A DNA stretch of 64,000 nucleotides, from assembly GCF_900230285.1 (NCBI RefSeq), contig NZ_OCNK01000001.1, positions 1,116,001 through 1,180,000 on the forward strand, given 5' to 3'. The stretch comes from Blastococcus haudaquaticus. Lineage in GTDB: Bacteria; Actinomycetota; Actinomycetes; Mycobacteriales; Geodermatophilaceae. Of this stretch, positions 1-64,000 are shown piece by piece. Position numbers and translations under genes: made by a program. The notes under the pieces were generated by a model. That model was not told the origin of the DNA, did not search any database, and saw only the letters and a program-made list of their open reading frames with translations. Within the stretch, counting starts at the first letter, position 1, and each line of letters starts with the position of its first letter.

Positions 1-3000
1 CCGGAGCGGGTGGCCGGTGATCGCCGCCGGGAACCGCTCGCGCAGCCGGCTCGGGAAGTAGCCGGTGAGCAGGTCGTCCAGGGCAGGGTCGTCGGGGAGG
101 TCGCTGTGCAGGACGACGTCGCCGGTCTCGAGCTTGGCGTAGGCGAGCAGGACCGACAGCTCGGGGCCGGTGAGCGCCTGCCCGTCGCGCCGCCGCTCGG
201 CCAGCGCGCGGTCGTCGGGGAGCGCCTCCACGCTGCGCAGCAGCCGGCCCGACCGCTCCAGGGAGCGCAGGAAGCGCTCGTGCGCGTCCAGCAGGCTGCG
301 GGCCGACGTCACCTCGACGGCCAGGGTGGCGTTCTGGTCGTGGTTGTCGGAAAGCACGGAGCCGGCGACCTCGTCGGCCATCTCGCCCAGCAGCGCGGCC
401 CGGCCGGCAGCGTCGATGCCGCCGTCGTCGACCACCCGGTTGAGGGCGATCTTGATGTTGACCTCGTGGTCGGAGGTGTCGACGCCGGCGGAGTTGTCGA
501 TGGCGTCGGTGTTCACCCGGCCACCGGTGAGGGCGTACTCGACCCGGCCGCGCTGGGTCAGCCCGAGGTTCCCGCCCTCGCCGACCACCCGCACGCGCAG
601 CTGTCCGCCGTCGACCCGCACCGCGTCGTTGGCCTTGTCCCCGGCGTCCAGCGCGCTCTCGGTGGCCGCCTTCACGTACGTGCCGATGCCGCCGTTGAAC
701 AGCAGGTCGACCGGCGCGAGCAGGATCGCCCGGATCAGCTCCACCGGGGTGAGGGAGTCCACGCCGTCGTCGATGCCGAGCGCGGCGCGCATCGGCGCGG
801 AGACCGGGATCGCCTTCGCCGTCCGCGGCCAGACGCCGCCGCCTGCGCTGATGCGCGACCGGTTGTAATCGGCCCACGACGAGCGCTGCAGGCCGAACAG
901 CCGCTTGCGCTCGGCGAAGGAGGCCGCCGCGTCGGGCGTGGGGTCGACGAACACGTGCCGGTGGTCGAAGGCCCCGACCAGCCGGATGTGCTCCGACAGC
1001 AGCATCCCGTTGCCGAAGACGTCGCCGGACATGTCGCCGATGCCGACGACGGTGAAGTCCTGCCGCTGCACGTCCACGTCGAGCTCGCGGAAGTGCCGGG
1101 TCACCGACTCCCAGGCGCCGCGGGCCGTGATGCCCATGGCCTTGTGGTCGTAGCCGACCGAGCCGCCCGAGGCGAACGCGTCGCCCAGCCAGAACCCGCG
1201 CTCGATGGCGACCGAGTTCGCGAGGTCGGAGAAGGTCGCCGTCCCCTTGTCGGCCGCGACCACGAGGTAGGTGTCGTCGCCGTCGTGCCGGACGACCTTC
1301 TCCGGCGGCACGACCGTGCCGTCGACCAGGTTGTCGGTGAGGGAGAGCAGCGCGCCGATGAACAGCCGGTAGCAGGCCTGGCCCTCGGCGATGGCGGCGT
1401 CGCGCGAGGCCCCGTCGGGCGGCGGGTTCTTGACGACGAAGCCGCCCTTGGCGCCGGTCGGCACGATGACGGTGTTCTTCACCATCTGCGCCTTGACCAG
1501 GCCGAGCACCTCGGTGCGCAGGTCCTCGCGCCGGTCGGACCAGCGCAGCCCGCCGCGGGCGACGGCGCCGAAGCGCAGGTGGATGCCCATGACGCGCGGC
1601 GAGCTCACCCACACCTCCCGGGCCGGCCGGGGCTCGGGCAGGTCGGGGACGGCCTTCGGGTCCAGCTTCAGCGCGAGCGGTCCGCCCGCGTAGTACGTCG
1701 TCCGCTGGGTGGCGGTCACCGCGGCGAGCAGCGAGCTCAGCACCCGGTCGGCGTCCAGGGAGGCCACCTCGCCGATCGACCCGCGCAGCGCCTCGACCAG
1801 CTCGTCCTGCCGCTTCGCCCGGCCGTTGACCCGGCCCGGAGAGAAACGCGTCTCGAACAGCAGCACCAGCCGGGCGACGACGTCGGGATGCGCGGCGAGG
1901 GTCTCCTCGACGTAGCGCTGCCCGAAGGGCAGCCCCGCCTGGCGCAGCCACTGCACGTAGGCCCGCACCACGCTGACCTGCCGCCAGTTCAGGCCGGCGA
2001 GCAGGACCAGGGCACCGAGCCCGTCGTCCTCGGCCTCTCCCCGCCAGACCGCGCCGACGGCGTCGGTGAACCGCTCGGGGAGGGACCGCAGCAGCGGCAG
2101 CTCGCCGGCCGGCACCGCCACCCCGAAGTCGTAGATCCACGTCGGCGGGGCGCCGATCCGGTCGATCTCGTAGGGCCGCTCGTCGACGACGTCGACGCCC
2201 ATGTTCTGCAGGACGGGCAGGACCTCCGACAGCAGGAGCCGCTGCCCGACCCGGTAGACGGTGAGTCGGCGGTCGCCGGCCGCGGCGCCCTTCGAGGTCC
2301 ACAGGCGCATGGACAGCTGTCCCTCGCCGAGGCCGTCCAGCCGGGCCAGGTCGTCCACGGCCTGCTCGGGCGGGAAGTCCTGCTGGTAGCCGGCCGGGAA
2401 GGCGTCGGCGACCCGGGCCAGCAGCTTCTCCGCATCGGCGCCGTAGCGGGCGTGCAGCGCGTCGGAGAGCCCGTCGGTCCAGCTGCGGGCGGCCGCGGCG
2501 AGCTCGTCCTGCAGTCCTTCGGCGTCGACGGACACCGGCTTGTGGCTGCCGCGCCGCCCCATGGGCACGCGCACCACGAAGTGCAGCCGGGCGAGGACGG
2601 ACTCGGTGGAGCGCGCCGTGTACTCGATGCTCGTCCCGCCGAGCCGCTCGAGGAGGACCTGCTGCATCGCCAGCCGGACCTCGGTCGTGTAGCGGTCGCG
2701 GGGCAGGTAGACGAGGGCCGACCAGAACCGGCCGGTGGGGTCCTGCCGCAGGAAGAGCCGGGTCTGGCGGCGTTCCTGCAGGTGGAGGACGGCGTTGGCG
2801 ACGGGCAGGAGCTCGTCCGTGCCCACCTGGAGCAGCTCGTCGCGCGGATAGGTCTCGAGGACCTCCAGCAGCTCCTTGCCGGTGTGGCTGTCGGCCGGGA
2901 CGCCGGAGCGGGCGACCACCTCCGCGACCCGCCGGCGCACCAGCGGGACGTCGACGACGCTGCTCGTGTAGGCCGCGGACGGGAACAGGCCGACGAAGCG

Positions 3001-4074
3001 GAACTGGCGCGCCCGGCCCTGCGCGTCCGCGGGGAGGCTGACGGCCACGAGGTCCAGCCACGCCCGCCGGTACACCGGGGACCGGGTGTCGGCCTTGGTC
3101 ACGGTCAGCAGGCGCTGGCCCGGGGTCCGGACGGCCTCGGGCATGCGTGCGGTCGGCTCGCTCATGTCCATGTCGCTGCGGAGCACACCCAGGCCGCTGC
3201 CAGGGACGACGGCCGCGCCCTGCTTGGCCCGCCCGGCCCCCTGCTCCACCTCGCGCGAGCCGAGGAGGACGAAGTTCCCGTCGGCCAGCCAGCGCAGCAG
3301 CGCGGCGGCCTCGGCGGGATCGTCGGCGGGGTCGGTGTCCGGGCCGGTGGGGACGCCGCCGGCCAACTCGTCCAGCCGGCCGGCCACCTCCACCAGCCGC
3401 AGCCGGAGGCGCTCGGCGTCCTCGTGGACGGCGCGCACGTCGTCGAGCACCGTGCGCAGGCCATGGACGAGGTCGCTGCTGGCCTCCTCGTCGAGCGGCC
3501 CGTCGAGGACGACGGCCATCCACGACTCGGTCAGGGCGTCGGACCCGCAGCCGGCGGCCTGTCCGCTGTCGCAGAAGGCCTTGATGCGCCCGCCGACGTC
3601 GCGTCGCACCACCACGACCGGGTGGACGATGTGCGCCAGCGCGAAGCCCTGCCGCACGACCTCGGCGGTGACCGAGTCGACCAGGTAGGGCATGTCGTCG
3701 GTGACCAGCCGCACCACGGCGCGACCATCCGGGAGGCGTTGCGCGTCGACCGTGGCCGAACCCGTCGGCCGCACCTCGGCCAGCCGCAGGTGGCCCAGCG
3801 CCAGCTCGGCGAGCTCCGCCGGCTCGTGCCCGAGCACCTCGGCCGCCGGCTCGCTCCAGTAGTAGCGCTGCAGCAGGCCCGGCAGGTCGTCAGGGGTGCA
3901 CCCCGTCGGCAGCTCGCGCCCGGTCGAGCGGGCCGCCTCGGCGGCGCTGTCCAGGAGCTGCCGCTTCTCGTCGCGGGCGGCCTCCAGCGCGGCGAGCTCG
4001 GTCAGGGCGCCGCCCGACGGCCCCCCGTCCGGTGCGCGCACCGGGGTCTCCGGGGCAACCGTGGTGCTGGCCAT
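1..4074 (-). CDS. gdh: NAD-specific glutamate dehydrogenase, large (GDH2/Bac_GDH) type, 3' end outside window
   Basis: This is the N-terminal 1,358 residues of a giant NAD-dependent glutamate dehydrogenase, which deaminates glutamate to 2-oxoglutarate and ammonia. The family is usually about 1,600 residues, so roughly the last 250 lie beyond base 1. The ATG at 4074 opens MASTTVAPETPVRAPDG, and the frame stays open to the window edge. Diagnostic catalytic-core segments are visible: VPTGAKGGFVVK (near 1420-1470), VGYDHKAMGITARGAW, VGIGDMSGDVFGNGMLLS, and LLFNGGIGTYVKA. The long N-terminal part holds the ACT-like regulatory region typical of the family. It stands alone, with about 90 bp separating it from the next minus-strand gene. 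A very long open frame on the opposite strand is an antisense artefact of GC-rich codon usage. The family assignment is secure; allosteric regulation cannot be read from the sequence. Confidence 0.95.
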   Translation of the reverse strand, partial: MASTTVAPETPVRAPDGGPSGGALTELAALEAARDEKRQLLDSAAEAARSTGRELPTGCTPDDLPGLLQRYYWSEPAAEVLGHEPAELAELALGHLRLAEVRPTGSATVDAQRLPDGRAVVRLVTDDMPYLVDSVTAEVVRQGFALAHIVHPVVVVRRDVGGRIKAFCDSGQAAGCGSDALTESWMAVVLDGPLDEEASSDLVHGLRTVLDDVRAVHEDAERLRLRLVEVAGRLDELAGGVPTGPDTDPADDPAEAAALLRWLADGNFVLLGSREVEQGAGRAKQGAAVVPGSGLGVLRSDMDMSEPTARMPEAVRTPGQRLLTVTKADTRSPVYRRAWLDLVAVSLPADAQGRARQFRFVGLFPSAAYTSSVVDVPLVRRRVAEVVARSGVPADSHTGKELLEVLETYPRDELLQVGTDELLPVANAVLHLQERRQTRLFLRQDPTGRFWSALVYLPRDRYTTEVRLAMQQVLLERLGGTSIEYTARSTESVLARLHFVVRVPMGRRGSHKPVSVDAEGLQDELAAAARSWTDGLSDALHARYGADAEKLLARVADAFPAGYQQDFPPEQAVDDLARLDGLGEGQLSMRLWTSKGAAAGDRRLTVYRVGQRLLLSEVLPVLQNMGVDVVDERPYEIDRIGAPPTWIYDFGVAVPAGELPLLRSLPERFTDAVGAVWRGEAEDDGLGALVLLAGLNWRQVSVVRAYVQWLRQAGLPFGQRYVEETLAAHPDVVARLVLLFETRFSPGRVNGRAKRQDELVEALRGSIGEVASLDADRVLSSLLAAVTATQRTTYYAGGPLALKLDPKAVPDLPEPRPAREVWVSSPRVMGIHLRFGAVARGGLRWSDRREDLRTEVLGLVKAQMVKNTVIVPTGAKGGFVVKNPPPDGASRDAAIAEGQACYRLFIGALLSLTDNLVDGTVVPPEKVVRHDGDDTYLVVAADKGTATFSDLANSVAIERGFWLGDAFASGGSVGYDHKAMGITARGAWESVTRHFRELDVDVQRQDFTVVGIGDMSGDVFGNGMLLSEHIRLVGAFDHRHVFVDPTPDAAASFAERKRLFGLQRSSWADYNRSRISAGGGVWPRTAKAIPVSAPMRAALGIDDGVDSLTPVELIRAILLAPVDLLFNGGIGTYVKAATESALDAGDKANDAVRVDGGQLRVRVVGEGGNLGLTQRGRVEYALTGGRVNTDAIDNSAGVDTSDHEVNIKIALNRVVDDGGIDAAGRAALLGEMADEVAGSVLSDNHDQNATLAVEVTSARSLLDAHERFLRSLERSGRLLRSVEALPDDRALAERRRDGQALTGPELSVLLAYAKLETGDVVLHSDLPDDPALDDLLTGYFPSRLRERFPAAITGHPLR

Positions 4075-4166
4075 GTCAGGCCACGCTACTGCGGTCCGGA
4101 CCACTTCTCATGGCGACGCCGGGCGGCGTTACCGACCCGTGGCCGGACGCACCGCCCAGGCGCAGC

Positions 4167-4538
4167 TCAGCGGTCCAGGAGCTGGTCGGCCACCCACCCG
4201 GCGACGGCGAGGATCAGGCCGCCGATGATCGCCGTGCCGAACCCGTCGATCGTCAGGCGGTCGGTGAGCCCGGCGGTCAGCGCGAGCAGCGCCGCGTTGA
4301 TGACCAGCAGGAACAGGCCCAGCGTCAGCAGGACGAACGGCAGGGACAGCAGTCGCAGGAGCGGCCCCACGATCGCGTTCACCACGCCGAAGATCAACCC
4401 GATCCAGAGGTAGGTGCCGTAGATGCCGAGCGGCCCGTCGGGGTTCTCCACGACGTTCAGCCCCGACAGGACGTCGTACTTCGTCAGGCCGAAGAAGACG
4501 GCGGCGAGGATGACGACCTTGAGCGCGAACTTGATCAC
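4167..4538 (-). CDS. small membrane protein, phage-holin-4 (DUF360) family
   Basis: A 123-residue integral membrane protein with about four hydrophobic segments: residues ~5-20 (FALKVVILAAVFFGL), ~45-65 (YLWIGLIFGVVNAIVG), ~68-95 (LLSLPFVLLTLGLFLLVINAALL), and a C-terminal segment around GTAIIGGLILAVAGWVADQLL. This layout matches the superfamily annotated as phage holin family 4 / DUF360, which is common in actinobacterial chromosomes and is not by itself a sign of a prophage. The start ATG at 4538 is the first in frame and leads straight into the first membrane segment. No lysis genes or phage genes lie nearby. The gene follows the PH-domain gene divergently and precedes the glutamate dehydrogenase on the same strand. 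Function unknown; a membrane-organising role is only a guess. Confidence 0.8.
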   Translation of the reverse strand: MIKFALKVVILAAVFFGLTKYDVLSGLNVVENPDGPLGIYGTYLWIGLIFGVVNAIVGPLLRLLSLPFVLLTLGLFLLVINAALLALTAGLTDRLTIDGFGTAIIGGLILAVAGWVADQLLDR

Positions 4539-4602
4539 GCGGCCGACGCTAGCGGTGCGCGCTTGTCCGTTGGGGGATCTGGCCGGATCTGCGGGTGTCT
4601 AG

Positions 4603-4629
4603 CGCCTGCCCTAGAGATTGGCAGACGCC
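4603..4629. promoter_or_regulatory. imperfect dyad in the divergent gap before the PH-domain gene
   Basis: CTGCC at 4606-4610 and GGCAG at 4620-4624 face each other across CTAGAGATT, and flanking bases extend the dyad imperfectly. It lies about 30 bp upstream of the GTG at 4654, in the divergent intergenic region. It could be an operator or part of a promoter. The heptamer CTAGAGA recurs at 5149-5155, just ahead of the AAA ATPase gene. This is a sequence observation only. Confidence 0.3.
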
Positions 4630-4653
4630 GCTCGACGGGCGAGAATCCTCGCC

Positions 4654-5103
4654 GTGACGACGACCGACGAGCCGCTGGCCATCCGGCAGCCGCGGTGGGT
4701 CCGGCTCGTGGGCCCCGCCTTCCTCGCCGTCTGGGGATCGGCCTTCCTGTTCTCCGACGACGGCTGGGGGAACTTCCGGGTGCCGGGTCTGGTCATCGCC
4801 GTCGTCGCGGTGGCGTTCGTCGGCCGCATGCTGTTCTGGAGCGCCATCGGCACCGACGACGGCCGGCTCACCGTGCGGAACGCCTGGTCCACCCGCACGT
4901 TCACCCGGGACGAGATCGACGGCGTGGAGGTCGACCGCGCCGCCGGCCGTGGCTGGGCGGTGTGGCTGCGGCTCGCGGACGGCGGACGCCATTCCCTCGA
5001 CGTGACCCAGGCGCCGTTCCTGGGGCCCTTCCGCGCGACCCTCGAGCGGCAGGCCGACGCCGTCCGTGCGTGGCTCGACGGCCGGCCGCACGCCTTCCTC
5101 TGA
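4654..5103 (+). CDS. membrane-anchored PH-domain protein
   Basis: A 149-residue protein. Two hydrophobic segments lie near residues 10-30 (VRLVGPAFLAVWGSAFLF) and 38-60 (VPGLVIAVVAVAFVGRMLFW). They are followed by a beta-rich segment of about 80 residues (IGTDDGRLTVRNAWSTRTFTRDEIDGVEV and onward) that ends in a helix, the pattern of bacterial PH domains (bPH/YdbT-like) common in Actinobacteria. I chose GTG 4654 because it gives the usual short N-terminus (VTTTDEPLAIRQPRW). A TTG at 4618 in the same frame would add 12 residues and fall inside the upstream dyad. Bacterial PH proteins of this class have no assigned enzymatic activity. The next gene downstream is the AAA ATPase, 71 bp away in the same direction, but the gap carries its own inverted repeat, so co-transcription is uncertain. 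Confidence 0.75.
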   Translation: MTTTDEPLAIRQPRWVRLVGPAFLAVWGSAFLFSDDGWGNFRVPGLVIAVVAVAFVGRMLFWSAIGTDDGRLTVRNAWSTRTFTRDEIDGVEVDRAAGRGWAVWLRLADGGRHSLDVTQAPFLGPFRATLERQADAVRAWLDGRPHAFL

Positions 5104-5129
5104 TCCCACGACACGCCTAGCCCGTTCTA

Positions 5130-5147
5130 CCGATCTCTACGGATCGG
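5130..5147. promoter_or_regulatory. perfect inverted repeat CCGATC-N6-GATCGG upstream of the AAA ATPase gene
   Basis: Six-base arms at 5130-5135 and 5142-5147 flank TCTACG. The element lies 28 bp before the ATG at 5175 and is followed by ACTAGAGA. The symmetry and position suit an operator for a dimeric regulator. A short terminator for the PH-domain gene is the alternative, but there is no T-run. No factor can be named. Confidence 0.35.
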
Positions 5148-5174
5148 ACTAGAGAACGCCATACGGTGCTCGAC

Positions 5175-6368
5175 ATGGATCCCGTCCGGAACCCGTACGC
5201 GCCCGGCGCCGGCCAGCGACCCCCCGAGCTGGCCGGTCGGGACACCGAGCTCTCGGCCTTCGACGTGGTGCTGGAGCGGATCGCCCACGGCCGGCCGGAG
5301 CGCTCGCTCGTGCTGACCGGGCTGCGCGGCGTCGGCAAGACCGTGCTGCTCAACCAGCTGCGGTCGGCGGCGATCTCGCGCGGCTGGGGCACCGGCAAGA
5401 TCGAGGCGCGTCCCGAGCAGTCGCTGCGGCGGCCGGTCTCCTCCGCGCTGCACATGGCGCTGCGCGAGCTGGGGCCGCGCCACCGCGACCAGGGGTCGAT
5501 GGAGGAGGTCCTCGGCGTCGTCAAGGCCTTCGCGCAGCGGGTGAGCCCAGCCGACGCGAAGGTGCGGGACCGGTGGCAGCCCGGCATCGACGTCCCTGCG
5601 GCCACGGGGCGCGCCGACTCCGGCGACATGGAGATCGACCTCGTCGAGCTGCTCAGCGACGCGGCCGGGGTGGCCGCCGACATCGGCAGCGGCATCGCGC
5701 TGTTCATCGACGAGATGCAGGACGTCCAGCCCGACGACGTCTCGGCCATCTGCGCGGCCTGCCACGAGCTCTCCCAGCAGGGCGCGCCGCTGATCGTCGT
5801 GGGTGCGGGTCTCCCCCACCTGCCCGCCGTGCTGTCGGCGTCGAAGAGCTACTCCGAACGGCTTTTCCGGTACCTGCGCATCGACCGGCTGGAGCGCGAG
5901 GCCGCCGATCGCGCGCTGATCGCACCCGCCGAGCGGGAGGGGGTGGAGTTCGCGCAGGGCGCCCTGGACGCCCTGTACGAGGCCGCCGACGGCTACCCGT
6001 ACTTCGTGCAGGCCTACGGCAAGGTGACGTGGGACGTCGCCGCCTCCTCCCCCATCACCGCCGCCGACGTCGCGATGGCCGCGCCGGTCGCCGAGACCGA
6101 GCTCGCCGTCGGGTTCTTCGGCTCCCGCTACGACCGCGCGACCCCGGCCGAGCGCGAGTACATGCACGCCATGGCCGAGCTGGGCGGACCGGGCGGCGCG
6201 GCCGTGGCCACGTCGGAGGTGGCCGTCTCCCTCGGCCGGAAGCCCGCGTCCCTCTCCCCCGCGCGTGACTCGCTGATCAAGAAGGGCCTGGTCTACTCGG
6301 CCGAGCGCGGGCAGATCGCCTTCACCGTCCCGCACTTCGGCCGCTACCTCCTGCGCCACCCGGACTAG
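5175..6368 (+). CDS. orphan AAA/ORC1-like ATPase
   Basis: A 397-residue P-loop ATPase. Walker A is GLRGVGKT (about residue 45) and Walker B is IALFIDEMQD (about 175), followed by a sensor-1-like strand LIVVGAGLPHLP. The C-terminal ~90 residues resemble a winged helix (EYMHAMAELGG...SLGRKPASLSPARDSLIKKGLV). This is the layout of ORC1/CDC6-like or STAND-like ATPases found singly in actinobacterial genomes. I favour ATG 5175, which gives the conserved-looking MDPVRNPYAPGAGQRPPELAGR opening; GTG 5166 would add three residues. No clear Shine-Dalgarno precedes either codon, so a leaderless transcript is possible. The neighbours are unrelated, with no partner toxin, nuclease or sensor, so the role is unknown. 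A repeat copy begins directly after its stop codon. Confidence 0.8.
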   Translation: MDPVRNPYAPGAGQRPPELAGRDTELSAFDVVLERIAHGRPERSLVLTGLRGVGKTVLLNQLRSAAISRGWGTGKIEARPEQSLRRPVSSALHMALRELGPRHRDQGSMEEVLGVVKAFAQRVSPADAKVRDRWQPGIDVPAATGRADSGDMEIDLVELLSDAAGVAADIGSGIALFIDEMQDVQPDDVSAICAACHELSQQGAPLIVVGAGLPHLPAVLSASKSYSERLFRYLRIDRLEREAADRALIAPAEREGVEFAQGALDALYEAADGYPYFVQAYGKVTWDVAASSPITAADVAMAAPVAETELAVGFFGSRYDRATPAEREYMHAMAELGGPGGAAVATSEVAVSLGRKPASLSPARDSLIKKGLVYSAERGQIAFTVPHFGRYLLRHPD

Positions 6369-6430
6369 GGAAAGGACCCCGGTCCTCCTCCCCGCTCGCG
6401 AGCTCGCGGCGAGCCTCTGGACGGGGCCGG
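6369..6430 (+). repeat. AAAGGACCCC repeat, copy 1 (full length)
   Basis: Starts one base after the TAG of the AAA ATPase gene, reads GGAAAGGACCCCGGTCC at its head and ends GGACGGGGCC. Internally GCTCGC and GCGAGC can pair, and the outer head and tail (GGACCCC/GGACGGGGCC) are also partly self-complementary, so RNA from it should fold into a strong hairpin. The other copies are at 29996-30055, 33727-33781 (minus) and 44374-44402. It may act as the terminator of the gene before it. Confidence 0.8.
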
Positions 6431-6443
6431 GTACAAAGCCCGC

Positions 6444-7196
6444 ATGCCGGTGTGGATCGAGGCGGGGCTGTTCGGGCTGCTCGGTGGGGCCGCCCTCGTG
6501 CTGGGTGCGCTGGTCGCCTGGTTCGCCCGGGTGCCGCAGGCCGTCGTCGCGGGGGTCATGGCCTTCGGCTCGGGCGTGCTCATCTCCGCCGTGGCCTTCG
6601 ACCTCATGGAGGAGGCCGCGGACACCGGCGGCCTGCTGCCCGCCGCCGCGGGCTTCGTGGCCGGCGCCCTGGCCTACGTCACCGCCAACGCCGTCCTGGC
6701 CCGCCGCGGCGCACGGCACCGCAAGCGCTCGGGCGGCCTGCAGCCCTCGGAGCGCGACCAGGCCGGCAGCGGGATGGCGATCGCGGTCGGCGCGCTGCTG
6801 GACGGCATCCCCGAGTCCGTCGTCCTCGGACTGGGACTCCTGGGCGGGGGCTCGGTGAGCGTGCCCGTGCTGGCGGCGGTGTTCATCTCCAACGTGCCGG
6901 AAGGCCTGTCGAGCGCCGCCGGCATGAAGCGCAGCGGGCGGTCGGCGCGCTACGTCTTCGGGGTCTGGGGCGGCATCGCGGTGGCCAGCGGCCTCGCCGC
7001 GCTGCTGGGCTACCTGGCGCTGGGCAGCGCCTCCCCCGAGGTGATCGCGGTGATCACCGCGGTGGCGGCCGGTGCGATCCTCACCATGGTGGCCGACACG
7101 ATGATCCCCGAGGCGTTCGAGGAGACCCGCTCGTGGACCGGGGTGATCACCACCCTCGGCTTCCTGACCGCGTTCGCGATCGAGGTCGCCGGTTGA
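6444..7196 (+). CDS. ZIP-family divalent metal transporter
   Basis: A 250-residue polytopic membrane protein with about eight hydrophobic segments. The signature ZIP helices are present: VGALLDGIPESVVLGLGL (residues ~110-130) and VFISNVPEGLSSAAG (~140-155). The E of PES and the NVPEG motif are expected to form the binuclear metal site; the usual histidine of HS/HNxPEG is replaced by DGIPE in the first helix. The cytoplasmic loop between TM3 and TM4 is short and basic (RRGARHRKRSGG), not a long His-rich loop. The family imports zinc, iron or manganese; specificity cannot be read here. The ATG at 6444 follows repeat copy 1. The 3' end converges on the next gene with only 9 bp between stops. Confidence 0.9.
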   Translation: MPVWIEAGLFGLLGGAALVLGALVAWFARVPQAVVAGVMAFGSGVLISAVAFDLMEEAADTGGLLPAAAGFVAGALAYVTANAVLARRGARHRKRSGGLQPSERDQAGSGMAIAVGALLDGIPESVVLGLGLLGGGSVSVPVLAAVFISNVPEGLSSAAGMKRSGRSARYVFGVWGGIAVASGLAALLGYLALGSASPEVIAVITAVAAGAILTMVADTMIPEAFEETRSWTGVITTLGFLTAFAIEVAG

Positions 7197-7205
7197 CGGC
7201 CTCGT

Positions 7206-8975
7206 TCACCGGACGAGCGGCACGGCGGGCGGCAGCACGTTCGGGCCTGCCACCGCCGGGCGCTCGGCGTGCACCGGGTGCGCCCGGACGGCGAGCACGG
7301 CGACGTCGTCCTCGACGCCGACGCCCAGCATCTCGGCGAGCAGCCGGTCGCACAGCTGGTCCAGGTGCAGGTCCACCGAACCGGCGAGGACCTCGCGGAG
7401 CCGCTCACGCCCGTCGTCCAGCAGCATGCCGCGGCGCTCGAACAGACCGTCGGTGAAGAGGAGCAGGGTGCTGCCCTCGGGCATCTCGGCGACGCCGTCG
7501 ACGCGCGGGCCCAGCCAGCCGATGCCCACGGGTGGCCCGACCGGCGCCGTCAGGTCGAGCACGGTCCCGTCGGCCAGCAGCAGCATCGGGTCGGGGTGGC
7601 CCGCCGTCGCCCAGCGCAGCCGCCGCAGACCAGCGGCCCGGTCCCCCGGCCCCTGCTCGATCCGGCAGACCAGCGCCGTCGCCATCGCGGGGACGGCCAG
7701 GCCGACCAGCGCGTGGTCGACGCGGCGGATCACGCCGGCCGGTTCCTCGAGCCGGTCGAACGCGATGCCCCGCACCAGCGTCTTGACCTGACCCATGGCC
7801 GCCGCGGCCTCGATGTCGTGACCCATGACGTCGCCGATCACGACGACCGTGTCGCCGTCGGGCTGCAGGAAGGCGTCGTACCAGTCGCCCCCGATCGAGA
7901 CGCCCTGGGTGGCCGGCCGGTAGCGGACGGCCAGCTCCAGCTGGTCGGGTTGCACCGGCGGGGACAGCAGGCTCAGCTGCAGCCGCTCGGCGACCTGCTG
8001 GTTGGCCAGCGCCAGCCGGGCGTTGTCCAGCGCGAGCGCCGCCCGGCGCGAGGCGATCTCGGCGGTGCGCAGCTCGTCACCGGTGTGCGCCCCGCGGGCC
8101 GATCCGTTGACGAGGGTGATCGCGCCGAAGGTCTCCCCCCGCGCGACCAGCGGGAAGGTGGCCACCGCGGCCGGGCGGAGCGGACGCAGCTCCTCGCGGG
8201 CCGTGGGGTTCACGACCATCGCCTCGATGTGGGCGTCGGTCAGCTCGGGGATGATCACCGGCCGGTTGTTCCGCAGGGCCGTGGGGACCGGGGCGCTCGC
8301 GTGATTGGTCGCCACCCGGGCATCCGCGTACCGGTGCATCGCGGCCACCTGGGCCGGGTCGCTGTGCGCGCGCCCGACGTCCCGGCGGGTGCCGTCCGGG
8401 TCGACCACGCTGACCAGGCACCAGTCGGCCAGCGTCGGGACGACGAGGTGCGCGAACCGGTCGACCGCCTCGTCGACATCCAGCGTCGACGTCATGGCCA
8501 GGTTGATCTCCCCGAGCAGCAGGAGGTGCCGGCCGGCCAGCTCGGCGGACTCGGCCGCCGCTGCTGCCGACGCTGCGGCTTCCTCCCGGTCCGTCACGGC
8601 CGCCGCCCGCTCCTCGAGCATCCGGCGGCGCTCGGTGACGTCGTCGTACGTGACGACCAGTCCCGCATCGGTGAGGAAGGCGTCGGCGCGGAACCACTTC
8701 CCGAGCGGCCCGAACCAGGCCTCGGTCCCGGCGGTCACCCCGGTCGACCGCACTCCGCGGTACAGCTCGTCGAAGGGGCCGCCGACGGCCTCCGGGAACT
8801 CCGCCCAGACGTCTCGTCCGAGCAGGCCGTCGACGGTCCGGTCGAGGACGCGTGCCCCGGCCGGGTTGATGTAGCGGAAGCGCCAGTCCGCGTCGAGGAC
8901 GAACAGCGGCCGCTCCATGCCCTCGACGGCCTGCAGCAGCAGGTCGCCGGGCGGAGGGGCCGCCTCGTACGTCAT
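7206..8975 (-). CDS. PAS-GAF-PP2C (SpoIIE/RsbU-type) phosphatase 1
   Basis: About 589 residues. The N-terminal PAS domain (~20-130: MERPLFVLDADWRFRYINPAGARVL... VVTYDDVTERR) is followed by an Ala/Glu coiled coil, a GAF domain (~165-325), and a C-terminal PP2C-type SpoIIE phosphatase. Metal-site motifs are intact: SIGGDWYDAF, VIGDVMGHD, ATAGHPDPML, LLLFTDGLFERR and VEDDVAVLAVR. Such proteins dephosphorylate anti-anti-sigma (STAS) proteins in partner-switching control of alternative sigma factors. No STAS gene is present in the window. I chose ATG 8975 (MTYEAAPPPGD); a GTG at 8984 would add three residues. The gene lies head-to-head with a paralogue (9188 onward), separated by about 210 bp, so the two probably share a divergent promoter region. 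The sensory ligand is unknown. Confidence 0.9.
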   Translation of the reverse strand: MTYEAAPPPGDLLLQAVEGMERPLFVLDADWRFRYINPAGARVLDRTVDGLLGRDVWAEFPEAVGGPFDELYRGVRSTGVTAGTEAWFGPLGKWFRADAFLTDAGLVVTYDDVTERRRMLEERAAAVTDREEAAASAAAAAESAELAGRHLLLLGEINLAMTSTLDVDEAVDRFAHLVVPTLADWCLVSVVDPDGTRRDVGRAHSDPAQVAAMHRYADARVATNHASAPVPTALRNNRPVIIPELTDAHIEAMVVNPTAREELRPLRPAAVATFPLVARGETFGAITLVNGSARGAHTGDELRTAEIASRRAALALDNARLALANQQVAERLQLSLLSPPVQPDQLELAVRYRPATQGVSIGGDWYDAFLQPDGDTVVVIGDVMGHDIEAAAAMGQVKTLVRGIAFDRLEEPAGVIRRVDHALVGLAVPAMATALVCRIEQGPGDRAAGLRRLRWATAGHPDPMLLLADGTVLDLTAPVGPPVGIGWLGPRVDGVAEMPEGSTLLLFTDGLFERRGMLLDDGRERLREVLAGSVDLHLDQLCDRLLAEMLGVGVEDDVAVLAVRAHPVHAERPAVAGPNVLPPAVPLVR

Positions 8976-9187
8976 GCGGCCCACTCTGCCCCATCCCCCG
9001 GCCTACGCCGTAAACCTGGGCGCTCCCGGTCTCCGGTCCCACCCCGACGGGCGGAGATGCCCCGCTCCGCGCCTCCTTGGCAGCGGCGGGCCGGGTGGAC
9101 ACAATCAGGTGCGTCCCCGCCCTGTCGGTGTGGACGCTCCGACAAAGGGGCCGACCGTCGGAAGCGGCCAGGCGTGGGGGCACCGGG

Positions 9188-10900
9188 GTGGATGAGCAGG
9201 AGGCGCGGCAGCGCGAGGGCATCGGGCCTCCTCCCGACGCCGATCTCGGCCGGTTCCTCCAGACCATGCCGGCCGCCTTCTGCTTCCTCGACAAGCGCTG
9301 GAACCTCCACTACGTCAACGCGGAGGCCGAGCGGCTCCTGGGGCGCTCGTGGTCGGAGCTGGCCGGGCAGTCCCTGTGGGAGGCCGTCCCCGAGCTGGTC
9401 GGCAGCGACGTCGAGACCCACTACCGGACGGCGGTGGCCACGGGCCGGCCGCTCACCTTCGAGGCCGCCCACCCGGGCGTCGGGGGGTGGTTCGAGATCA
9501 GGGCCTGGCCCACGCCGGACGGGCTGGCCGTCTACCTGCTGGACGTGACCGACCGGCGCGACGCGGAGGAGGCCGCACGCCGGGCCACCGCCCGCACGGC
9601 GCTGCTCGCCCGGGTGAGCGCCGAGCTCTCGGGTCAGCTGGACACGCTGTCGGCGCTGGCCCGGCTGGCGCAGCTGGTCGTGCCGGTGCTGGCCGACGCC
9701 TGCATCGTGACGCTCGTCGACCGGGAGGGGCACGCGCGCGACGTCGGCTCCTGGCACGGGGACCCCGCACGACGTCCGGTCATGGACCGTTACGCGCAGC
9801 TCCGCCTCGCCACCCTGCCCGGCACGTCCCCCGTCGCCCAGGCGCTCGCGGCCGGGACGCCGGTGACCGAGTCCGTCGACGCCGTCCTCCGGGTCATGCC
9901 GGAGGGGCCGGCTCGGGATCTGCTCGTCGAGCTCTCCCCCGCCACGGCGGTCGTCCTGCCGCTGACGGCCGACGCCCGCACCGTCGGGGTCCTGACCCTG
10001 TACCAGGACGCGGACCGGGTGATGCGCGCGGAGGACACCGACACCGCGTGGCAGGTGGCCGCGGAGGCCGCCCGGGCCATCGCCCGGGTGCACCGGCACA
10101 GCCAGCAGGCGCAGCTGGCCGAGACGCTCCAGCGCAGCCTGCTGACCGAGCCGCCGGCGGTGGACGGGCTCGCCGTCGTGGTGCGGTACGTCCCGGCGGC
10201 CGAGGCCGCGCGGGTGGGCGGCGACTGGTACGACGCCTTCCTCCAGCGCGACGACGCCCTGATGGTGGTCATCGGGGACGTGGTGGGCCACGACACGGCG
10301 GCCGCGGCGGCGATGGGTCAGTTGCGTGGCCTGCTGCGCGGCATAGCGCACTACAGCGGCGCCGGGCCCGCCGAGGTGCTCCGCGGACTGGACGACGCCG
10401 TCGTCGGGATGCACGACGACACGCTGGCGACCGCGGCGATCGTGCGCTTCGAGCAGGACGGGCAGGGCGGCCCGCGCCTCCGCTGGGCCAACGCCGGGCA
10501 CCCCCCGCCGATCGTCGTCGCGGCCGACGGCGGGATCACGGTGCTGGGGTCGGAGCTGGGCGACCTGATGCTCGGGGTCGACCCGACGGCGGTCCGGGCC
10601 GAGTCGGTGGTCGCCCTGCCGCCCGGCACGACCGTCCTCCTGCACACCGACGGCCTCATCGAGCGCAGGGACAGCAGCCTGGACGACGGCACCCGCACTC
10701 TCCTCGGGCATCTCCGGGAGCTCGCCGGGCGTCCGTTGGAGGAGCTGTGCGACGGGCTGCTGCGCAGGATGCTGCGCGGCATCCCCCAGGACGACGTGGC
10801 ACTGGTGGCCGTCCGGTGTGCCGGAGCCCACCCCGCCGGGGCAGGAACACAGCCCCCCGGACGGTTGACGACCCCGGCTACGGGGCACCCCCGGCGCTGA
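9188..10900 (+). CDS. PAS-GAF-PP2C (SpoIIE/RsbU-type) phosphatase 2
   Basis: A 570-residue paralogue of the divergent neighbour. It has a PAS domain (MPAAFCFLDKRWNLHYVNAEAERLLG... LAVYLLDVTDRRDAEEA), a GAF domain (~150-300) and a SpoIIE phosphatase domain with GGDWYDAFLQ, VIGDVVGHD, RWANAGHPPP, LLHTDGLIERR and QDDVALVAVR. I took GTG 9188 (VDEQEARQREG) because it puts the PAS domain near the N-terminus. A frame open from 9077 would add 37 residues of arginine-rich, poorly conserved-looking sequence. The gene is followed after 27 bp by an RsbW-like ATP-binding protein on the same strand, so phosphatase and anti-sigma kinase probably form one operon. The C-terminal ~30 residues (PAGAGTQPPGRLTTPATGHPRR) are low complexity. 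Confidence 0.9.
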   Translation: MDEQEARQREGIGPPPDADLGRFLQTMPAAFCFLDKRWNLHYVNAEAERLLGRSWSELAGQSLWEAVPELVGSDVETHYRTAVATGRPLTFEAAHPGVGGWFEIRAWPTPDGLAVYLLDVTDRRDAEEAARRATARTALLARVSAELSGQLDTLSALARLAQLVVPVLADACIVTLVDREGHARDVGSWHGDPARRPVMDRYAQLRLATLPGTSPVAQALAAGTPVTESVDAVLRVMPEGPARDLLVELSPATAVVLPLTADARTVGVLTLYQDADRVMRAEDTDTAWQVAAEAARAIARVHRHSQQAQLAETLQRSLLTEPPAVDGLAVVVRYVPAAEAARVGGDWYDAFLQRDDALMVVIGDVVGHDTAAAAAMGQLRGLLRGIAHYSGAGPAEVLRGLDDAVVGMHDDTLATAAIVRFEQDGQGGPRLRWANAGHPPPIVVAADGGITVLGSELGDLMLGVDPTAVRAESVVALPPGTTVLLHTDGLIERRDSSLDDGTRTLLGHLRELAGRPLEELCDGLLRRMLRGIPQDDVALVAVRCAGAHPAGAGTQPPGRLTTPATGHPRR

Positions 10901-10927
10901 CATCGATTCCACACCGGGGACGAGGGC

Positions 10928-11386
10928 ATGGGGAGACTCGCGTGGCCGCTGCGCCCGCTGCCGGACGGGCGCGGCGAGGTCTGGCGATGGGACCTGCGTG
11001 GACTGGCCGAGCTGGCCGCCGCCCGGGCGGGCCTGCGTAGCAGGCTCGGCGTGGTCGGCTTCCCCCCTCCCGACGAGGACACGGCGGGTGAGCGGCTGGT
11101 GCTCGCCTTCGACGAGCTGGCCTCCAACGCCCTGCGGCACGGGGAGTCGCCCGTCGTGGCGACGGTCGTCGCCGGCAGCGGTGGATGGCTCCTCGACGTG
11201 AGCGACCGGGCGCCGGAGACGATGCCCGCCCCGGCCGTCGACCGCGATCCGGCGAAGGGCGGCATGGGGCTGCACCTGGTGGCCCGCCTGTCCGTGGCAC
11301 ACGGCTGGTACGTCGACGGCGGCCGCAAGCACGTCTGGGCCTGCCTGCCCACCACCGTCGCGGACCGCCGGCCGGCCCTGGCCTGA
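10928..11386 (+). CDS. RsbW-like HATPase anti-sigma regulatory kinase
   Basis: A 152-residue single-domain GHKL ATPase. The N box is LVLAFDELASNALRHGESP (~55-75), and the G1/G2 boxes are LLDVSDRAPE and KGGMGLHLVARLSVAHGW. Size and layout match HATPase_c_2 anti-sigma factor kinases (RsbW/SpoIIAB-like) of Actinobacteria, which either sequester a sigma factor or phosphorylate STAS antagonists. It sits 27 bp downstream of PP2C phosphatase 2, the expected partner on the opposing reaction. No sigma factor gene is adjacent, so the target is unknown. ATG 10928 follows a GGGGACGAGGG stretch that can serve as ribosome site. It converges with the chemotaxis operon across a shared terminator. Confidence 0.85.
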   Translation: MGRLAWPLRPLPDGRGEVWRWDLRGLAELAAARAGLRSRLGVVGFPPPDEDTAGERLVLAFDELASNALRHGESPVVATVVAGSGGWLLDVSDRAPETMPAPAVDRDPAKGGMGLHLVARLSVAHGWYVDGGRKHVWACLPTTVADRRPALA

Positions 11387-11395
11387 GCAGCACAG

Positions 11396-11441
11396 CGCCC
11401 GGGGCCGCGGGGACCCGAAGGTCCCGGCGCCGCCCCGGGCG
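11396..11441. terminator. bidirectional terminator between RsbW-like gene and chemotaxis operon
   Basis: CGCCCGGGGC (11396-11405) pairs perfectly with GCCCCGGGCG (11432-11441). An inner GGGACC/GGTCCC stem closes on CGAA. It lies between two convergent genes, which fits termination from both sides. Confidence 0.75.
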
Positions 11442-11479
11442 TCTGCAGGCGGTCCGGAGACCGCGGTGTCAGCTCCGGA

Positions 11480-11962
11480 TCAGGGGATGACCAGGGACAG
11501 GGCGCCCTTGCCGTAGCCCTGGATGTCGATGGCGAAGTCGGCACGGTTGAACGCGGCGAGCATGCCCGCCAGGTCCGGTGCGACCTCCTCGCCGGGCGCG
11601 TACAGCTTGTGCAGCTTGGAGTGCGGGGCGCCCGGGGTGTTGAACAGCGCGGACAGCACGTTCACCACCTCGTGCAGCGCCTCGAGCTGCATGCCGCTCA
11701 GCTCGCCGTCCTCCTCGACGGCGTCCTGGCAGCCGCCGGGGGGCAGCAGGGCCAGACCGCCGGCGGTGTAGGCCGACGCCCCGAGGTCCATCAGGCAGAG
11801 CGCGTTGACCGACATGTCGGGGGACACGTAGACGGCCACGGAGACCGGGCGGTCCGGCGTCGGGGTCACCGGTGCGCCGGGTGACACGACGACGGTGCGG
11901 CCCACGAGGCCCTCGAGCATGTCGCGGACGTCCTTGGCGGCCGGCAGCAGCACCGTGCTCAT
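11480..11962 (-). CDS. CheC/CheX-like chemotaxis phosphatase, last gene of the cheB operon
   Basis: A 160-residue protein. The ATG at 11962 overlaps the TGA of the cheY gene by four bases, so the pair is translationally coupled; longer frames upstream would run back through cheY and are rejected. The helix LEALHEVVNVLSALFNTP (~100-117) carries an E-x-x-N pair as in CheC/CheX/FliY phosphatases, which remove phosphate from CheY. The rest is alpha/beta and only loosely family-like (SVAVYVSPDMSVNALCLMDLG). Immediate linkage to cheY supports a role in ending the motor signal. A target other than this CheY is possible, because a second CheX-type gene sits two genes upstream. Family membership is moderately sure; activity is inference. 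Confidence 0.7.
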   Translation of the reverse strand: MSTVLLPAAKDVRDMLEGLVGRTVVVSPGAPVTPTPDRPVSVAVYVSPDMSVNALCLMDLGASAYTAGGLALLPPGGCQDAVEEDGELSGMQLEALHEVVNVLSALFNTPGAPHSKLHKLYAPGEEVAPDLAGMLAAFNRADFAIDIQGYGKGALSLVIP

Positions 11963-12321
11963 GCGATCACCCCGTCCAGGTGCTCGGTGAAGGTGTCGGC
12001 GGTGAACGGCTTGGCGATGAGGAAGAGGGCGCCGGCGTTGGCGGCCTTCTCGCGCATCTCCGGGGAGCCCTCCGAGGTGACGAAGCCGAACGGCACGGCC
12101 GAACCCGAGGCGCGCAGCGCCTGGAGGCACTCGATGCCGGTCATGTTCGGCATGTTCCAGTCCGACAGGACCAGATCCGGCTTCTCCGAGCCGACCTTGG
12201 CCAGCGCGTCGGCGCCGTCCTCGGCCTCGACGATGTCGTGGTCGTCGTACCCGGCCTGGCGCAACGTGCGGATGACGATCTGCCGCATGACGCGGCTGTC
12301 GTCGGCGACGAGGATCTTCAC
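11959..12321 (-). CDS. cheY: CheY, single-domain chemotaxis response regulator
   Basis: A 120-residue stand-alone receiver domain. The acidic pocket D7-D8, phospho-acceptor D54 (LVLSDWNMPNMTG), Thr in FVTSEG and Lys in IAKPFTADTF are all present. Single-domain receivers in che operons are the diffusible messengers that CheA phosphorylates and that bind the flagellar switch. ATG 12321 is preceded by GGAGTGTC, a usable ribosome site. It lies 49 bp after cheX and overlaps the following CheC-like gene by four bases. Of the two stand-alone receivers in this operon, this one has the more CheY-like loop after the lysine. Which of the two binds FliM cannot be told from sequence. Confidence 0.9.
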   Translation of the reverse strand: MKILVADDSRVMRQIVIRTLRQAGYDDHDIVEAEDGADALAKVGSEKPDLVLSDWNMPNMTGIECLQALRASGSAVPFGFVTSEGSPEMREKAANAGALFLIAKPFTADTFTEHLDGVIA

Positions 12322-12370
12322 AGTGACACTCCGTTCTGGGGGGATCGCGGTTCTGGGTAGATCGTGCGAT

Positions 12371-12886
12371 TCAGTGGGTGAGCGGCAGGGCCGGCAGGGC
12401 GCCCTGGACGGAGATGGCGACGGGCTGGCCGCGCCACAGGACGTCGATGCGGCACAGGTCGGCCGGATTGCGCACGGCGGGGGCGTCGCCGACGTCGGGG
12501 AGGCTCAGCCCCGACGGTCCGGGGAGAGCGGCCTTGACGTTCCCGCCGACGACGTTGGCGATCTCGCCGAACGCGTCGGCGACGTCCTCGTCCTCGAGCT
12601 CCGCGGGAGCGGCCGGGCCCAGGAGGGCGCGGGTCAGCTCCGCGGCGGTCCGGCGGCCGGTGGTGAGGACCACCGAGCCGGTCCACGGGCCGACGACGTC
12701 GACCCAGGCGGACAGCGGGTCCACGGGCAGGTCGCCGGGAATCGGGATCAGGACCTCGTCCTCGCCGACCAGCGCGATCCACGCCTCACCGGCGATCGAC
12801 TCGACGGTGGGTGCGTCGATGAGCTCGGTGATCAGCGGGCGGGCGTCGACGGCGCGACGCCGTTCGCCGGAGTCGATCGTGGTCAC
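12371..12886 (-). CDS. CheX-like chemotaxis phosphatase
   Basis: A 171-residue protein. GTG 12886 overlaps the stop of the upstream receiver gene by four bases (GTGA), which decides the start. The helix VADAFGEIANVVGGNVKAAL (~110-130) has the classic E-I-A-N phosphatase motif of CheX/CheC followed by the G-G-N-V-K turn of CheX. The preceding segment WTGSVVLTTGRRTAAELTRALLG matches the family's substrate-face strand and helix. CheX-type proteins dephosphorylate CheY-P. Its place directly after a receiver gene and before cheY fits. Together with the CheC-like gene at the end of the operon it gives the organism two candidate phosphatases for two receivers. Confidence 0.8.
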   Translation of the reverse strand: MTTIDSGERRRAVDARPLITELIDAPTVESIAGEAWIALVGEDEVLIPIPGDLPVDPLSAWVDVVGPWTGSVVLTTGRRTAAELTRALLGPAAPAELEDEDVADAFGEIANVVGGNVKAALPGPSGLSLPDVGDAPAVRNPADLCRIDVLWRGQPVAISVQGALPALPLTH

Positions 12887-13266
12887 AGCGCAACCTCCTG
12901 GGGAAGCAGGCCGAGCAGGGCGAGCTTGTCGCGGATGGCGTCGGCGGTGAACGGCTTGATCACGTACTCGTGGGCGCCGGCGGCCAGGGCGCGCACGATC
13001 TGCGTGTGCTCGCTCTCCGAGGTGACCATCATGAGAGTGATCGAGCGCCACGACGGGTTGGAACGGACGGCGGAGACGAACTGCAGTCCGTCCATCACCG
13101 GCATGTTCCAGTCGACGCAGACCAGCTCGGGGATCCAGCCCTCGTCGAGCACGTCGAGGCCTTCCCTCCCGTGGCCGGCGCCGCGGACCTCGTAGCCGAG
13201 GCCCTCCAGGATTGCTGTGACGATCCGGCGCATGGCGCGGGAGTCGTCGATGACCAGAGCACGCAC
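12883..13266 (-). CDS. stand-alone response regulator, CheY paralogue
   Basis: A 127-residue receiver: VRALVIDDSRAMRRIV opening, phospho-acceptor D52 (LVCVDWNMPVMDG), Ser/Thr in MMVTSESE and Lys in VIKPFTADAIRDKL. GTG 13266 is placed by a strong AAGGGGG ribosome site overlapping the end of cheR, spaced 7 bases; the alternative longer frame runs back through cheR. It lies between cheR and cheX with only 2 bp to cheR. It may be a second motor regulator, a phosphate sink, or a regulator of adaptation; the sequence does not separate these. Confidence 0.85.
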   Translation of the reverse strand: MRALVIDDSRAMRRIVTAILEGLGYEVRGAGHGREGLDVLDEGWIPELVCVDWNMPVMDGLQFVSAVRSNPSWRSITLMMVTSESEHTQIVRALAAGAHEYVIKPFTADAIRDKLALLGLLPQEVAL

Positions 13267-13268
13267 GT

Positions 13269-14093
13269 TCAGGCCCCCTTCAGTGGGCGGTAGGCGGAGC
13301 TGCGGCCGACGACGACCCGCTCCCAGGAGTCGTCCACCCCGAGCGTCGTCTCTGCCGCACCGAGGAACAGCCATCCGTCGGGGCGCATGAGGTCGCGCAC
13401 GCGGCGGAGGATCGCCTGCTTCGTGGGCAGGTCGAAGTAGATGAGCACGTTGCGCAGGTAGACCACGTCGAAAGGGCCCATCCGCGGCAACGGCGCTGCG
13501 AGGTTGCACTCGGTGGCGGTCACCATCCGTCGCAGCGGGGCGGCCACCTCCCACTCGTTGCCCACCCGGGTGAAGTGCCGGACGAGCATCGGAGCGGGCA
13601 GCCCGCGGTTGACCTCGAGCTGGCTGAACCGCCCGGCCTTCGTGCGGGTCACCATCTCGCGGGAGAGGTCGGTCGCGGTGATCGAGACGCGGCTGGTGGC
13701 GTTCGGGATCGAGTCCTCGAGCAGCATCGCGATCGTGTACGGCTCCTGCCCGCTGGAGCTGGCGGCCGACCAGATCTGCAGGCGCTCGTTCGGCCCACGC
13801 GCGGCCAGCAGCGCCGGCATGACGGTGGAGGTGAGCGCGGTGAACGGGTCGCCGTCGCGGAACCACGAGGTCTCGTTCGTGGTCAGCGCCTCGACGATCC
13901 GGCGGTTGCAGTCGGCGTCCGGGCGGTTGCGCACGGAGTCCACGAACTGGGAGACGTCCGGGATGCCCCTCTCCCGGGCGATGGGCAGCAGCCGCGCCTC
14001 GACGAGGTACTCCTTGCCCGGCTGCAGGACGATCGCGCTCTCCTTGTGCACGAGCGCGCGGACCCAGTCGAAGCTGGTGGTGGTGAGGGTCAT
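13269..14093 (-). CDS. cheR: CheR chemoreceptor glutamate methyltransferase
   Basis: A 274-residue SAM-dependent methyltransferase with an N-terminal all-alpha CheR domain (~10-75: FDWVRALVHKESAIVLQPGKEYLVEARL) and a C-terminal Rossmann domain. The SAM-binding loop is IWSAASSSGQEPYTIAM, and FDVVYLRNVLIYFD is the conserved strand-helix of CheR. It methylates receptor glutamates during adaptation. ATG 14093 overlaps the cheB stop (ATGA), fixing the start. There is no TPR or beta-subdomain insertion, so it looks like the short, pentapeptide-independent type. That is notable because the local receptors share a conserved C-terminal FTY. Confidence 0.95.
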   Translation of the reverse strand: MTLTTTSFDWVRALVHKESAIVLQPGKEYLVEARLLPIARERGIPDVSQFVDSVRNRPDADCNRRIVEALTTNETSWFRDGDPFTALTSTVMPALLAARGPNERLQIWSAASSSGQEPYTIAMLLEDSIPNATSRVSITATDLSREMVTRTKAGRFSQLEVNRGLPAPMLVRHFTRVGNEWEVAAPLRRMVTATECNLAAPLPRMGPFDVVYLRNVLIYFDLPTKQAILRRVRDLMRPDGWLFLGAAETTLGVDDSWERVVVGRSSAYRPLKGA

Positions 14094-15199
14094 CGGAGGG
14101 CTCCAGCGACGGTTGCGGCGGGTCGAGCAGTGGCGGTGAGGCCCGAGAGGTGGCGGGCGATGGCGTCCGGGATGCGATCGAGGGGCAGAACCTCGTCGGC
14201 GTAGCCGGCCTGGCTGATGGCTCCGGGCATGCCCCAGACGACCGAGGTGGCCTGGTCCTGCACCAGGACGGTCCCTCCGGCGGCACGGATCTCGCCGGCA
14301 CCGTTGCGGCCGTCGGCGCCCATGCCGGTCAGGACGACGGCCAGGACGGCACCGTCGAACGCCGTGACGGCCGAGCGGAAGAGCGGGTCGACCGCCGGAC
14401 GGCAGAAGTTCTCGGGCGGCCCCTGGTTCAGCCCGGTCGTCAGCCCCCGCGCGGTGGCCCGCACGACGAGGTGGTGGTCCCCGGGGGCCAGGTGCACGGT
14501 GCCCGGGAGGAGCGGGGTGCCGTCGGAGGCCTCCACGACGCGCAGGGGGCACAGCCGGTCCAGGCGCTGCGCGAACTGGCGCGTGAACACCGGAGGCATG
14601 TGCTGGACGAGCAGCACGGGCACGGGCAGGGAGGCGGGGAGCTGGGGGAGCACCTTGGCGAGGGCCTCGGGTCCACCGGTCGAGGAGCCGATCACCAGGA
14701 CCGCGGGCTTCTTGCCCGGGCCGGTGCGGGGGGCCGCCGGCGGAGGTGGGGGGACCGGGGCCGCCACGCGGGCCGGCCCCATGCTCACCGGACGGCCCGT
14801 GAGCGCCTTGATCTTGGGGATGAGCTGCTCGCGCACGCTCTCCATCGACTGACCGACGCTGCCGACGTTGGCCGGCTTGGTGACGTACTCGTTGGCACCG
14901 GCCGAGAGCGCGTCGAGGGTGGCCGACGCACCGCGCTCGGTCAGCGTGCTGAACATGACGATGGGCACGCGGTTGCGCGTCGCGCGGATCGCGCGGACGG
15001 CCTCGATGCCGTTCATCTCCGGCATCTCGATGTCCATCGTGACCAGGTCCGGCTTGAGCTGCTCCAGCTTGCTCACGGCGATCCGGCCGTTGACGGCGGT
15101 GCCGACGACCTCGATGTCCGGATCCGCGGAGAGCACGTCGGTCACGATCTTCCGGACGACGACGGAATCGTCGACGACCATCACCCTGATCGGGTTCAC
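14090..15199 (-). CDS. cheB: CheB chemoreceptor methylesterase/deamidase
   Basis: A 369-residue protein. The N-terminal receiver has D10-D11 and phospho-acceptor D56 (LVTMDIEMPEMNG). A Pro-rich linker (VAAPVPPPPPAAP) leads to the methylesterase domain. Catalytic triad segments are VIGSSTGGPEALAK (Ser), VQHMPPVFTRQFA (His) and LTGMGADGRNGA (Asp). It removes receptor methyl groups when phosphorylated by CheA and is the first gene of a six-gene operon (cheB-cheR-RR-cheX-cheY-cheC-like) held together by overlaps. The start is GTG 15199 (VNPIRVMVVDDS) with GAGGAC upstream. A sigma-28-like promoter lies about 50-80 bp upstream. Confidence 0.95.
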   Translation of the reverse strand: MNPIRVMVVDDSVVVRKIVTDVLSADPDIEVVGTAVNGRIAVSKLEQLKPDLVTMDIEMPEMNGIEAVRAIRATRNRVPIVMFSTLTERGASATLDALSAGANEYVTKPANVGSVGQSMESVREQLIPKIKALTGRPVSMGPARVAAPVPPPPPAAPRTGPGKKPAVLVIGSSTGGPEALAKVLPQLPASLPVPVLLVQHMPPVFTRQFAQRLDRLCPLRVVEASDGTPLLPGTVHLAPGDHHLVVRATARGLTTGLNQGPPENFCRPAVDPLFRSAVTAFDGAVLAVVLTGMGADGRNGAGEIRAAGGTVLVQDQATSVVWGMPGAISQAGYADEVLPLDRIPDAIARHLSGLTATARPAATVAGALR

Positions 15200-15251
15200 G
15201 CGTGTCCTCCTGCTTCCCTGCGGGGCTCAGCCCGGCAGGCTGTTCAGTTCT

Positions 15252-15278
15252 GTATCGGCACCGGTTCGCGACCCTTGA
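15252..15278 (-). promoter_or_regulatory. sigma-28 (FliA/WhiG-type) promoter candidate for the cheB operon
   Basis: Read on the minus strand, TCAA (15278-15275) is followed by exactly 15 bases and then GCCGATAC (15259-15252). The FliA/WhiG consensus is TAAA-N15-GCCGATAA, so this matches 10 of 12 defined positions. It lies about 53 bp upstream of the cheB GTG. A matching GCCGATAA occurs upstream of cheA. Confidence 0.6.
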
Positions 15279-15599
15279 GCGAAAGCTCGGGTTCTCTCGT
15301 CCACCAGGCGGCCCGGGAGGGCGCCGACGACGTTGCCGTCACAGGGAGCTTCGGACGTGCGCAATCAAAAGAAAAGCGATCGCGCGAACTCGTTACGCAA
15401 TTCCTCGACGACCGTTCCGAAAGCGTCGAAATAGCATTTCGGCAATGTGTCGACAATTGCGTGCCGGTCGCCGTCCGGGCGCGAAAGGCCCAGGTCACCG
15501 CGCCGCGGACGGGGGACTGCCGGGCGCGGTGGGATCAGGACGTGCCGGTCACCGGGTGGCCGACGACACGGTCACCCCGGCAGCCCGGCAGCCCGGAGC

Positions 15600-15617
15600 C
15601 CCCGCGCCGACGCGGGG
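15600..15617 (-). terminator. hairpin after the unknown chemotaxis-locus gene
   Basis: CCCCGCG (15600-15606) and CGCGGGG (15611-15617) pair around CCGA, 12 bp beyond the stop codon of the 15630-16520 gene. Seven GC pairs and a short loop make a plausible terminator. Confidence 0.5.
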
Positions 15618-15629
15618 CGGGGGTGTGGG

Positions 15630-16520
15630 TCAGCGGGCGGCGACGCGGCGCCAGGGCGCCTGGAGGACCGCCGCGGAGGCGTCGTCGAGCAGATCGGCCA
15701 TGGCCACGCCCTGGACACACCCGGAGACGGCGTTCCACACCCCGGCGGCGCCGTCGTGCAGGTCGAAGCCGCCGTCGAGGAAGGCCTGGACGGCGTGCAG
15801 CTGTGCGGTGGCCAGTGCCCGGGTCCGCCCGGACACGTGCGCGCCCCAGGACGCCTCGTGCATGGCCGTGGCCCACGGGCGGCGCTCGGTGCGCCCGTGA
15901 TCCACGGCGGCGCGCCAGGCTGCGCGGCCGGCGTCGTCGAGGGACCGCACGGCGTCCAGCAGGACGCTCAGGTCGCCGGCAGCGGGACCGAGCTCGTCGC
16001 CGACCGTGGGGGCGGGGAGACCGCGCTCGACGGCCCGGTCGTAGGGACCGGTGAGCTCGCGGCGGACCAGCGGGGGGAGCACACCGGCCGCCCAGTAGCC
16101 CACGGCGGCGTCGGCGAGGACGGCCACGGCCTGATCCCGCTCGTCCTCGCCGAGGTCGGCGGCCGGCGCGTGCTCGGGCCCGAGGACGTCGTCGCGGAGC
16201 AGGCGCTCCAGCGTCGGGGCGTCGCCGATGGTGCCCTGCTCGAGCTGGGTCACCAGCACGGCGGCGCGGTCCGCGCCGGCAGCGGCGTTGCGCATGTGCG
16301 GGACGGTGGCCGCCATCTCCCGGGCCCGGCGGCCACGGACGGCGAGCAGACCGCGCTCCTCGCGGGTCAGACCGCGGCCCGGGGCGGCCTCGGCCAGCCG
16401 CCCGAGGGTGTCGGCGTCGGCCTGGAGGCCGGTCAGGAGCACGCCGGCGACGGCGCGGCCCGCAGGGAGCCGCACCAGGTCGAAGCCGAGCGTCGCGGCA
16501 CTGACCAGGGAGTAGGGCAC
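15630..16520 (-). CDS. protein of unknown function inside the chemotaxis locus
   Basis: A 296-residue, mostly alpha-helical, Ala-rich soluble protein that I do not recognise. GTG 16520 is fixed by a textbook GGAGG seven bases upstream; the longer frame to 16580 lacks one. There is no signal peptide or membrane segment. Features visible: opening VPYSLVSAATLGFDLVRLPAGRA, a basic helix LTREERGLLAVRGRRAREMAA, an acidic region (EHAPAADLGEDERDQ), and a conserved-looking Trp/His stretch RPWATAMHEASWGAHVSGRT. It lies between cheW and cheB on the same strand, set off by its own hairpin terminators on both sides, so it is probably transcribed separately. Location suggests a motility or signalling role, but nothing in the sequence proves it. 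Confidence 0.7.
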   Translation of the reverse strand: MPYSLVSAATLGFDLVRLPAGRAVAGVLLTGLQADADTLGRLAEAAPGRGLTREERGLLAVRGRRAREMAATVPHMRNAAAGADRAAVLVTQLEQGTIGDAPTLERLLRDDVLGPEHAPAADLGEDERDQAVAVLADAAVGYWAAGVLPPLVRRELTGPYDRAVERGLPAPTVGDELGPAAGDLSVLLDAVRSLDDAGRAAWRAAVDHGRTERRPWATAMHEASWGAHVSGRTRALATAQLHAVQAFLDGGFDLHDGAAGVWNAVSGCVQGVAMADLLDDASAAVLQAPWRRVAAR

Positions 16521-16584
16521 GGTCGCCTCCAGGGGTGGGTTCCCCCATGCTGGCGGTGATCGGCCGGAAACGCGATTCACGACG

Positions 16585-16632
16585 ACGCGACCGTCACCCC
16601 TTCGCGGGAGGGCGAGAGGGTGACGGTCGCGT
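16585..16632 (-). terminator. strong hairpin after cheW
   Basis: A perfect 15-bp stem: ACGCGACCGTCACCC (16585-16599) pairs with GGGTGACGGTCGCGT (16618-16632) around an 18-nt loop. It lies 55 bp past the cheW stop and upstream of the unknown gene, so it should end the cheA-cheW transcript. A protein-binding palindrome is the alternative. Confidence 0.7.
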
Positions 16633-16687
16633 GTTCAGTGCACGTGCGTGTATGGCTGATCACGCCGGGTGACCGATGGAGCGGCCG

Positions 16688-17140
16688 TCAGGCGCTGACC
16701 GCCTTCTGGACGTCCAGGGCCAGCAGGAGCTGGCCGCGCAGCTTGTACGCGCCGCGGATCAGGTCGCGAGCCTGACCCTCGAGGGTGTCCGGCGGGGCCT
16801 CGAAGTCGGCGGCGTCCACGTCGACGACGTCCGCGATCGAATCGACGAGCATGCTGACGGCCTCGCCGTGCAGCCGGACGACGATCACGACGGGGTCGGT
16901 GCCCTCGGGGCGCGGCGGCCGCCCGAGGCGCTCCCGCAGCTCGATCGCGGTCACCACCTGGCCCCGGAGGTTGATCAGCCCGGCGACGGCCGTCGGCGCG
17001 AGCGGCACGCGCGTGAGCTGCTGGCTGCGCAGCACCTCCTGCACGTGCTCGACCTCGATGCCGTACAGGTCACCGTCCAGCCGGAAGGTGGCCAGCTGCC
17101 CGCTGGTCGCGGGCGCGGGAGCGTGGGTGGGGGCGGTCAC
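16688..17140 (-). CDS. cheW: CheW coupling protein
   Basis: A 150-residue protein covering one CheW/SH3-like domain: LATFRLDGDLYGIEVEHVQEVL, VAGLINLRGQVVTAIELRERLG and VSMLVDSIADVVDVDAADFE are the typical blocks, with the conserved NLRG. It bridges receptors and CheA in the signalling array. GTG 17140 sits 2 bp after the cheA stop, so the two are one operon. The N-terminal ~14 residues (TAPTHAPAPATSG) are an Ala/Pro tail. CheA here already carries two CheW-like domains, so the array in this organism has three SH3-type modules. Confidence 0.95.
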   Translation of the reverse strand: MTAPTHAPAPATSGQLATFRLDGDLYGIEVEHVQEVLRSQQLTRVPLAPTAVAGLINLRGQVVTAIELRERLGRPPRPEGTDPVVIVVRLHGEAVSMLVDSIADVVDVDAADFEAPPDTLEGQARDLIRGAYKLRGQLLLALDVQKAVSA

Positions 17141-17141
17141 G

Positions 17142-19643
17142 TCAGACCTCCAGCAGAGAGGCGGGGACGCCGGTCGGCGTCGTGGGGGCGGAGTAGAACG
17201 CCGGGTCGGCGGCCAGGATCGCGGCGCGGACGTCCAGCAGCTCGGTGACCCGGTCGCCGAGGACGGCGGAACCGAGCAGGCCGAGGTCGTCGATGTCGCT
17301 GCGCACAGCGGCCTCGCCGTCGACGATGTCGAGGATCTCCTCCACGACGATCGCGACGCTCCGGCCGTGGTCGCTGTAGACGATGACCTCGAGCACCTCG
17401 CGCTCGGTCTCGCCGTAGGCGCCCAGGTGCCGGTCGAGCCGGATCATCGGCAGGATCGCACCGCGGTACTGCACGACCTCGCGGTTGCCGACCTTCTCCA
17501 CCGACTCGGTGCGCACCTGCTCGAGGCGGGTGACCGTGTCGAGCGGGATGGCCACGCGCCGGCCGCCGCCGATGGCAGCGAGCAGCATGCGCTGGCGGTC
17601 GGTCTCGCTGGCGGCCGCGGCGGCGTGCGCGGCGGCCTTCTGCGGGTCCTGCCGCTCGTTGGTCTCGGCGCGCAGGGCCCGCCGGGCGAGCGCCTGGACG
17701 TCGAGGATGAGCGCGACGGTGCCGTCACCGAGGACGGTCGCGCCGGAGTATAGGCCGATCGCCTTCATCTGGCCGCCGACCGCCTTGACGACGATCTCCT
17801 CGGTGTTGATGACGCGGTCCACGACCAGGCCGAAACGGCGCCCCTCGGAGCGCAGGACGGCGATGACCACGTGGCCGTCGTGCCGCTCGGAGGTCAGGCC
17901 GAGCACATCGGTCAGGCGCACGAGCGGGAGCAGTTCGCCGCGGAGCCGGTAGACCTGGGCCCCGCCGACCTCCTCGACGGCGTTGGCGGCCTTCTCGGCG
18001 TCCAGGCTGACGAGCTCCTGCAGGCTGATCTGCGGGATGGCGTACCGGTCGGAGGCGCACTCGACGGTCAGCGCGGGCACGATCGCCAGCGTCAACGGGA
18101 TGCGCAGCCGGCAGACGGTCCCCACACCGGGGTCGGACTCGACCTCGATGGTGCCGCCGATGGACTCGATGTTGGTCTTGACGACGTCCATGCCGACACC
18201 GCGGCCGGAGACGTTGGTGACCGCGGCAGCCGTGGAGAAGCCGGGCAGGAAGATCAGCTGCAGGATGTCGGACGGGCTCATCCGGGTGAGACCGTCGGCC
18301 GTCACCAGGCCCCGCTGCACGGCCTTGGCGCCGAGCTTGGCCGGGTCGATCCCCGCGCCGTCGTCGGCGACCTCGACGACGACCTGGCCGCTCTCGTGCC
18401 GGGCACGCAGGGTCAGGATGCCCTCGGCGGGCTTGCCCGCCTTCTTGCGCACGTCCGGCGCCTCGATGCCGTGGTCGACGGAGTTGCGGACCAGGTGGGT
18501 CAACGGGTCCTTGACCGCCTCGAGCAGCGTCTTGTCGAGCTCGGTCTCCCGGCCCTCCATCTCCAGCCGCACGCTCTTGCCGCACTGCAGCCCCAGGTCG
18601 CGGACGACGCGCGGCAGCTTGGACCAGATGTGGTCGATGGGCTGCATGCGCGTCTTCATGACGCCTTCCTGCAGCTCGCTCGCGATCAGGTTGAGTCGCT
18701 GCGAGGCCCGGATCAGGTCCGTGTCGGTCTGCCGCGCGACGTTCTGCACGATCTGGTTGCGGGTCAGCACGAGCTCGCCGACCAGCAGCATCAGCTCGTC
18801 GAGCAGGTCGACGTCGACGCGGATCGTGCTGTCGGCGACGCCGCGCCGGGTCTGGCCGTCACCCGCGGCCGCGGGTGTCGTCTCCCCGTCGGTCTGCTCT
18901 GCGGCGGGAGCCGGCGGGGCCGACTCCTCGACGATGGGCTCGGGGATGACTGCGTTCGCTCCCTCGTGCAGTTCCTCGGCGAGGACGCCGACGGGCGCGT
19001 CGTCCCGCGGGCCGGCGGCGGGTGCCGCCGGGGTCGTGCCGGCGCGCGGCGTGGTCGCCTTGCGCGCGGTGGTCTTCCTGGTGGGCGCCTTGACCGCAGC
19101 CTTGACCGCAGCCTTGACCGGGGCCTTCGCCGGGGCCTTGGCCGCAGCCTTGGCCGGGGCCTTCGCGGCGGCCTTGGCCGGAGCCTTCACCGCAGCCGCA
19201 GTCGTGGCCGGGGCGGCGGCGCGCGGGGTCGGGATGGCCGGGGCCGGTGCCGCCGGTGCATCGTCCATGGCCGCGGTGATGGCCGCGACGACCCCGGCGA
19301 CCTCCACGCCACCCTCGCCGCCACTGGCCTCGATCGAGGTGAGCAGGGAGCGGACCGTGTCCACCATCTGCAGCAGCACGCTGGTGCGCGCCGGGCTCAG
19401 CTCCAGCTCGCCGTCCCGCAGGCGGGAGAGCATGTTCTCCCCGACGTGCGTGACCTCCTCGAGCCGGTTGAAGGCGAGGAAGCCGCTGGTGCCCTTGATC
19501 GTGTGGATCGTCCGGAAGATGCTGGACAGCCGCTCGCGCGAGTTGGGGTCCTGCTCCAGGGCGACCAGGTCCGAGTCCAGCTGGTCGAGGTTCTCGTGGC
19601 TCTCCACCAGGAACTCTTCGACGATGTCGTCCAGACCGTCCAC
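17142..19643 (-). CDS. cheA: CheA chemotaxis histidine kinase with Lys/Ala/Pro repeat linker and two C-terminal CheW domains
   Basis: 833 residues. The HPt domain (1-105) carries phospho-site H47 (FRTIHTIKGTSGF). A long low-complexity linker (~120-265) includes a KAPAKAA-type repeat (about 153-200). The dimerisation domain (~270-330: LLDELMLLVGELVLTRNQI) precedes the kinase domain with N box LTHLVRNSVDHGIE, G1 VADDGAGID, F box FLPGFSTA and G2 GRGVGMDVV. Two CheW-like domains follow (~500-640 and ~680-820), joined by an Ala-rich helix. No CheY/CheB-binding P2 domain is obvious; the basic linker takes its place. CheA reads receptor state and phosphorylates the CheY-like proteins and CheB. It starts the cheA-cheW operon, with GCCGATAA about 120 bp upstream. 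Confidence 0.95.
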   Translation of the reverse strand: MDGLDDIVEEFLVESHENLDQLDSDLVALEQDPNSRERLSSIFRTIHTIKGTSGFLAFNRLEEVTHVGENMLSRLRDGELELSPARTSVLLQMVDTVRSLLTSIEASGGEGGVEVAGVVAAITAAMDDAPAAPAPAIPTPRAAAPATTAAAVKAPAKAAAKAPAKAAAKAPAKAPVKAAVKAAVKAPTRKTTARKATTPRAGTTPAAPAAGPRDDAPVGVLAEELHEGANAVIPEPIVEESAPPAPAAEQTDGETTPAAAGDGQTRRGVADSTIRVDVDLLDELMLLVGELVLTRNQIVQNVARQTDTDLIRASQRLNLIASELQEGVMKTRMQPIDHIWSKLPRVVRDLGLQCGKSVRLEMEGRETELDKTLLEAVKDPLTHLVRNSVDHGIEAPDVRKKAGKPAEGILTLRARHESGQVVVEVADDGAGIDPAKLGAKAVQRGLVTADGLTRMSPSDILQLIFLPGFSTAAAVTNVSGRGVGMDVVKTNIESIGGTIEVESDPGVGTVCRLRIPLTLAIVPALTVECASDRYAIPQISLQELVSLDAEKAANAVEEVGGAQVYRLRGELLPLVRLTDVLGLTSERHDGHVVIAVLRSEGRRFGLVVDRVINTEEIVVKAVGGQMKAIGLYSGATVLGDGTVALILDVQALARRALRAETNERQDPQKAAAHAAAAASETDRQRMLLAAIGGGRRVAIPLDTVTRLEQVRTESVEKVGNREVVQYRGAILPMIRLDRHLGAYGETEREVLEVIVYSDHGRSVAIVVEEILDIVDGEAAVRSDIDDLGLLGSAVLGDRVTELLDVRAAILAADPAFYSAPTTPTGVPASLLEV
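19084..19194 (-). repeat. tandem repeat encoding the KAPAKAA linker of CheA
   Basis: Imperfect 12-nt units (GCC-TTG-GCC-GGG and variants on the plus strand) encode alternating KAPA and KAAA/KAAV tetrads in CheA, ending in PTRKTTARKAT. Composition resembles the lysine-rich tails of actinobacterial histone-like proteins. Repeat number could vary between strains by slippage. Confidence 0.75.
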
Positions 19644-19707
19644 CGTTGTTGCCTTCTCTCTCGCGTCGCGAAACGGCTGGGAGCCGGTCCGGTTGGGTCA
19701 TCGGCGC

Positions 19708-19742
19708 GCCGCCGGCGGAGTCAAGGTGAATCCGCCGGCGGC
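19708..19742 (-). terminator. hairpin after chemoreceptor 1
   Basis: GCCGCCGGCGGA (19708-19719) and TCCGCCGGCGGC (19731-19742) form a perfect 12-bp stem with an 11-nt loop, about 80 bp beyond the receptor stop and upstream of the cheA promoter motif's 3' side. Confidence 0.65.
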
Positions 19743-19759
19743 AACTGCCGTCGTGCCTG

Positions 19760-19767
19760 TTATCGGC
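19760..19767 (-). promoter_or_regulatory. GCCGATAA, sigma-28-type -10 element upstream of cheA
   Basis: A perfect match to the FliA/WhiG -10 consensus on the minus strand, 117 bp before the cheA start. The -35 position with 15-base spacing reads TCGG, matching only the T of TAAA, so the promoter is weaker on paper than that of cheB. If transcription starts here, the leader would contain the receptor-1 terminator hairpin (19708-19742), which makes the assignment less certain. Confidence 0.4.
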
Positions 19768-19820
19768 ACCCGCGGCGCGGGTCCGACACCCGCCCGCCGG
19801 TGACGGGCAAGAGGGCTTCC

Positions 19821-21434
19821 TCAGTAGGTGAAGTTGCCGACCGTGGTGCGCAGGTCGGCGGCCATGCGGGACAGCTCGTCGACGGCGGTGCGGGTCTGGG
19901 TCAGCGCCTGCGTGGTGGAATCCGCGGCGGTGGACACGCCGGTGATGTTGCTGGCGATCTCCGTCGTCCCACCGGCGGCCTCCTGGACCGAGCGCGACAT
20001 CTCGTTCGTCGTGGCCGTCTGCTCCTCCACCGCGGAGGCGATGGTGGTCTGCCGGTCGGAGATCTGCGCGACGATGGAGCTGATCTCCTCGATCGCGGCC
20101 ACCGCGGCGGTGGTGTCGCCCTGGATGGACTGCACCCGCCGGGCGATGTCCTCGGTGGCCTTCGCCGTCTCCTGCGCCAGCTCCTTCACCTCGTTGGCCA
20201 CCACCGCGAAGCCCTTGCCCGCCTCGCCGGCCCGGGCCGCCTCGATGGTCGCGTTCAGCGCCAGCAGGTTGGTCTGCTCGGCGATCGAGGTGATGACCTT
20301 GACGACGTTGCCGATCTCGGCCGAGGACGCGCCCAGCTTGGCGACGGTCGCCGTCGTGGTCTCGGCGGCGGTCACGGCGCGGGCGGCGACCTCGCTGGCC
20401 TCCGCGGCGTTGGAGGCGATCTCCCGGATCGAAGCGCCCATCTCCTCGGCACCCGCGGCCACGGTCTGCACGCTGCGGGAGACCTCCTCCGCGGCCGAGG
20501 ACACGACACCGGACTGCGCGGCGGTCTCCTCCGCCGATGCCGAGATCTGCGCGGAGGAGGCGCTCAGCTCCTCCGACGACGCCGCCACCGCATCCGCGGA
20601 CGCGGCCACCGAGCCCAGCACCGAGCGCAGGCTCGCCTGGGCCGTGGCCAGGGAGGCAGCCATGCGGCCGAGCTCGTCGGCCGAGCGGACCTCGGGGGTG
20701 ACCGTCAGGTCGCCCTCGGCGAGCGCGTCCACGGACTTCTGCACCGAACGGACGGTGGCCACGATCTGCCGGACGACGAGCACACCCAGCAGGGAGGCGG
20801 CGGCGATCCCGATGGCAAGGGCGGTCCACAGGGTGACGCGCGCCGACGAGGCCAGGTCCTGGCCGGCGGCGGCGTCGGCCTGCGCGTCGACGGCCTGCCG
20901 CTCCTGCTCGACCCCGAAGGCGTCGGACAGCCCTCGGCCGGCTTCGGCCAGTGAGCCGTTGGCGATGGCCAGGGCGGCGGCCTCGTTGCCGGCGTCGGCG
21001 ACCGGGACGAGCTGGGTGTCGACCGTCGCGTAGTAGGCGTCGATCGCGTCCTGCAGGGGCGCGACGTCGGCGGGGTTGTTCAGCGTGCCGACGTAGGACT
21101 CCCACTGCTGGGTGAACAGCTCGCGGCGCTCGACGAGGTCGGCCGTCAGGCTCGCGCGGGTGGCGTCGTTCGAGAGGCCGTAGAGGATGTAGCGGGCACG
21201 GTCACCCTGGAACGTGCGCTGCGCCTCGCCCAACTTGTTCAGCGGGACGATGGAGTCCTCGTAGAGGGTTTCGCCGGCGTCGGCCAGGGTCCCCATCCGC
21301 TGGACCGCAAGGACGGTCACGGCGCAGGCCACGATCGCGAGGACGGCCAGCGCAGCCCCGATCTTGACGCCGATCGGACGGTCGGCGAACCAGCGTGCCC
21401 GACCGGTTCGGGCGGGCAGGGCGGATGCGGTCAT
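19821..21434 (-). CDS. methyl-accepting chemotaxis protein 1 (4HB-HAMP-MCPsignal)
   Basis: A 537-residue transmembrane receptor. TM1 ~24-45 ([19 protein letters not shown]), a periplasm-side helical bundle ~46-197, TM2 ~203-222 ([20 protein letters not shown]), a HAMP domain (~223-275) and a signalling hairpin. The hairpin tip that contacts CheA/CheW is intact ([20 protein letters not shown] then [19 protein letters not shown]). The cytoplasmic N-terminus has the motif [12 protein letters not shown] shared by all three receptors here, and the protein ends TVGNFTY. The ligand domain is of four-helix-bundle type, with no recognisable ligand signature. It is the receptor nearest cheA and the only one ending NFTY; the other two end RFTY. 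Start ATG 21434 has GGAGAACCGCC upstream. Confidence 0.95.
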
Positions 21435-21984
21435 GGCGGTTCTCCAGGGAAAGGGTGGTGCGAGGCGGCCGGGTTTCGGCGTGCCCGGAATGGTTCAGCG
21501 GAGCCGATCCATCGACTGGCGCCTCTGTGACGAACCAAAAAGATAGGACACTTCTGGTTGGGTTGGTTCCATTTTCAATCGTGTCGCGGCGGCTCGGGAG
21601 ACATTGGTCGGTGACCGCATTTCCCATGTCGACATGGCGCCATTGTGATTGCGTCGGAGCACAAGTGACGGAGGGGAAGTGTGAGCAAGCGGGGACGGGA
21701 ACTGGTCATGATCGCCGGCACGTCCGCCGATGACCACCGACCGGGGAACGACCGGGACTGCGGTGGACGGGGAGCGTTCCCGCTCGTCCAGGTGGTGAGG
21801 TCCTCGCAGGCACCGTTCCGCACCCCCGCGAACTCGTCCACCGCCGCGCGGGTCCGGTCGCCGGGCCCTGCCTCTTCCCGGAGGGCACAGACACCGAGGA
21901 GCGCACGACCCCGGGGGTCGTGCGCTCCTCGTCGTCGTGCCGGTCAGCGCCGGTCCACGGCCCCCGTGCGAGGCCCTCGGTCCG
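21435..21984. other. 550-bp gap between receptors 1 and 2
   Basis: The half near receptor 1 (21530-21680) is markedly A/T-rich (for example CCAAAAAGATAGGACAC on the plus strand) and should hold the receptor-1 promoter; I could not place a consensus -35/-10 pair. The other half is GC-rich and contains the receptor-2 terminator (21896-21930). An open frame beginning GTG 21681 on the plus strand has a fair GGAGGGG site, but it runs straight through the terminator and has non-protein-like composition, so it is not called. Confidence 0.5.
21896..21930 (-). terminator. long palindromic terminator of receptor 2
   Basis: GAGGAGCGCACGACCCC (21896-21912) faces GGGGTCGTGCGCTCCTC (21914-21930), a near-perfect 35-bp palindrome 55 bp after the receptor-2 stop. 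It shares the core GCGCACGACC with the terminator of receptor 3. Confidence 0.8.
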
Positions 21985-23601
21985 TCAGTAGGTGAACCGC
22001 CCGACGGTGGTGCGGAGGTCGGCGGCCATGCGGGACAGCTCGTCGACGGCGGTGCGGGTCTGCGTCAGCGCCTGGGTGGTCGAGTCCGCGGCCGAGGAGA
22101 CCCCGGTGATGTTCGCGGCGATCTCGCCGGTGCCGCTGGCCGCCTCCTGGACGGAGCGGGACATCTCGCTGGTGGTGGCGGTCTGCTCCTCCACCGCACT
22201 GGCGATGGTCGTCTGCCGGTCGGAGATCTGCGCGACGATGCTGCTGATCTCCTCGATCGCCGTCACCGCCGCCGTGGTGTCGCCCTGGATGGCGAGCACC
22301 CGCTTGGCGATGTCCTCGGTCGCCTTCGCCGTCTCCTGCGCCAGCTCCTTGACCTCGTTGGCCACGACGGCGAAGCCCTTGCCGGCCTCGCCCGCCCGGG
22401 CCGCCTCGATGGTGGCGTTCAGGGCCAGCAGGTTGGTCTGCTCGGCGATGCTCGTGATGACCTTGACGACGTTGCCGATCTCGGCGGAGGACGCCCCGAG
22501 CTTCGCGACGGTCGCCGTGGTGGTCTCCGCGGCGACCACGGCCTTGGCCGCGACCTCGCTGGCCTCGGCGGCGTTGCTGGCGATCTCCCGGATGGAGGCC
22601 CCCATCTGCTCGGCACCCGCGGCCACGGTCTGCACGTTCCGGCTGACCTCCTCGGCCGCCGAGGACACGACACCGGACTGCGCGGAGGTCTCCTCCGCCG
22701 ACGCCGAGATCTGCGCCGAGTTCGCGCTCAGCTCCTCCGACGAGGCGGCGACGGCATCCGCCGACTGCACGACCGAGGAGAGGACCTCCCGCAGGCTGGC
22801 CTGCGCGGAGTCGAGGGCTGCGGCCATCCGGCCCAGCTCGTCGTGGGAGGTGATCCCGGTGGCGACGGTCAGGTCGCCGCGCGCCATGGCCTCGGCCGAG
22901 GCCTGGACGGCGGTGACGGTGCGCGTGATGCGGCGTACGACGAACCACGTGAGTGCCGCGGCGACGAGGATCGAGGCCAGAGTCACCGACAGCAGGGTCG
23001 TCTTCGCGTCCGACACGTCCTCGGCGGCGTCGGCGGTGCGGCTCGCCGCCTGGGTGGACTGCGCGATGCCTTCTTCCTCGAGGCCGTCGGCGATGTCGGT
23101 GAGGAGCGGGCTGGAGACGTCGCGGTAGACCTGGGCGTAGGTCTTCAGGTTGCCGGCGTCGGCGGCCGGGAACAGCTGGGCGGCGTTCGTGGCGAGGAAC
23201 TGCTCGCGGGCGCCCAGGTACTTGTCGATGGCGGCCTGGTCGATGATGTACGGCTCGTAATCGGCGAGCGCTGCCTCGACGTCGGCCTGCTTCTCCTCCA
23301 TCTCGCCGAGCAGCTCCACTCGACGGGCCGGGTCGGACACGGCGTACTCGAGCACCCGCGCGCGGTGCGCGGCCGTGGCCCGCTGCACCGCGGAGAGGGC
23401 GTTCAGCGGCTCCAGGTTCTCCTCGTAGATGCTCTCCTGGTCGGCGTGCATGTGGTCGATGCGGTCGAGGGCGAGGACGTTCGTGCCGAGCACGACGACG
23501 CCGAGCAGGCCGACGACGGCGCCGATCTTCACGCCGATGGGACGGTCGGCGAACCATCCACCGGATCGCCCGGATCGAGTGGTGCGGGCTGGGACGGTCA
23601 T
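21985..23601 (-). CDS. methyl-accepting chemotaxis protein 2 (4HB-HAMP-MCPsignal)
   Basis: A 538-residue receptor. Start ATG 23601 ([15 protein letters not shown]) is set by CCTGGAGTCC nine bases upstream; the longer frame to 23781 has no such site. TM1 ~27-46, sensory helical bundle ~47-205, TM2 ~208-228 ([20 protein letters not shown]), HAMP, then the signalling hairpin with [20 protein letters not shown] and a C-terminal TVGRFTY. The sensor domain differs strongly from that of receptor 1 (acidic: [34 protein letters not shown]), while the signalling half is almost identical. The ligand is therefore probably different. It has its own palindromic terminator, so each receptor seems to be an independent transcription unit. 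Confidence 0.95.
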
Positions 23602-23803
23602 TGCGGGACTCCAGGGGACGCTCGTGGGCTTCGGGGTTTGACGGACCGGAAGACCGCCGTCGTCCCGATCGCCGAAAGAATGCGTGACGCCGATCCGCGT
23701 GAGCAGCAATGGCGCGGCGTGTCGGTGGAGTGCGGTCGAGAAAGGTCGGCTACCGCGTTTGGCCGGTGTCTTTGTCGACAATTCCGGAGGCCCCGGAAAT
23801 GGA

Positions 23804-23841
23804 CCGAGGGGCGCACGACCGGTAGGTCGTGCGCCCCTCGG
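23804..23841 (-). terminator. palindromic terminator of receptor 3
   Basis: CCGAGGGGCGCACGACC (23804-23820) pairs with GGTCGTGCGCCCCTCGG (23825-23841) around GGTA, a 17-bp stem 55 bp past the receptor-3 stop. Core and distance match the receptor-2 terminator. Confidence 0.85.
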
Positions 23842-23895
23842 GCCGTTCAGATGCTCACCCCGGGCCTGTGAGGAGTGGGGGAGCCGTGTCCGTGG

Positions 23896-25503
23896 TCAGT
23901 AGGTGAACCTGCCGACGGTGGTGCGCAGCTCCGCGGCCATCTGCGACAGCTCGTCCACGGCGAGCCGCGTCTGGGTCAGCGCCTGCGTGGTCGACTCCGC
24001 GGCCGAGGACACGCCGGTGATGTTCGCGGCGATCTCTCCGGTGCCACTGGCGGCCTCCTGGACCGAGCGGGACATCTCGCTCGTCGTCGCCGTCTGCTCC
24101 TCCACCGCGGAGGCGATGGTGGTCTGCCGGTCGGAGATCTGCGCGACGATCGCGGAGATCTCGTCGATGGCAGCGACCGCGGCGGTGGTGTCGCCCTGGA
24201 TGGCGAGCACGCGCTTGGCGATGTCCTCGGTGGCCTTCGCCGTCTCCTGGGCCAGCTCCTTGACCTCGTTGGCCACGACCGCGAAACCCTTGCCGGCCTC
24301 CCCGGCCCGGGCCGCCTCGATGGTGGCGTTGAGGGCCAGCAGGTTGGTCTGCTCGGCGATCGAGGTGATCACCTTGACGACGTTGCCGATCTCCGCCGAC
24401 GACTCACCCAGCTTGTCGACCGTGGCCTTGGTCGTCGCAGCAGCGGCGACCGCACGGTTGGCGACCTCGCTGGCCTCCGCGGCGTTGGAGGCGATCTCCC
24501 GGATGGAGGCCCCCATCTGCTCGGCACCGGCGGCGACGGTCTCGACGCTGCGGGAGACCTCCTCGGCCGCAGAGGCGACGACGCCACCCTGGGTGGAGGT
24601 CTCCTCGGCCGAGGCGGAGATCTGCGCGGAGCTGGCGCTCAGCTCCTCGGAGGAGGACGCGACGGCGTGCGCGGAGGAGGCGACACCGGCCAGGACCACA
24701 CGCAGGTTCTCCTGGGCAAGGTCCAGCGCGGCTGCCATCTGGCCGACCTCGTCCTTGGACACCACACCGGTCGCCTTGGTCAGGTCGCCGGCGGCGAGGG
24801 CCTCGAGCGACAGCTTCACCGCGCGAACGGGCCGGGTGATCGAGCGCATGATCACCCAGCTGACCAGGCCGATGACGGCCAGCGCCGCCATGGCGATGAG
24901 CAGGCTGATGGTTTGGGCGCGGGCGATCGCGTCGTCCAGCCTGACCTGGGCGGCGTCACTGTCGGCGGCGAGTGCATCCTTCGCCGTGCCGACGGCGCCG
25001 TCGGTCAGGTCGTTGGCGGTCTGGATGTCCTCCCACGCGGCGCGCGTCGCGGCCTGGTCGGCGACCGCCGAATTCACGAACGTGGAGATGGCGTCCATGT
25101 AGGCGACGTAACTGTCGGCCAGGCCGGCCACCGCGTCGGCGCTCGCGCCGGTCAGGGAGATGGGGGCCAGCTCGTCGAGCAGCGCTTGGGGGGTGGCGAT
25201 GTCGTCGGCCAGCTCGGTGAGCTGCTCGGCCGGGACGTCGCGGACGATCGACTTGAAGCCGTCGACCTTGAGCTCGCTGGCCCGCGTATCCAGCTGGAGC
25301 ACCAGCTCCTGGGCCTCGTTGAGGTTCTCGAGCTCGGCGTTGGCCTCGCGCACCGTGGCGTTGCCGATGAGCATCGAGGCGAGGACCCCGCCGAGGGCGA
25401 GCAAGACGACGGTCACGAGGAGACCGAACTTGACGGCGAGCGGACGGTCGGCGAACCAGCCGGCTCGCCGCCCGCGAGCGGGAGAGGGGGGAGAGGCGTT
25501 CAC
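23896..25503 (-). CDS. methyl-accepting chemotaxis protein 3 (4HB-HAMP-MCPsignal)
   Basis: A 535-residue receptor with [12 protein letters not shown] at the N-terminus, TM1 ~27-47 ([18 protein letters not shown]), sensor bundle ~48-190, TM2 ~192-212 ([20 protein letters not shown]), HAMP starting [17 protein letters not shown], and the conserved signalling hairpin. It ends TVGRFTY like receptor 2. The sensor domain ([35 protein letters not shown]) resembles 4HB sensors with heptad character. ATG 25503 has GAGGGAGAAATGG-rich sequence upstream only on the other strand; the start is taken as the first ATG giving the shared N-terminal motif. It is farthest from cheA and has an upstream inverted repeat (25546-25567). 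Confidence 0.95.
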
Positions 25504-25816
25504 GGTTGACCGTCCTGAGGGAGAAATGGTGCATGTGCCGGATGGGTGACACGTTGATTGTTGTCACTCCAAGGACCCGCAGACGTTCACCATTCATGGA
25601 CCCGTCCGATTCGTGATGTGTACGGCGGGTCAGCGCATTCCAGGCGCAATTTGTCGATTCGGCCCATCAGATGACGGGTCGGCGCTCGCCCTGCCGAAGT
25701 GGGTCCAGCTGGGCGGATGTCCGTGTACCGCCGTCCGTGTCGACAACGGCGGGGCGGTGAGGACGGGCTCGGGACTTTCGTCCTCTTTCGTCGTGTGCGA
25801 CACGACCGGCCCGAGC
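25504..25816. other. 313-bp gap between otsB and receptor 3
   Basis: It contains the inverted repeat above and a less GC-rich stretch (25550-25660) that is the likely receptor-3 promoter region. Near otsB a short hairpin GTCGTGT-GCG-ACACGAC (25790-25806) lies 11 bp past the otsB stop and may terminate it. No gene is supported. Confidence 0.5.
25546..25567. promoter_or_regulatory. inverted repeat GTGACA-N10-TGTCAC upstream of receptor 3
   Basis: Arms at 25546-25551 and 25562-25567 are perfectly complementary around the A/T-rich spacer CGTTGATTGT. It lies about 43 bp before the ATG at 25503, a normal operator position. No regulator is identified. Confidence 0.45.
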
Positions 25817-26572
25817 TCAGACGAGCAGGTCCGCCAGCTGCCGCAGCACCGCGAGCGCGCCCGGGAGATCGGCGACCCGGTGCTGCGCCGCCGTGGCACC
25901 GTCACCGACCTTCACCGTGACGTCGCCGGGGCCGAGGGCGCGGAAGCCGTCCTCGTCCGTGAGGTCGTCCCCCAGGTACAGCGTCGCGGCGGCCCCCAGC
26001 TCAGCTCCCAGACGCACCAGGGCGCTGCCCTTGTCCGCGTCCGTCACGGCGAGCTCGAGGACGTCCTTGCCCGGCTTCTTCGTCAGTGACGAATCAGCGA
26101 TCGAGCCCGCCTCGTCCAGGAGTGCAGTACCGGCGACGCGATCGACGACCTGTCGGACGTGGACGGCCACGCTCGCCGGCTTCACCTCCAACCGCGCCCC
26201 GGCCACGCGGGAGACGAGGGGCTCCAGCCGAGCGGCGAGCGCGTCCCGGCGGGTCGCGAGCTCCCCGGCCAGGGGACCGTCGAACTCGGCGCCGTGGCTG
26301 CCCACCCAGCGGTACGGACCTGAGAGCCCGCTCGTCCGCTGCAGGTCGGCGACACCGCGTCCGCTGACCAGGGCGACCGTGACGCCGTCGACAGCAGCCA
26401 GACGCGCGAGCACCTCCGCGACACCCGCCTCCGGGACGGCGTCGGAGGGGTCGTCCCGCAGCCGAGCCAGGACGCCGTCGTAGTCGCTGGCCACCAGGAG
26501 CGGACGGCGGGCGGCGATCGCGCCCAGGCCGGTCACCAGCCCGGGAGGCAGCGCGTCAGGGGAGGAGGTCAC
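25817..26572 (-). CDS. otsB: trehalose-6-phosphate phosphatase
   Basis: A 251-residue HAD-superfamily phosphatase that converts trehalose 6-phosphate to trehalose. HAD motif I is [14 protein letters not shown] (nucleophile D and acid/base D), motif II is VALVSGRG, motif III lysine is in [14 protein letters not shown], and motif IV is [18 protein letters not shown] 26572 overlaps the otsA stop by four bases (GTGA), which fixes the start. A longer frame extends through otsA in another reading and is not real. It forms the second gene of an otsA-otsB operon for trehalose, a desiccation and osmotic protectant. Confidence 0.93.
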
Positions 26573-28083
26573 CCCTGGGCCCCGCCCCGGCCGTTCGACA
26601 GCGGCGTGGCTGCCCGCCCGGCGACCCGCCCACTGGTCTGGCCACCGTCCTGGGCCTTGAGCGCGTCGAAGAACGAGCTCGCCCAGTGCTCGAGGTCGTT
26701 CTTCGCGAGGTGGCGGCGCATGGCGCGCATCCGCGAGGCGGCCTCGCGCGGGTCGACGCGGAGCGCCCGCAGCAGCTGGTTCTTCACGCCCGCGATGTCG
26801 TGCGGGTTGACCAGGAAGGCCTGCTTCAGCTCCGCGGCGGCGCCGGCGAACTCCGACAGCACGAGCGCGCCGCCGAGGTCGGAACGTGCGGCCACGTACT
26901 CCTTGGCCACCAGGTTCATGCCGTCCCGGTACGGCGTCACGAGCATGACGTCGGCAGCCCGGTACAGCGCGGCGAGCTCTTCCCGCGGCATCGACTGGTT
27001 GAAGTAGTGCACCGCCGGGCCCGCCATCGAGCCGAAGACGCCGTTGATGTGGCCGACCTGCTGCTCGATGGTCTCCCGCATGTGCACGTAGTGCTCGACC
27101 CGCTCGCGGCTCGGCGTGGCCACCTGGACGAGGACGGTGCCTGGCGACTCGACGGCGCCGTCCTCGAGCAGCTCCTCGAAGGCATTGAGCCGGACGCTGA
27201 TGCCCTTGGTGTAGTCGAGCCGGTCGACGCCCAGGATGATCTTGTCCGGGTTGCCGAGCTCCTTGCGGATCTCCTCGGCGCGGGCCAGCACCTCGGGGGA
27301 GCGGGCCAGCTCGTCGAACGCCGCGACGTCGATCGAGATGGGGAAGGCCTTCGCCGTCACCGCGCGGCCGTCGTACTCGATGGTGTTCTTGCGGGCCGGG
27401 AGGTCGTGCAGTCGGCGGGCCAGCTGGACGAAGTTCGTCGCCGCCGAGGGGCGCTGGAAGCCCACCAGGTCGGCGCCGAGCAGCCCCTCGACGATGGCCG
27501 ACCGCCACGGCAGCTGGGTGAACAGCTCGTAGGGCGGGAAGGGGATGTGCAGGAAGAACCCGATCGTCAGGTCGGGCCGCTGCTGGCGCAGGAGCGCCGG
27601 GACGAGCTGCAGCTGGTAGTCGTGCACCCAGACGATCGCGCCTTCGGCGGCGACGGCCGCGGCGCGTTCGGCGAAGCGCTTGTTGACCTGGACGTAGGTG
27701 TCCCACCAGGTCCGGTGGTACTCCGGCTTCTCGACCACGTCGTGGTACAGCGGCCACAGCGAGGCGTTGGACATGCCCTCGTAGTAGCGGTCGACCTCGT
27801 CCTCGGTGAGCTCCACCGGGATCAGCGACATCCCCCCGGACTCGAACGGCTCCGGCGCCTCGCCGGCCGAGCCGGACCAGCCCACCCACGCGCCGCCGCG
27901 GCCGGCCACGAAGGGCTCCAGCGCGGTCACCAGCCCGCCCGGGCTGCGCTGCCACCGGGTGCTGCCGTCGGGATCGGTGACCTGGTCGACCGGGAGCCGG
28001 TTGGCCACGACGACGACCGGGCTGTCCGCGCCGACGTCGTCGCCCGTGTCCGCGCCCGTGTGGTTGCCCGTGTTCTCCGCCAT
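26569..28083 (-). CDS. otsA: trehalose-6-phosphate synthase
   Basis: A 504-residue GT20 glycosyltransferase that joins UDP-glucose (or GDP-glucose) and glucose 6-phosphate. Conserved blocks: [64 protein letters not shown] and [14 protein letters not shown]. Start ATG 28083 ([16 protein letters not shown]) gives a short acidic N-terminal extension; GTG 28092 in the same frame would add three residues. The tail [19 protein letters not shown] is low complexity. It is followed by otsB with a 4-nt overlap and preceded by the crcB pair on the same strand, 13 bp away, so all four may be one transcript. Confidence 0.95.
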
Positions 28084-28096
28084 ACCGTGCACGACC

Positions 28097-28444
28097 CTAT
28101 CCGGCCACTGCGTACCCGGCTGCCGCAGCACCGAGACCCAGCACCAACGTCGCCGCCAGGTAGCCGACCGCGCGTCCGAGCGCGCGCTCCTCCAGTATCC
28201 GGACGACGTCGGCACCGAAGGCCGAGAACGTCGTCAGTGCTCCGCAGAAGCCGGTGCCGACGAGCGCGAGCACCGCGGGGGAGACGTCGGACAGGCCGAG
28301 CAGGACGCCGAGCAGCGCGCTGCCGGCGACGTTGACCGCCAGGGTGCCGAGCGCCGGATCGCCCGAGCGGGCGGCCAGCCGGGTCGCGAGCAGCCGCAGC
28401 GGCGTCCCCACGGCCGCCCCGAGGACGACGAGCACCGGGATCAC
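28097..28444 (-). CDS. crcB: fluoride channel subunit CrcB/Fluc, second of pair
   Basis: A 115-residue four-helix membrane protein. Fluc signature elements: [13 protein letters not shown] near the N-terminus, [17 protein letters not shown] (the TM2 Asn), and [20 protein letters not shown] (the Phe-box/TTFS break). GTG 28444 overlaps the stop of the preceding crcB by four bases. Fluc proteins expel fluoride as dual-topology dimers. Adjacent paired copies, as here, usually form an obligate antiparallel heterodimer. No fluoride riboswitch fold was evident upstream of the pair. Confidence 0.92.
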
Positions 28445-28812
28445 CGGGCGACCCGCCGCGCCGTGAGGGCCCCGAGCGCCACCGCCAGGACACCGCCCAC
28501 GACGGACACCAGCACGTAGCCGGCGGCCAGTGCGATGTGCCCGCGCTCCACCAGGTCGACGACCTCCACCGCGAAGGTCGAGTAGGTGGTGTAGCCGCCC
28601 AGGATGCCGACGCCGAGGAACGGCCGGGCCCAGGACGGCTCGGGCTCGCGGGCGGTGAGGACGGCGAGCAGGGCACCGATGAGCAGGCAGCCGGTGAGGT
28701 TCACCAGGAGGGTGGCCCAGGGCCAGCCGCCGGGGGAGGGGAGCGCCTCCGCCAACGCCCAACGGGCCAGCGCGCCGAGGGCACCGCCCAGGGCCGCGAG
28801 TAGATAGGCCAC
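28441..28812 (-). CDS. crcB: fluoride channel subunit CrcB/Fluc, first of pair
   Basis: A 123-residue four-helix protein: LGGALGALARWALAEAL, WATLLVNLTGCLLIGALLAVL (TM2 Asn) and VGILGGYTTYSTFAVEVVDL (TTYSTF break). GTG 28812 has GGGGAGG nine bases upstream, deciding the start. The C-terminus is basic ([10 protein letters not shown]), whereas the second copy has few charges at its end; opposite charge bias is what fixes opposite orientation in paired Fluc proteins. It begins 94 bp from the divergent CoA-transferase gene. Confidence 0.92.
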   Translation of the reverse strand: MAYLLAALGGALGALARWALAEALPSPGGWPWATLLVNLTGCLLIGALLAVLTAREPEPSWARPFLGVGILGGYTTYSTFAVEVVDLVERGHIALAAGYVLVSVVGGVLAVALGALTARRVAR

Positions 28813-28906
28813 GTGCTGCCCTCCCCGGCCGGCCGTTGCGCCGTGTACGGCAGCATGCGCGCAGAAGGGTCGCACGGGCGCGACCCCGGGCACGGGAGGT
28901 GTCGCC

Positions 28907-30058
28907 GTGGGACCGCTGCAGGGCGTACGGGTCGTCGAGTTCGCGGGGCTGGGGCCGGGCCCGTTCTGCGGCATGCTGCTGGCCGACCTGGGCGCCGACG
29001 TCGTCCGCATCGACCGGCGGGGGAGCCGTGGCGGACTGATCGGCGCGCTCGGTGCCACCTCCCTGCTCGACCGCGGCAAGCGCTCGATCGCCCTGGACCT
29101 CAAGGACGCCGACGACCTGGCCGTCGTCCGGGCGCTGGTGGAGCGGGCCGACGTCCTCCTCGAGGGGTTCCGGCCCGGGGTCATGGAGCGCCTGGGCCTG
29201 GGACCGGACGAGCTGCTGGCCCTGAAGCCGTCGCTGGTCTACGGCCGGATGACCGGCTGGGGTCAGACCGGCCCGCTGGCGAGCTCGGCCGGGCACGACA
29301 TCGGCTACATCGCGCTCACCGGAGCCCTGGGGGCGTCCGGCCGGCCCGGCGAGCGCCCGGCGCCGCCGCTGAACCTGCTGGGCGACTTCGGCGGTGGGGG
29401 AGTGTTCCTCGCGCTCGGGGCCGTGGCGGCGCTGGTGCACGCGCGGGCCACGGGGGAGGGGCAGGTGGTGGACGCGGCGATCGTCGACGGGACCGCCGTC
29501 CTCACGACGATGATCCACGGGATGCTCGACGCCGGCGTCTGGACCGACCGGCGCGGCAGGAACCTGCTGGACACCGGTGCGCCGTTCTACGACGTGTACC
29601 GCTGCGCCGACGGGCAGTTCCTCGCGGTCGGGGCGCTGGAGGAGCAGTTCTACGCCGCGCTGCTCGACGGCCTGGGGCTGGCCGGCGACGAGTCGCTGCC
29701 CGACCGCAACGACCCGCGCCAGTGGGGTGCCCTCCGCGACCGGTTCACCGCGGCCTTCGCCGCCCGCACGCGCGACGAGTGGTGGACGGTCTTCGCCGGC
29801 ACGGACGCGTGCGTCGCGCCCGTCTGGTCACTGCTGGAGGCCACGCAGGACCAGCACAACCGGGAGCGCGGCGTGTTCACGGAGGTCGACGGCGTCGTCC
29901 AGCCTGACGTCGCACCCCGGTTCTCGGTCACTCCCGGCAGCGTCGGGTCGGTGCCGCAGCCCGGGCAGCACGACGCCGAGATCCGCGCCGAACTCGAGAA
30001 AGGACCCCGTCCTCCCCACCCCTCGCAAGCTCGGGGCGGGCCCCTGGACGGGGCCTAA
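28907..30058 (+). CDS. CaiB/BaiF-family CoA transferase / alpha-methylacyl-CoA racemase-like
   Basis: A 383-residue protein of the family III CoA-transferase fold. Residues expected for alpha-methylacyl-CoA racemases are present: GHDIGYIALTGAL (catalytic His) and LLGDFGGGG (catalytic Asp); N-terminal GLGPGPFCGMLLADLGADVVRI is the CoA-binding start. It probably epimerises 2-methylacyl-CoA esters or transfers CoA between acids; the partner substrate is unknown. GTG 28907 has GGGAGG seven bases upstream. The last ~20 residues (EKGPRPPHPSQARGGPLDGA) are encoded by repeat copy 2 and are not family sequence, so the native stop was lost or displaced. Its stop overlaps that of the convergent NGG synthetase gene. 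Confidence 0.9.
   Translation: MGPLQGVRVVEFAGLGPGPFCGMLLADLGADVVRIDRRGSRGGLIGALGATSLLDRGKRSIALDLKDADDLAVVRALVERADVLLEGFRPGVMERLGLGPDELLALKPSLVYGRMTGWGQTGPLASSAGHDIGYIALTGALGASGRPGERPAPPLNLLGDFGGGGVFLALGAVAALVHARATGEGQVVDAAIVDGTAVLTTMIHGMLDAGVWTDRRGRNLLDTGAPFYDVYRCADGQFLAVGALEEQFYAALLDGLGLAGDESLPDRNDPRQWGALRDRFTAAFAARTRDEWWTVFAGTDACVAPVWSLLEATQDQHNRERGVFTEVDGVVQPDVAPRFSVTPGSVGSVPQPGQHDAEIRAELEKGPRPPHPSQARGGPLDGA
29996..30055 (+). repeat. AAAGGACCCC repeat, copy 2, inside the CoA-transferase reading frame
   Basis: GAGAAAGGACCCCGTCCTCC at the head and CCCCTGGACGGGGCC at the tail match copy 1 over nearly the full length. Here it is translated, ending in TAA just past the repeat. The far edge also supplies a base of the convergent gene's TAG. 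Confidence 0.85.
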
Positions 30059-31815
30059 CGGCGGCGGGTCTCGGGGAAGAGCAGGTCGACGAAGCGCTCG
30101 GCGACCGGCTGCGGCTCGTGGTTGGCCAGCCCCGGGCGTTCGTTGGCCTCGATGAACACGTAGTCCGGCCCGTCCACCGCCGGCACGAGGAAGTCGATGC
30201 CCGTGACCGGGATCCCCAGCGCCTCGGCGGCACGCACGGCCGCCTCGGCGATCGTGGGATGCAGGCGGGCGGTGACGTCCTCGATGGTGCCCCCGGTGTG
30301 CAGGTTCGCCGTCCGCCGCACCGGGACGCGTTCCCCGTTCGGCGGGACGTCGTCCATCGCGTAGCCCGCCTCGGCCACCACCTCGGCGGTCGTGTCGTCC
30401 AGCGGGATGCTGGACTCGCCGCCGGTGGCCCGCTCCCGGCGCCGGCTGGTCGCCTTCACCAGGTCCACGACCGGGTTGCGCCCGTCGCCGACCACCTCGG
30501 CCGGACGCCGGACCGCCGCCGCGACGACCTGCCGGTCGATCACGACCACCCGCAGGTCGTCGCCCTGGACCAGCTCCTCGACGAGCACGTCCGGGCAGAA
30601 CTGCAGCGCGTACGCGACGGCCTTCCCCAGTCCGGCCTCGTCCGTGACGCCCACGGTGATGCCGCGCCCCTGCTCGCCTCGCGCCGGCTTGACCACCACC
30701 GCACCGACGTCCCGCAGCAGGGCCGCCGCGTCCTCGAGGTCGCCGTCGCCCGCGAGCGCCCCGCGGGCCACCCGGACGCCGGCTCGCCGCATGATCCGCC
30801 GGGTGACGCGCTTGTCGTCGCAGCGGCTCATCGCCACTGCGCTGGTGAACTCCGACAGCGACTCGCGGGTGAGGATCGTGCGCCCGCCGACCGTCAGCCG
30901 CATCTCCCCCCAGTCCGCGTCGGTGACCTCGACGCGGATCCCCCGCCGCAACGCCTCCTCGGCGATGATCAGCGCGTAGGGGTTGAGCTTCTCCAGGCCC
31001 GGCGGCCGCGAGGCGAACAGCGCCGTGTTGATCGGGTTCTTGCGCTTGACGCAGACGGCGGGGACCCGCACGAAACCCAGCTTGCGGTAGAGCGTGATCG
31101 CCGGGGTGTTGTCGTGCATGACCGACAGGTCGAGGTAGGCCCGGCTGCGTCCGACGTAGCGCTCGACCAGGACACGAACGAGGGCCTCACCGGTCCCCGG
31201 CGGCGCGTCCTGCTTGTCCGCCACCAGGCACCACAGGCTGGTTCCCCCCTCGGGGTCCCCGAAGGCGAGCTCGTGGTCCACGCCGGTCACGGTGCCGACG
31301 ATCTTCCCGGTGCGGGTGTCCTCGGCGACGAGGTAGGTGAAGGTACGGGTGCGGTGGTTGGCCCACATCGTCGCGGCATCCGCGGCGACCATGCCGTTGC
31401 GGGCGTAGAGATCGTTGATCTGGTCCATCTCCGCCGCCGACGTCACCGTCCGCACGAACACGCCCCGGATCACGTCGGGGCGGGGGCGGTAGCGGTGCAG
31501 GTCGAGCCGGTAGGTCAGCGACGGGTCGATGAACAGCTCGTCGGGCGCCATCCCGACGAGCACCTGCGGGTCGCGCGGGTAGACGCAGATGTCGCGGCGC
31601 CCGGTCTCCTCACCGCGCAGGGCCGCCACGATGCCGCTGAGCTCGCGGAAGGTCTGGCCGAAGACCAGCTGACCCCAGCCGAGGTCGAGGACGACGTCGG
31701 TCCCCATGCCCTCGATCTCGTGCGCGGTCGGCTCGTGCCACGACCGGCTGGTCAGCGACGGGGCCGGCTGGCCGTGCTCGCGACGCCGGTGCCCGGCGAC
31801 GCGGAGCGGCGTCAC
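30055..31815 (-). CDS. ngg: N-acetylglutaminylglutamine synthetase (GNAT + ATP-grasp)
   Basis: A 586-residue two-domain protein. Residues ~100-270 form a GNAT acetyltransferase (VFVRTVTSAAEMDQINDLYARN... LDLSVMHDNTPAITLYRKLGFVRV). Residues ~290-580 form an ATP-grasp ligase (VVVKPARGEQGRGITVGV, LVEELVQGDDLRVVVID, GIDFLVPAVDGPDYVFIEANERPG). This fusion is the GNAT/ATP-grasp member of the osmoprotectant trio that makes N-acetylglutaminylglutamine amide (NAGGN). GTG 31815 is set by GGAGG six bases upstream. It follows the amidotransferase gene with a 24-bp gap. The third trio gene (M42-type hydrolase) is absent; a protease of a different family lies upstream. Confidence 0.9.
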   Translation of the reverse strand: MTPLRVAGHRRREHGQPAPSLTSRSWHEPTAHEIEGMGTDVVLDLGWGQLVFGQTFRELSGIVAALRGEETGRRDICVYPRDPQVLVGMAPDELFIDPSLTYRLDLHRYRPRPDVIRGVFVRTVTSAAEMDQINDLYARNGMVAADAATMWANHRTRTFTYLVAEDTRTGKIVGTVTGVDHELAFGDPEGGTSLWCLVADKQDAPPGTGEALVRVLVERYVGRSRAYLDLSVMHDNTPAITLYRKLGFVRVPAVCVKRKNPINTALFASRPPGLEKLNPYALIIAEEALRRGIRVEVTDADWGEMRLTVGGRTILTRESLSEFTSAVAMSRCDDKRVTRRIMRRAGVRVARGALAGDGDLEDAAALLRDVGAVVVKPARGEQGRGITVGVTDEAGLGKAVAYALQFCPDVLVEELVQGDDLRVVVIDRQVVAAAVRRPAEVVGDGRNPVVDLVKATSRRRERATGGESSIPLDDTTAEVVAEAGYAMDDVPPNGERVPVRRTANLHTGGTIEDVTARLHPTIAEAAVRAAEALGIPVTGIDFLVPAVDGPDYVFIEANERPGLANHEPQPVAERFVDLLFPETRRR

Positions 31816-31839
31816 CCGGACCTCCGCCGACCGCCGCTC

Positions 31840-33624
31840 TCAGACCGCATGACTCTGCAGCCACAGCTCGAGCAGCCCCAGCTGCCACAGCTTGTTGCCC
31901 CGCAGCGGCGTCAGCTCGCTGTTCGGGTCCGCGAGCAGGGCGTCCACGTACTCCGGGCGGAACAGCCCGCGGTCACGGGCCGCGTCCGACGCCAGGGCGT
32001 CGCGCACCAGGCCGAGCACCTTGCCCTCGAGGTGCGTGATCGCCGGCACCGGGAAGTAGCCCTTGGGCCGGTCGATGACCTCCGGCGGGATGATCCGTCG
32101 CCCGATCGCCTTGAGGATGCCCTTGCCCCCGTCGGCGAGCTTCAGCTCCGGCGGGCAGAGTGCGGCGAGCTCGACCAGGTCGTGGTCGAGGAACGGCACA
32201 CGGGCCTCCAGCCCCCACGCCATGGACATGTTGTCCACCCGCTTGACCGGGTCGTCGACGAGCATCACCTCGCTGTCCAGGCGCAGGGCGGCGTCGACCG
32301 CGGTCTCGGCCCCCGACCGTGACATGTGGTCGCGGACGAACGCCAGGCTCGGGTCCTCGGCGAGCGCGTACCGGTCGGAGACGACCGAGCGCAGCTGCGC
32401 GTGGTCGCGGTCGAAGAACGCCTTCGCGTACTTCTCCACGGCCTCCTCGCGGCCGACGCCCGCCAGCGGCGGGTACCAGTGGTAGCCGGCGAACACCTCG
32501 TCGGCGCCCTGGCCCGACTGGACGACCCGGATGGTCTCGCTCACCCGCTCGCTGAGCAGGTCGAACGCGACGACGTCGTGGCTGACCATCGGCTCGGCCA
32601 TGGCCCCGATGGCGTGCCCGAGCGCGGCCGACAGCTCGTCGGAGGTGACCCGGATCCGGTGGTGGTTCGTGCCGAAATGCTCGGCGATGACGTCGGAGTA
32701 GGCGAACTCGTCGCCCTCGCGGCCGCCGACGGACTCGAAGCCGATCGAGTACGTCGCCAGGTCGCGCTGCCCCTCCTGGGCCAGCAGGCCCACGATCAGG
32801 CTGGAGTCCAGGCCGCCGGAGAGCAGCACGCCGACGGGGATGTCGGAGACCAGGCGACGCCGGACGGCGACCCGGAGGGCCTCCTCGACGGCGTCCTCCC
32901 AGTCGCGGGCCGACCAGTTCGCGTGCTCGGGGCGGCGCTCGTAGGTGGCGTTCCAGTACCGCTCCTCGCGGCTGGTGCCGTCGGGCTCGATGATCCGCAG
33001 CGTGGCCGGCGGCAGCTTCCGGACGCCGTTGAGGATCGTGCGCGGCGCCGGGACGACGGCGTGCCAGGACAGGTAGTGGTGCAGCGCGACGGGGTCGATC
33101 GAGGTGTCGACATCGCCAGCCTTGAGCAGCGCCGGCAGGGTGGAGGCGAACCGCAGGCGCTTCCCGGGCGTCTCCGCGAGGTAGAGCGGCTTGATCCCGA
33201 GCCGGTCGCGGGCCATGACGGTCCGGCCGGTGTCCCGCTCGTGGATCACGAACGCGAACATGCCGTGCAGGTGCGAGACGACGTCGGGGCCCCAGTGGGC
33301 GTATCCCTTGAGGATCACCTCGGTGTCGCTGTGCGAGAAGAAGCGGTAGCCGTGGCCCTCGAGCTCGGCGCGCAGCTCCTGGTAGTCGTAGATGCAGCCG
33401 TTGAAGACCGCCGTCAGGCCGAGGTCGTTGTCCACCATCGGCTGGGAGCCGCAGGTGGAGAGGTCGATGACCGACAGCCGGCGGTGACCGAAAGCCACCC
33501 GCCCGTTGCTCCACGACCCCTGGCCGTCCGGGCCGCGGGGGACCAGGGACTCGACCATGCGGGCGACCGCGGTCGTGTCGGCCATGGACCCGTCGAACGT
33601 GATCTCGCCGCAGAGGCCGCACAT
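31840..33624 (-). CDS. asnO: asparagine-synthetase-like N-acetylglutaminylglutamine amidotransferase
   Basis: A 594-residue class II glutamine amidotransferase. Catalytic Cys2 (MCGLCGEITFDG) follows Met removal, and the glutaminase domain spans ~2-215 (LVPRGPDGQGS, VFNGCIYDYQELR). The synthetase domain has the PP-loop VLLSGGLDSSLIVGLLAQ and QSGQGADEVFAGYHW. It amidates the C-terminal carboxylate of N-acetylglutaminylglutamine in NAGGN synthesis; the co-transcribed GNAT/ATP-grasp gene downstream supports this over ordinary asparagine synthesis. Start ATG 33624 is required to expose Cys2; GGGAG lies 12 bases upstream. The promoter region (33625-33726) is short and shared with the 3' side of the subtilase gene. 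Confidence 0.9.
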   Translation of the reverse strand: MCGLCGEITFDGSMADTTAVARMVESLVPRGPDGQGSWSNGRVAFGHRRLSVIDLSTCGSQPMVDNDLGLTAVFNGCIYDYQELRAELEGHGYRFFSHSDTEVILKGYAHWGPDVVSHLHGMFAFVIHERDTGRTVMARDRLGIKPLYLAETPGKRLRFASTLPALLKAGDVDTSIDPVALHHYLSWHAVVPAPRTILNGVRKLPPATLRIIEPDGTSREERYWNATYERRPEHANWSARDWEDAVEEALRVAVRRRLVSDIPVGVLLSGGLDSSLIVGLLAQEGQRDLATYSIGFESVGGREGDEFAYSDVIAEHFGTNHHRIRVTSDELSAALGHAIGAMAEPMVSHDVVAFDLLSERVSETIRVVQSGQGADEVFAGYHWYPPLAGVGREEAVEKYAKAFFDRDHAQLRSVVSDRYALAEDPSLAFVRDHMSRSGAETAVDAALRLDSEVMLVDDPVKRVDNMSMAWGLEARVPFLDHDLVELAALCPPELKLADGGKGILKAIGRRIIPPEVIDRPKGYFPVPAITHLEGKVLGLVRDALASDAARDRGLFRPEYVDALLADPNSELTPLRGNKLWQLGLLELWLQSHAV

Positions 33625-33726
33625 GCCGAACGATCTAACTCCCCTCCGGGGCGGCCCGCGACGCGAGGTCGGCCCGGGGTGGCGCAGTTCACGCCCGCCC
33701 CGGGCCGCTGTTCCACGTGGAACCGG

Positions 33727-33781
33727 CCGGCCTGCAGGGGCCCGCCGCGAGCGTGCGAGTGGTGGGGGGCAGGGGGTCCTT
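33727..33781 (-). repeat. AAAGGACCCC repeat, copy 3 (minus strand)
   Basis: On the minus strand it reads AAGGACCCCCTGCCCC and continues through CTCGCACGCTCGCGGCGGGC to GGCCGG. It starts directly after the TAG of the subtilase gene with no spacer. The middle matches copies 1 and 2 closely; the tail (CTGCAGGCCGG) has diverged from CTGGACGGGGCC. Confidence 0.75.
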
Positions 33782-35266
33782 CTACAGCCGGGCCACCGCC
33801 GCGACGACGTCGACCAGGCCGGTGCCCTTGTCGTAGGACGTGGCGTAGTCCCCGACGGAGGTGTACGGCGCACCGTCGGTGAACCGGTGGGTGGTCGCCT
33901 TGAGCGCCGCCTCGATCTCGGCCGGGGTGGCCGACGGGTCGGCCTGGAAGAGCTGGGCGACGATGCCGGCGACGTGCGGGGCGGCCATCGACGTCCCGCT
34001 GATCGTGTTGAACGTGCCGACGTCGAGCAACCCCGGGCCGTGGCGCGGGTCCAGTCCGGTGGCGCAGATCGGCAGGTAGAGCCGGCAGGACGACGTGATG
34101 TTCTCGCCCGGTGCTGCGAGGTCCGGCCAGGTGGTGGGATCGGCGGCCGCGCCGCGGGAGGAGTACTCGCTGACGACGCCGTCCCGGGTGCCGCTGTCCT
34201 GGTCGAAGTAGGACGCGACCGAGAGGATGCCGCCGGTGGGGTCCTGGCCGGGCGGGTTGGTCAGCGACGCCGAGCCGTCGCCGCCGTCGTTGCCGGCGGC
34301 CCACACCGTGACGACGCCCTCGTCGGCCAGGGCGCGCTGCAGCTTCACCGTCGCCGAGTTCGGGTCGAACTCCCCGCCACCGGTGGGGCCGTAGGAGTTG
34401 TTGGTGACCTTGATCGGGGGGCAGACGTCGGCGGGAACCCCGGCGCCACAGGGCGCCTCATGGTTCTCCAGCACCCAGTTGAGCGCCGAGTCGGCCCCGA
34501 CGATCAGCAGCACCGCGCCGGTGGAGATGGACACGATGCTCGCGCCGGGTGCGGCGCCGGTGAGCTCCCCACCGTCGGCGAGCGACGTGGGCCGGCCGGC
34601 GACGATCCCGCTCACGTGCGTCCCGTGACCGCCGCCGGAGACGGTGTCGGTGTCCAGGGAGCCCGGGACGCGGAGCACGCAGTCGGTCGTGGGGTCGGAC
34701 TCGACGAGACAGACGCTCTTGAGGTTCGCCACCACCGCGCTGCTGCCGTCGGCGTCGCGGAAGTACGGGTGCGTCGGGTCGACACCCGAGTCGATGACCG
34801 CCACCGACACGCCGCTGCCGTCCAGCGCCCGGCCGTTCGCACCGGTGAGGGTCGAGACCGCCTCGGCTCCGCGGGTGGCGGCGTTGGAGGTCTCCTGCGC
34901 GAACGCGATCGGGGTGTTGCCCTCGAGGTAGGTGACGCCGGGCTCGGTCCGCGCGGACTCGATCTGGTCCGTGGTGCCGGACGCCACGACGACGCCGATC
35001 CGCTCGAACTCCGTCACCGCCGACATCCCGGTGGCCTCGACCGCGGCACGGGCGGCCGCGACGTCGGTGCCGTGCACCAGGACCGTCGTCGGGACGCCGC
35101 CGGGAAGCGTGCCGAGCTGCTCGGCCAGGAAGTCCTGGACCGGCGCGGGCGGCGGATCGGCCGGGGCTGCCTGGGCCGGGGCTGCGAGGACCGCCGCCGT
35201 GATGACGGACAGCCCTCCCGCGGCGAGGGTTCGACGCAGTCTCGTCGGGGACAACGACCGGTTCAT
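33782..35266 (-). CDS. secreted subtilisin-like serine protease (S8)
   Basis: A 494-residue exported protease. A Sec signal peptide ([18 protein letters not shown]... [14 protein letters not shown]) spans residues 1-~34 with an AQA cleavage site. An I9-type propeptide follows (~45-110, [21 protein letters not shown]). The S8 triad is complete: VAVIDSGVD (Asp), [14 protein letters not shown] (His) and [13 protein letters not shown] (Ser), with oxyanion region [13 protein letters not shown]. Several Cys pairs ([29 protein letters not shown]) suggest disulfides in the extracellular domain. ATG 35266 has GAGGAG six bases upstream, so the longer open frame to 35308 is excluded. Copy 3 of the repeat follows the stop directly. 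Substrate unknown. Confidence 0.93.
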
Positions 35267-35391
35267 CGGCACTCCTCGCGGGTCACAGCGGTGTGTGCGC
35301 TGTCCCAACGACGCGACCGGCCGCCGGTTACCCGTCGGTAGGGAGAACTTCCCGGCGGTTGGCTGCCGGCCGGGCGGGGCACGTGGCGCTC

Positions 35392-36384
35392 ATGCGCACA
35401 CGCGATCTGGGCAGCCTGACCGTTCCGGCCGAGGGCCTGGGTTGCATGGGGATGAGCGAGTTCTACGGCACCGGCGACCAGCAGGAGGCCGAGCGGACCA
35501 TCCACCGCGCCCTCGACCTGGGCGTCACGTTCCTCGACACCGCCGACATGTACGGGCCGTTCACCAACGAGCGGCTCGTCGGCCAGGCGATCGCCGGCCG
35601 GCGTGAGGAGGTGGTGCTGGCCACCAAGTTCGGCAACGAGCGGCGCGAGGACGGCAGCTTCGTCCGCATCAACGGGGAGCCCGACTACGTGCGCCGGGCC
35701 TGCGACGCCTCGCTCCAGCGGCTCGGTGTCGACGTCATCGACCTGTACTACCAGCACCGGGTGGACACCTCGGTCCCGATCGAGGACACCTGGGGTGCGC
35801 TCGGAGAGCTGGTGGCCGCCGGGAAAATCCGGTACGCCGGCATCTCGGAGGCCGCTCCCGAGACCATCCGCAGGGCGCATGCCGTGCAGGCGGTCACCGC
35901 GGTGCAGACGGAGTACTCGCTGTGGACCCGGGACCCGGAGGACGACGGGGTGCTGGCCACCTGCGCCGAACTGGGCATCGGCTTCGTCGCGTATTCACCG
36001 ATCGGCCGCGGGTTTCTCTCCGGCGAGATCCGGAGCATCGACGACCTGGCACCCGACGACTTCCGGCGCCGCAACCCGCGCTTCCAGGGCGCGGCCTTCG
36101 AGCAGAACCTGCAGCTGGTCGACCGGGTGCGGGAGATCGCCCGCGAGAAGGACGTCACCGCGAGCCAGCTCGCCCTGGCGTGGGTGATGGCGCAGAGCGA
36201 TGTCCCCGGCCATCCGCCGATCGTGCCGATCCCGGGTACCAAGCGGGTGCGATACCTGGAGGAGAACGCGGCGGCGGCCGACGTCGCGCTCACCGACGAG
36301 GACCTCGCCCGGCTCGACGAGGCGGCACCGCGGGGCGCTGCCGCCGGGGACCGCTACCCGGACATGTCCACGGTCCACCGCTGA
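35392..36384 (+). CDS. aldo/keto reductase
   Basis: A 330-residue TIM-barrel NADPH oxidoreductase of the AKR13/YakC-like group. Catalytic tetrad segments: [10 protein letters not shown] (Asp, Tyr), VVLATKFGN (Lys) and DLYYQHRVD (His). The NADPH-binding end is [17 protein letters not shown]. It reduces aldehydes or ketones; substrate unknown. ATG 35392 ([20 protein letters not shown]) gives the normal family N-terminus; a longer open frame from 35293 would add 33 unlikely residues. Divergent from the subtilase gene, 125 bp apart, and convergent with the siderophore ABC operon, 20 bp apart. Confidence 0.92.
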
Positions 36385-36404
36385 GGCACCCCGCGGCGTC
36401 CGGA

Positions 36405-37163
36405 TCAGCCGTAGTGGACGGCGACGGGCCGTCCGTCGATCTCGCGGACGTCGACGGCCGTGTCGTAGACGGCCTCCAGCACGCTGGGGCGCATGACGTC
36501 GCGCGCAGGCCCGTCCGCGACGACGCGGCCCTCGCGCATCGCGACGATGCGGTCGGCGTAGCTCGCCGCGGCGTTGATGTCGTGCAGCACGAGGACGACC
36601 CGCTTGCCGAGCTCGTCGGCCGTCCGGCGGATCAGCCGCAGGATCTCGGTCATGTGCCGCAGGTCCAGGTTGTTGAGCGGTTCGTCGAGCAGCACGTACT
36701 TGGTGTCCTGGGCCAGCACCATGGCGATGAAGGCCCGCTGGCGCTGCCCGCCCGAGAGCTCGTCGAGGAAGCGGCTCCGGAAGCCGTCGAGGTCGAGGTA
36801 GTCGATCGCGCGGTCGATGTGGTCGCGGTCCACTCCGGTGAGCCGGCCACGGGAGTGCGGGAACCGGCCGAACTCCACCAGGTCGTGGACGGTCAGGCGC
36901 GCCGCCACGTGGTTGTCCTGCCGCAGCACCGCGAGGACCTTCGCCAGCTCGCTCGACGGCGTCGTCGCCACGTCCATGCCGTCCACCGCCAGACGCCCGG
37001 CGTCGGGCCGGATCAGCCGGCCGACGAGGCCGAACAGCGTCGACTTCCCCGCCCCGTTCGGGCCGATGAGGGCGGTCACGCCCTCCGCGCCGAACTCGAT
37101 GGAGAGGTCGTCGACCACCGCCTGCCTGCCGTAGCGCTTGGTGACGTTCTCGAGCGCGATCAC
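36405..37163 (-). CDS. iron-siderophore ABC importer, ATP-binding subunit
   Basis: A 252-residue ABC ATPase: Walker A LIGPNGAGKSTLFGLVG, Q-loop VLRQDNHV, signature DELSGGQRQRAFIAM, Walker B YVLLDEPLNNLDL, switch His in VLHDINAAA. It is most like FepC/FecE/YclP ATPases. GTG 37163 overlaps the upstream permease stop by four bases. It is the last gene of a four-gene unit (binding protein, two permeases, ATPase) for Fe(III)-siderophore uptake and energises transport through the FecCD-type pair. The siderophore type cannot be told. Confidence 0.93.
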   Translation of the reverse strand: MIALENVTKRYGRQAVVDDLSIEFGAEGVTALIGPNGAGKSTLFGLVGRLIRPDAGRLAVDGMDVATTPSSELAKVLAVLRQDNHVAARLTVHDLVEFGRFPHSRGRLTGVDRDHIDRAIDYLDLDGFRSRFLDELSGGQRQRAFIAMVLAQDTKYVLLDEPLNNLDLRHMTEILRLIRRTADELGKRVVLVLHDINAAASYADRIVAMREGRVVADGPARDVMRPSVLEAVYDTAVDVREIDGRPVAVHYG

Positions 37164-38182
37164 CGCGCCCCCTTCCGCAGGACGAGGTACAGGAAGAACA
37201 GGCCGCCGGCGAAGTCGATCACCGTGGACAGCGTGCCGCCGAAGGAGAACACCCGCTCCAGCACCAGCTGGCCGCCGAGCAGGCAGACCACCCCGATGAG
37301 CACGGCGGCGGGCAGCGTCCACACGTGGCGGAAGGACCCGGCGTAGGAGTAGGCCAGGTTGGCGACGACGAGACCGAGGAACAGGATCGGCCCCACCAGC
37401 GCGGTCGAGGCGGCGATCATCACCGACACGGCCGCGAAGAGGGCCAGCACGACGCGCCGGTGGTCCACCCCGAGACCCACCGCGGCCGGCTCGCCCAGGG
37501 CGAGGACGTCGAGCGTGCGCAGCAGCGGCACGACGGCGGCCGTGGCGAGGACGACGAGCGTTCCGGTCAGCGCCAGCAGCGTCCCGTCGGGGCGGGTGAG
37601 GGAGGCGAACAGCGCGTCGGACAGCACCTGGAAGTCCAGCGGGTCGAGCATCCGCTGCATCCACTCGGCGAAGCTGCGGAAGAACGTGCCCAGCACGATG
37701 CCCACCAGCAGCATGAGGTGGATCGACCGCCGCCGGCCGCCGAAGAGCCAGGTGAAGAGCAGCACGCTGAAGGCCACCATCACGACGACCTGGACCAGCC
37801 ACAGGGCGAGGGCGTCGGCCGCGAGGAACGCCGCCGAGCCCGAGAAGAACACGAGGACCGTGGAGATCAGCACGTAGAACGCGTCGAACCCCATGATCGA
37901 CGGCGTGAGGATGCGGTTCTGCGTGATCGTCTGGAAGACCACCGTGGACACCCCGACCGCCGTGGCGACGACGAACATCGCCAGGACGGTGCGGCCGCGG
38001 ATCTCCAGCGCGAAGGCCAGCGAGCCGGGGACGCCGGTGAACAGGTAGGTCACGACGAGGGCCAGCACGACGGCGCCGAGCGCGGAGAGCCGGACCGCCG
38101 GCCGGGCCCACGATGCGGCGAGCCGGGTGCGGACAGCGCTCCCCGCGGGCGCGGCGGTCGTGGTGGCGGGGTCAGTGAGCAC
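37160..38182 (-). CDS. iron-siderophore ABC importer, permease 2 (FecCD type)
   Basis: A 340-residue membrane protein with about nine to ten hydrophobic segments. Family blocks: TQNRILTPSIMGFDAFYVLI, LGEPAAVGLGVDHRRVVLALF (the coupling-helix region that meets the ATPase) and LVGPILFLGLVVANLAYSYAG. The N-terminal ~35 residues are a cytoplasmic Ala/Thr/Pro tail. GTG 38182 (VLTDPATTTAAP) overlaps the end of permease 1 by 11 bases; the longer open frame runs back through that gene. Pairs with permease 1 as the heterodimeric channel. Confidence 0.9.
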   Translation of the reverse strand: MLTDPATTTAAPAGSAVRTRLAASWARPAVRLSALGAVVLALVVTYLFTGVPGSLAFALEIRGRTVLAMFVVATAVGVSTVVFQTITQNRILTPSIMGFDAFYVLISTVLVFFSGSAAFLAADALALWLVQVVVMVAFSVLLFTWLFGGRRRSIHLMLLVGIVLGTFFRSFAEWMQRMLDPLDFQVLSDALFASLTRPDGTLLALTGTLVVLATAAVVPLLRTLDVLALGEPAAVGLGVDHRRVVLALFAAVSVMIAASTALVGPILFLGLVVANLAYSYAGSFRHVWTLPAAVLIGVVCLLGGQLVLERVFSFGGTLSTVIDFAGGLFFLYLVLRKGAR

Positions 38183-39191
38183 GACTGCCGCTCCGCAGGA
38201 GGAGCCAGAGGAACAGGACGGCGCCGATGACGCCGACGACGACCGACAGCGGGATCTCGTAGGGGAAGCGCACGACGCGGGCGACGATGTCGCAGGCGAG
38301 CACGAAGACGGCACCGGTACCGGCGACCCACGGGATCGAGCGGCGGACGTTGTCGCCGATCACCAGGCTCACGACGTTCGGCACGACGAGCCCGAGGAAC
38401 GGGACGATCCCCGCGGTCACGAGCACTGCCGCGGTGATGACGGCGATGACCACCATGCCGACGGCGACGACCCGGCGGTAGTCCAGACCCAGGTTGGTCG
38501 CGAACTCCTCGCCGAGGCCGATGACGCTGAACCGGTCCGCGGCCACCCAGGCGACCACCACCATGAGGCCGGCGATCCACAGGAACTCGTACCGGCCCTG
38601 CATGACGGTGGCGAAGCTGCCCTGCGCCCACTGCCCGAGCGACTGGAGCAGGTCGAGCCGGTAGGCGAAGAAGGTCGTCACGGCCGCGACCACCCCGCCC
38701 AGCATGATGCCGACGAGGGGGACGAGCACGAGCTGACGCACCGGGACGAAGCGCACCACCCGCAGGAACACCCAGGTCCCGAACAGCCCGAAGGCCGCCG
38801 CGACGCCCATCTTCCCGACGACGGCCAGGCCCGGGAAGAAGACCATCGTCACCAGCATCCCGAGGGTCGCGAACTCGGTGACGCCGGTGGTCCCGGGTTC
38901 CACGAACTTGTTGCGCACCAGCATCTGCATGATCAGGCCGGCGATGCCCAGGGAGGCGCCGACGAGCAGCACCGCGACCGTGCGCGGGATCCGGCTGGCG
39001 ACGAGGAGGAAGGCCGCGTCGCTCTGCGACCCCCCGGCCAGCAGCGCGGCCGGGGACACGTCGGAGACGCCGACGAACAGGCTGGCGCCCGCGAGGGCCA
39101 CGAGGAGGACACCGACGAGCACCCCCACCCCCCTGCGGCGGGGCCGCTGAGGGACGGGGGTGCTCGTCGGGGAGCGGTCGAGCGCCGTCAC
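38172..39191 (-). CDS. iron-siderophore ABC importer, permease 1 (FecCD type)
   Basis: A 339-residue polytopic permease. Typical FecCD blocks: ASRIPRTVAVLLVGASLGIAGLIMQ, VRNKFVEPGTTGVTEFATLG, LGEEFATNLGLDYRRVVAVGM (coupling helix) and GIVPFLGLVVPNVVSLVIGDN. N-terminal Pro/Arg tail (STPVPQRPRRRG). GTG 39191 lies 37 bp after the binding-protein stop. The pair of different permeases downstream of one lipoprotein matches YclNO/YfiZ-type systems more than single-permease operons. Confidence 0.92.
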   Translation of the reverse strand: MTALDRSPTSTPVPQRPRRRGVGVLVGVLLVALAGASLFVGVSDVSPAALLAGGSQSDAAFLLVASRIPRTVAVLLVGASLGIAGLIMQMLVRNKFVEPGTTGVTEFATLGMLVTMVFFPGLAVVGKMGVAAAFGLFGTWVFLRVVRFVPVRQLVLVPLVGIMLGGVVAAVTTFFAYRLDLLQSLGQWAQGSFATVMQGRYEFLWIAGLMVVVAWVAADRFSVIGLGEEFATNLGLDYRRVVAVGMVVIAVITAAVLVTAGIVPFLGLVVPNVVSLVIGDNVRRSIPWVAGTGAVFVLACDIVARVVRFPYEIPLSVVVGVIGAVLFLWLLLRSGSRAH

Positions 39192-39228
39192 TGCTGCCAG
39201 GAGCGGCGTGCGGCCGGAGGCGCGTCGC

Positions 39229-40239
39229 TCACCCGGTGATCTGCAGGACGTCGTCGATCATGATCTGCGTGGTCTGGATGCCACCGAACACGACGTACCA
39301 GGCCACCGGGTCGAGGTAGACGATCTGGTCGTTCCGGTGGGCCGTCGTCTGCCGGACGATCTCGTTGTCGAGGACGGCCTCCGCCGCCTGGGCCCCCGCC
39401 TCCCCGGTCGCGGCGTCGCGGTCGACCACCCACAGGTAGTCGGGGTCGGTCTCGAGCAGGAACTCGAAGGAGACGGGCTCCCCGTGCGTGGCGGCCTCGA
39501 TGTCGTCGACGACCGGCTGCACGCCGAACGCGTCGTAGATCAGCCCGCCGCGGGCGCCGCGGGCGTCGGTGCCCTCGCCGGCCGGGGCCATGGCGCTGAG
39601 CTCGCCGCCGGAGACCATGAGACCCAGGCCGGTGCCGGCGTCGGCGGTGGCCGCGCGTGCCTGCTCGATGCCCTCCTGGACCTCGCTGACAGCGGCGGCC
39701 GCCTCGTCCTCGGTGCCCAGCACCTCACCCAGGAACGTGGCGTTGCGCTCGAGGGTCTCGGTGTACGAGCCGCGCAGGCTGAGGTCGACGGTCGGCGCGA
39801 TCTCGCTGAGGTCCTCGTACAGCGCGGAGGACCGGCCGCCGATGACGATCAGGTCCGGCTGCTGCGACTCGATCTCGATGACGTCGGCCTCGAACAGAGT
39901 CCCGGCGTTGAAGGCGTCGTCGGCCAGGTGCTCCCGCAGGTAGTCCGGCACCGAGTCCAGCGGGGCGCCCGCGACCTCGCCGCCGAGCGCACCGATCGTG
40001 TCGAGTGCGGCCAGGTCGAACACCACGATCCGCTCGGGGTCCTTCGGGACCTCGACGGTGGTCTCCTCGAACGCGGGTTCCTCGTCCTCGCCCGCGGTGT
40101 TGCGGTCCCACGTGAAGCTGACGGTGCCGCCCTCGTCGGCAGCGGCGTCCGCCGTGGCGTCCCCGCCGCACGCGGACAGGCCCAGGACGGCGGCGAGGGG
40201 CAGGGCGAGGGCCGCGAGCGGCCGGCGGGAGGTGCGCAT
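39229..40239 (-). CDS. iron-siderophore-binding lipoprotein
   Basis: A 336-residue surface lipoprotein: lipobox LGLSACGG with Cys24 acylation, then a Thr/Glu-rich linker and the class III periplasmic-binding fold (PERIVVFDLAALDTIGALGGEV... QQPDLIVIGGRSSALYEDLSEIAP... YLWVVDRDAATGE). This resembles YclQ/FatB-type receptors for catecholate siderophores. It is the first gene of the importer operon. ATG 40239 is 36 bp from a DtxR/IdeR-type box, so iron repression is expected. The C-terminal FGGIQTTQIMIDDVLQITG is typical of the fold. Confidence 0.93.
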   Translation of the reverse strand: MRTSRRPLAALALPLAAVLGLSACGGDATADAAADEGGTVSFTWDRNTAGEDEEPAFEETTVEVPKDPERIVVFDLAALDTIGALGGEVAGAPLDSVPDYLREHLADDAFNAGTLFEADVIEIESQQPDLIVIGGRSSALYEDLSEIAPTVDLSLRGSYTETLERNATFLGEVLGTEDEAAAAVSEVQEGIEQARAATADAGTGLGLMVSGGELSAMAPAGEGTDARGARGGLIYDAFGVQPVVDDIEAATHGEPVSFEFLLETDPDYLWVVDRDAATGEAGAQAAEAVLDNEIVRQTTAHRNDQIVYLDPVAWYVVFGGIQTTQIMIDDVLQITG

Positions 40240-40274
40240 GGTGCTCCTGACGAACGGTATGAGGTCACCCTTAC

Positions 40275-40293
40275 TTAGGCTTGGCTAACCTGC
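40275..40293. promoter_or_regulatory. DtxR/IdeR iron box upstream of the siderophore importer
   Basis: TTAGGCTTGGCTAACCTGC matches the IdeR/DtxR consensus TTAGGTTAGGCTAACCTAA at 15 of 19 positions, including both TTAGG and CTAACCT cores. It lies 36 bp upstream of the binding-protein ATG and should mediate repression when iron is plentiful. Confidence 0.8.
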
Positions 40294-40426
40294 CATACCG
40301 CTTCAGCCGCGCTTCCACCGGGTCGTGCGCGCCGTCCCCCGGGGCCGGGCCGGGGCGGACCGGGCGGCAGGATGTCGGCGTGGCAGTCGTCGTCCCGAGG
40401 GGACCCGCCCCGTCGGGGACGCACCG

Positions 40427-40792
40427 GTGACGCCGGCCCTGGTCGTGACGATCACGGTGGCTGCCGCGGCGGTGGCCGTCCTCGGCGTCCTGTCCACGTT
40501 GGCCCGGCGCCGCATCGGCCTCGTCCACCTGGTCGCCGTCGGCGTCCTGGAGGCCCTCCTGCTCCTCCAGACCGTGATCGCCGTCGTCGCCCTGGCCGGC
40601 GGTGAGCGGCCGGAGGACGTCCCGACCTTCCTCAGCTACCTGATCGGGGTCGCCCTGGTCCCGGTCGCCGGGACCCTGTGGGCGCGCGCCGAACGCACGC
40701 GCTGGGCCGGCACGGTGCTCGCCGTGGCCGGCGCCGTCGTCGGCGTCATGGTCTGGCGGCTGCTCCAGCTCTGGGAGGTCACCGGTGCGTGA
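40427..40792 (+). CDS. four-helix membrane protein of unknown function, first of pair
   Basis: A 121-residue protein that is nearly all membrane: hydrophobic segments ~3-22, ~34-55, ~66-83 and ~93-113. GTG 40427 (VTPALVVTITVAAAAVAVLG) puts the first helix at the N-terminus; the open frame from 40325 would add an arginine-rich stretch and is not used. It overlaps the next membrane-protein gene by eight bases, so the two are coupled. I recognise no family; topology suggests small actinobacterial integral membrane proteins of unknown role. It begins about 190 bp from the divergent iron importer, beyond the iron box. Confidence 0.7.
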   Translation: MTPALVVTITVAAAAVAVLGVLSTLARRRIGLVHLVAVGVLEALLLLQTVIAVVALAGGERPEDVPTFLSYLIGVALVPVAGTLWARAERTRWAGTVLAVAGAVVGVMVWRLLQLWEVTGA

Positions 40793-41243
40793 CGACCGGG
40801 GTCTGGGCGCCCCCGCCGAGCAGGGGGCGTCCGGTCCGGGCCGGGTCCTCGTGGCGGTCTACGGCACGTTCGCCCTGGCAGCCGGCGCTCGCGCGGCGGT
40901 GCAGCTGGCGACCCGCTTCGACGAGGCGCCCGTCGCCTACCTGCTGTCGGCGTTCGCGGCCGCCGTCTACGTCGTCGCCACCGTGGGCCTGGCTCGCGGC
41001 GCACGGGGCCGCCGCCTGGCGCTGATCGCCATCACCGTCGAGCTGGTCGGGGTGCTGGCCGTCGGGACGCTCTCCCTGGCCGATCCGGCCGCCTTCCCGG
41101 ACGAGACCGTCTGGTCGGCCTACGGGCGCGGCTACTACTTCGTCCCGCTCGTGCTGCCGGTTCTCGGGCTCCTCCTGCTCCGCCGCGGCCCGGCGGCTCA
41201 GAAGTCCCCGCCGAAGTCCCCACCGAAGTCGCCGCCTCCGTAG
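40785..41243 (+). CDS. four-helix membrane protein of unknown function, second of pair, with antisense-encoded Pro/Lys tail
   Basis: A 152-residue protein with hydrophobic segments ~22-40, ~50-70, ~77-97 and ~118-133. The tail is QKSPPKSPPKSPPP. That tail is read from the strand opposite the GGDF repeats of the convergent gene, so the two coding regions overlap by 46 bp at their 3' ends. GTG 40785 overlaps the first membrane gene. The tail is probably an accident of overlap, not a functional module, but it would be translated. No recognised family. Confidence 0.65.
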   Translation: MRDDRGLGAPAEQGASGPGRVLVAVYGTFALAAGARAAVQLATRFDEAPVAYLLSAFAAAVYVVATVGLARGARGRRLALIAITVELVGVLAVGTLSLADPAAFPDETVWSAYGRGYYFVPLVLPVLGLLLLRRGPAAQKSPPKSPPKSPPP

Positions 41244-41300
41244 TCCCCACCACCGAAGTCGCCGCCTGCGTAGTCCCCACCACCGAGGTCCCCACCGCCG
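41198..41300 (-). repeat. GGD[F/Y] coding repeat shared by two convergent genes
   Basis: Short G/C-rich units on the plus strand (CCGAAGTCCCCACC-like) encode GGDF/GGDY on the minus strand and KSPP on the plus strand for the first 46 bases. It is a coding microsatellite, not a CRISPR array, since there are no unique spacers. Confidence 0.7.
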
Positions 41301-41926
41301 CCGTAGTCCCCGCCGGGGTCGCCTCCCTGGTCGGTCCCGTCGGCGCCGGCCCCGTCCTGGTAGCCCTCGGCGTAGGCCTCCTCGTCCCCCCCGCCGAACA
41401 GACCGCCGTCGCCCATGCCGGTGTCGAAGAGCGCGTCGGCGACCGCCGTGCCGATGACAAGTCCACCGATGGTGCCCAGCAGGCTGCCGCCGATCATGCC
41501 GCCCATGCCCATGCCCATGCCGCCGCCGTAGCCGCCGCCGTAGCCCGGGCCGTACCCCGGGCCGTAGCCGCCACGGCCGCCGGGGCCGAACCCGCCCAGC
41601 GCCCGTTCGAGGGTGCCCGGCGAACGCATCTCCGCCCGCGTGGCGACCCGGGCGAGGGTCGCCGGATCGTCGTCGCGCGGTCGCTCACCGGCCGGCACCG
41701 CGGCGGCGAGCTGCGCCAGCACCTGCTGCCGCTGCTCGACGGTGAGCTGGCCGAACGCCTCGGTGTGGGCCTGCTCGATCTGCTCGGGCGGTGCCGTGCG
41801 CAACAGGTAGCGGTACCGGGCGATCGCCTGGTCGTCAGGAAGCTGCCCCCCGGCGCCGCCAGGTCCCTGCTGCTGCGCCGCGGCCGGTCGGGGGCGGCGG
41901 CCGAAGAGCCGGTCGAGCAGTCCCAT
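41198..41926 (-). CDS. cytoplasmic protein with glycine-rich and GGD[F/Y]-repeat tail
   Basis: A 242-residue protein. Residues 1-~100 are folded-looking and helical (MGLLDRLFGRRPRP, then ARYRYLLRTAPPEQIEQAHTEAFGQL and LTVEQRQQVLAQLAAAVPAGER). Residues ~110-150 are Gly/Tyr/Met-rich (GGYGPGYGPGYGGGYGGG), then a short hydrophobic Gly segment (GGSLLGTIGGLVIGTAVAD). The last ~45 residues are GGDY/GGDF repeats. Related actinobacterial proteins are often mislabelled cation-transporting ATPase; nothing here supports that. ATG 41926 has AGAGGAA upstream. The Gly/Tyr/Phe-Asp tail is the kind of low-complexity sequence that can self-associate, but that is inference. Confidence 0.75.
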   Translation of the reverse strand: MGLLDRLFGRRPRPAAAQQQGPGGAGGQLPDDQAIARYRYLLRTAPPEQIEQAHTEAFGQLTVEQRQQVLAQLAAAVPAGERPRDDDPATLARVATRAEMRSPGTLERALGGFGPGGRGGYGPGYGPGYGGGYGGGMGMGMGGMIGGSLLGTIGGLVIGTAVADALFDTGMGDGGLFGGGDEEAYAEGYQDGAGADGTDQGGDPGGDYGGGGDLGGGDYAGGDFGGGDYGGGDFGGDFGGDF

Positions 41927-42069
41927 GCTGATTCCTCTCGGCGGGACCGCGGCGGAGGGTCCGCGGCGGCCGCGGACGGGCGGTTCCCCGTGCCGCCCTC
42001 GGCCACACGTCCGCGGAGAATCGCAGGTCAGCCCTGAGACCGATCGATGGCACGCGGTTAGATGGTTCC

Positions 42070-44373
42070 GTGCCGACCGAGCGCCAGCATCCCGGGTCAC
42101 CCGCTGCTGCCGACCCCGACCTGTGGCAGCAGGCCGGGATCGTCACCGCCGCCAGCGCTGCCGGCTCCGGGCGGAGCGGTCCCACCGGAGCGCAGTCGAG
42201 CCTCCCGGGCGTGCTCTCCGGGGTGCCGGTCGCCGTGCTGATCATCGACCGGACGGCCAGCTCGGTCGTCTACGCCAACCCGGCCGCGGTGGAGCTGGCC
42301 GGGAACGTGCGCCTCCCGGTCGACGTCGACACCTGGGGGGCCTCAGCTGGGCTGACCGACCTCTCGGGCGATCCGCTGGCCAGCACCACCGGGCCGCTGT
42401 CGACCGTGGCGCAGGGTCGCCCGGTCGCCGGTGAGGCCGTGCGCCTCGCCCCGGGCAGGAGCACCGAGGAGCAACGAGCGGACGCCGCCGGCCCCGGTGG
42501 GCAGGACGACTCGCTGCTGTGGGTGACCGGCTTCCCGCTGTCGGAGGACGGCAGCGAGCAGCAGCTGTCCCTCGTCGTGTTCCTGAACCACGACCCGCCA
42601 CACGAGGTCGTTGATCCGGAGGCCTATCTGCAGGCGCTGCGCGAACGGGCGGTGCTCGCCACCGACACCGCCTTCACCATCACCGATCCGCGCCGGCCGG
42701 ACAACCCGCTCATCTGGGTCAACCCGTCGTTCACCCGGGTCACGGGCTACGAGGCGGCAGAGGTGATCGGCCGCAACTGCCGCTTTCTGCAGGGGTCGGC
42801 CACCGAGGCCGGCGCCGTCGAGGAGATCCGCGCCGGGATCGCGGAGCAGCGCACGGTGACGACGACCCTGCTGAACTACCGCAAGGACGGCACGGCCTTC
42901 TGGAACCAGCTGTCGGTCAGCCCCGTCTTCGACGGCGACGGCGAGCTGGTCAGCTTCGTGGGCGTGCAGACCGACGTCACCGAGCGGGTCCGCGTGGAGC
43001 ACGAACGGGAGGCCGCGTTCGCGGCCGAGCAGGCCGCCCGCCAGGAGGCCGAACTGGCCCGGGCCGTGGCCGAGCAGGCCCGGAGGGACGCCGAGCAGGC
43101 GCAGGGGGAGGCCGAACGTGCCCAGAGCCGGCTGGCGCTCATGGCGGAGGCGACCAGCTCACTGATCGCCACGCTGGACATGGACGAGCTCCTCGACCGG
43201 TTGGCCGACCTCTGCGTCCCTCGCCTCGCCGACTGGGTCTACGTCACCGTGCTCGACGACTACGGCGACATCCACGGCGCCGTGGCCCGGCACCGGGACG
43301 GCCGGGAAGCCGATCTCCAGCTGTTCACCGACCTGCACGTGCTGCACCTGCCCGCCGAGTCCCCGAGCCGGCGGAGCATGACGAGCTCGGCGCCGGTGCT
43401 GCTGGCCGATGTCACCCCCGAGATCATCGAGAGGGCCATCACCTCGATCGGTGCGCGGGAGGTGTTCCACCGACTGGGCGGCAGCTCCGTGCTGACGGTC
43501 CCGATGGTGGCCCGGCGCCGGACCCTGGGCGCCATCGCACTGGTACGGAGCCCGGGTGGGCCCGCCTTCACGCAGAGCGACGTCGACCTGGCCGCCGACC
43601 TGGCCGGGCGCGCCGCCCTCGCCATCGACAACGTGCGGCTGTACCAGCGGGAGCACTCGGTGGCCGACACCCTGCAGCGCTCGTTGCTGCCGGTGCTGCC
43701 GGAGGTCCCCGGCATCGAGTCGGCCGCCCACTACGTGAGCGCGTCCACGGCGGCCGACGTCGGTGGCGACTTCTACGACCTGCTGCACCTGCCGGACGGA
43801 TCGATCGGCATCGTGGTGGGTGACGTGGTGGGCCACGACGTGGCCGCCGCGGCCGCGATGGGCCACCTGCGCGGCCTGCTGCGGGCCTGCATCTGGGACG
43901 CCGAGGACCCCGACCCCGGCAGCGTGCTGGCCCGCGTCGACCGGCTGGTCCAGGGTCTGCAGGTCGCCTCGCTCGCGACCATGGTCTACGCCCGCGCCGT
44001 ACCGCCGTCGGCCCCGGGGGCGCCGTGGCGGGTGCACGTGGCGAACGCCGGCCACCCGCCGGCCCTGCTCCGGTCGCCCGACGGCGGTGTGCGGGTGCTC
44101 GAGGAGATCACCGGGATGCTGGTCGGCGTCGACGTCACGACGCACCGCGGGACGGTGGTGCTCGACGTGCCGCCCGGCACCACCCTCGTCGCCTACACCG
44201 ACGGCCTCATCGAGCACCCCGGTGCCGACATGGACGAGGGAATCCACGAGCTCTACGAGCGGGTCGCCGGCGCGCCGGTGGGCGCCGGGCCGCGGGAGCT
44301 CTGCGACGTCGCTGTGAGCGGTGCGCTGGACCACCGGGACGACGTCGCGGTGCTGGCCGTCCGCTTCGGCTGA
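42070..44373 (+). CDS. PAS-LOV-GAF-PP2C blue-light-regulated phosphatase
   Basis: 767 residues. A degenerate N-terminal PAS (~45-180) is followed by a LOV domain (~195-320) with the photoadduct motif GRNCRFLQG (Cys237). The FMN-contact residues are in place: Asn in LLNYRKDG, Asn in FWNQLSVSP and Gln in FVGVQTDVT. A coiled coil (~315-355) leads to a GAF domain (~360-520) and a SpoIIE PP2C domain with VGGDFYDLL, VVGDVVGHD, NAGHPPALL, VAYTDGLIEHP and HRDDVAVLAV. LOV-PP2C proteins couple blue light to partner-switching control of stress sigma factors. GTG 42070 starts VPTERQHPGSP. Repeat copy 4 abuts its stop. No STAS or kinase gene is adjacent; the RsbW-like gene at 10928 is a possible partner. 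Confidence 0.93.
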   Translation: MPTERQHPGSPAAADPDLWQQAGIVTAASAAGSGRSGPTGAQSSLPGVLSGVPVAVLIIDRTASSVVYANPAAVELAGNVRLPVDVDTWGASAGLTDLSGDPLASTTGPLSTVAQGRPVAGEAVRLAPGRSTEEQRADAAGPGGQDDSLLWVTGFPLSEDGSEQQLSLVVFLNHDPPHEVVDPEAYLQALRERAVLATDTAFTITDPRRPDNPLIWVNPSFTRVTGYEAAEVIGRNCRFLQGSATEAGAVEEIRAGIAEQRTVTTTLLNYRKDGTAFWNQLSVSPVFDGDGELVSFVGVQTDVTERVRVEHEREAAFAAEQAARQEAELARAVAEQARRDAEQAQGEAERAQSRLALMAEATSSLIATLDMDELLDRLADLCVPRLADWVYVTVLDDYGDIHGAVARHRDGREADLQLFTDLHVLHLPAESPSRRSMTSSAPVLLADVTPEIIERAITSIGAREVFHRLGGSSVLTVPMVARRRTLGAIALVRSPGGPAFTQSDVDLAADLAGRAALAIDNVRLYQREHSVADTLQRSLLPVLPEVPGIESAAHYVSASTAADVGGDFYDLLHLPDGSIGIVVGDVVGHDVAAAAAMGHLRGLLRACIWDAEDPDPGSVLARVDRLVQGLQVASLATMVYARAVPPSAPGAPWRVHVANAGHPPALLRSPDGGVRVLEEITGMLVGVDVTTHRGTVVLDVPPGTTLVAYTDGLIEHPGADMDEGIHELYERVAGAPVGAGPRELCDVAVSGALDHRDDVAVLAVRFG

Positions 44374-44402
44374 GAAAGGACCCCACGTCCCCCACCCCTC
44401 GG
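44374..44402 (+). repeat. AAAGGACCCC repeat, copy 4 (truncated)
   Basis: GAAAGGACCCCACGTCCCCC then ACCCCTCGG, directly after the TGA of the LOV phosphatase gene. The right half found in other copies is missing; the convergent flavin reductase gene ends 11 bp away. Confidence 0.7.
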
Positions 44403-44412
44403 CGCCGTTCCA

Positions 44413-44922
44413 TCAGCTCCGGAACAGCCCGTAGGTGCCGCGGTGGAACAGCAGCGGACGTCGGTCGGCATGGGCTCCGAGGTCGAGCACGCGGGCCACG
44501 ACGATCGTGTGGTCGCCGCCGTCGTACTCGGCCCACAGCTCCCCGTCGATCCACGCCACCACGTCGTGCAGGACCGGCGAGCCGTGCGCACTAGGGGTCC
44601 ACGGGACGCCCGCGAACTTGTCCGGGCCGGACCGGGCGAAGTTCTGCGAGACGGCGTCCTGCCCCTCGGACAGCACGTTGACGCAGAAGCGGCCGATGCG
44701 GCGGAGCCGGGGCCACGTCGTGGAGGTCCGCGCCGGTGCCAGGGCGACGAGCGGCGGGTCGAGGGACAGGGAGCTGAACGACTGGCAGGTGAAGCCGAGC
44801 GGGCCCTCCTCGGTGGCGGCGGTGACGACCGTGACACCGGACGCGAAGTGCCCGAGGACCTCCCGCATCACCCGCGGGTCGACGATCGGCGGCGCGCCGT
44901 CGGGCACCGGGTGGCCCGTCAC
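44413..44922 (-). CDS. flavin reductase-like domain protein
   Basis: A 169-residue FMN-binding split-barrel protein of the flavin reductase (HpaC/RutF-like) family: LGHFASGVTVVTAATEEGPLG, TCQSFSSLSLDPPLVALAPAR, FCVNVLSEGQDAVSQNFAR and GDHTIVVARVLDLGAHA. It would reduce free FMN or act as the reductase of a two-component monooxygenase; no oxygenase gene is nearby. GTG 44922 overlaps the HMG-CoA-lyase-like gene's stop by four bases, so the two are one operon. The longer open frame to 45129 lies inside that gene in another reading and is rejected. Confidence 0.88.
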   Translation of the reverse strand: MTGHPVPDGAPPIVDPRVMREVLGHFASGVTVVTAATEEGPLGFTCQSFSSLSLDPPLVALAPARTSTTWPRLRRIGRFCVNVLSEGQDAVSQNFARSGPDKFAGVPWTPSAHGSPVLHDVVAWIDGELWAEYDGGDHTIVVARVLDLGAHADRRPLLFHRGTYGLFRS

Positions 44923-45857
44923 CCGGCGGACGATGCGGGCCGCGGCACCGATCGGCCGCCCGCCCGGTAGAGGGAGCTGGGCAGCTCGTGGCCCACGGCC
45001 TCCTCGGTGATCCGGGCGGCGGCGAGCACGGCGTCCAGGTCGATCCCGGTGCGCACCCCCGACTCCTCGAGCAGGTAGACCAGCTCCTCCGTCGCGATGT
45101 TGCCGCTGGCGCCGGGGGCGAACGGGCAACCGCCGAGGCCGCCGACCGAGGAGTCCAGCTGGGTGACGCCGGCCTGGATGGCGGCCAGGGCGTTGGCCTG
45201 GCCGGTGCCGCGGGTGTCGTGGAAGTGCACGCCGACGGGCACGCCGGGGCAGGCCCGGCGCACCGCGTCGAGCAGCTGGACGACGCGGAGCGGCGTGGTC
45301 GTGCCGATGGTGTCGCCGAGGCAGAGCTGGTCGGCGCCCGCGGTGACGGCGGCGCGGGCGACGTCGACGGTCCGGGGGATCGCCGTCCGGCCCTCGAAGG
45401 GGCAGTCCCAGGCAGTGGCGATGATGACCTCGAGGGAGCCGCCGGCCCCGTGGGCCAGCCCGGCGATCTCGCCGACGGCGGCGACGGCATCGGTGGTGGA
45501 CCGGCCGGCGTTGGCGCGGCTGTGCGCGTCCGACGCGGAGACGACGTACTCGAGGTGGGCGACGCCGGCGTCCACGGCCCGCACCGCCCCGCGGGGGTTC
45601 GCGACCAGCGCCGACCAGTGCACGTCGCCCCAGCGCGACAGCTCGGCGGCGACCTGGTCGGCGTCGGCGAGGGCGGGGACGGCCTTCGGAGAGACGAACG
45701 ACGTCGCCTCGATCCGGCGGACGCCGGTGGCGACCAGAGCCTCCAGCATGGCCAGCTTGGCCTCCAGCGGAACCGGCGCCTCGATCTGGAGGCCGTCACG
45801 CATGCCGACCTCGCGGACGTCGACCTCCGTCGGCAGCACCAGGTCGAACTCGATCAC
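44919..45857 (-). CDS. hydroxymethylglutaryl-CoA lyase
   Basis: A 312-residue HMGL-like TIM-barrel protein. The metal/substrate motif VREVGMRDGLQIE, HFHDTRGTGQANA (metal His pair) and the signature GLGGCPFAPGASGNIATEE with its catalytic Cys are all present. It cleaves HMG-CoA to acetoacetate and acetyl-CoA in leucine breakdown or a related pathway. GTG 45857 has GGGAG six bases upstream; the long open frame to 46847 overlaps the divergent GGDEF gene and is rejected. Coupled to the flavin reductase gene. No other leucine-degradation gene is present, so the exact pathway is open. Confidence 0.92.
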   Translation of the reverse strand: MIEFDLVLPTEVDVREVGMRDGLQIEAPVPLEAKLAMLEALVATGVRRIEATSFVSPKAVPALADADQVAAELSRWGDVHWSALVANPRGAVRAVDAGVAHLEYVVSASDAHSRANAGRSTTDAVAAVGEIAGLAHGAGGSLEVIIATAWDCPFEGRTAIPRTVDVARAAVTAGADQLCLGDTIGTTTPLRVVQLLDAVRRACPGVPVGVHFHDTRGTGQANALAAIQAGVTQLDSSVGGLGGCPFAPGASGNIATEELVYLLEESGVRTGIDLDAVLAAARITEEAVGHELPSSLYRAGGRSVPRPASSAG

Positions 45858-46034
45858 ACCCAACTCCCGATCACGCCGCACCCCTCGACTGTCAGTGGTC
45901 CCCCGCATCCTGCACCTCCGCGCCGCCACCCGGGCGGGTGACCCGGGCGGGTGACTCGGAACGGTTCCGTGACGCCCGCCGCGGGCAACCGGGTAGTGGT
46001 CACGCAGGATGGGTGCGATGGAAGGAGGCAGAAC

Positions 46035-46943
46035 GTGATCGATGTCGTGGACGCCCTGCCCCCGGCCGACCGGCGGAGCGCCTTCGCCAACGCCCCCATG
46101 GGCATCGCGCTCACCACGCCGGACGGCATCCTGGTCGACGCCAACCCGGCGCTGTGCCTGATGCTGGGCCGCAGCGAGGAGGACATGCACGGGCACTCGG
46201 TGCTCGACCAGATCCACCCCGACGCCGTGTCGTCCGCCCGGCAGGCGCACTCCTCCTGGATCGCGGCATCCACCCGGCCGATGCGCATCGAGACCCGGTT
46301 GCTGCGCGCCGACGGCACCGACCTTCCCGTGCAGGTCACCGCCTCCATGGTGGCGGAGGGCCGGGACGGCCAGGCCGCCCACCTCGTGATGATCGTCGAG
46401 GACATCACCGAGCGGAAGGCGCTCGAGGCACAGCTGGTCCACCGCTCGCTGCACGACCCGCTCACCGGCCTGCCCAACCGGCTGCTCTTCCAGGACCGGC
46501 TCTGGCACGCCCTGGAGCGGGGACGCCGGGAGGAGACCCCCACCTGCGTGCTCATCACCGACCTGGACGGCTTCAAGGCGATCAACGACGAGCTCGGGCA
46601 CCCCATGGGCGACCTGGTGCTGGTGACCTTCGCCGAGCGCCTGCGCTCGGTGCTGCGCGCCAGCGACACCGCGGCGCGGCTCGGTGGCGACGAGTTCAGC
46701 ATCGTCTGCGAGAACACCGAGCCCGCCGACGCCGAGATCCTGGCGGAACGGCTGCGCGCCCAGGTGACCGAGCCGCTGGTCCTCGACGGCAGGACGATCT
46801 CCGTCGGGCTCAGCATCGGCATCGGCTCCGTGGCCGGCGGTGACCACCCGGGCGACGTCTACGAGCGGGTCATCCGCGAGGCCGACGACGCCATGTACGC
46901 CGACAAGTCCCGCCGCCGGCGCCAGGCGGCGCGGCAGCGCTGA
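46035..46943 (+). CDS. PAS-GGDEF diguanylate cyclase
   Basis: A 302-residue protein. A PAS domain (~10-125: FANAPMGIALTTPDGILVDANPALCLMLG... MIVEDITERKALEAQ) is joined to a GGDEF domain (~130-300). The active-site motif RLGGDEFSIV is intact, and the product-inhibition I-site RxxD (RASD, five residues upstream) is present, so the enzyme should make c-di-GMP and be feedback-inhibited. No membrane segment and no EAL domain. GTG 46035 is set by AAGGAGG six bases upstream; an earlier GTG at 45951 lacks one. Lies divergent from the HMG-CoA lyase gene. Possible link to motility through c-di-GMP is inference. Confidence 0.93.
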   Translation: MIDVVDALPPADRRSAFANAPMGIALTTPDGILVDANPALCLMLGRSEEDMHGHSVLDQIHPDAVSSARQAHSSWIAASTRPMRIETRLLRADGTDLPVQVTASMVAEGRDGQAAHLVMIVEDITERKALEAQLVHRSLHDPLTGLPNRLLFQDRLWHALERGRREETPTCVLITDLDGFKAINDELGHPMGDLVLVTFAERLRSVLRASDTAARLGGDEFSIVCENTEPADAEILAERLRAQVTEPLVLDGRTISVGLSIGIGSVAGGDHPGDVYERVIREADDAMYADKSRRRRQAARQR

Positions 46944-46961
46944 GCGCAGCTCCGCGGGGGC

Positions 46962-47618
46962 TCAGCCCGCGGCCGCCCAGCCCCGCACCCGGGGGAGCCA
47001 CGCGTACACCGCCGTCAGGACCGGCAGCGGGAGCGCGAACACGCCGAAGAACACCATGCCCATGACGGTGTCCGCGTCCTGGGTGGCCGCGCCCACGATC
47101 CCCACCAGCAGCAGGACGCCGACCGATGCGAGCGCTCCTCCGAACAGCACCTTCGGCGACCCGCGGCCCAGCAGGACGGCCGCGCCCGCGATGACGGCGA
47201 ACGCGCACGGGAAGCCGAGCAGCATCAGGACCGTGGACAGGTCGTCCTCCCCGTCGGTGACGGCGAGCAGGATGATCAGCGAGACCAGGAGGGTCAGGCC
47301 GCCGGTGACGAAGCCCAGGACGGCAGCGGCGAGCGCCGCACCGGGCCGCGCCGGGCCGTGGGGCCACGGCAGCGGCGCCGGCGACCAGTAGACCGGCGGG
47401 CCGTACCCGGGCGGCGGGCCGTAGCCAGGCGGCTGGCCGTAGCCAGGCGGCTGGCCGTAGCCGGGCGGCGGGCCGTACCCGGGCGGCTGGCCGTAGCCCG
47501 GGACCGACCCGTACGCCTGCTGGTCGTAGCCCTGCCACTGACCCGGCGGCTGTGCCGGTGGCACGTAGGTCCCGGGCGGGTAGGCGTCCCAGTCCTGCGT
47601 GCTGCCCTCGCTGGTCAT
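46962..47618 (-). CDS. membrane protein with Tyr/Pro/Gly repeat N-terminus
   Basis: A 218-residue protein. Residues ~15-85 form a cytoplasmic-looking low-complexity region of GQPPGYG/GPPPGYG units. The C-terminal half has four hydrophobic segments (~105-130 LAAAVLGFVTGGLTLLVSLIILL, ~140-160, ~165-185, ~195-212). This is the common actinobacterial layout of a PPGY-rich tail plus small membrane domain (DUF4190-like or related). ATG 47618 (MTSEGSTQDWDAYPPG) is used; an in-frame start upstream would add 13 residues. Function unknown. Its nearest analogue in the window is the frameshifted gene at 53518-53893, which has the same architecture. Confidence 0.75.
   Translation of the reverse strand: MTSEGSTQDWDAYPPGTYVPPAQPPGQWQGYDQQAYGSVPGYGQPPGYGPPPGYGQPPGYGQPPGYGPPPGYGPPVYWSPAPLPWPHGPARPGAALAAAVLGFVTGGLTLLVSLIILLAVTDGEDDLSTVLMLLGFPCAFAVIAGAAVLLGRGSPKVLFGGALASVGVLLLVGIVGAATQDADTVMGMVFFGVFALPLPVLTAVYAWLPRVRGWAAAG
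47403..47492 (-). repeat. five 18-bp tandem units encoding GQPPGY/GPPPGY
   Basis: Units such as GTAGCCAGGCGGCTGGCC (plus strand) recur five times with few changes; two neighbouring units (47421-47456) are identical. Coding repeat within the membrane protein gene. Confidence 0.85.
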
Positions 47619-47751
47619 GGGGAGAGTGTGCCGTGGCCGGGGCGCGGCTCCGGACATGCTGCCCGGGTCTGGGGACGCGCCGCAGGAGACCGTGCGTCCC
47701 CGGCCGCCCCGCGCGTCACTGTCGCCTGGTCGTCCGCCACGGCTCTCCGGC

Positions 47752-50001
47752 TCAGCCGACGGGCGTCGTCACCGGCTCCCGCGGGGCGGGCGGGTGCGGC
47801 GCGGCGCCCAGCCGGGCGCCCTCGACGTCCAGGTCCGGGAGGATGCGGTCCAGCCAGCGGGGGAGCCACCAGGCCGAGCGGCCCAGCAGCGCGAGGACCG
47901 CGGGGACGAGCGTCATCCGGACCAGGAAGGCGTCCACCAGGATGCCGACCGCGAGGCCGAGGGCGATCGCCTTGACGATGACGTCCTCGATGGTCACGAA
48001 GCTGGCGAACACCGAGAACATGATGAGCGCCGCGGCCACGACGACGCGGGCGGCGTGCCGCGCCCCGGTGACGACCGCCTCGCGGGGTTCCGCCCCGTGC
48101 ACGTACTCCTCCCGCATCCGGGAGACCAGGAAGACCTCGTAGTCCATGGCCAGCCCGAAGAGCACCGCCATGAGCAGCACGGGCAGGAAGCTGATCACCG
48201 GGCCGGTGGCGGGGACGCCGAGCAGGTCGCTGAACCAGCCCCACTGGAACACCGCCACGACGGCGCCGAACGAGGCCGCCACCGACAGCAGGAAGCCGAC
48301 GGCCGCCTTGATCGGCACCAGGATCGAGCGGAACACGAGCAGGAGCAGAACCAGCGCGAGGCCGACGACGACGACCGCGAAGGGCAGCAGTGCCGCGCCG
48401 AGCCGGTCGGACACGTCGATCGCGACCGCGGTCTGGCCGGTGACGGCGAGATCGGCGCCCGTCTCCTCCTCCAGGTCGGGAGCGAGGTCGCGGATGGCAC
48501 CCACCAACTGGTTGGTGGCCTCCTCCTGCGGGCCGCTCTCCGGGATCACCGTCACGATCGCGGTGGTGCCGTCGGGCAGCAGGGTCGGCTGGGCGTAGGC
48601 GACGTCGTCCAGACCGCCCTCGAACTCGCCCGGCGTCTGCGTCGGCGTGCCGCCCAGGGCGACGGCGATCTCGCCGACCGACCGCTCGGCGGTCGCCGGG
48701 TCCAGGCCCTCGACGAGGACCACGAGCGGCCCGTTGAGGCCCGGGCCGAAGTTGTCGCTGATCAGGTCGTAGGCCTGCCGTTCCGGGCTCTCCGGCGCGG
48801 CGGTGGAGTTGTCGGGCAGCGCGAGCTGCAGCTGCGGCGCCGGGAGGGCCAGCACGATCAGCCCGGCCAGGACGGCCACCACGGTCAGCAGCGGACGGCG
48901 GGTGACCAGCCGGGTCCACCGGGCGCCCATCGAGCCGCCGACGCCGGTGCTCGCGGCCGCGTCGGCCGCCTCGCGGCGGGCGGTCCGCGAGCCGGGCTTC
49001 GGGGCGAGGCGGGCGCCGGCGAAGCCCAGCAGCGCCGGGAGCAGGGTCAGCGCCACCAGGACGGCGACCAGCACGGTGCCGGCGGCGCCGACGCCCATCA
49101 CGGTCAGGAACGGGATGCCGACGACGGTGAGGCCGGACAGCGCGATGACCACCGTGAGGCCGGCGAAGACGACGGCCGACCCTGCGGTGCCGACCGCGCG
49201 CGCCGTCGACTCCTCCGGATCCATCCCCGCCGCCAGCTGGGTGCGGTGCCGGGACAGGATGAACAGCGTGTAGTCGATGCCGACCGCGAGCCCGATCATC
49301 AGGGCCAGCGTGGGGGCCGACGAGGACAGCGTGACCAGGTTCGAGGTCAGCAGCAGGGCGCCCATGCCGATGGCGATGCCGATGAACGCGGTCAGCAGGT
49401 TGAGGCCGGCGGCCAGCAGCGAGCCGAAGGTCAGCACCAGCACGAGCACGGCGACACCGACACCGATGAACTCGGTGGCGCCGATCGTCACGCCCGTCGT
49501 CCCGAAGGCGTTGCCGCCGACGGCGACCTCGAGGCCGGCGTCCTCCGCGGCCGCGGTCGTCTCCTGGAGGGCGTCGAGCGTGCCCGGGTCCAGCAGCTCG
49601 CGCTCCACCTCGAAGGAGACGGTGGCCAGCGCCGCCCCGCCGTCGGGGGCGATCGCCTGGGTCCGGAAGGGGTCGGCCACCGAGCCGACCTGCGGCGTCT
49701 CCGCCGCCGTGGCGACGACCTGCTGGATGGCGGCGGCGAACGCCGGATCGGCGACGGTGGCGCCGTCGGGGGCCACGAAAACGATCTGGGCGCTGGCACC
49801 GCCGGCGCCGGGGGCGGCCTCGTTCAGCTGGTCCAGGGCGTCCTGCGACTCCGAGCCCGGGATCGTGAACTCGTCGTCGAAGGAGTTGCCCAGGGTGAGC
49901 AGCAGTGCGACGACGGCGCCGAGGACGGCCAGCCAGACCACCGACACCACGCCTCGGTGACGGAAGGAAGCGCGGCCGAGCCGGGCGAGCAGGGTTGCCA
50001 T
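47752..50001 (-). CDS. MMPL/RND-family membrane transporter
   Basis: A 749-residue protein with about twelve membrane segments and two large extracytoplasmic loops. Paired MMPL motifs mark the duplicated halves: GLAVGIDYTLFILSRHRTQL (~225-245) and GLAMDYEVFLVSRMREEYVHG (~590-610), including the Asp-Tyr pair thought to relay protons. Such proteins export lipids, siderophores or drugs; the substrate cannot be deduced. ATG 50001 starts MATLLARLGRASFRHRG directly before TM1. A TetR gene lies 48 bp upstream on the same strand, as expected for a regulated efflux pump; its operator candidate lies at 50678-50704. Confidence 0.92.
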   Translation of the reverse strand: MATLLARLGRASFRHRGVVSVVWLAVLGAVVALLLTLGNSFDDEFTIPGSESQDALDQLNEAAPGAGGASAQIVFVAPDGATVADPAFAAAIQQVVATAAETPQVGSVADPFRTQAIAPDGGAALATVSFEVERELLDPGTLDALQETTAAAEDAGLEVAVGGNAFGTTGVTIGATEFIGVGVAVLVLVLTFGSLLAAGLNLLTAFIGIAIGMGALLLTSNLVTLSSSAPTLALMIGLAVGIDYTLFILSRHRTQLAAGMDPEESTARAVGTAGSAVVFAGLTVVIALSGLTVVGIPFLTVMGVGAAGTVLVAVLVALTLLPALLGFAGARLAPKPGSRTARREAADAAASTGVGGSMGARWTRLVTRRPLLTVVAVLAGLIVLALPAPQLQLALPDNSTAAPESPERQAYDLISDNFGPGLNGPLVVLVEGLDPATAERSVGEIAVALGGTPTQTPGEFEGGLDDVAYAQPTLLPDGTTAIVTVIPESGPQEEATNQLVGAIRDLAPDLEEETGADLAVTGQTAVAIDVSDRLGAALLPFAVVVVGLALVLLLLVFRSILVPIKAAVGFLLSVAASFGAVVAVFQWGWFSDLLGVPATGPVISFLPVLLMAVLFGLAMDYEVFLVSRMREEYVHGAEPREAVVTGARHAARVVVAAALIMFSVFASFVTIEDVIVKAIALGLAVGILVDAFLVRMTLVPAVLALLGRSAWWLPRWLDRILPDLDVEGARLGAAPHPPAPREPVTTPVG

Positions 50002-50049
50002 GGGGAAGAGATCTCCGGATCCGTGGGACGACTCGGGTGGTGACTGCGC

Positions 50050-50667
50050 TCAGGTGGTGACTGCGGAGCGCAGCAGGAGGAGCAGGGCGGTGCGCTGGAG
50101 CTCGGCTGCGTCGTCGCGGCCGTCGGGGAGCTGTTGCACGACGGCGCCGTCGTGGACCGCGAGGATCATGCGGGCGAGCTGATCCGACGACACGGTCAGC
50201 CGGAGCCCGGTCCTCGGGGCGGCAGCGTCGATGAGTGCCGCGAGGCGGGCGTGCATCTCGTCGGCGTGCTGCCGCAGTGCCGCGGCCGCCTCCGGGTGCC
50301 GTGCCGCATGCAGCCGGTACTCCATGAGGACGAGCACCCAGGTGCGGTCGGCGCGCAGGGTGGACAGGCAGCGCTCCACGGCGGTGGCGACCGGGTCGGC
50401 GGCGTGCTCGATGCCGACCAGCTGCTGCTCCGCCCGGGCGAGGTTGCGGGCGGTCTCCCGGGTGAAGAGGGCGGCGAAGAGCTCGTCCTTGCTGCGGAAG
50501 CTGGAGTAGAACGCGCCGCGGGTGAACCCACCGCGGCGGCAGATGTCCTCCACGCTGGCGGCGGCGAAGCCCACCTCGGCGAACGTCTCCAGCGCCGCGT
50601 CCAGCAGCCGCTCGACGGTGTCGGCACGGCGGCGCTTGGGACGCGTCTCGACGTCCTCCACGGTCAC
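50050..50667 (-). CDS. TetR-family repressor
   Basis: About 205 residues. The N-terminal helix-turn-helix is RLLDAALETFAEVGFAAASVEDICRRGGFTRGAFYSSFRSKDELFAAL, closely fitting the TetR profile; the C-terminal ligand domain is all alpha. I used GTG 50667 (VTVEDVETRPKRRRADT). ATG 50691 would add eight residues but would put half of the direct-repeat operator inside the gene. No ribosome site is obvious for either, so a leaderless message is possible. It precedes the MMPL transporter on the same strand and probably represses both itself and the pump. Confidence 0.88.
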   Translation of the reverse strand: MTVEDVETRPKRRRADTVERLLDAALETFAEVGFAAASVEDICRRGGFTRGAFYSSFRSKDELFAALFTRETARNLARAEQQLVGIEHAADPVATAVERCLSTLRADRTWVLVLMEYRLHAARHPEAAAALRQHADEMHARLAALIDAAAPRTGLRLTVSSDQLARMILAVHDGAVVQQLPDGRDDAAELQRTALLLLLRSAVTT

Positions 50668-50677
50668 GATGCAGGAC

Positions 50678-50704
50678 TGTATTCGATGCATCGGTGTATT
50701 CGAT
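50678..50704. promoter_or_regulatory. direct repeat TGTATTCGAT x2, candidate operator of the TetR repressor
   Basis: TGTATTCGAT occurs at 50678-50687 and 50695-50704, 17 bp apart, with the palindrome GATGCATC (50685-50692) between and a further TGCATCGA just downstream. It is the only A/T-rich spot in the divergent-side gap between the TetR and peptidase genes. Confidence 0.5.
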
Positions 50705-50732
50705 TCAGGAGTGCATCGATGTGGGGCACGTC

Positions 50733-51827
50733 TCAGGGACGGCGGCCCCACCGCGCGGCGACCTCGGTGAACGTGGCGGCCGCCTGCTCGAGCTCGGTCA
50801 CCTCGACGTACTCGTCCCGCGCGTGCATGACCGCCGGCGTTCCGGGACCCCAGACCACGATCGGCGCCGTGCCGACCGCCGGGCGCAGCACCGAGGCGTC
50901 GGTGAAGTAGGTCGCCGGCCCGGGCTGCACCGCCGCGGGGAGGCCGGTGACCCACGGGTCGTCGGCGGGGGTGCTCATCGGCGGCAGGTCCACCCGCACC
51001 TCCACGTCGGCGACCTCGGCCTGACCGCGCCACCACGCGAGCAACTGCCCCGGGTCGCCGACGGTCCGCATGTCGATCAGCGCCTCCGCGCTGTCCGGGA
51101 CGACGTTCGGCACCGTGCCGCCGCTGATCACGCCCGCGTTCCACGTCTCGGTGCCGAGGAAGGCGTCGGAGCTCAGCGGGAGGCCCGCGCCGGCCCGGCC
51201 GAGGACGGCGACGAGGTCGAGGACGGCGTTGTGGCCGCGCTCGGGTGTGCTGCCGTGCGCCGCCCGCCCCGCGGTGCGGACACCCACCCACAGCGCGCCC
51301 TTGTGCCCGAGGACCACCTGGTTGCCGGTGGCCTCCGGCACGATGACCGCCCCGATCCGCTGCTCGGCCAGCGCCGCCGCTGCGGCGGCCGCCCCCTTCG
51401 AGCCGATCTCCTCGTCGCTGGTGAGGAGGAGGGCGACCGGCGTCTCCGGATCCGCGGCCGCCAGCGCGGCGGCGGCCGCGACCACCCCGGCCTTCATGTC
51501 GCTGCCGCCCCGGCCCCACACGCGCCCGCCGTCGACGTCCGCCCCGAACGGGTCGCGCGCCCAGCTGCCCTCGTCGGGGACCGGCACGGTGTCGACGTGG
51601 CAGGCCAGCAGCAGCTGCGGGCGGGCGGGGTCGGTGGGGGTGCGCAACAGGGTCCACGGCTGGTCGGGGTCGTCGCCGCGGCTGGCCTGCAGATGGGGCG
51701 CGCGCTCCCGCAGCACCTCCACGAGCAGCCCCATCGCCTGCCGCTGGGCGGCTGCGTCCCCGGAGACGGTGGACAGGCGCACCAGCTCCTGGAGCAGCTC
51801 GACGAGGTCCGTCGCGGGCATGGTCAT
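50733..51827 (-). CDS. M20-family metallopeptidase (ArgE/DapE/CPG2 type)
   Basis: A 364-residue zinc amidohydrolase. Metal ligands: LACHVDTVP (His, Asp), RGGSDMKAG (bridging Asp), LLTSDEEIGSKG (catalytic Glu and ligand Glu), and a late His in AVMHARDEYVEV. The dimerisation lid lies at ~165-275 (HGSTPERGHNAVLDLV). Such enzymes remove acyl groups or cleave small peptides; substrate not predictable. ATG 51827 starts one base after the phosphoglucomutase stop, so the two are one transcript. Its 3' side faces the TetR operator. Confidence 0.9.
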   Translation of the reverse strand: MTMPATDLVELLQELVRLSTVSGDAAAQRQAMGLLVEVLRERAPHLQASRGDDPDQPWTLLRTPTDPARPQLLLACHVDTVPVPDEGSWARDPFGADVDGGRVWGRGGSDMKAGVVAAAAALAAADPETPVALLLTSDEEIGSKGAAAAAAALAEQRIGAVIVPEATGNQVVLGHKGALWVGVRTAGRAAHGSTPERGHNAVLDLVAVLGRAGAGLPLSSDAFLGTETWNAGVISGGTVPNVVPDSAEALIDMRTVGDPGQLLAWWRGQAEVADVEVRVDLPPMSTPADDPWVTGLPAAVQPGPATYFTDASVLRPAVGTAPIVVWGPGTPAVMHARDEYVEVTELEQAAATFTEVAARWGRRP

Positions 51828-51828
51828 G

Positions 51829-53463
<1,635 letters not shown>

Positions 53464-53517
53464 GCGGAGATCTTGACGCCCTGACCGGGCTCCCGCGAGG
53501 TCGGCTCCGGTGCCCGG

Positions 53518-53893
53518 CTAGTAGCCGGTGCGGGCGGCGGCCCCGACCACCATCCCGGGGAGGAGGATCCCCACACCCACCCAGCCGAGGACGACGCCGG
53601 CGATCGCCATCCCGCCGCCGGCTTCCGCGCGCTGGCGAACGGCTGCGGGCGATGCAGCCGAAGACGAGCGCGAGGATGCTGCCCAGCCAGTGGATCCACA
53701 GGATGCCCAGGACCATCGAGGCGATGGCCGGCCCCGTTGGTGCGCTGCGGCGGCAGGTACGGGTAGCCGTAACCGCCGTAGGGCCGCTGTCCGTAGGGCG
53801 GGGCGGCTGGCCGGGGTAGGGACCGGCGCCCTGGCCGCCCGCGGCCGCACCCCAGGGATCGGGGGCGCCGTACTGCGGTCCCTGCGACGTCAT
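53518..53893 (-). pseudogene. frameshifted DUF4190-like small membrane protein
   Basis: The parts of one protein are visible in different frames. ATG 53893 reads MTSQGPQYGAPDPWGAAAGG then GQGAGPYPGQP. The frame then shifts to PYGQRPYGGYGYPYLPPQRTNG (a missing base near 53810-53815). It returns at a GGGG run near 53733 (one extra G) to read PAIASMVLGILWIHWLGSILALVFGCIARS. It shifts again near 53640 to RQRAEAGGGMAIAGVVLGWV and GILLPGMVVGAAARTGY, stop at 53518. Reassembled, it is a PYGQ-rich tail plus two membrane helices, the DUF4190 layout. Three shifts in 376 bp mean either a dead gene or assembly errors in GC runs. The gene is 54 bp from the pgm start on the same strand. Confidence 0.7.
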
Positions 53894-54127
53894 GGCCTCG
53901 TCCTCCACCGGCACCGACGGTCCACCCGCCGGCTGGGCAGAACTGCACGAGCCGGTTCCGTTCGTCTCGTGGCCAACGCGCCGACCGTCGCCCCTCCGGG
54001 TCGCGTTCTGCCTGCGTTCGACGACATTGCGACTCTGCCGGTCCTTCCGCCTCTGACCTGCGGTTTCTGTCGTACCCCTTGCCTACTGTCGGGGTGTCGG
54101 TAGGAGCCGTGGGAGAGGGGGTCCGAC

Positions 54128-55342
54128 GTGTCGGAGTTGCGTTCGACCCTCGACGAGCTGGCCGGGATCGACCTCGCTGAACTGTCCGCCGAGGCGCTGC
54201 TGGACCTGACGGCTGAGCTGGTGACGGCGAGCAACCGGATCGCCGCGGCGATGACGACCGTGGTCCGGGCGGCGGACAAGCGGGAGGCCTATCAGCGCGA
54301 CGGGGCCGTGTCGATGAAGGCCTGGCTGCGGGGCAGCTGCCGGATGGCCCCGGAGCTGGCGACGGCGGCGGTGTCCACCGGCCGGCGGCTGGAGCTACTG
54401 CCGGAAACGTCGGCGGCGTTCGCCGCCGGTGAGATCAGCGCCGCGCACGCCCGGGTGATCACCAAGGAGATGACTCCCCGTCGGTTGGCGAAAGCCGCCG
54501 ACGCCGGCATCGATCTCGCCGAGACCGACGCGATCCTCGCCGACCTGGCACGCGAGACCGCGCCGCACGAGACTGCCCGCGGCGTGAAGGCCTGGGTCGC
54601 CGGCGTGGACCCCGACGGGACGCTGGACGACGCCGCCGACACCCGCCGCCGCTTCACCATGGCGACCGGCCTGGACGGTCGGGTGCACCTGCGCGGCGAA
54701 CTCGACGCCGCCGGTGGGGAGTACCTGCACACCGCCCTCGGGGCGCTCATGAACGGCGACCGCCCGGCCGGCGACCTGCGCTCGCACGCCGAACGTCAGG
54801 GTGAGGCGCTGGTGGCGCTCGCCCGCGGCGCCCTGGACGCCGGCGGGCTGCCGACCGTCCGCGGGGAACGCCCGCACGTGCGGGTCACCATCGACCTGAT
54901 GGCGCTGTGCGCGGAGCGTGGCGCGGCCGGGTTCTCGGGCGGGTCCCTGGGATGGGCCGGCCCGATCAACCCGGAGACGGCGCGGCGGCTGGCCTGCGAC
55001 GCCGGCGTCTCGCGCATCATCACCGGCCCGAGCGGACTGCCGCTGGACTCCGGCCGTGAGCAGCGCGCACCCAGCGCAGGGATCCGGCGGGCCGTCGAGG
55101 TCCGCGACGAGCACTGCGTGTTCGCCGGCTGCGACGCCCTGCCCGAGTGGTGCGATTTCCACCATGTCGTCCACTGGGCGCACGGTGGCCCGACGAACTG
55201 CGACAACGGGGCGCTGCTCTGTGAACGCCACCACACCGCTGTCCACGAGGGCGGATTCGGAATCCAGCGGGATCCCGGCACCGACCGCTGGCACACCTAC
55301 CGGCCGGACGGCTCGGAGATCCTCAGCCGAGCCGGGCCCTGA
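54128..55342 (+). CDS. DUF222/13E12-type HNH endonuclease family protein
   Basis: A 404-residue protein. The N-terminal DUF222 domain (~1-290) is helical (LAELSAEALLDLTAELVTASNRIAAAM). The C-terminal HNH nuclease (~320-395) shows CVFAGCDALPEWCDFHHVVHW, then AHGGPTNCDNGALLCERHHTAVHEG, with the Cys/His metal ligands in order. Proteins of this 13E12-repeat family are multicopy in actinobacterial genomes and of unsettled function; some behave like mobile or selfish genes. GTG 54128 follows GGGAGAGGGGGTCC. The upstream region (53894-54127) has a slightly lower GC stretch with TTGCCT and TACTGT in a -35/-10-like arrangement. Confidence 0.9.
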   Translation: MSELRSTLDELAGIDLAELSAEALLDLTAELVTASNRIAAAMTTVVRAADKREAYQRDGAVSMKAWLRGSCRMAPELATAAVSTGRRLELLPETSAAFAAGEISAAHARVITKEMTPRRLAKAADAGIDLAETDAILADLARETAPHETARGVKAWVAGVDPDGTLDDAADTRRRFTMATGLDGRVHLRGELDAAGGEYLHTALGALMNGDRPAGDLRSHAERQGEALVALARGALDAGGLPTVRGERPHVRVTIDLMALCAERGAAGFSGGSLGWAGPINPETARRLACDAGVSRIITGPSGLPLDSGREQRAPSAGIRRAVEVRDEHCVFAGCDALPEWCDFHHVVHWAHGGPTNCDNGALLCERHHTAVHEGGFGIQRDPGTDRWHTYRPDGSEILSRAGP

Positions 55343-55642
55343 GCGGTGCCGCCGCCCGGCGGCCGGGGCTGATGCAGGCCGCCGCGAGCAGCGAGCGTTC
55401 CGAAGCATCCCTCCCTGCGGTCCCGTCCACGACCCGCGGGCTTCGTCGAGTGACTGGCGATGCCAGCACTCGCCGTGCGGACGTGTCTTGCCGTGCCGTC
55501 GGCTCGAGTGACAGCCGCACTGTGAGGTCCGGGCGCACGCCCGCCCGCGCCTCGCCAAGATCGCCGCCTGAGGCAACGCGCATCAGCTCCAGCCGCCAGG
55601 CGGCACCCTCAGCCGATGCGGCGCCCGAGGATCGATCCGGCG
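55343..55642. other. 300-bp gap between the HNH gene and ynfA, nothing recognised
   Basis: GC-rich sequence lying between convergent genes. Short open frames are present on both strands without ribosome sites or recognisable protein content. No strong hairpin was found near either stop. Confidence 0.5.
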
Positions 55643-55978
55643 TCAGACGGCGCGGGGGGCGTACATGATGACCGCGACGCCGACGAGGCAGATCAGCGCG
55701 CCCGCGACGTCCCAGCGGTCGGGGCGGAAGCCGTCCACGACCATGCCCCAGAGCAGCGAGCCGGCGACGAAGACCCCGCCGTAGGCCGCGAGGATGCGGC
55801 CGAAGTTCGCATCGGGCTGCAGGGTCGCGACGAAGCCGTAGAGCCCGAGCACGATCACCCCGGCACCGATCCAGATCCAGCCCCGGTGCTCCCGCACGCC
55901 CTGCCAGACGAGCCAGGCCCCGCCGATCTCGGCGAGCGCGGCCAGGACGAACAACGCGACGGAGCGGGCGACGGTCAC
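55643..55978 (-). CDS. ynfA: YnfA/UPF0060 family small membrane protein
   Basis: A 111-residue protein with four membrane helices (~5-25 [20 protein letters not shown], ~32-52, ~62-82, ~90-108). The family pattern A-E-I-x-G-(A/C)-(Y/W)-L near the start and [19 protein letters not shown] are visible. YnfA proteins are small-multidrug-resistance-like efflux proteins; function is shown in only a few species. I used GTG 55978 ([10 protein letters not shown]), which gives the usual ~110 residues; GTG 55999 would add seven. Confidence 0.9.
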
Positions 55979-56078
55979 CGATCCGACGGTAGCGACCACC
56001 CGTCACCGTCCGGTCGGCGCGTTCGCGCTGCGCGAAAACCGCTCCAGGATTGTCGGTGGGGTGCACCACACTCGTTCC

Positions 56079-57070
<992 letters not shown>

Positions 57071-57074
<4 letters not shown>

Positions 57075-57922
57075 CCGCCGTCCGGAGCCAGACCACCGCC
57101 CTGTCCCCCACCGAGCGGCCGCCGATCTCGCCGCCGTCCCTCCTCCGGGCGGCGTCGACGATCGTCTGGCGCAACCTCATCCACATCCGCCGGATGCCGG
57201 AGATGCTGCTCGACGTCACCGTGCAGTCGGTGATGTTCGTGCTGCTGTTCGCCTACGTGTTCGGCGGGGCGATCGCGGTGCAGGCCTCCAACTACCGGGA
57301 GTTCCTGCTGCCCGGGATCATGGTCCAGACCATGGTGTTCTCCTCCGCCATCGTGGCCATGGGGCTGACGAGCGACCTGCAGAAGGGCTTCGTCGACCGG
57401 TTCAAGTCGCTGCCGGTCCCGCGGCCCGCGGTCCTCGTCGGGCGCAGCATCTCCAGCCTCATCCACTCGAGCATCGGCATCGCCGTGATGGGCGTGACCG
57501 GTCTGCTCATCGGCTGGCGGGTGCGCAACGGTTTCCTGGACGGCGTGCTCGGCTTCGCGCTGCTGCTGCTGTTCGGGTTCGCCCTGATCTGGCTCGGCAT
57601 CTGGGTGGGTTCGCTGATGCGCACCGTGGAGGCGGTGCAGGGCTTCATGTTCACCGTGATGTTCCCGCTGACCTTCGTCGCGAACACCTTCGTGCCCACG
57701 GAGAGCATGCCGGCGTGGCTGCGCACGATCTCCGAGTGGAACCCGGTGTCCGCGCTGACCCAGGCCTGCCGGGAGCTGTGGGGGAACGGGCTGCCCGCAC
57801 CCGCGGACGCCGCCTGGCCGCTGCAGAACGCGGTGCCGGTCTCCATCGGCTGGTCCCTCTTGCTGACGGCGATCTTCGCGCCGCTCGCGGTCTCGGCCTT
57901 CCGCCGCCGGTCGCGGGACTGA
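57071..57922 (+). CDS. DrrB-type ABC-2 permease
   Basis: A 283-residue ABC-2 transporter permease with six hydrophobic segments. Family blocks: MLLDVTVQSVMFVLLFAYVFGGAI, NYREFLLPGIMVQTMVFSSAIVAMGLTSDL, GFVDRFKSLPVPRPAVLVGRSIS, FPLTFVANTFVPTESMPAWLRTISEWNPVS. The RFKSLP motif is the expected ATPase-coupling segment. GTG 57071 overlaps the ATPase stop (GTGA). It forms the exporter together with the upstream ATPase; the substrate is unknown. The 3' end lies 9 bp from the convergent hydrolase gene. Confidence 0.92.
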
Positions 57923-57931
57923 CCCGCCGGA

Positions 57932-58792
57932 TCAGGACTCGACGCGCTCCAGGAACCGCCGGATCGTCTCCAGGAAGACCTCGGGCTGCTCGGAGTGCAC
58001 CCAGTGCCCGGCGTTCTTGATGCGAACGAGCCGGGTCGCCGGGAAGAGCGCGTCCATGTGCGGGCGGTCCTCGTCCAGCACGTAGGTCGAGTTCGCCCCC
58101 GCGATCCAGAGCACCGGTCCGTCGAAGGTCGCGCCGGGCGGGGGATCGGGGAATCCGCGCAGCTCGCCGAGATCGCGCTCCAGCAGTTCGAGGTTCAGCC
58201 GCCACCGCCAGCCGTCGCCGCCGGTCCCCTCCCGGACGAGGCTCTGCAGCAGGAAACTGCGCACCATCCGGCTGGGGACGGCGGTGCGCAGTGCGGCGTC
58301 GGCGTCGGCGCGGGTGGTCAGCGCGTCCAGGTCCATCGTCCGCATGGCGGCGATGAAGGCCGCGAACGGCGACGCCTCCTCGTCGGGGTCGTCGGTGCGC
58401 CCACCCTGCAGCGGGTACTCGACCGGGGCGATGTCGACGACCACCAGGGCGCGCAGCAGCTCGGGCCGGCGCAGCGCCAGCTGCATCGCCACCTTGCCGC
58501 CCATCGAGTGGCCGACGAGCGTGACCGGCTCCCCCAGGCGCTCCAGCTCGGCGGCCAGCATCTCCGCCATGTCGAGGTACTCGACCCGGTCGGTCCACGG
58601 CGAGTGCCCGTGGTTGGGCAGATCGACCAGCGTCACCCGGTGGGCGTCGGAGATGCCCTTCGCGATGGTCGTCCAGTTCTTCCCCTGGCCGAACAGCCCG
58701 TGCACGAAGACGACGTCCGGACCGGAGTCCCCCACCGTCCGCGTGGCAAGGCGCTCGTCCTGCCCCTCGGTGGCGCCGACCTCGTCCGTCAC
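57932..58792 (-). CDS. alpha/beta-hydrolase (YbfF/esterase-like)
   Basis: A 286-residue alpha/beta-hydrolase: oxyanion strand VVFVHGLFGQGKNW, nucleophile elbow LVGHSMGGKVAMQLAL (Ser), acid strand VLWIAGANSTYVLDED and catalytic His in IKNAGHWVHSEQP. YbfF-type esterases act on short acyl esters; substrate not determined. GTG 58792 (VTDEVGATEGQDERLATR) is used because it fits the usual N-terminus; a frame open to 58975 adds Arg-rich non-conserved sequence. It diverges from the SNF2-like ATPase gene with a 65-bp gap, so a shared promoter region is likely. Confidence 0.88.
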   Translation of the reverse strand: MTDEVGATEGQDERLATRTVGDSGPDVVFVHGLFGQGKNWTTIAKGISDAHRVTLVDLPNHGHSPWTDRVEYLDMAEMLAAELERLGEPVTLVGHSMGGKVAMQLALRRPELLRALVVVDIAPVEYPLQGGRTDDPDEEASPFAAFIAAMRTMDLDALTTRADADAALRTAVPSRMVRSFLLQSLVREGTGGDGWRWRLNLELLERDLGELRGFPDPPPGATFDGPVLWIAGANSTYVLDEDRPHMDALFPATRLVRIKNAGHWVHSEQPEVFLETIRRFLERVES

Positions 58793-58857
58793 CCGGCGAT
58801 TCCACCACGCCCTGTCGGTGCCGCCGCCTACCGTGCCGGGGGACGAGGGGAAGAGGC

Positions 58858-60597
58858 ATGCCCGGACGACGGCGGCGCAGCACGGCCGGCCGCAGCAGGA
58901 CCAGCGCGAGCACCACGCGGACGACCAGCACCGCGAAGCGCGCCACCACGCCGGCCCGGTCGAGGAAGCCGGCACCCGAGACGCCCGTGGCGGGCCCGGG
59001 GGAGCGGGTGTGGGTGCTGGCCGTCCCGTTCCGTGCGCCCGCGCCGGGCGCCGTCTGGCACGCCGGCCTGCAGGCGCACGTCTGGGTCGGGGCGGAGCTG
59101 CCTCCGTCGCTCGCGCCCTACGACCCGCCGCCGTACAGCTTCGAGCGCTTCCTCGAGGACGAGCTCAACGAGAAGCCGCGGCCGATCCCCCTGGCCCGGC
59201 CGATGACGCCGCGCGACCAGCAGTGCGACGGCGCGGACGTGGTCGCCGCGCACGCGAACGCCGGCGGCCGGGTCTTCCTGCTCGGTGACGACCCGGGCGT
59301 GGGCAAGACCGGGACGGCGATCCTGGCGGTCAAGGCCATCGCCGAGCAGCGCGACGTCCGCACGGTGCTGGTCGTCGCCGACCGCCCGGCGGCCATCACC
59401 ATCCCGCACTGGGCACGCTCCATCGCCGGGTTCGGCGACGGCGGCCTCCGGTGGTGCGTCACCACCTGGGACCGGCTGGCGAAGGTCAGCAAGCTCCGCT
59501 TCGACGTCGTCGTCGCCGACGAGGCGCACATGGTGCGGCACACCACGACGCAGCGGTGGAAGCACTGGAAGGCGGTGTCCGGCGCCGGCCGGGTGAAGGA
59601 CGCCCCCTACGTGCTCGCCACGACGGCGACCCCCGCGCACACCCCGCTCGAGCTGCCGTACCTGGCGCCGGAGTTCGCCGCCCGGCACGGCGAGGGCGTC
59701 CGCGAGTGGGCCGACCTGCCGAAGCGGCTCGAAGCGCACGGGTTCCACGTGGAACGTGGCCGCTACGGCTGGCAGTGGACCGAGGACGCCGACCAGCGGC
59801 GCACCGACCTCGCCCGCCTGCAGAGCTGGCTCGCCGAGGCGGAGCCGCCCGCGACGCTGCACCGGCCCGCGCCGTGGGGCCCCGTCTCGGTCACCGGGAC
59901 GCCCGTGGCGCTCACCCCCGCGGAGCGGGCCGCCTACGACTCCGAGTGGTCGGAGTTCCGGGCGGAGATGCAACTGGCCCGCCGGTCGCGGCAGAGCGCC
60001 AAGGGCCGGGCCGCCCTCCTCCGTTTCCGGCAGAAGGCCGGGCTCATCCGCGTCCAGGCCACGGTCGACTGGATCAAGGCGCAGGTGGAGGCCGAGCGCC
60101 AGGTCGCGGTGTCCGTGGAGTTCGTGGAGACGGCAGCCGACCCGATCCGCGAGGCGCTGCTCGAGTCGGGCATTCCGGTGGCGGGGATCTACGGCCGCGA
60201 CCGCTTCGACGTCGAGAGCGAGCGGCTGCGCTTCCAGCGGGGCGAGGCCATGGTCTGCGTCTTCACCGTGACCGCGTCGATCTCCCTGCACGCCGGCGAG
60301 ACGCTGCCCGACGGTCGCCCGGCCTCGGACACCCCCCGGGTCGGCCTCTTCCACCAGCCCCGGTTCTCCGGCATCCAGGCCCGGCAGGTCACCGGCCGCA
60401 CCCACCGGGACGGGAAGACATCGCCCTGGCGGATCGCCTTCGCCGAGGACACCGTCGAGGAGCAGGTTGCCCGCGTGATGGTCGAGCGGCTGGCGGTCAG
60501 CGGATCGGCTGCCGGCGCCGACACGTCGTCGCTGCAGGAGATCGCCGAGCTGCTCGACGCCGACTGGCTGCCCGCCACCGCGCTCACGGAGGAGTGA
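58858..60597 (+). CDS. SNF2-like superfamily 2 helicase/ATPase
   Basis: A 579-residue SF2 ATPase. The N-terminal ~45 residues are a basic Ser/Thr/Arg tail (RRRRSTAGRSRTSASTTRTT). Motif I is LGDDPGVGKTGTAILAV, motif II VVVADEAHMVRH (DEAH), motif III YVLATTATPAH. The C-terminal RecA domain has VCVFTVTASISLHAGET and motif VI region IQARQVTGRTHRDGK. It is a compact two-domain helicase with no linked nuclease or methylase domain. Its closest look is SNF2-type proteins in phages and some actinobacterial islands. ATG 58858 is used. No restriction, toxin or phage gene is adjacent. The 3' end overlaps the convergent gene by 14 bp. Confidence 0.85.
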   Translation: MPGRRRRSTAGRSRTSASTTRTTSTAKRATTPARSRKPAPETPVAGPGERVWVLAVPFRAPAPGAVWHAGLQAHVWVGAELPPSLAPYDPPPYSFERFLEDELNEKPRPIPLARPMTPRDQQCDGADVVAAHANAGGRVFLLGDDPGVGKTGTAILAVKAIAEQRDVRTVLVVADRPAAITIPHWARSIAGFGDGGLRWCVTTWDRLAKVSKLRFDVVVADEAHMVRHTTTQRWKHWKAVSGAGRVKDAPYVLATTATPAHTPLELPYLAPEFAARHGEGVREWADLPKRLEAHGFHVERGRYGWQWTEDADQRRTDLARLQSWLAEAEPPATLHRPAPWGPVSVTGTPVALTPAERAAYDSEWSEFRAEMQLARRSRQSAKGRAALLRFRQKAGLIRVQATVDWIKAQVEAERQVAVSVEFVETAADPIREALLESGIPVAGIYGRDRFDVESERLRFQRGEAMVCVFTVTASISLHAGETLPDGRPASDTPRVGLFHQPRFSGIQARQVTGRTHRDGKTSPWRIAFAEDTVEEQVARVMVERLAVSGSAAGADTSSLQEIAELLDADWLPATALTEE

Positions 60598-60976
60598 GGG
60601 ACCGCCGCCCGGAGTCCCAGAACAGCCACGCGGGGACGCCCACGATCACCAGGCCGCTGAGCGCGTGCAGCCCGCCCAGCCAGGCGTCGTCGAACCCGGC
60701 CGAGGCGAGCGCGTGCTGCACGAAGCCGGCCAGCACGAGCACGACCGCGCACCCGGCGATCTGCCGCGCGCCGGCGCGGGCGACGACGGCGAGGACGACG
60801 GGCACGAGCGACGCCGCGGCGATCACGATGCTGAAGGTCCGGTGCGGCTCGAAGCCTGGATCGCCGCGCGAGGAGAAGACCCCGAGCCCGGCCAGGAAGA
60901 TCTGCACCGCCCCGAGCAGGACGAACGCCCCCAGCGCCCAGTGGTAGGCCTGGTACGCACCCCGCCGCCGGTCCAC
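60584..60976 (-). CDS. four-helix membrane protein, DUF6220-like
   Basis: A 130-residue protein with four hydrophobic segments (~12-32 HWALGAFVLLGAVQIFLAG, ~47-67 FSIVIAAASLVPVVLAVVA, ~75-95 AGCAVVLVLAGFVQHALA, ~102-120 LHALSGLVIVGVPAWLFW). The spaced His residues (YHWALGAF, PHRTFS, VQHALA, LHALSG) in the helices match the DUF6220 pattern, which may bind heme or metal, though that is inference. GTG 60976 is the only reasonable start. It overlaps the end of the SNF2-like gene and follows the DinB gene's stop by five bases on the same strand. Confidence 0.75.
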   Translation of the reverse strand: MDRRRGAYQAYHWALGAFVLLGAVQIFLAGLGVFSSRGDPGFEPHRTFSIVIAAASLVPVVLAVVARAGARQIAGCAVVLVLAGFVQHALASAGFDDAWLGGLHALSGLVIVGVPAWLFWDSGRRSLTPP

Positions 60977-60981
60977 CAGCG

Positions 60982-61593
60982 TCAGCCCAGGCGCCGGGTC
61001 AGGCGATCGGCGCCCGGCCCGCTCAACTCCCCGGCGACCGCCGTCCGTCCCGCGACGGCCATCAGCAGCGCCTCCCCGGTCCCGTGCACCTCCGGCCCGC
61101 GGCCGAACGACCAGTCGATGTCGGTGGCCACCAGGCGGACGTCCCGCGCACGGAGGACGCCGCGCAGCACCGGCCCGAACAGCGCGGTCCGCAGCGCGGG
61201 CACGAGCCGGTCGGCCGGGACGGCCCGCGGCAGGCCCAGCGGCCGCCGGATGTCCTGCTGGTGGATGAGGCCGTCGGTCAGGGCGATCGCCCCGCCCATC
61301 CCCGCGGTCAGCCCGGCCGGCGTGAGGTGCTGCCGGAGCCGTTCCACCAGCTCGGCCGGCGTGCGCCCGGCATCGTCAGCCAGCCCCACCGCGTTGGTGC
61401 GGCCGACGAGGAACCGGCCGCGAGCGAACCGGGCCGCCAGTGCCCGCGGCCCCAGGTCCTCGTAGCTCAGCACGTGCGCGACGACGTCACGGACGGTCCA
61501 GCCGGCGCAGAGCGACGGCGCCCGCCACTGCTCGTCGGTCAGCCGTTCCAGCAGCTCGAGCAGGTCCTCCCGCTCGGCCCGGGCCTGCGCCAT
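60982..61593 (-). CDS. DinB/maleylpyruvate-isomerase-type mycothiol-dependent protein
   Basis: A 203-residue four-helix DinB_2 protein. Family segments: LERLTDEQWRAPSLCAGWTVRDVVAHVLSYED, with the metal His in AHV, and the later His in LTDGLIHQQDIRRPLG, which together with an early residue form the metal site. Actinobacterial members are mycothiol-dependent isomerases or transferases. ATG 61593 (MAQARAEREDLL) has GAGG ten bases upstream; ATG 61602 in frame has GAGG too close to work. It leads a two-gene unit with the DUF6220-like gene. Substrate unknown. Confidence 0.85.
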   Translation of the reverse strand: MAQARAEREDLLELLERLTDEQWRAPSLCAGWTVRDVVAHVLSYEDLGPRALAARFARGRFLVGRTNAVGLADDAGRTPAELVERLRQHLTPAGLTAGMGGAIALTDGLIHQQDIRRPLGLPRAVPADRLVPALRTALFGPVLRGVLRARDVRLVATDIDWSFGRGPEVHGTGEALLMAVAGRTAVAGELSGPGADRLTRRLG

Positions 61594-61710
61594 GACGCCC
61601 ATGCCTCGGCACCCTAGAGCCGACCACCCCGCCGGGAGTGACCCGCGTCGCTCCGGGAGTCGAGTCCGCACGCCCGCCCGTCGAGCGCTGGGCCGGGCGA
61701 CGTCGCCGGG

Positions 61711-63249
61711 TCAGGCCTGCCCGTTGTGCGACGCCCCCTCGCCGTCGGAGGTGATCGGCACCCGGGTGACGCCGTCCGCGGCACCAGCGGCGCTGCCGCT
61801 GAGCCGGCGGAGCAGCGCGCCCACGTCGATGCCGGTCAGGTCACCGGAGAGCTGCAACCCCTGCGCCACGTTGGACGCCACGGACTTCCCGAGCGCCCCG
61901 GCGCCGTCGGTGGAGATGACGGTCATCTTGTCCACGCCCGAGAGCGGGGCGGCCGCGGCGCCGACGACGTCGGGCAGCACCTTGACCAGCATCTCCAGGA
62001 TCGCGGCCTCGCCGTACTTGGCGAAGGCGTCCGAGCGGGCGTCCAGCGCCTCGGCCTCGGCCTGACCACGGGCCAGGATGGCGGCCGCCTCGGCCGCACC
62101 CTCGCGCTCGACGGCGTCGGCGATGGCCTCGCGCCGCAGCTTCTCGGCCTCACCGCGCTTGGCGCCCTCGATCGCCTCCGCCTCGGCCAGCGCCGAACGG
62201 CGGGCGCGCTCGCCCTCACCCGACAGCTTCGCCTGCTCGGCGGCGGCCTGCGCCGCGGCGATCGTGGCCTGGCGCTGCGCCTCGGCGGTCAGGATGGCCG
62301 AGTTCTTCCGGCCCTCCGCCTCCTGTTCGACGCGGTACCGCTCGGCGTCGGCGGGACGGCGCACCTTGGTGTCCAGCTGCCGCTCGGTCAGCGACGCCGT
62401 CCGGACGGCGACCTTCTCCTGCTCTGCGAGGATCGCCTGGTCCTGTGCCGCCTGCGCCAGCGGGCCCGCCGCGGCGGCGCGGGCCTTGGCCGCGTCGGTC
62501 TCGGCCGCGATCTCGGCCTGCTTCAGGGCGAGCTGCCGCTGGGCGATGGCGATCGCCTCGTCGGCCAGCAGCTGCTCCTGCTGGGCCGCCTGCCGGGCCC
62601 GCGCCTCGGCGATGCTGGCCTCCTTGAGCACCCGCGCGGCCTCGGGGCGGCCGAGGTCGGCGAGGTAGGAGCCCTCGGCCTGGATGTCCTGCAGCTGGAA
62701 GGTGTCGAGCACCAGGCCCTGACCGGTCAGCGACGACTCGGCCTCCTCGGCGACGGCGGAGGCGAAGGCGGCGCGGTCGCGGATGATCTCCTCGATGGTC
62801 AGCCGGCCGACGATCGAGCGCAGCGCACCCGCGAGCACCTCCGAGGTGAAGGTGTCGATGCCCTGCTGCTGGTTGAGGAAGCGCTGCGCGGCGGCGCGGA
62901 TCGAGCTCTCGGTGCCACCGACCTTCACGATCGCGACCCCCTCGAGGTCGCACTTCACGCCCTGCTTGGAGACGGCGCCCCGGATGCCCACCGGGATCCG
63001 CCGGCTGGAGAGGTCCATCGTGTGCAGCTTCTGCACGACGGGCAGCACGAAGACGCTGGCGCCCATGACCACCTTCTGGCCCGAGCTGTCCCGCGAGACC
63101 ACGCCCGAGGCGTCGGTGACCTGGCGGCCCTGCCGGCCGGTGACCAGGAACGCCTGGTTCGGGCCGGCCACCTTGATCCGGGAGAGGACGAGCAGGACCA
63201 GCAGGAGGACCAGGGCGGCGATGCCGCCGATGGCGTAGAGCAGCGTCAT
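61711..63249 (-). CDS. floT: flotillin-like SPFH/Band-7 protein
   Basis: A 512-residue membrane scaffold protein. One N-terminal hydrophobic anchor (~3-25 LLYAIGGIAALVLLLVLLVL), an SPFH domain (~28-200: GPNQAFLVTGRQGRQV... LTGQGLVLDTFQLQDI) and a long Ala/Glu coiled coil (~205-420, with AEA repeats such as AEAIEGAKRGEAEKL), typical of flotillins. The C-terminal ~90 residues are a small folded region. Flotillins organise membrane microdomains and resist stress. ATG 63249 overlaps the NfeD gene's stop by four bases; NfeD partners with flotillin in many bacteria. Assignment is firm; the symbol is used for the family. Confidence 0.93.
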   Translation of the reverse strand: MTLLYAIGGIAALVLLLVLLVLSRIKVAGPNQAFLVTGRQGRQVTDASGVVSRDSSGQKVVMGASVFVLPVVQKLHTMDLSSRRIPVGIRGAVSKQGVKCDLEGVAIVKVGGTESSIRAAAQRFLNQQQGIDTFTSEVLAGALRSIVGRLTIEEIIRDRAAFASAVAEEAESSLTGQGLVLDTFQLQDIQAEGSYLADLGRPEAARVLKEASIAEARARQAAQQEQLLADEAIAIAQRQLALKQAEIAAETDAAKARAAAAGPLAQAAQDQAILAEQEKVAVRTASLTERQLDTKVRRPADAERYRVEQEAEGRKNSAILTAEAQRQATIAAAQAAAEQAKLSGEGERARRSALAEAEAIEGAKRGEAEKLRREAIADAVEREGAAEAAAILARGQAEAEALDARSDAFAKYGEAAILEMLVKVLPDVVGAAAAPLSGVDKMTVISTDGAGALGKSVASNVAQGLQLSGDLTGIDVGALLRRLSGSAAGAADGVTRVPITSDGEGASHNGQA

Positions 63250-63812
63250 GGGGAGGTGCCTCCGGGCTCGGGCAGGGGGTCGGGGAACGTGTCGGGTGCG
63301 GTGGAGACAACCTCGACCGCGGTGTCGCTGAGGGCCTCGGTGACGTAGACCGGCGTGCCGGCGGGCAGCGCGGTGTCGCTCCGGGCCGAGAACTTGAGGT
63401 GCTGGCCCGCGAGCGCCAGCCGGACCTCGCCGAAACCGGTGGCCGGCACCGCGGAGACGACGACGCCCTGGGCGCCGAGGAGGTGGGAGCGGGTCAGGAT
63501 CTCCTGCGTCGGCATGTCCTTCAGCGCGCGGGAGAGGCGGACGGCGCCCCAGGCCAGGGGGACGGCGACGACCAGCCCCGCCGCGAGGGCGAGGAGCGCG
63601 GTGCCTGCGTCCGGGAGGCTCTCCGGCAGGAGACTCACCGCGGCCGCGCCGCCGAAGCCGACCCCACCGAGCAGGGCGGCGATCGCCGGCACCGAGAACG
63701 GGCCGTCCGCGTCGACGTCGCCCAGCCCGAGGTCGCCCAGCTCGCCGACGAACAGCGAGACCAGGAGTACGAGGAGGCCGACGGCGCCGATCACGAGGAA
63801 GACCCCTGCCAC
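63246..63812 (-). CDS. NfeD-like membrane protein, partner of flotillin
   Basis: A 188-residue protein. Three hydrophobic segments: ~3-25 (VFLVIGAVGLLVLLVSLFVG), ~45-65 (VPAIAALLGGVGFGGAAAVSLL), ~73-92 (ALLALAAGLVVAVPLAWGAV). Then a C-terminal OB-like NfeD domain of ~75 residues (LLGAQGVVVSAVPATGFGEVRLALAGQHLKFSARS). GTG 63812 has GGGAGG nine bases upstream and places TM1 at the start. The overlap with the flotillin start and the NfeD domain explain each other: such pairs act together at the membrane. Confidence 0.88.
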   Translation of the reverse strand: MAGVFLVIGAVGLLVLLVSLFVGELGDLGLGDVDADGPFSVPAIAALLGGVGFGGAAAVSLLPESLPDAGTALLALAAGLVVAVPLAWGAVRLSRALKDMPTQEILTRSHLLGAQGVVVSAVPATGFGEVRLALAGQHLKFSARSDTALPAGTPVYVTEALSDTAVEVVSTAPDTFPDPLPEPGGTSP

Positions 63813-63860
63813 CGCCCGCGCCCTCCCGTCCGTCGTCGGGGCGCAGCCTCCCAGTTCCGG

Positions 63861-63892
63861 CACCCCCGGGGCAACGAAGTCCCCCGGGGGTG
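63861..63892 (-). terminator. hairpin between the partial gene and the nfeD-flotillin operon
   Basis: CACCCCCGGGG (63861-63871) pairs with CCCCGGGGGTG (63882-63892) around a 10-nt loop. It lies 18 bp past the stop of the partial minus-strand gene, which supports that call. Confidence 0.7.
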
Positions 63893-63910
63893 TGGACGAC
63901 CGCCTCGCCG

Positions 63911-64000
63911 TCAGGCCCGCAGGGTCCGACCCAGGACCGCGAGCAGATCCGCGGCGTCCGCGGGGAACGTCCGGCGCGCGCGGCGGAAGGACCGCGTGAG
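63911..64000 (-). CDS. C-terminal 29 residues of an unidentified gene
   Basis: An open minus-strand frame enters from base 64000 and ends at TGA 63911-63913, encoding LTRSFRRARRTFPADAADLL then AVLGRTLRA. It is followed by a strong terminator and then the nfeD gene, the layout expected for a gene end. Too little remains to name a family. The evidence is position and the terminator. Confidence 0.45.
   Translation of the reverse strand, partial: LTRSFRRARRTFPADAADLLAVLGRTLRA

Follow-up and report, generated by a model that had tools for sequence, protein, structure and literature searches.

A family of hairpin repeats anchored behind stop codons in Geodermatophilaceae

Copies in the window and architecture of the hairpin

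The window, i.e., the whole 64,000-nucleotide stretch of Blastococcus haudaquaticus DNA analysed here, carries several copies of a repeat of about 58 bp, an imperfect hairpin of the form RAAGGACCCC...GGGGCC (Table 1). Of the four copies claimed in the preliminary description, the first three are full and recognised by covariance model R1, while the fourth is a remnant that R1 misses in the window. Copies 1, 3 and 4 do start 0-2 nt past a stop codon (TAG-GG-AAAGG, TAG-AAGG and TGA-G-AAAGG, respectively), and each is oriented like the gene that has just ended, as initially read. Pfam, run on six window proteins, supports the host labels AAA_16, CoA_transf_3 and Peptidase_S8; the fourth host, described earlier as a LOV phosphatase, matches PAS/GAF/SpoIIE. 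The genes dnaA, dnaN, gnd, recF, gyrB, ssb, rpsR, rpsB and tsf are named by eye throughout, on the basis of translations and flanking sequence.

Table 1. Positions and gene contexts of the repeat copies in the 64-kb window
Feature	Position	Strand	Score	Context
Copy 1, full	6371..6428	+	63.9 bits	2 nt past the TAG of the AAA_16 ATPase gene (5166-6368)
Copy 2, full	29999..30055	+	73.2 bits	In-frame fusion to the 3′ end of the CoA-transferase III gene (28907-30058)
Copy 3, full	33725..33782	-	60.1 bits	Overlaps the last base of the subtilase-gene TAG (gene 33782-35266)
Copy 4, internally deleted remnant	44375..44412	+		Between the convergent stops of 42211-44373 (PAS/GAF/SpoIIE) and 44413-44922 (flavin reductase)
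Probable fifth copy, decayed	23841..23894	-	20.7 bits (E 0.0039 in the window search)	1 nt after the stop of minus-strand gene 23896-25416

The reading of copy 2 as an element that entered a coding end is borne out by comparison with relatives. Of the 11 relatives listed, 9 match the CoA transferase up to residue 363 of 383 and no further, so that the last 20 residues are encoded by copy 2, whose 3′ end also adjoins the stop of the convergent gene 30055-31815. Copy 4 has an intact counterpart in the relative G008 (locus L283), lying between the same two convergent stops, which identifies it as a real copy with an internal deletion; the same gene end has no copy in 15 other relatives. The two look like a single insertion of common ancestry, left to decay rather than maintained. 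Directly behind copy 3, at 33710-33723 on the minus strand, lies a separate palindrome, GTTCCACGTGGAAC, which is kept in several relatives that have no copy 3 and which resembles ParB parS sites.

The consensus unit comprises, in order, RAAGGACCCC, a variable arm, CCCC-ACC, the apex CTCGCNNGCTCG, GGCGGG, CCCTG, the matching arm and GGGGCC. It folds into an 11-pair outer stem with a bulged A and additional inner stems. In one subtype, many copies carry a tail of about 16 nt, GTTCCAGCACGTCACC, which holds ACGTCAC about 9 nt from the stem; this tail moves with the element and is missing at empty sites. Head-to-tail arrays, in which hairpins without the AAGGACC head directly follow a full copy, occur at L160, L211, L229 and other loci of named species. 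The head of the element, (A)GAAAGGA, as at window positions 6369-6375, stands right behind the stop and resembles the complement of the 16S rRNA 3′ tail, i.e., a Shine-Dalgarno-like stretch.

Pairing was analysed in 126 copies (123 distinct rows), in an alignment that was fitted to the model and so favours its own structure: 94.5% of cells are paired, both-sided changes occur at 13 of 18 pairs, and covariation reaches 0.291, versus 0.089 after shuffling and no more than 0.066 when partners are slid. Selection on a sense-strand RNA should tolerate G-U over A-C cells. G-U cells are in fact outnumbered, by 16 to 32 of 1369 cells in a 79-copy set and by 21 to 61 of 2174 in the 126-copy set, a low G-U count for which the 73% G+C genome could partly account. 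A single loop-adjacent column supplies 10 and 25 of these A-C cells, respectively; when it is left out of the 79-copy set, G-U and A-C cells number 8 and 15 in the 55 copies that lie tight to a stop and 7 and 6 in the other 24. Because no G-U excess is seen, stem pairing looks as if it were maintained at the DNA level, whether because a DNA hairpin is under selection or because one arm corrects the other.

Size, range and placement of the family

R1 was built from 8 copies of near-equal length, aligned out of 20 that had been read with a first pattern. The genomic profile count proposed in the preliminary description yields at least 150 matches in the 4.51-Mb genome of the window, all with E below 1e-3; in the 1.26 Mb of contig C2 that were scanned in full, 79 copies are found at E ≤ 0.01, from which a genome-wide total of about 280 is extrapolated. 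This copy number is beyond chance, as the genome contains AAAGGACCCC 24 times and the reversed control 0 times. Across 61 genomes, surveyed with stricter filters than the window genome, the repeat is present in 32 of 37 Geodermatophilaceae, a family of actinobacteria from soil and stone, and in 0 of 24 genomes of sister families of the same order. Counts among the 32 carriers range from 1 (G015) and 5 (G018), through a group at 26-31 and the remainder at 44 and above, to at least about 90, the value given to all counts above that level. G015 belongs to the window's own genus and has a single match at E ≤ 0.001, reflecting either the loss of nearly all copies or a consensus that has shifted; in the genus's other 15 genomes the count runs from 28 to at least about 90. 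The DnaN of the five family genomes without the repeat is 67-72% identical to that of the window genome.

The exact pattern is found in at least 113 stretches of GTDB species genomes; the 80 contigs listed belong to Geodermatophilus, Blastococcus, Modestobacter, Trujillonella, "Geodermatophilaceae bacterium" and one MAG labelled Frankiales. Viral spread was rejected as an explanation, since the exact pattern is missing from viral_contigs. None of the 4227 Rfam models matches the 64-kb window at gathering score, and at E ≤ 1 four 3-kb loci give a single snoRNA match, located away from the element.

Placement was assessed against 1172 genes called in the 1.26 Mb with a simple home-made codon-usage gene finder. 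Plotting distance and strand relative to stop codons, as had been proposed, reveals strong clustering: 55 of the 79 copies are tight, that is, start between -4 and +3 nt from the end of a same-strand stop, whereas 2000 runs of random intergenic placement give a mean of 1.7 and a maximum of 7. Among the 24 that are not tight (13 minus, 11 plus, hence no strand bias), 12 have a stop on the opposite strand 0-30 nt behind their 3′ end, bringing the total to 67 of 79, and 12 fit neither arrangement. Between same-direction genes there are 36 forward and 15 reverse copies; 24 copies lie between convergent and 4 between divergent genes. Forward copies are mostly within a few nucleotides of the preceding gene's stop codon or overlap it, and for reverse copies the distance behind a stop is 0-28 nt in most cases.

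The distance itself is less fixed than first described: the tight clustering stands, but the gap from the stop to the stem GG varies over 0-2 or 4-6 nt and is almost never 3. In the 55 tight copies it is -1 (1 copy), 0 (5), 1 (5), 2 (8), 3 (0), 4 (29), 5 (6) or 6 (1), the gap-4 copies all following TGA and the gap-5 copies all following TAG or TAA. At 80 loci of named species, 71 of 126 copies are tight, with gaps of 0 (5), 1 (12), 2 (4), 4 (43) and 5 (7); of the remaining 55, many sit within or next to another copy. Tight copies show an excess of TAA (8 of 55, versus 36 of 1172 genes), consistent with the RAA start of the element supplying the last bases of some stop codons.

Simple DNA targets were considered and rejected. 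TGA as a plain target is at odds with the 2230 non-stop intergenic TGA (both strands) that stand beside 992 TGA stops in the 1.26 Mb, and bare CTGA with the 684 non-stop intergenic occurrences beside 619 at stops. TGA occurs at the preferred offset in 0 of 24 non-tight copies. A C nonetheless precedes TGA at 66 of 71 copies, versus 619 of 992 stops (Fisher p 1.2e-8), and G is found at -3 in 142 of 203 copies (2 of 205 being left out for lack of flank). CTAG stands at the TAG-stop offset in 3 of the 24 non-tight copies, which indicates that local sequence preference contributes away from stops too. TGA or CTGA alone thus leaves stop anchoring unexplained, although a preference in the local sequence can be seen.

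Filled and empty orthologous sites and the search for a motor

Orthologous gene ends were compared in the dnaA-gyrA region of 33 family relatives and 2 other genomes, and in the region of copies 2-4 of 20 relatives. Ends with less than 60% identity or with less than 130 nt following were left out, giving 215 gene ends of nine types, window genome included, which come from related genomes and are therefore non-independent. The element is present at 51 of the 215 (38 forward, 13 reverse). Filled ends number 8 of 34 for dnaA, 10 of 35 for dnaN, 15 of 35 for gnd, 13 of 27 for gyrB, 2 of 16 for the subtilase gene, 1 of 17 for the SpoIIE gene, 1 of 18 for the flavin-reductase gene, 1 of 21 for the gene at 30055 and 0 of 12 for the CoA-transferase gene; the SpoIIE and flavin-reductase matches are one copy viewed from both sides. 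Among the 38 forward copies, 35 start between -1 and +3 nt from the stop; two of the others (L122, L125) are nested in a tight copy and one starts at +25. The reverse copies at these ends are 1-28 nt behind the stop.

The same end is thus filled or empty depending on the genome, and filled in either orientation. The gyrB protein ends in LDV in filled and empty genomes alike, and copies of both subtypes occur at the gnd and gyrB ends. At the subtilase end, the window copy and the G006 copy have different flanks, so that they are probably separate events as judged from their sequences, and G013 (L278) is empty. Some copies are also nested within the loop or an arm of another one, as at L122 and L125 and, read by eye in the loci of named species, at L153, L155, L165, L175, L181 and L192. 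Filled and empty sites, both orientations, nested copies and the extreme clustering at stops all speak for one of the two readings offered in the preliminary description, that of a mobile repeat favouring gene 3′ ends. No target duplication is visible at the filled/empty pairs read by eye, none of which is recent; one genome per species was sampled, and accordingly no fresh insertion is seen.

The targeting idea had been expected to fail if homologous genes in related species all ended in unrelated hairpins at the same place. This is partly the case, as palindromes of unrelated sequence stand at the same junctions in some relatives, a pattern that a functional niche would fit as well. It suggests that other palindrome families or terminators share the gene-end niche. 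Such short palindromes (e.g., TTTATGGCCATAAA, AAGTGGCCACTT, CATAGGTACCTATG) are often seen at element-free gnd/recF junctions (L119, L124, L127, L137, L138) and at element-free junctions corresponding to window position ~30058 (L266, L269, L276, L278, L285).

The RAYT-type transposase suggested earlier finds no support: PF01797 (Y1_Tnp) is detected in 0 of 37 family genomes, while it is positive in 3 of 24 non-family genomes and in the E. coli control. Two other candidate motors were rejected. RVT_1 occurs in 14 of 37 family genomes and is missing from many high-copy genomes; IS110 (PF02371) is patchy and missing from the window genome and from high-copy G002, G007, G024, G029 and G033. The Y1, RVT_1 and IS110 results show no more than that none of these enzymes is a general feature of present-day family genomes, and the motor of the repeat may have been lost.

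Nature of the family and origin of stop anchoring

We consider it likely that the repeat is a non-autonomous, REP/MITE-like mobile palindrome family of Geodermatophilaceae, untagged, stop-anchored and mobilised in trans. A trans-acting enzyme other than a present-day Y1/RAYT protein would copy or move the element, probably as a folded DNA hairpin, and arm correction at the DNA level or selection would keep the arms paired. The favoured insertion point would lie in the few bases that follow a stop, C-TGA-N being the commonest context; since no ORF is broken there, copies would be tolerated. In mRNA, such a copy would form a strong hairpin right behind the stop, and any influence on 3′-end stability, or on how transcripts terminate between convergent genes, would be a secondary matter. 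Counted against this reading are the missing motor, the lack of a target duplication at the pairs read, and the 24 of 79 copies that are not tight. Stop anchoring itself is most likely the product of insertion preference plus tolerance, the recurrent use of the same stop pointing to the former.

It is possible, though in our judgement somewhat doubtful, that anchoring is pure selection, in which insertion is random and only copies directly behind stops survive purging. The genome is compact, and convergent sites often have almost no other spacer. Moreover, tight copies occupy 0 of 33 same-direction junctions with a negative residual gap, a class that makes up 209 of 789 such junctions overall; a copy there would break a gene, so its absence fits purging, while the 0-29 residual-gap class is even (6 of 33 versus 136 of 789). 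Purging does not readily explain why six tight copies adjoin the stop despite 255-938 nt of downstream gap, nor why tightness shows no trend with bit score (19 of 26, 18 of 26 and 18 of 27), a rough proxy for age. The enrichment of C before TGA likewise suggests a sequence preference at insertion. An unlikely reading is that integration is directed to translation stops as such, the machinery sensing the stop via mRNA, the terminating ribosome or DNA exposed behind the stop. The RAA leader, which rebuilds TAA, TGA or TAG when the element lands inside a stop, would then be an adaptation. If true, this would be, to our knowledge, the first mobile DNA known to have the stop codon as its target.

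The other reading initially offered, a terminator cassette of conserved sequence ending transcripts just behind the stop, and in both directions between convergent genes, is improbable as the main nature of the repeat. Like intrinsic terminators, the repeat is a GC-rich hairpin behind stops, found also between convergent genes (24 of 79 copies, versus 4 between divergent pairs), and other palindromes occupy the same junctions in some relatives. Element-free orthologous ends also fold better than random gene ends, with a mean z of -1.24 versus -0.38 and a median of -0.61 versus 0.09 across non-independent sites; z falls below -2 at a fraction of 0.26 versus 0.15, a modest excess, and element-bearing ends score -1.20. 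Unlike intrinsic terminators, the repeat is mobile, has a conserved sequence and has no T-run or U-tract in the flanks read, and a terminator scan of 29500-45000 leaves copies 2-4 unmarked. It also lies between same-direction core genes, by eye rpsB-tsf, ssb-rpsR and dnaN-gnd-recF, and several copies are followed by a separate hairpin, again by eye. Its patchy presence at orthologous ends and the lack of a G-U excess argue in the same direction.

E. coli REPs near stops stall ribosomes. A functional translation-end element, kept because its hairpin delays ribosomes at termination or shields the 3′ end of the mRNA, would accord with the excess of forward over reverse copies between same-direction genes, with the strong covariation and with an exact spacing that falls within the footprint of a terminating ribosome. 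We regard it as quite improbable, given that A-C outnumber G-U cells in tight copies even with the loop-adjacent column left out, that copies such as copy 4 decay and that most orthologous ends have no copy. A classical RAYT-mobilised REP family is very improbable: its copy number, its palindromic shape and its position at gene ends are reminiscent of the REPs portrayed in PMC3733652, but PF01797 is absent from the 37 family genomes and a GTAG (YTAG) end from the consensus ends of 20 aligned copies.

The preferred reading, a trans-mobilised REP/MITE-like family, can be set against known systems. In a broad sense the repeat is a REP, being dispersed, palindromic, extragenic and present in hundreds of copies (79 in 1.26 Mb, mostly intergenic); it works like a REP, yet fails RAYT-REP tests. 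PMC3733652 places many REPs less than 20 bp from ORF 3′ ends, GTAG termini often supplying the TAG stop, so the statement that a fixed distance to the stop is unusual for REPs needs softening. REP doublets are described as randomly spread over extragenic space in PMC3116915. PMC3733652 distinguishes GTAG REPs, which are associated with RAYTs, from CGTC REPs, which have no dedicated transposase, most lying near ORF 3′ ends, and its phylum lists for the two do not name Actinobacteria. From these descriptions, GTAG REPs and REPINs are likewise short, GC-rich and palindromic, number in the hundreds and mostly follow ORFs, whereas the present family has no GTAG tag or Y1/RAYT, forms a longer two-part hairpin and is tight to the stop rather than merely near it. 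CGTC REPs share the lack of a dedicated transposase, the placement at gene 3′ ends and a conserved unpaired end (PMC3733652), but their stems of 8-9 bp and loops of 4-5 nt differ from the 11-pair outer stem and inner stems found here. Their CGTC tag adjoins the stem directly, and the ACGTCAC of the tail described above, about 9 nt away from the stem, may or may not be related to it.

The same paper names untagged REP-like families in M. tuberculosis, D. radiodurans, Bordetella, Brucella and Cyanobacteria, so that untagged REP-like repeats as such are not new; likened by description only, these are palindromes without terminal tags, one of them actinobacterial. With MITEs, the repeat shares small size, non-autonomy, dispersal and inverted-repeat ends; no target duplication was read at the filled/empty pairs compared by eye, and no parent transposon emerged in the present analysis. 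Among the matches listed in a literature search, with most subscription papers outside its scope, no title or abstract opening describes the present repeat.

The family adds to the actinobacteria a large set of palindromes, mobile repeats placed at stop codons with near-single-base accuracy in many species. It offers a natural system in which to ask whether such repeats owe their place at stops to aim, to selection or to mere tolerance, and by what means REP-like elements without a transposase are moved. The repeat also shapes the 3′ ends of core genes (by eye dnaA, dnaN, gnd and gyrB) and, in one gene of the window, the CoA transferase, it adds coding sequence.
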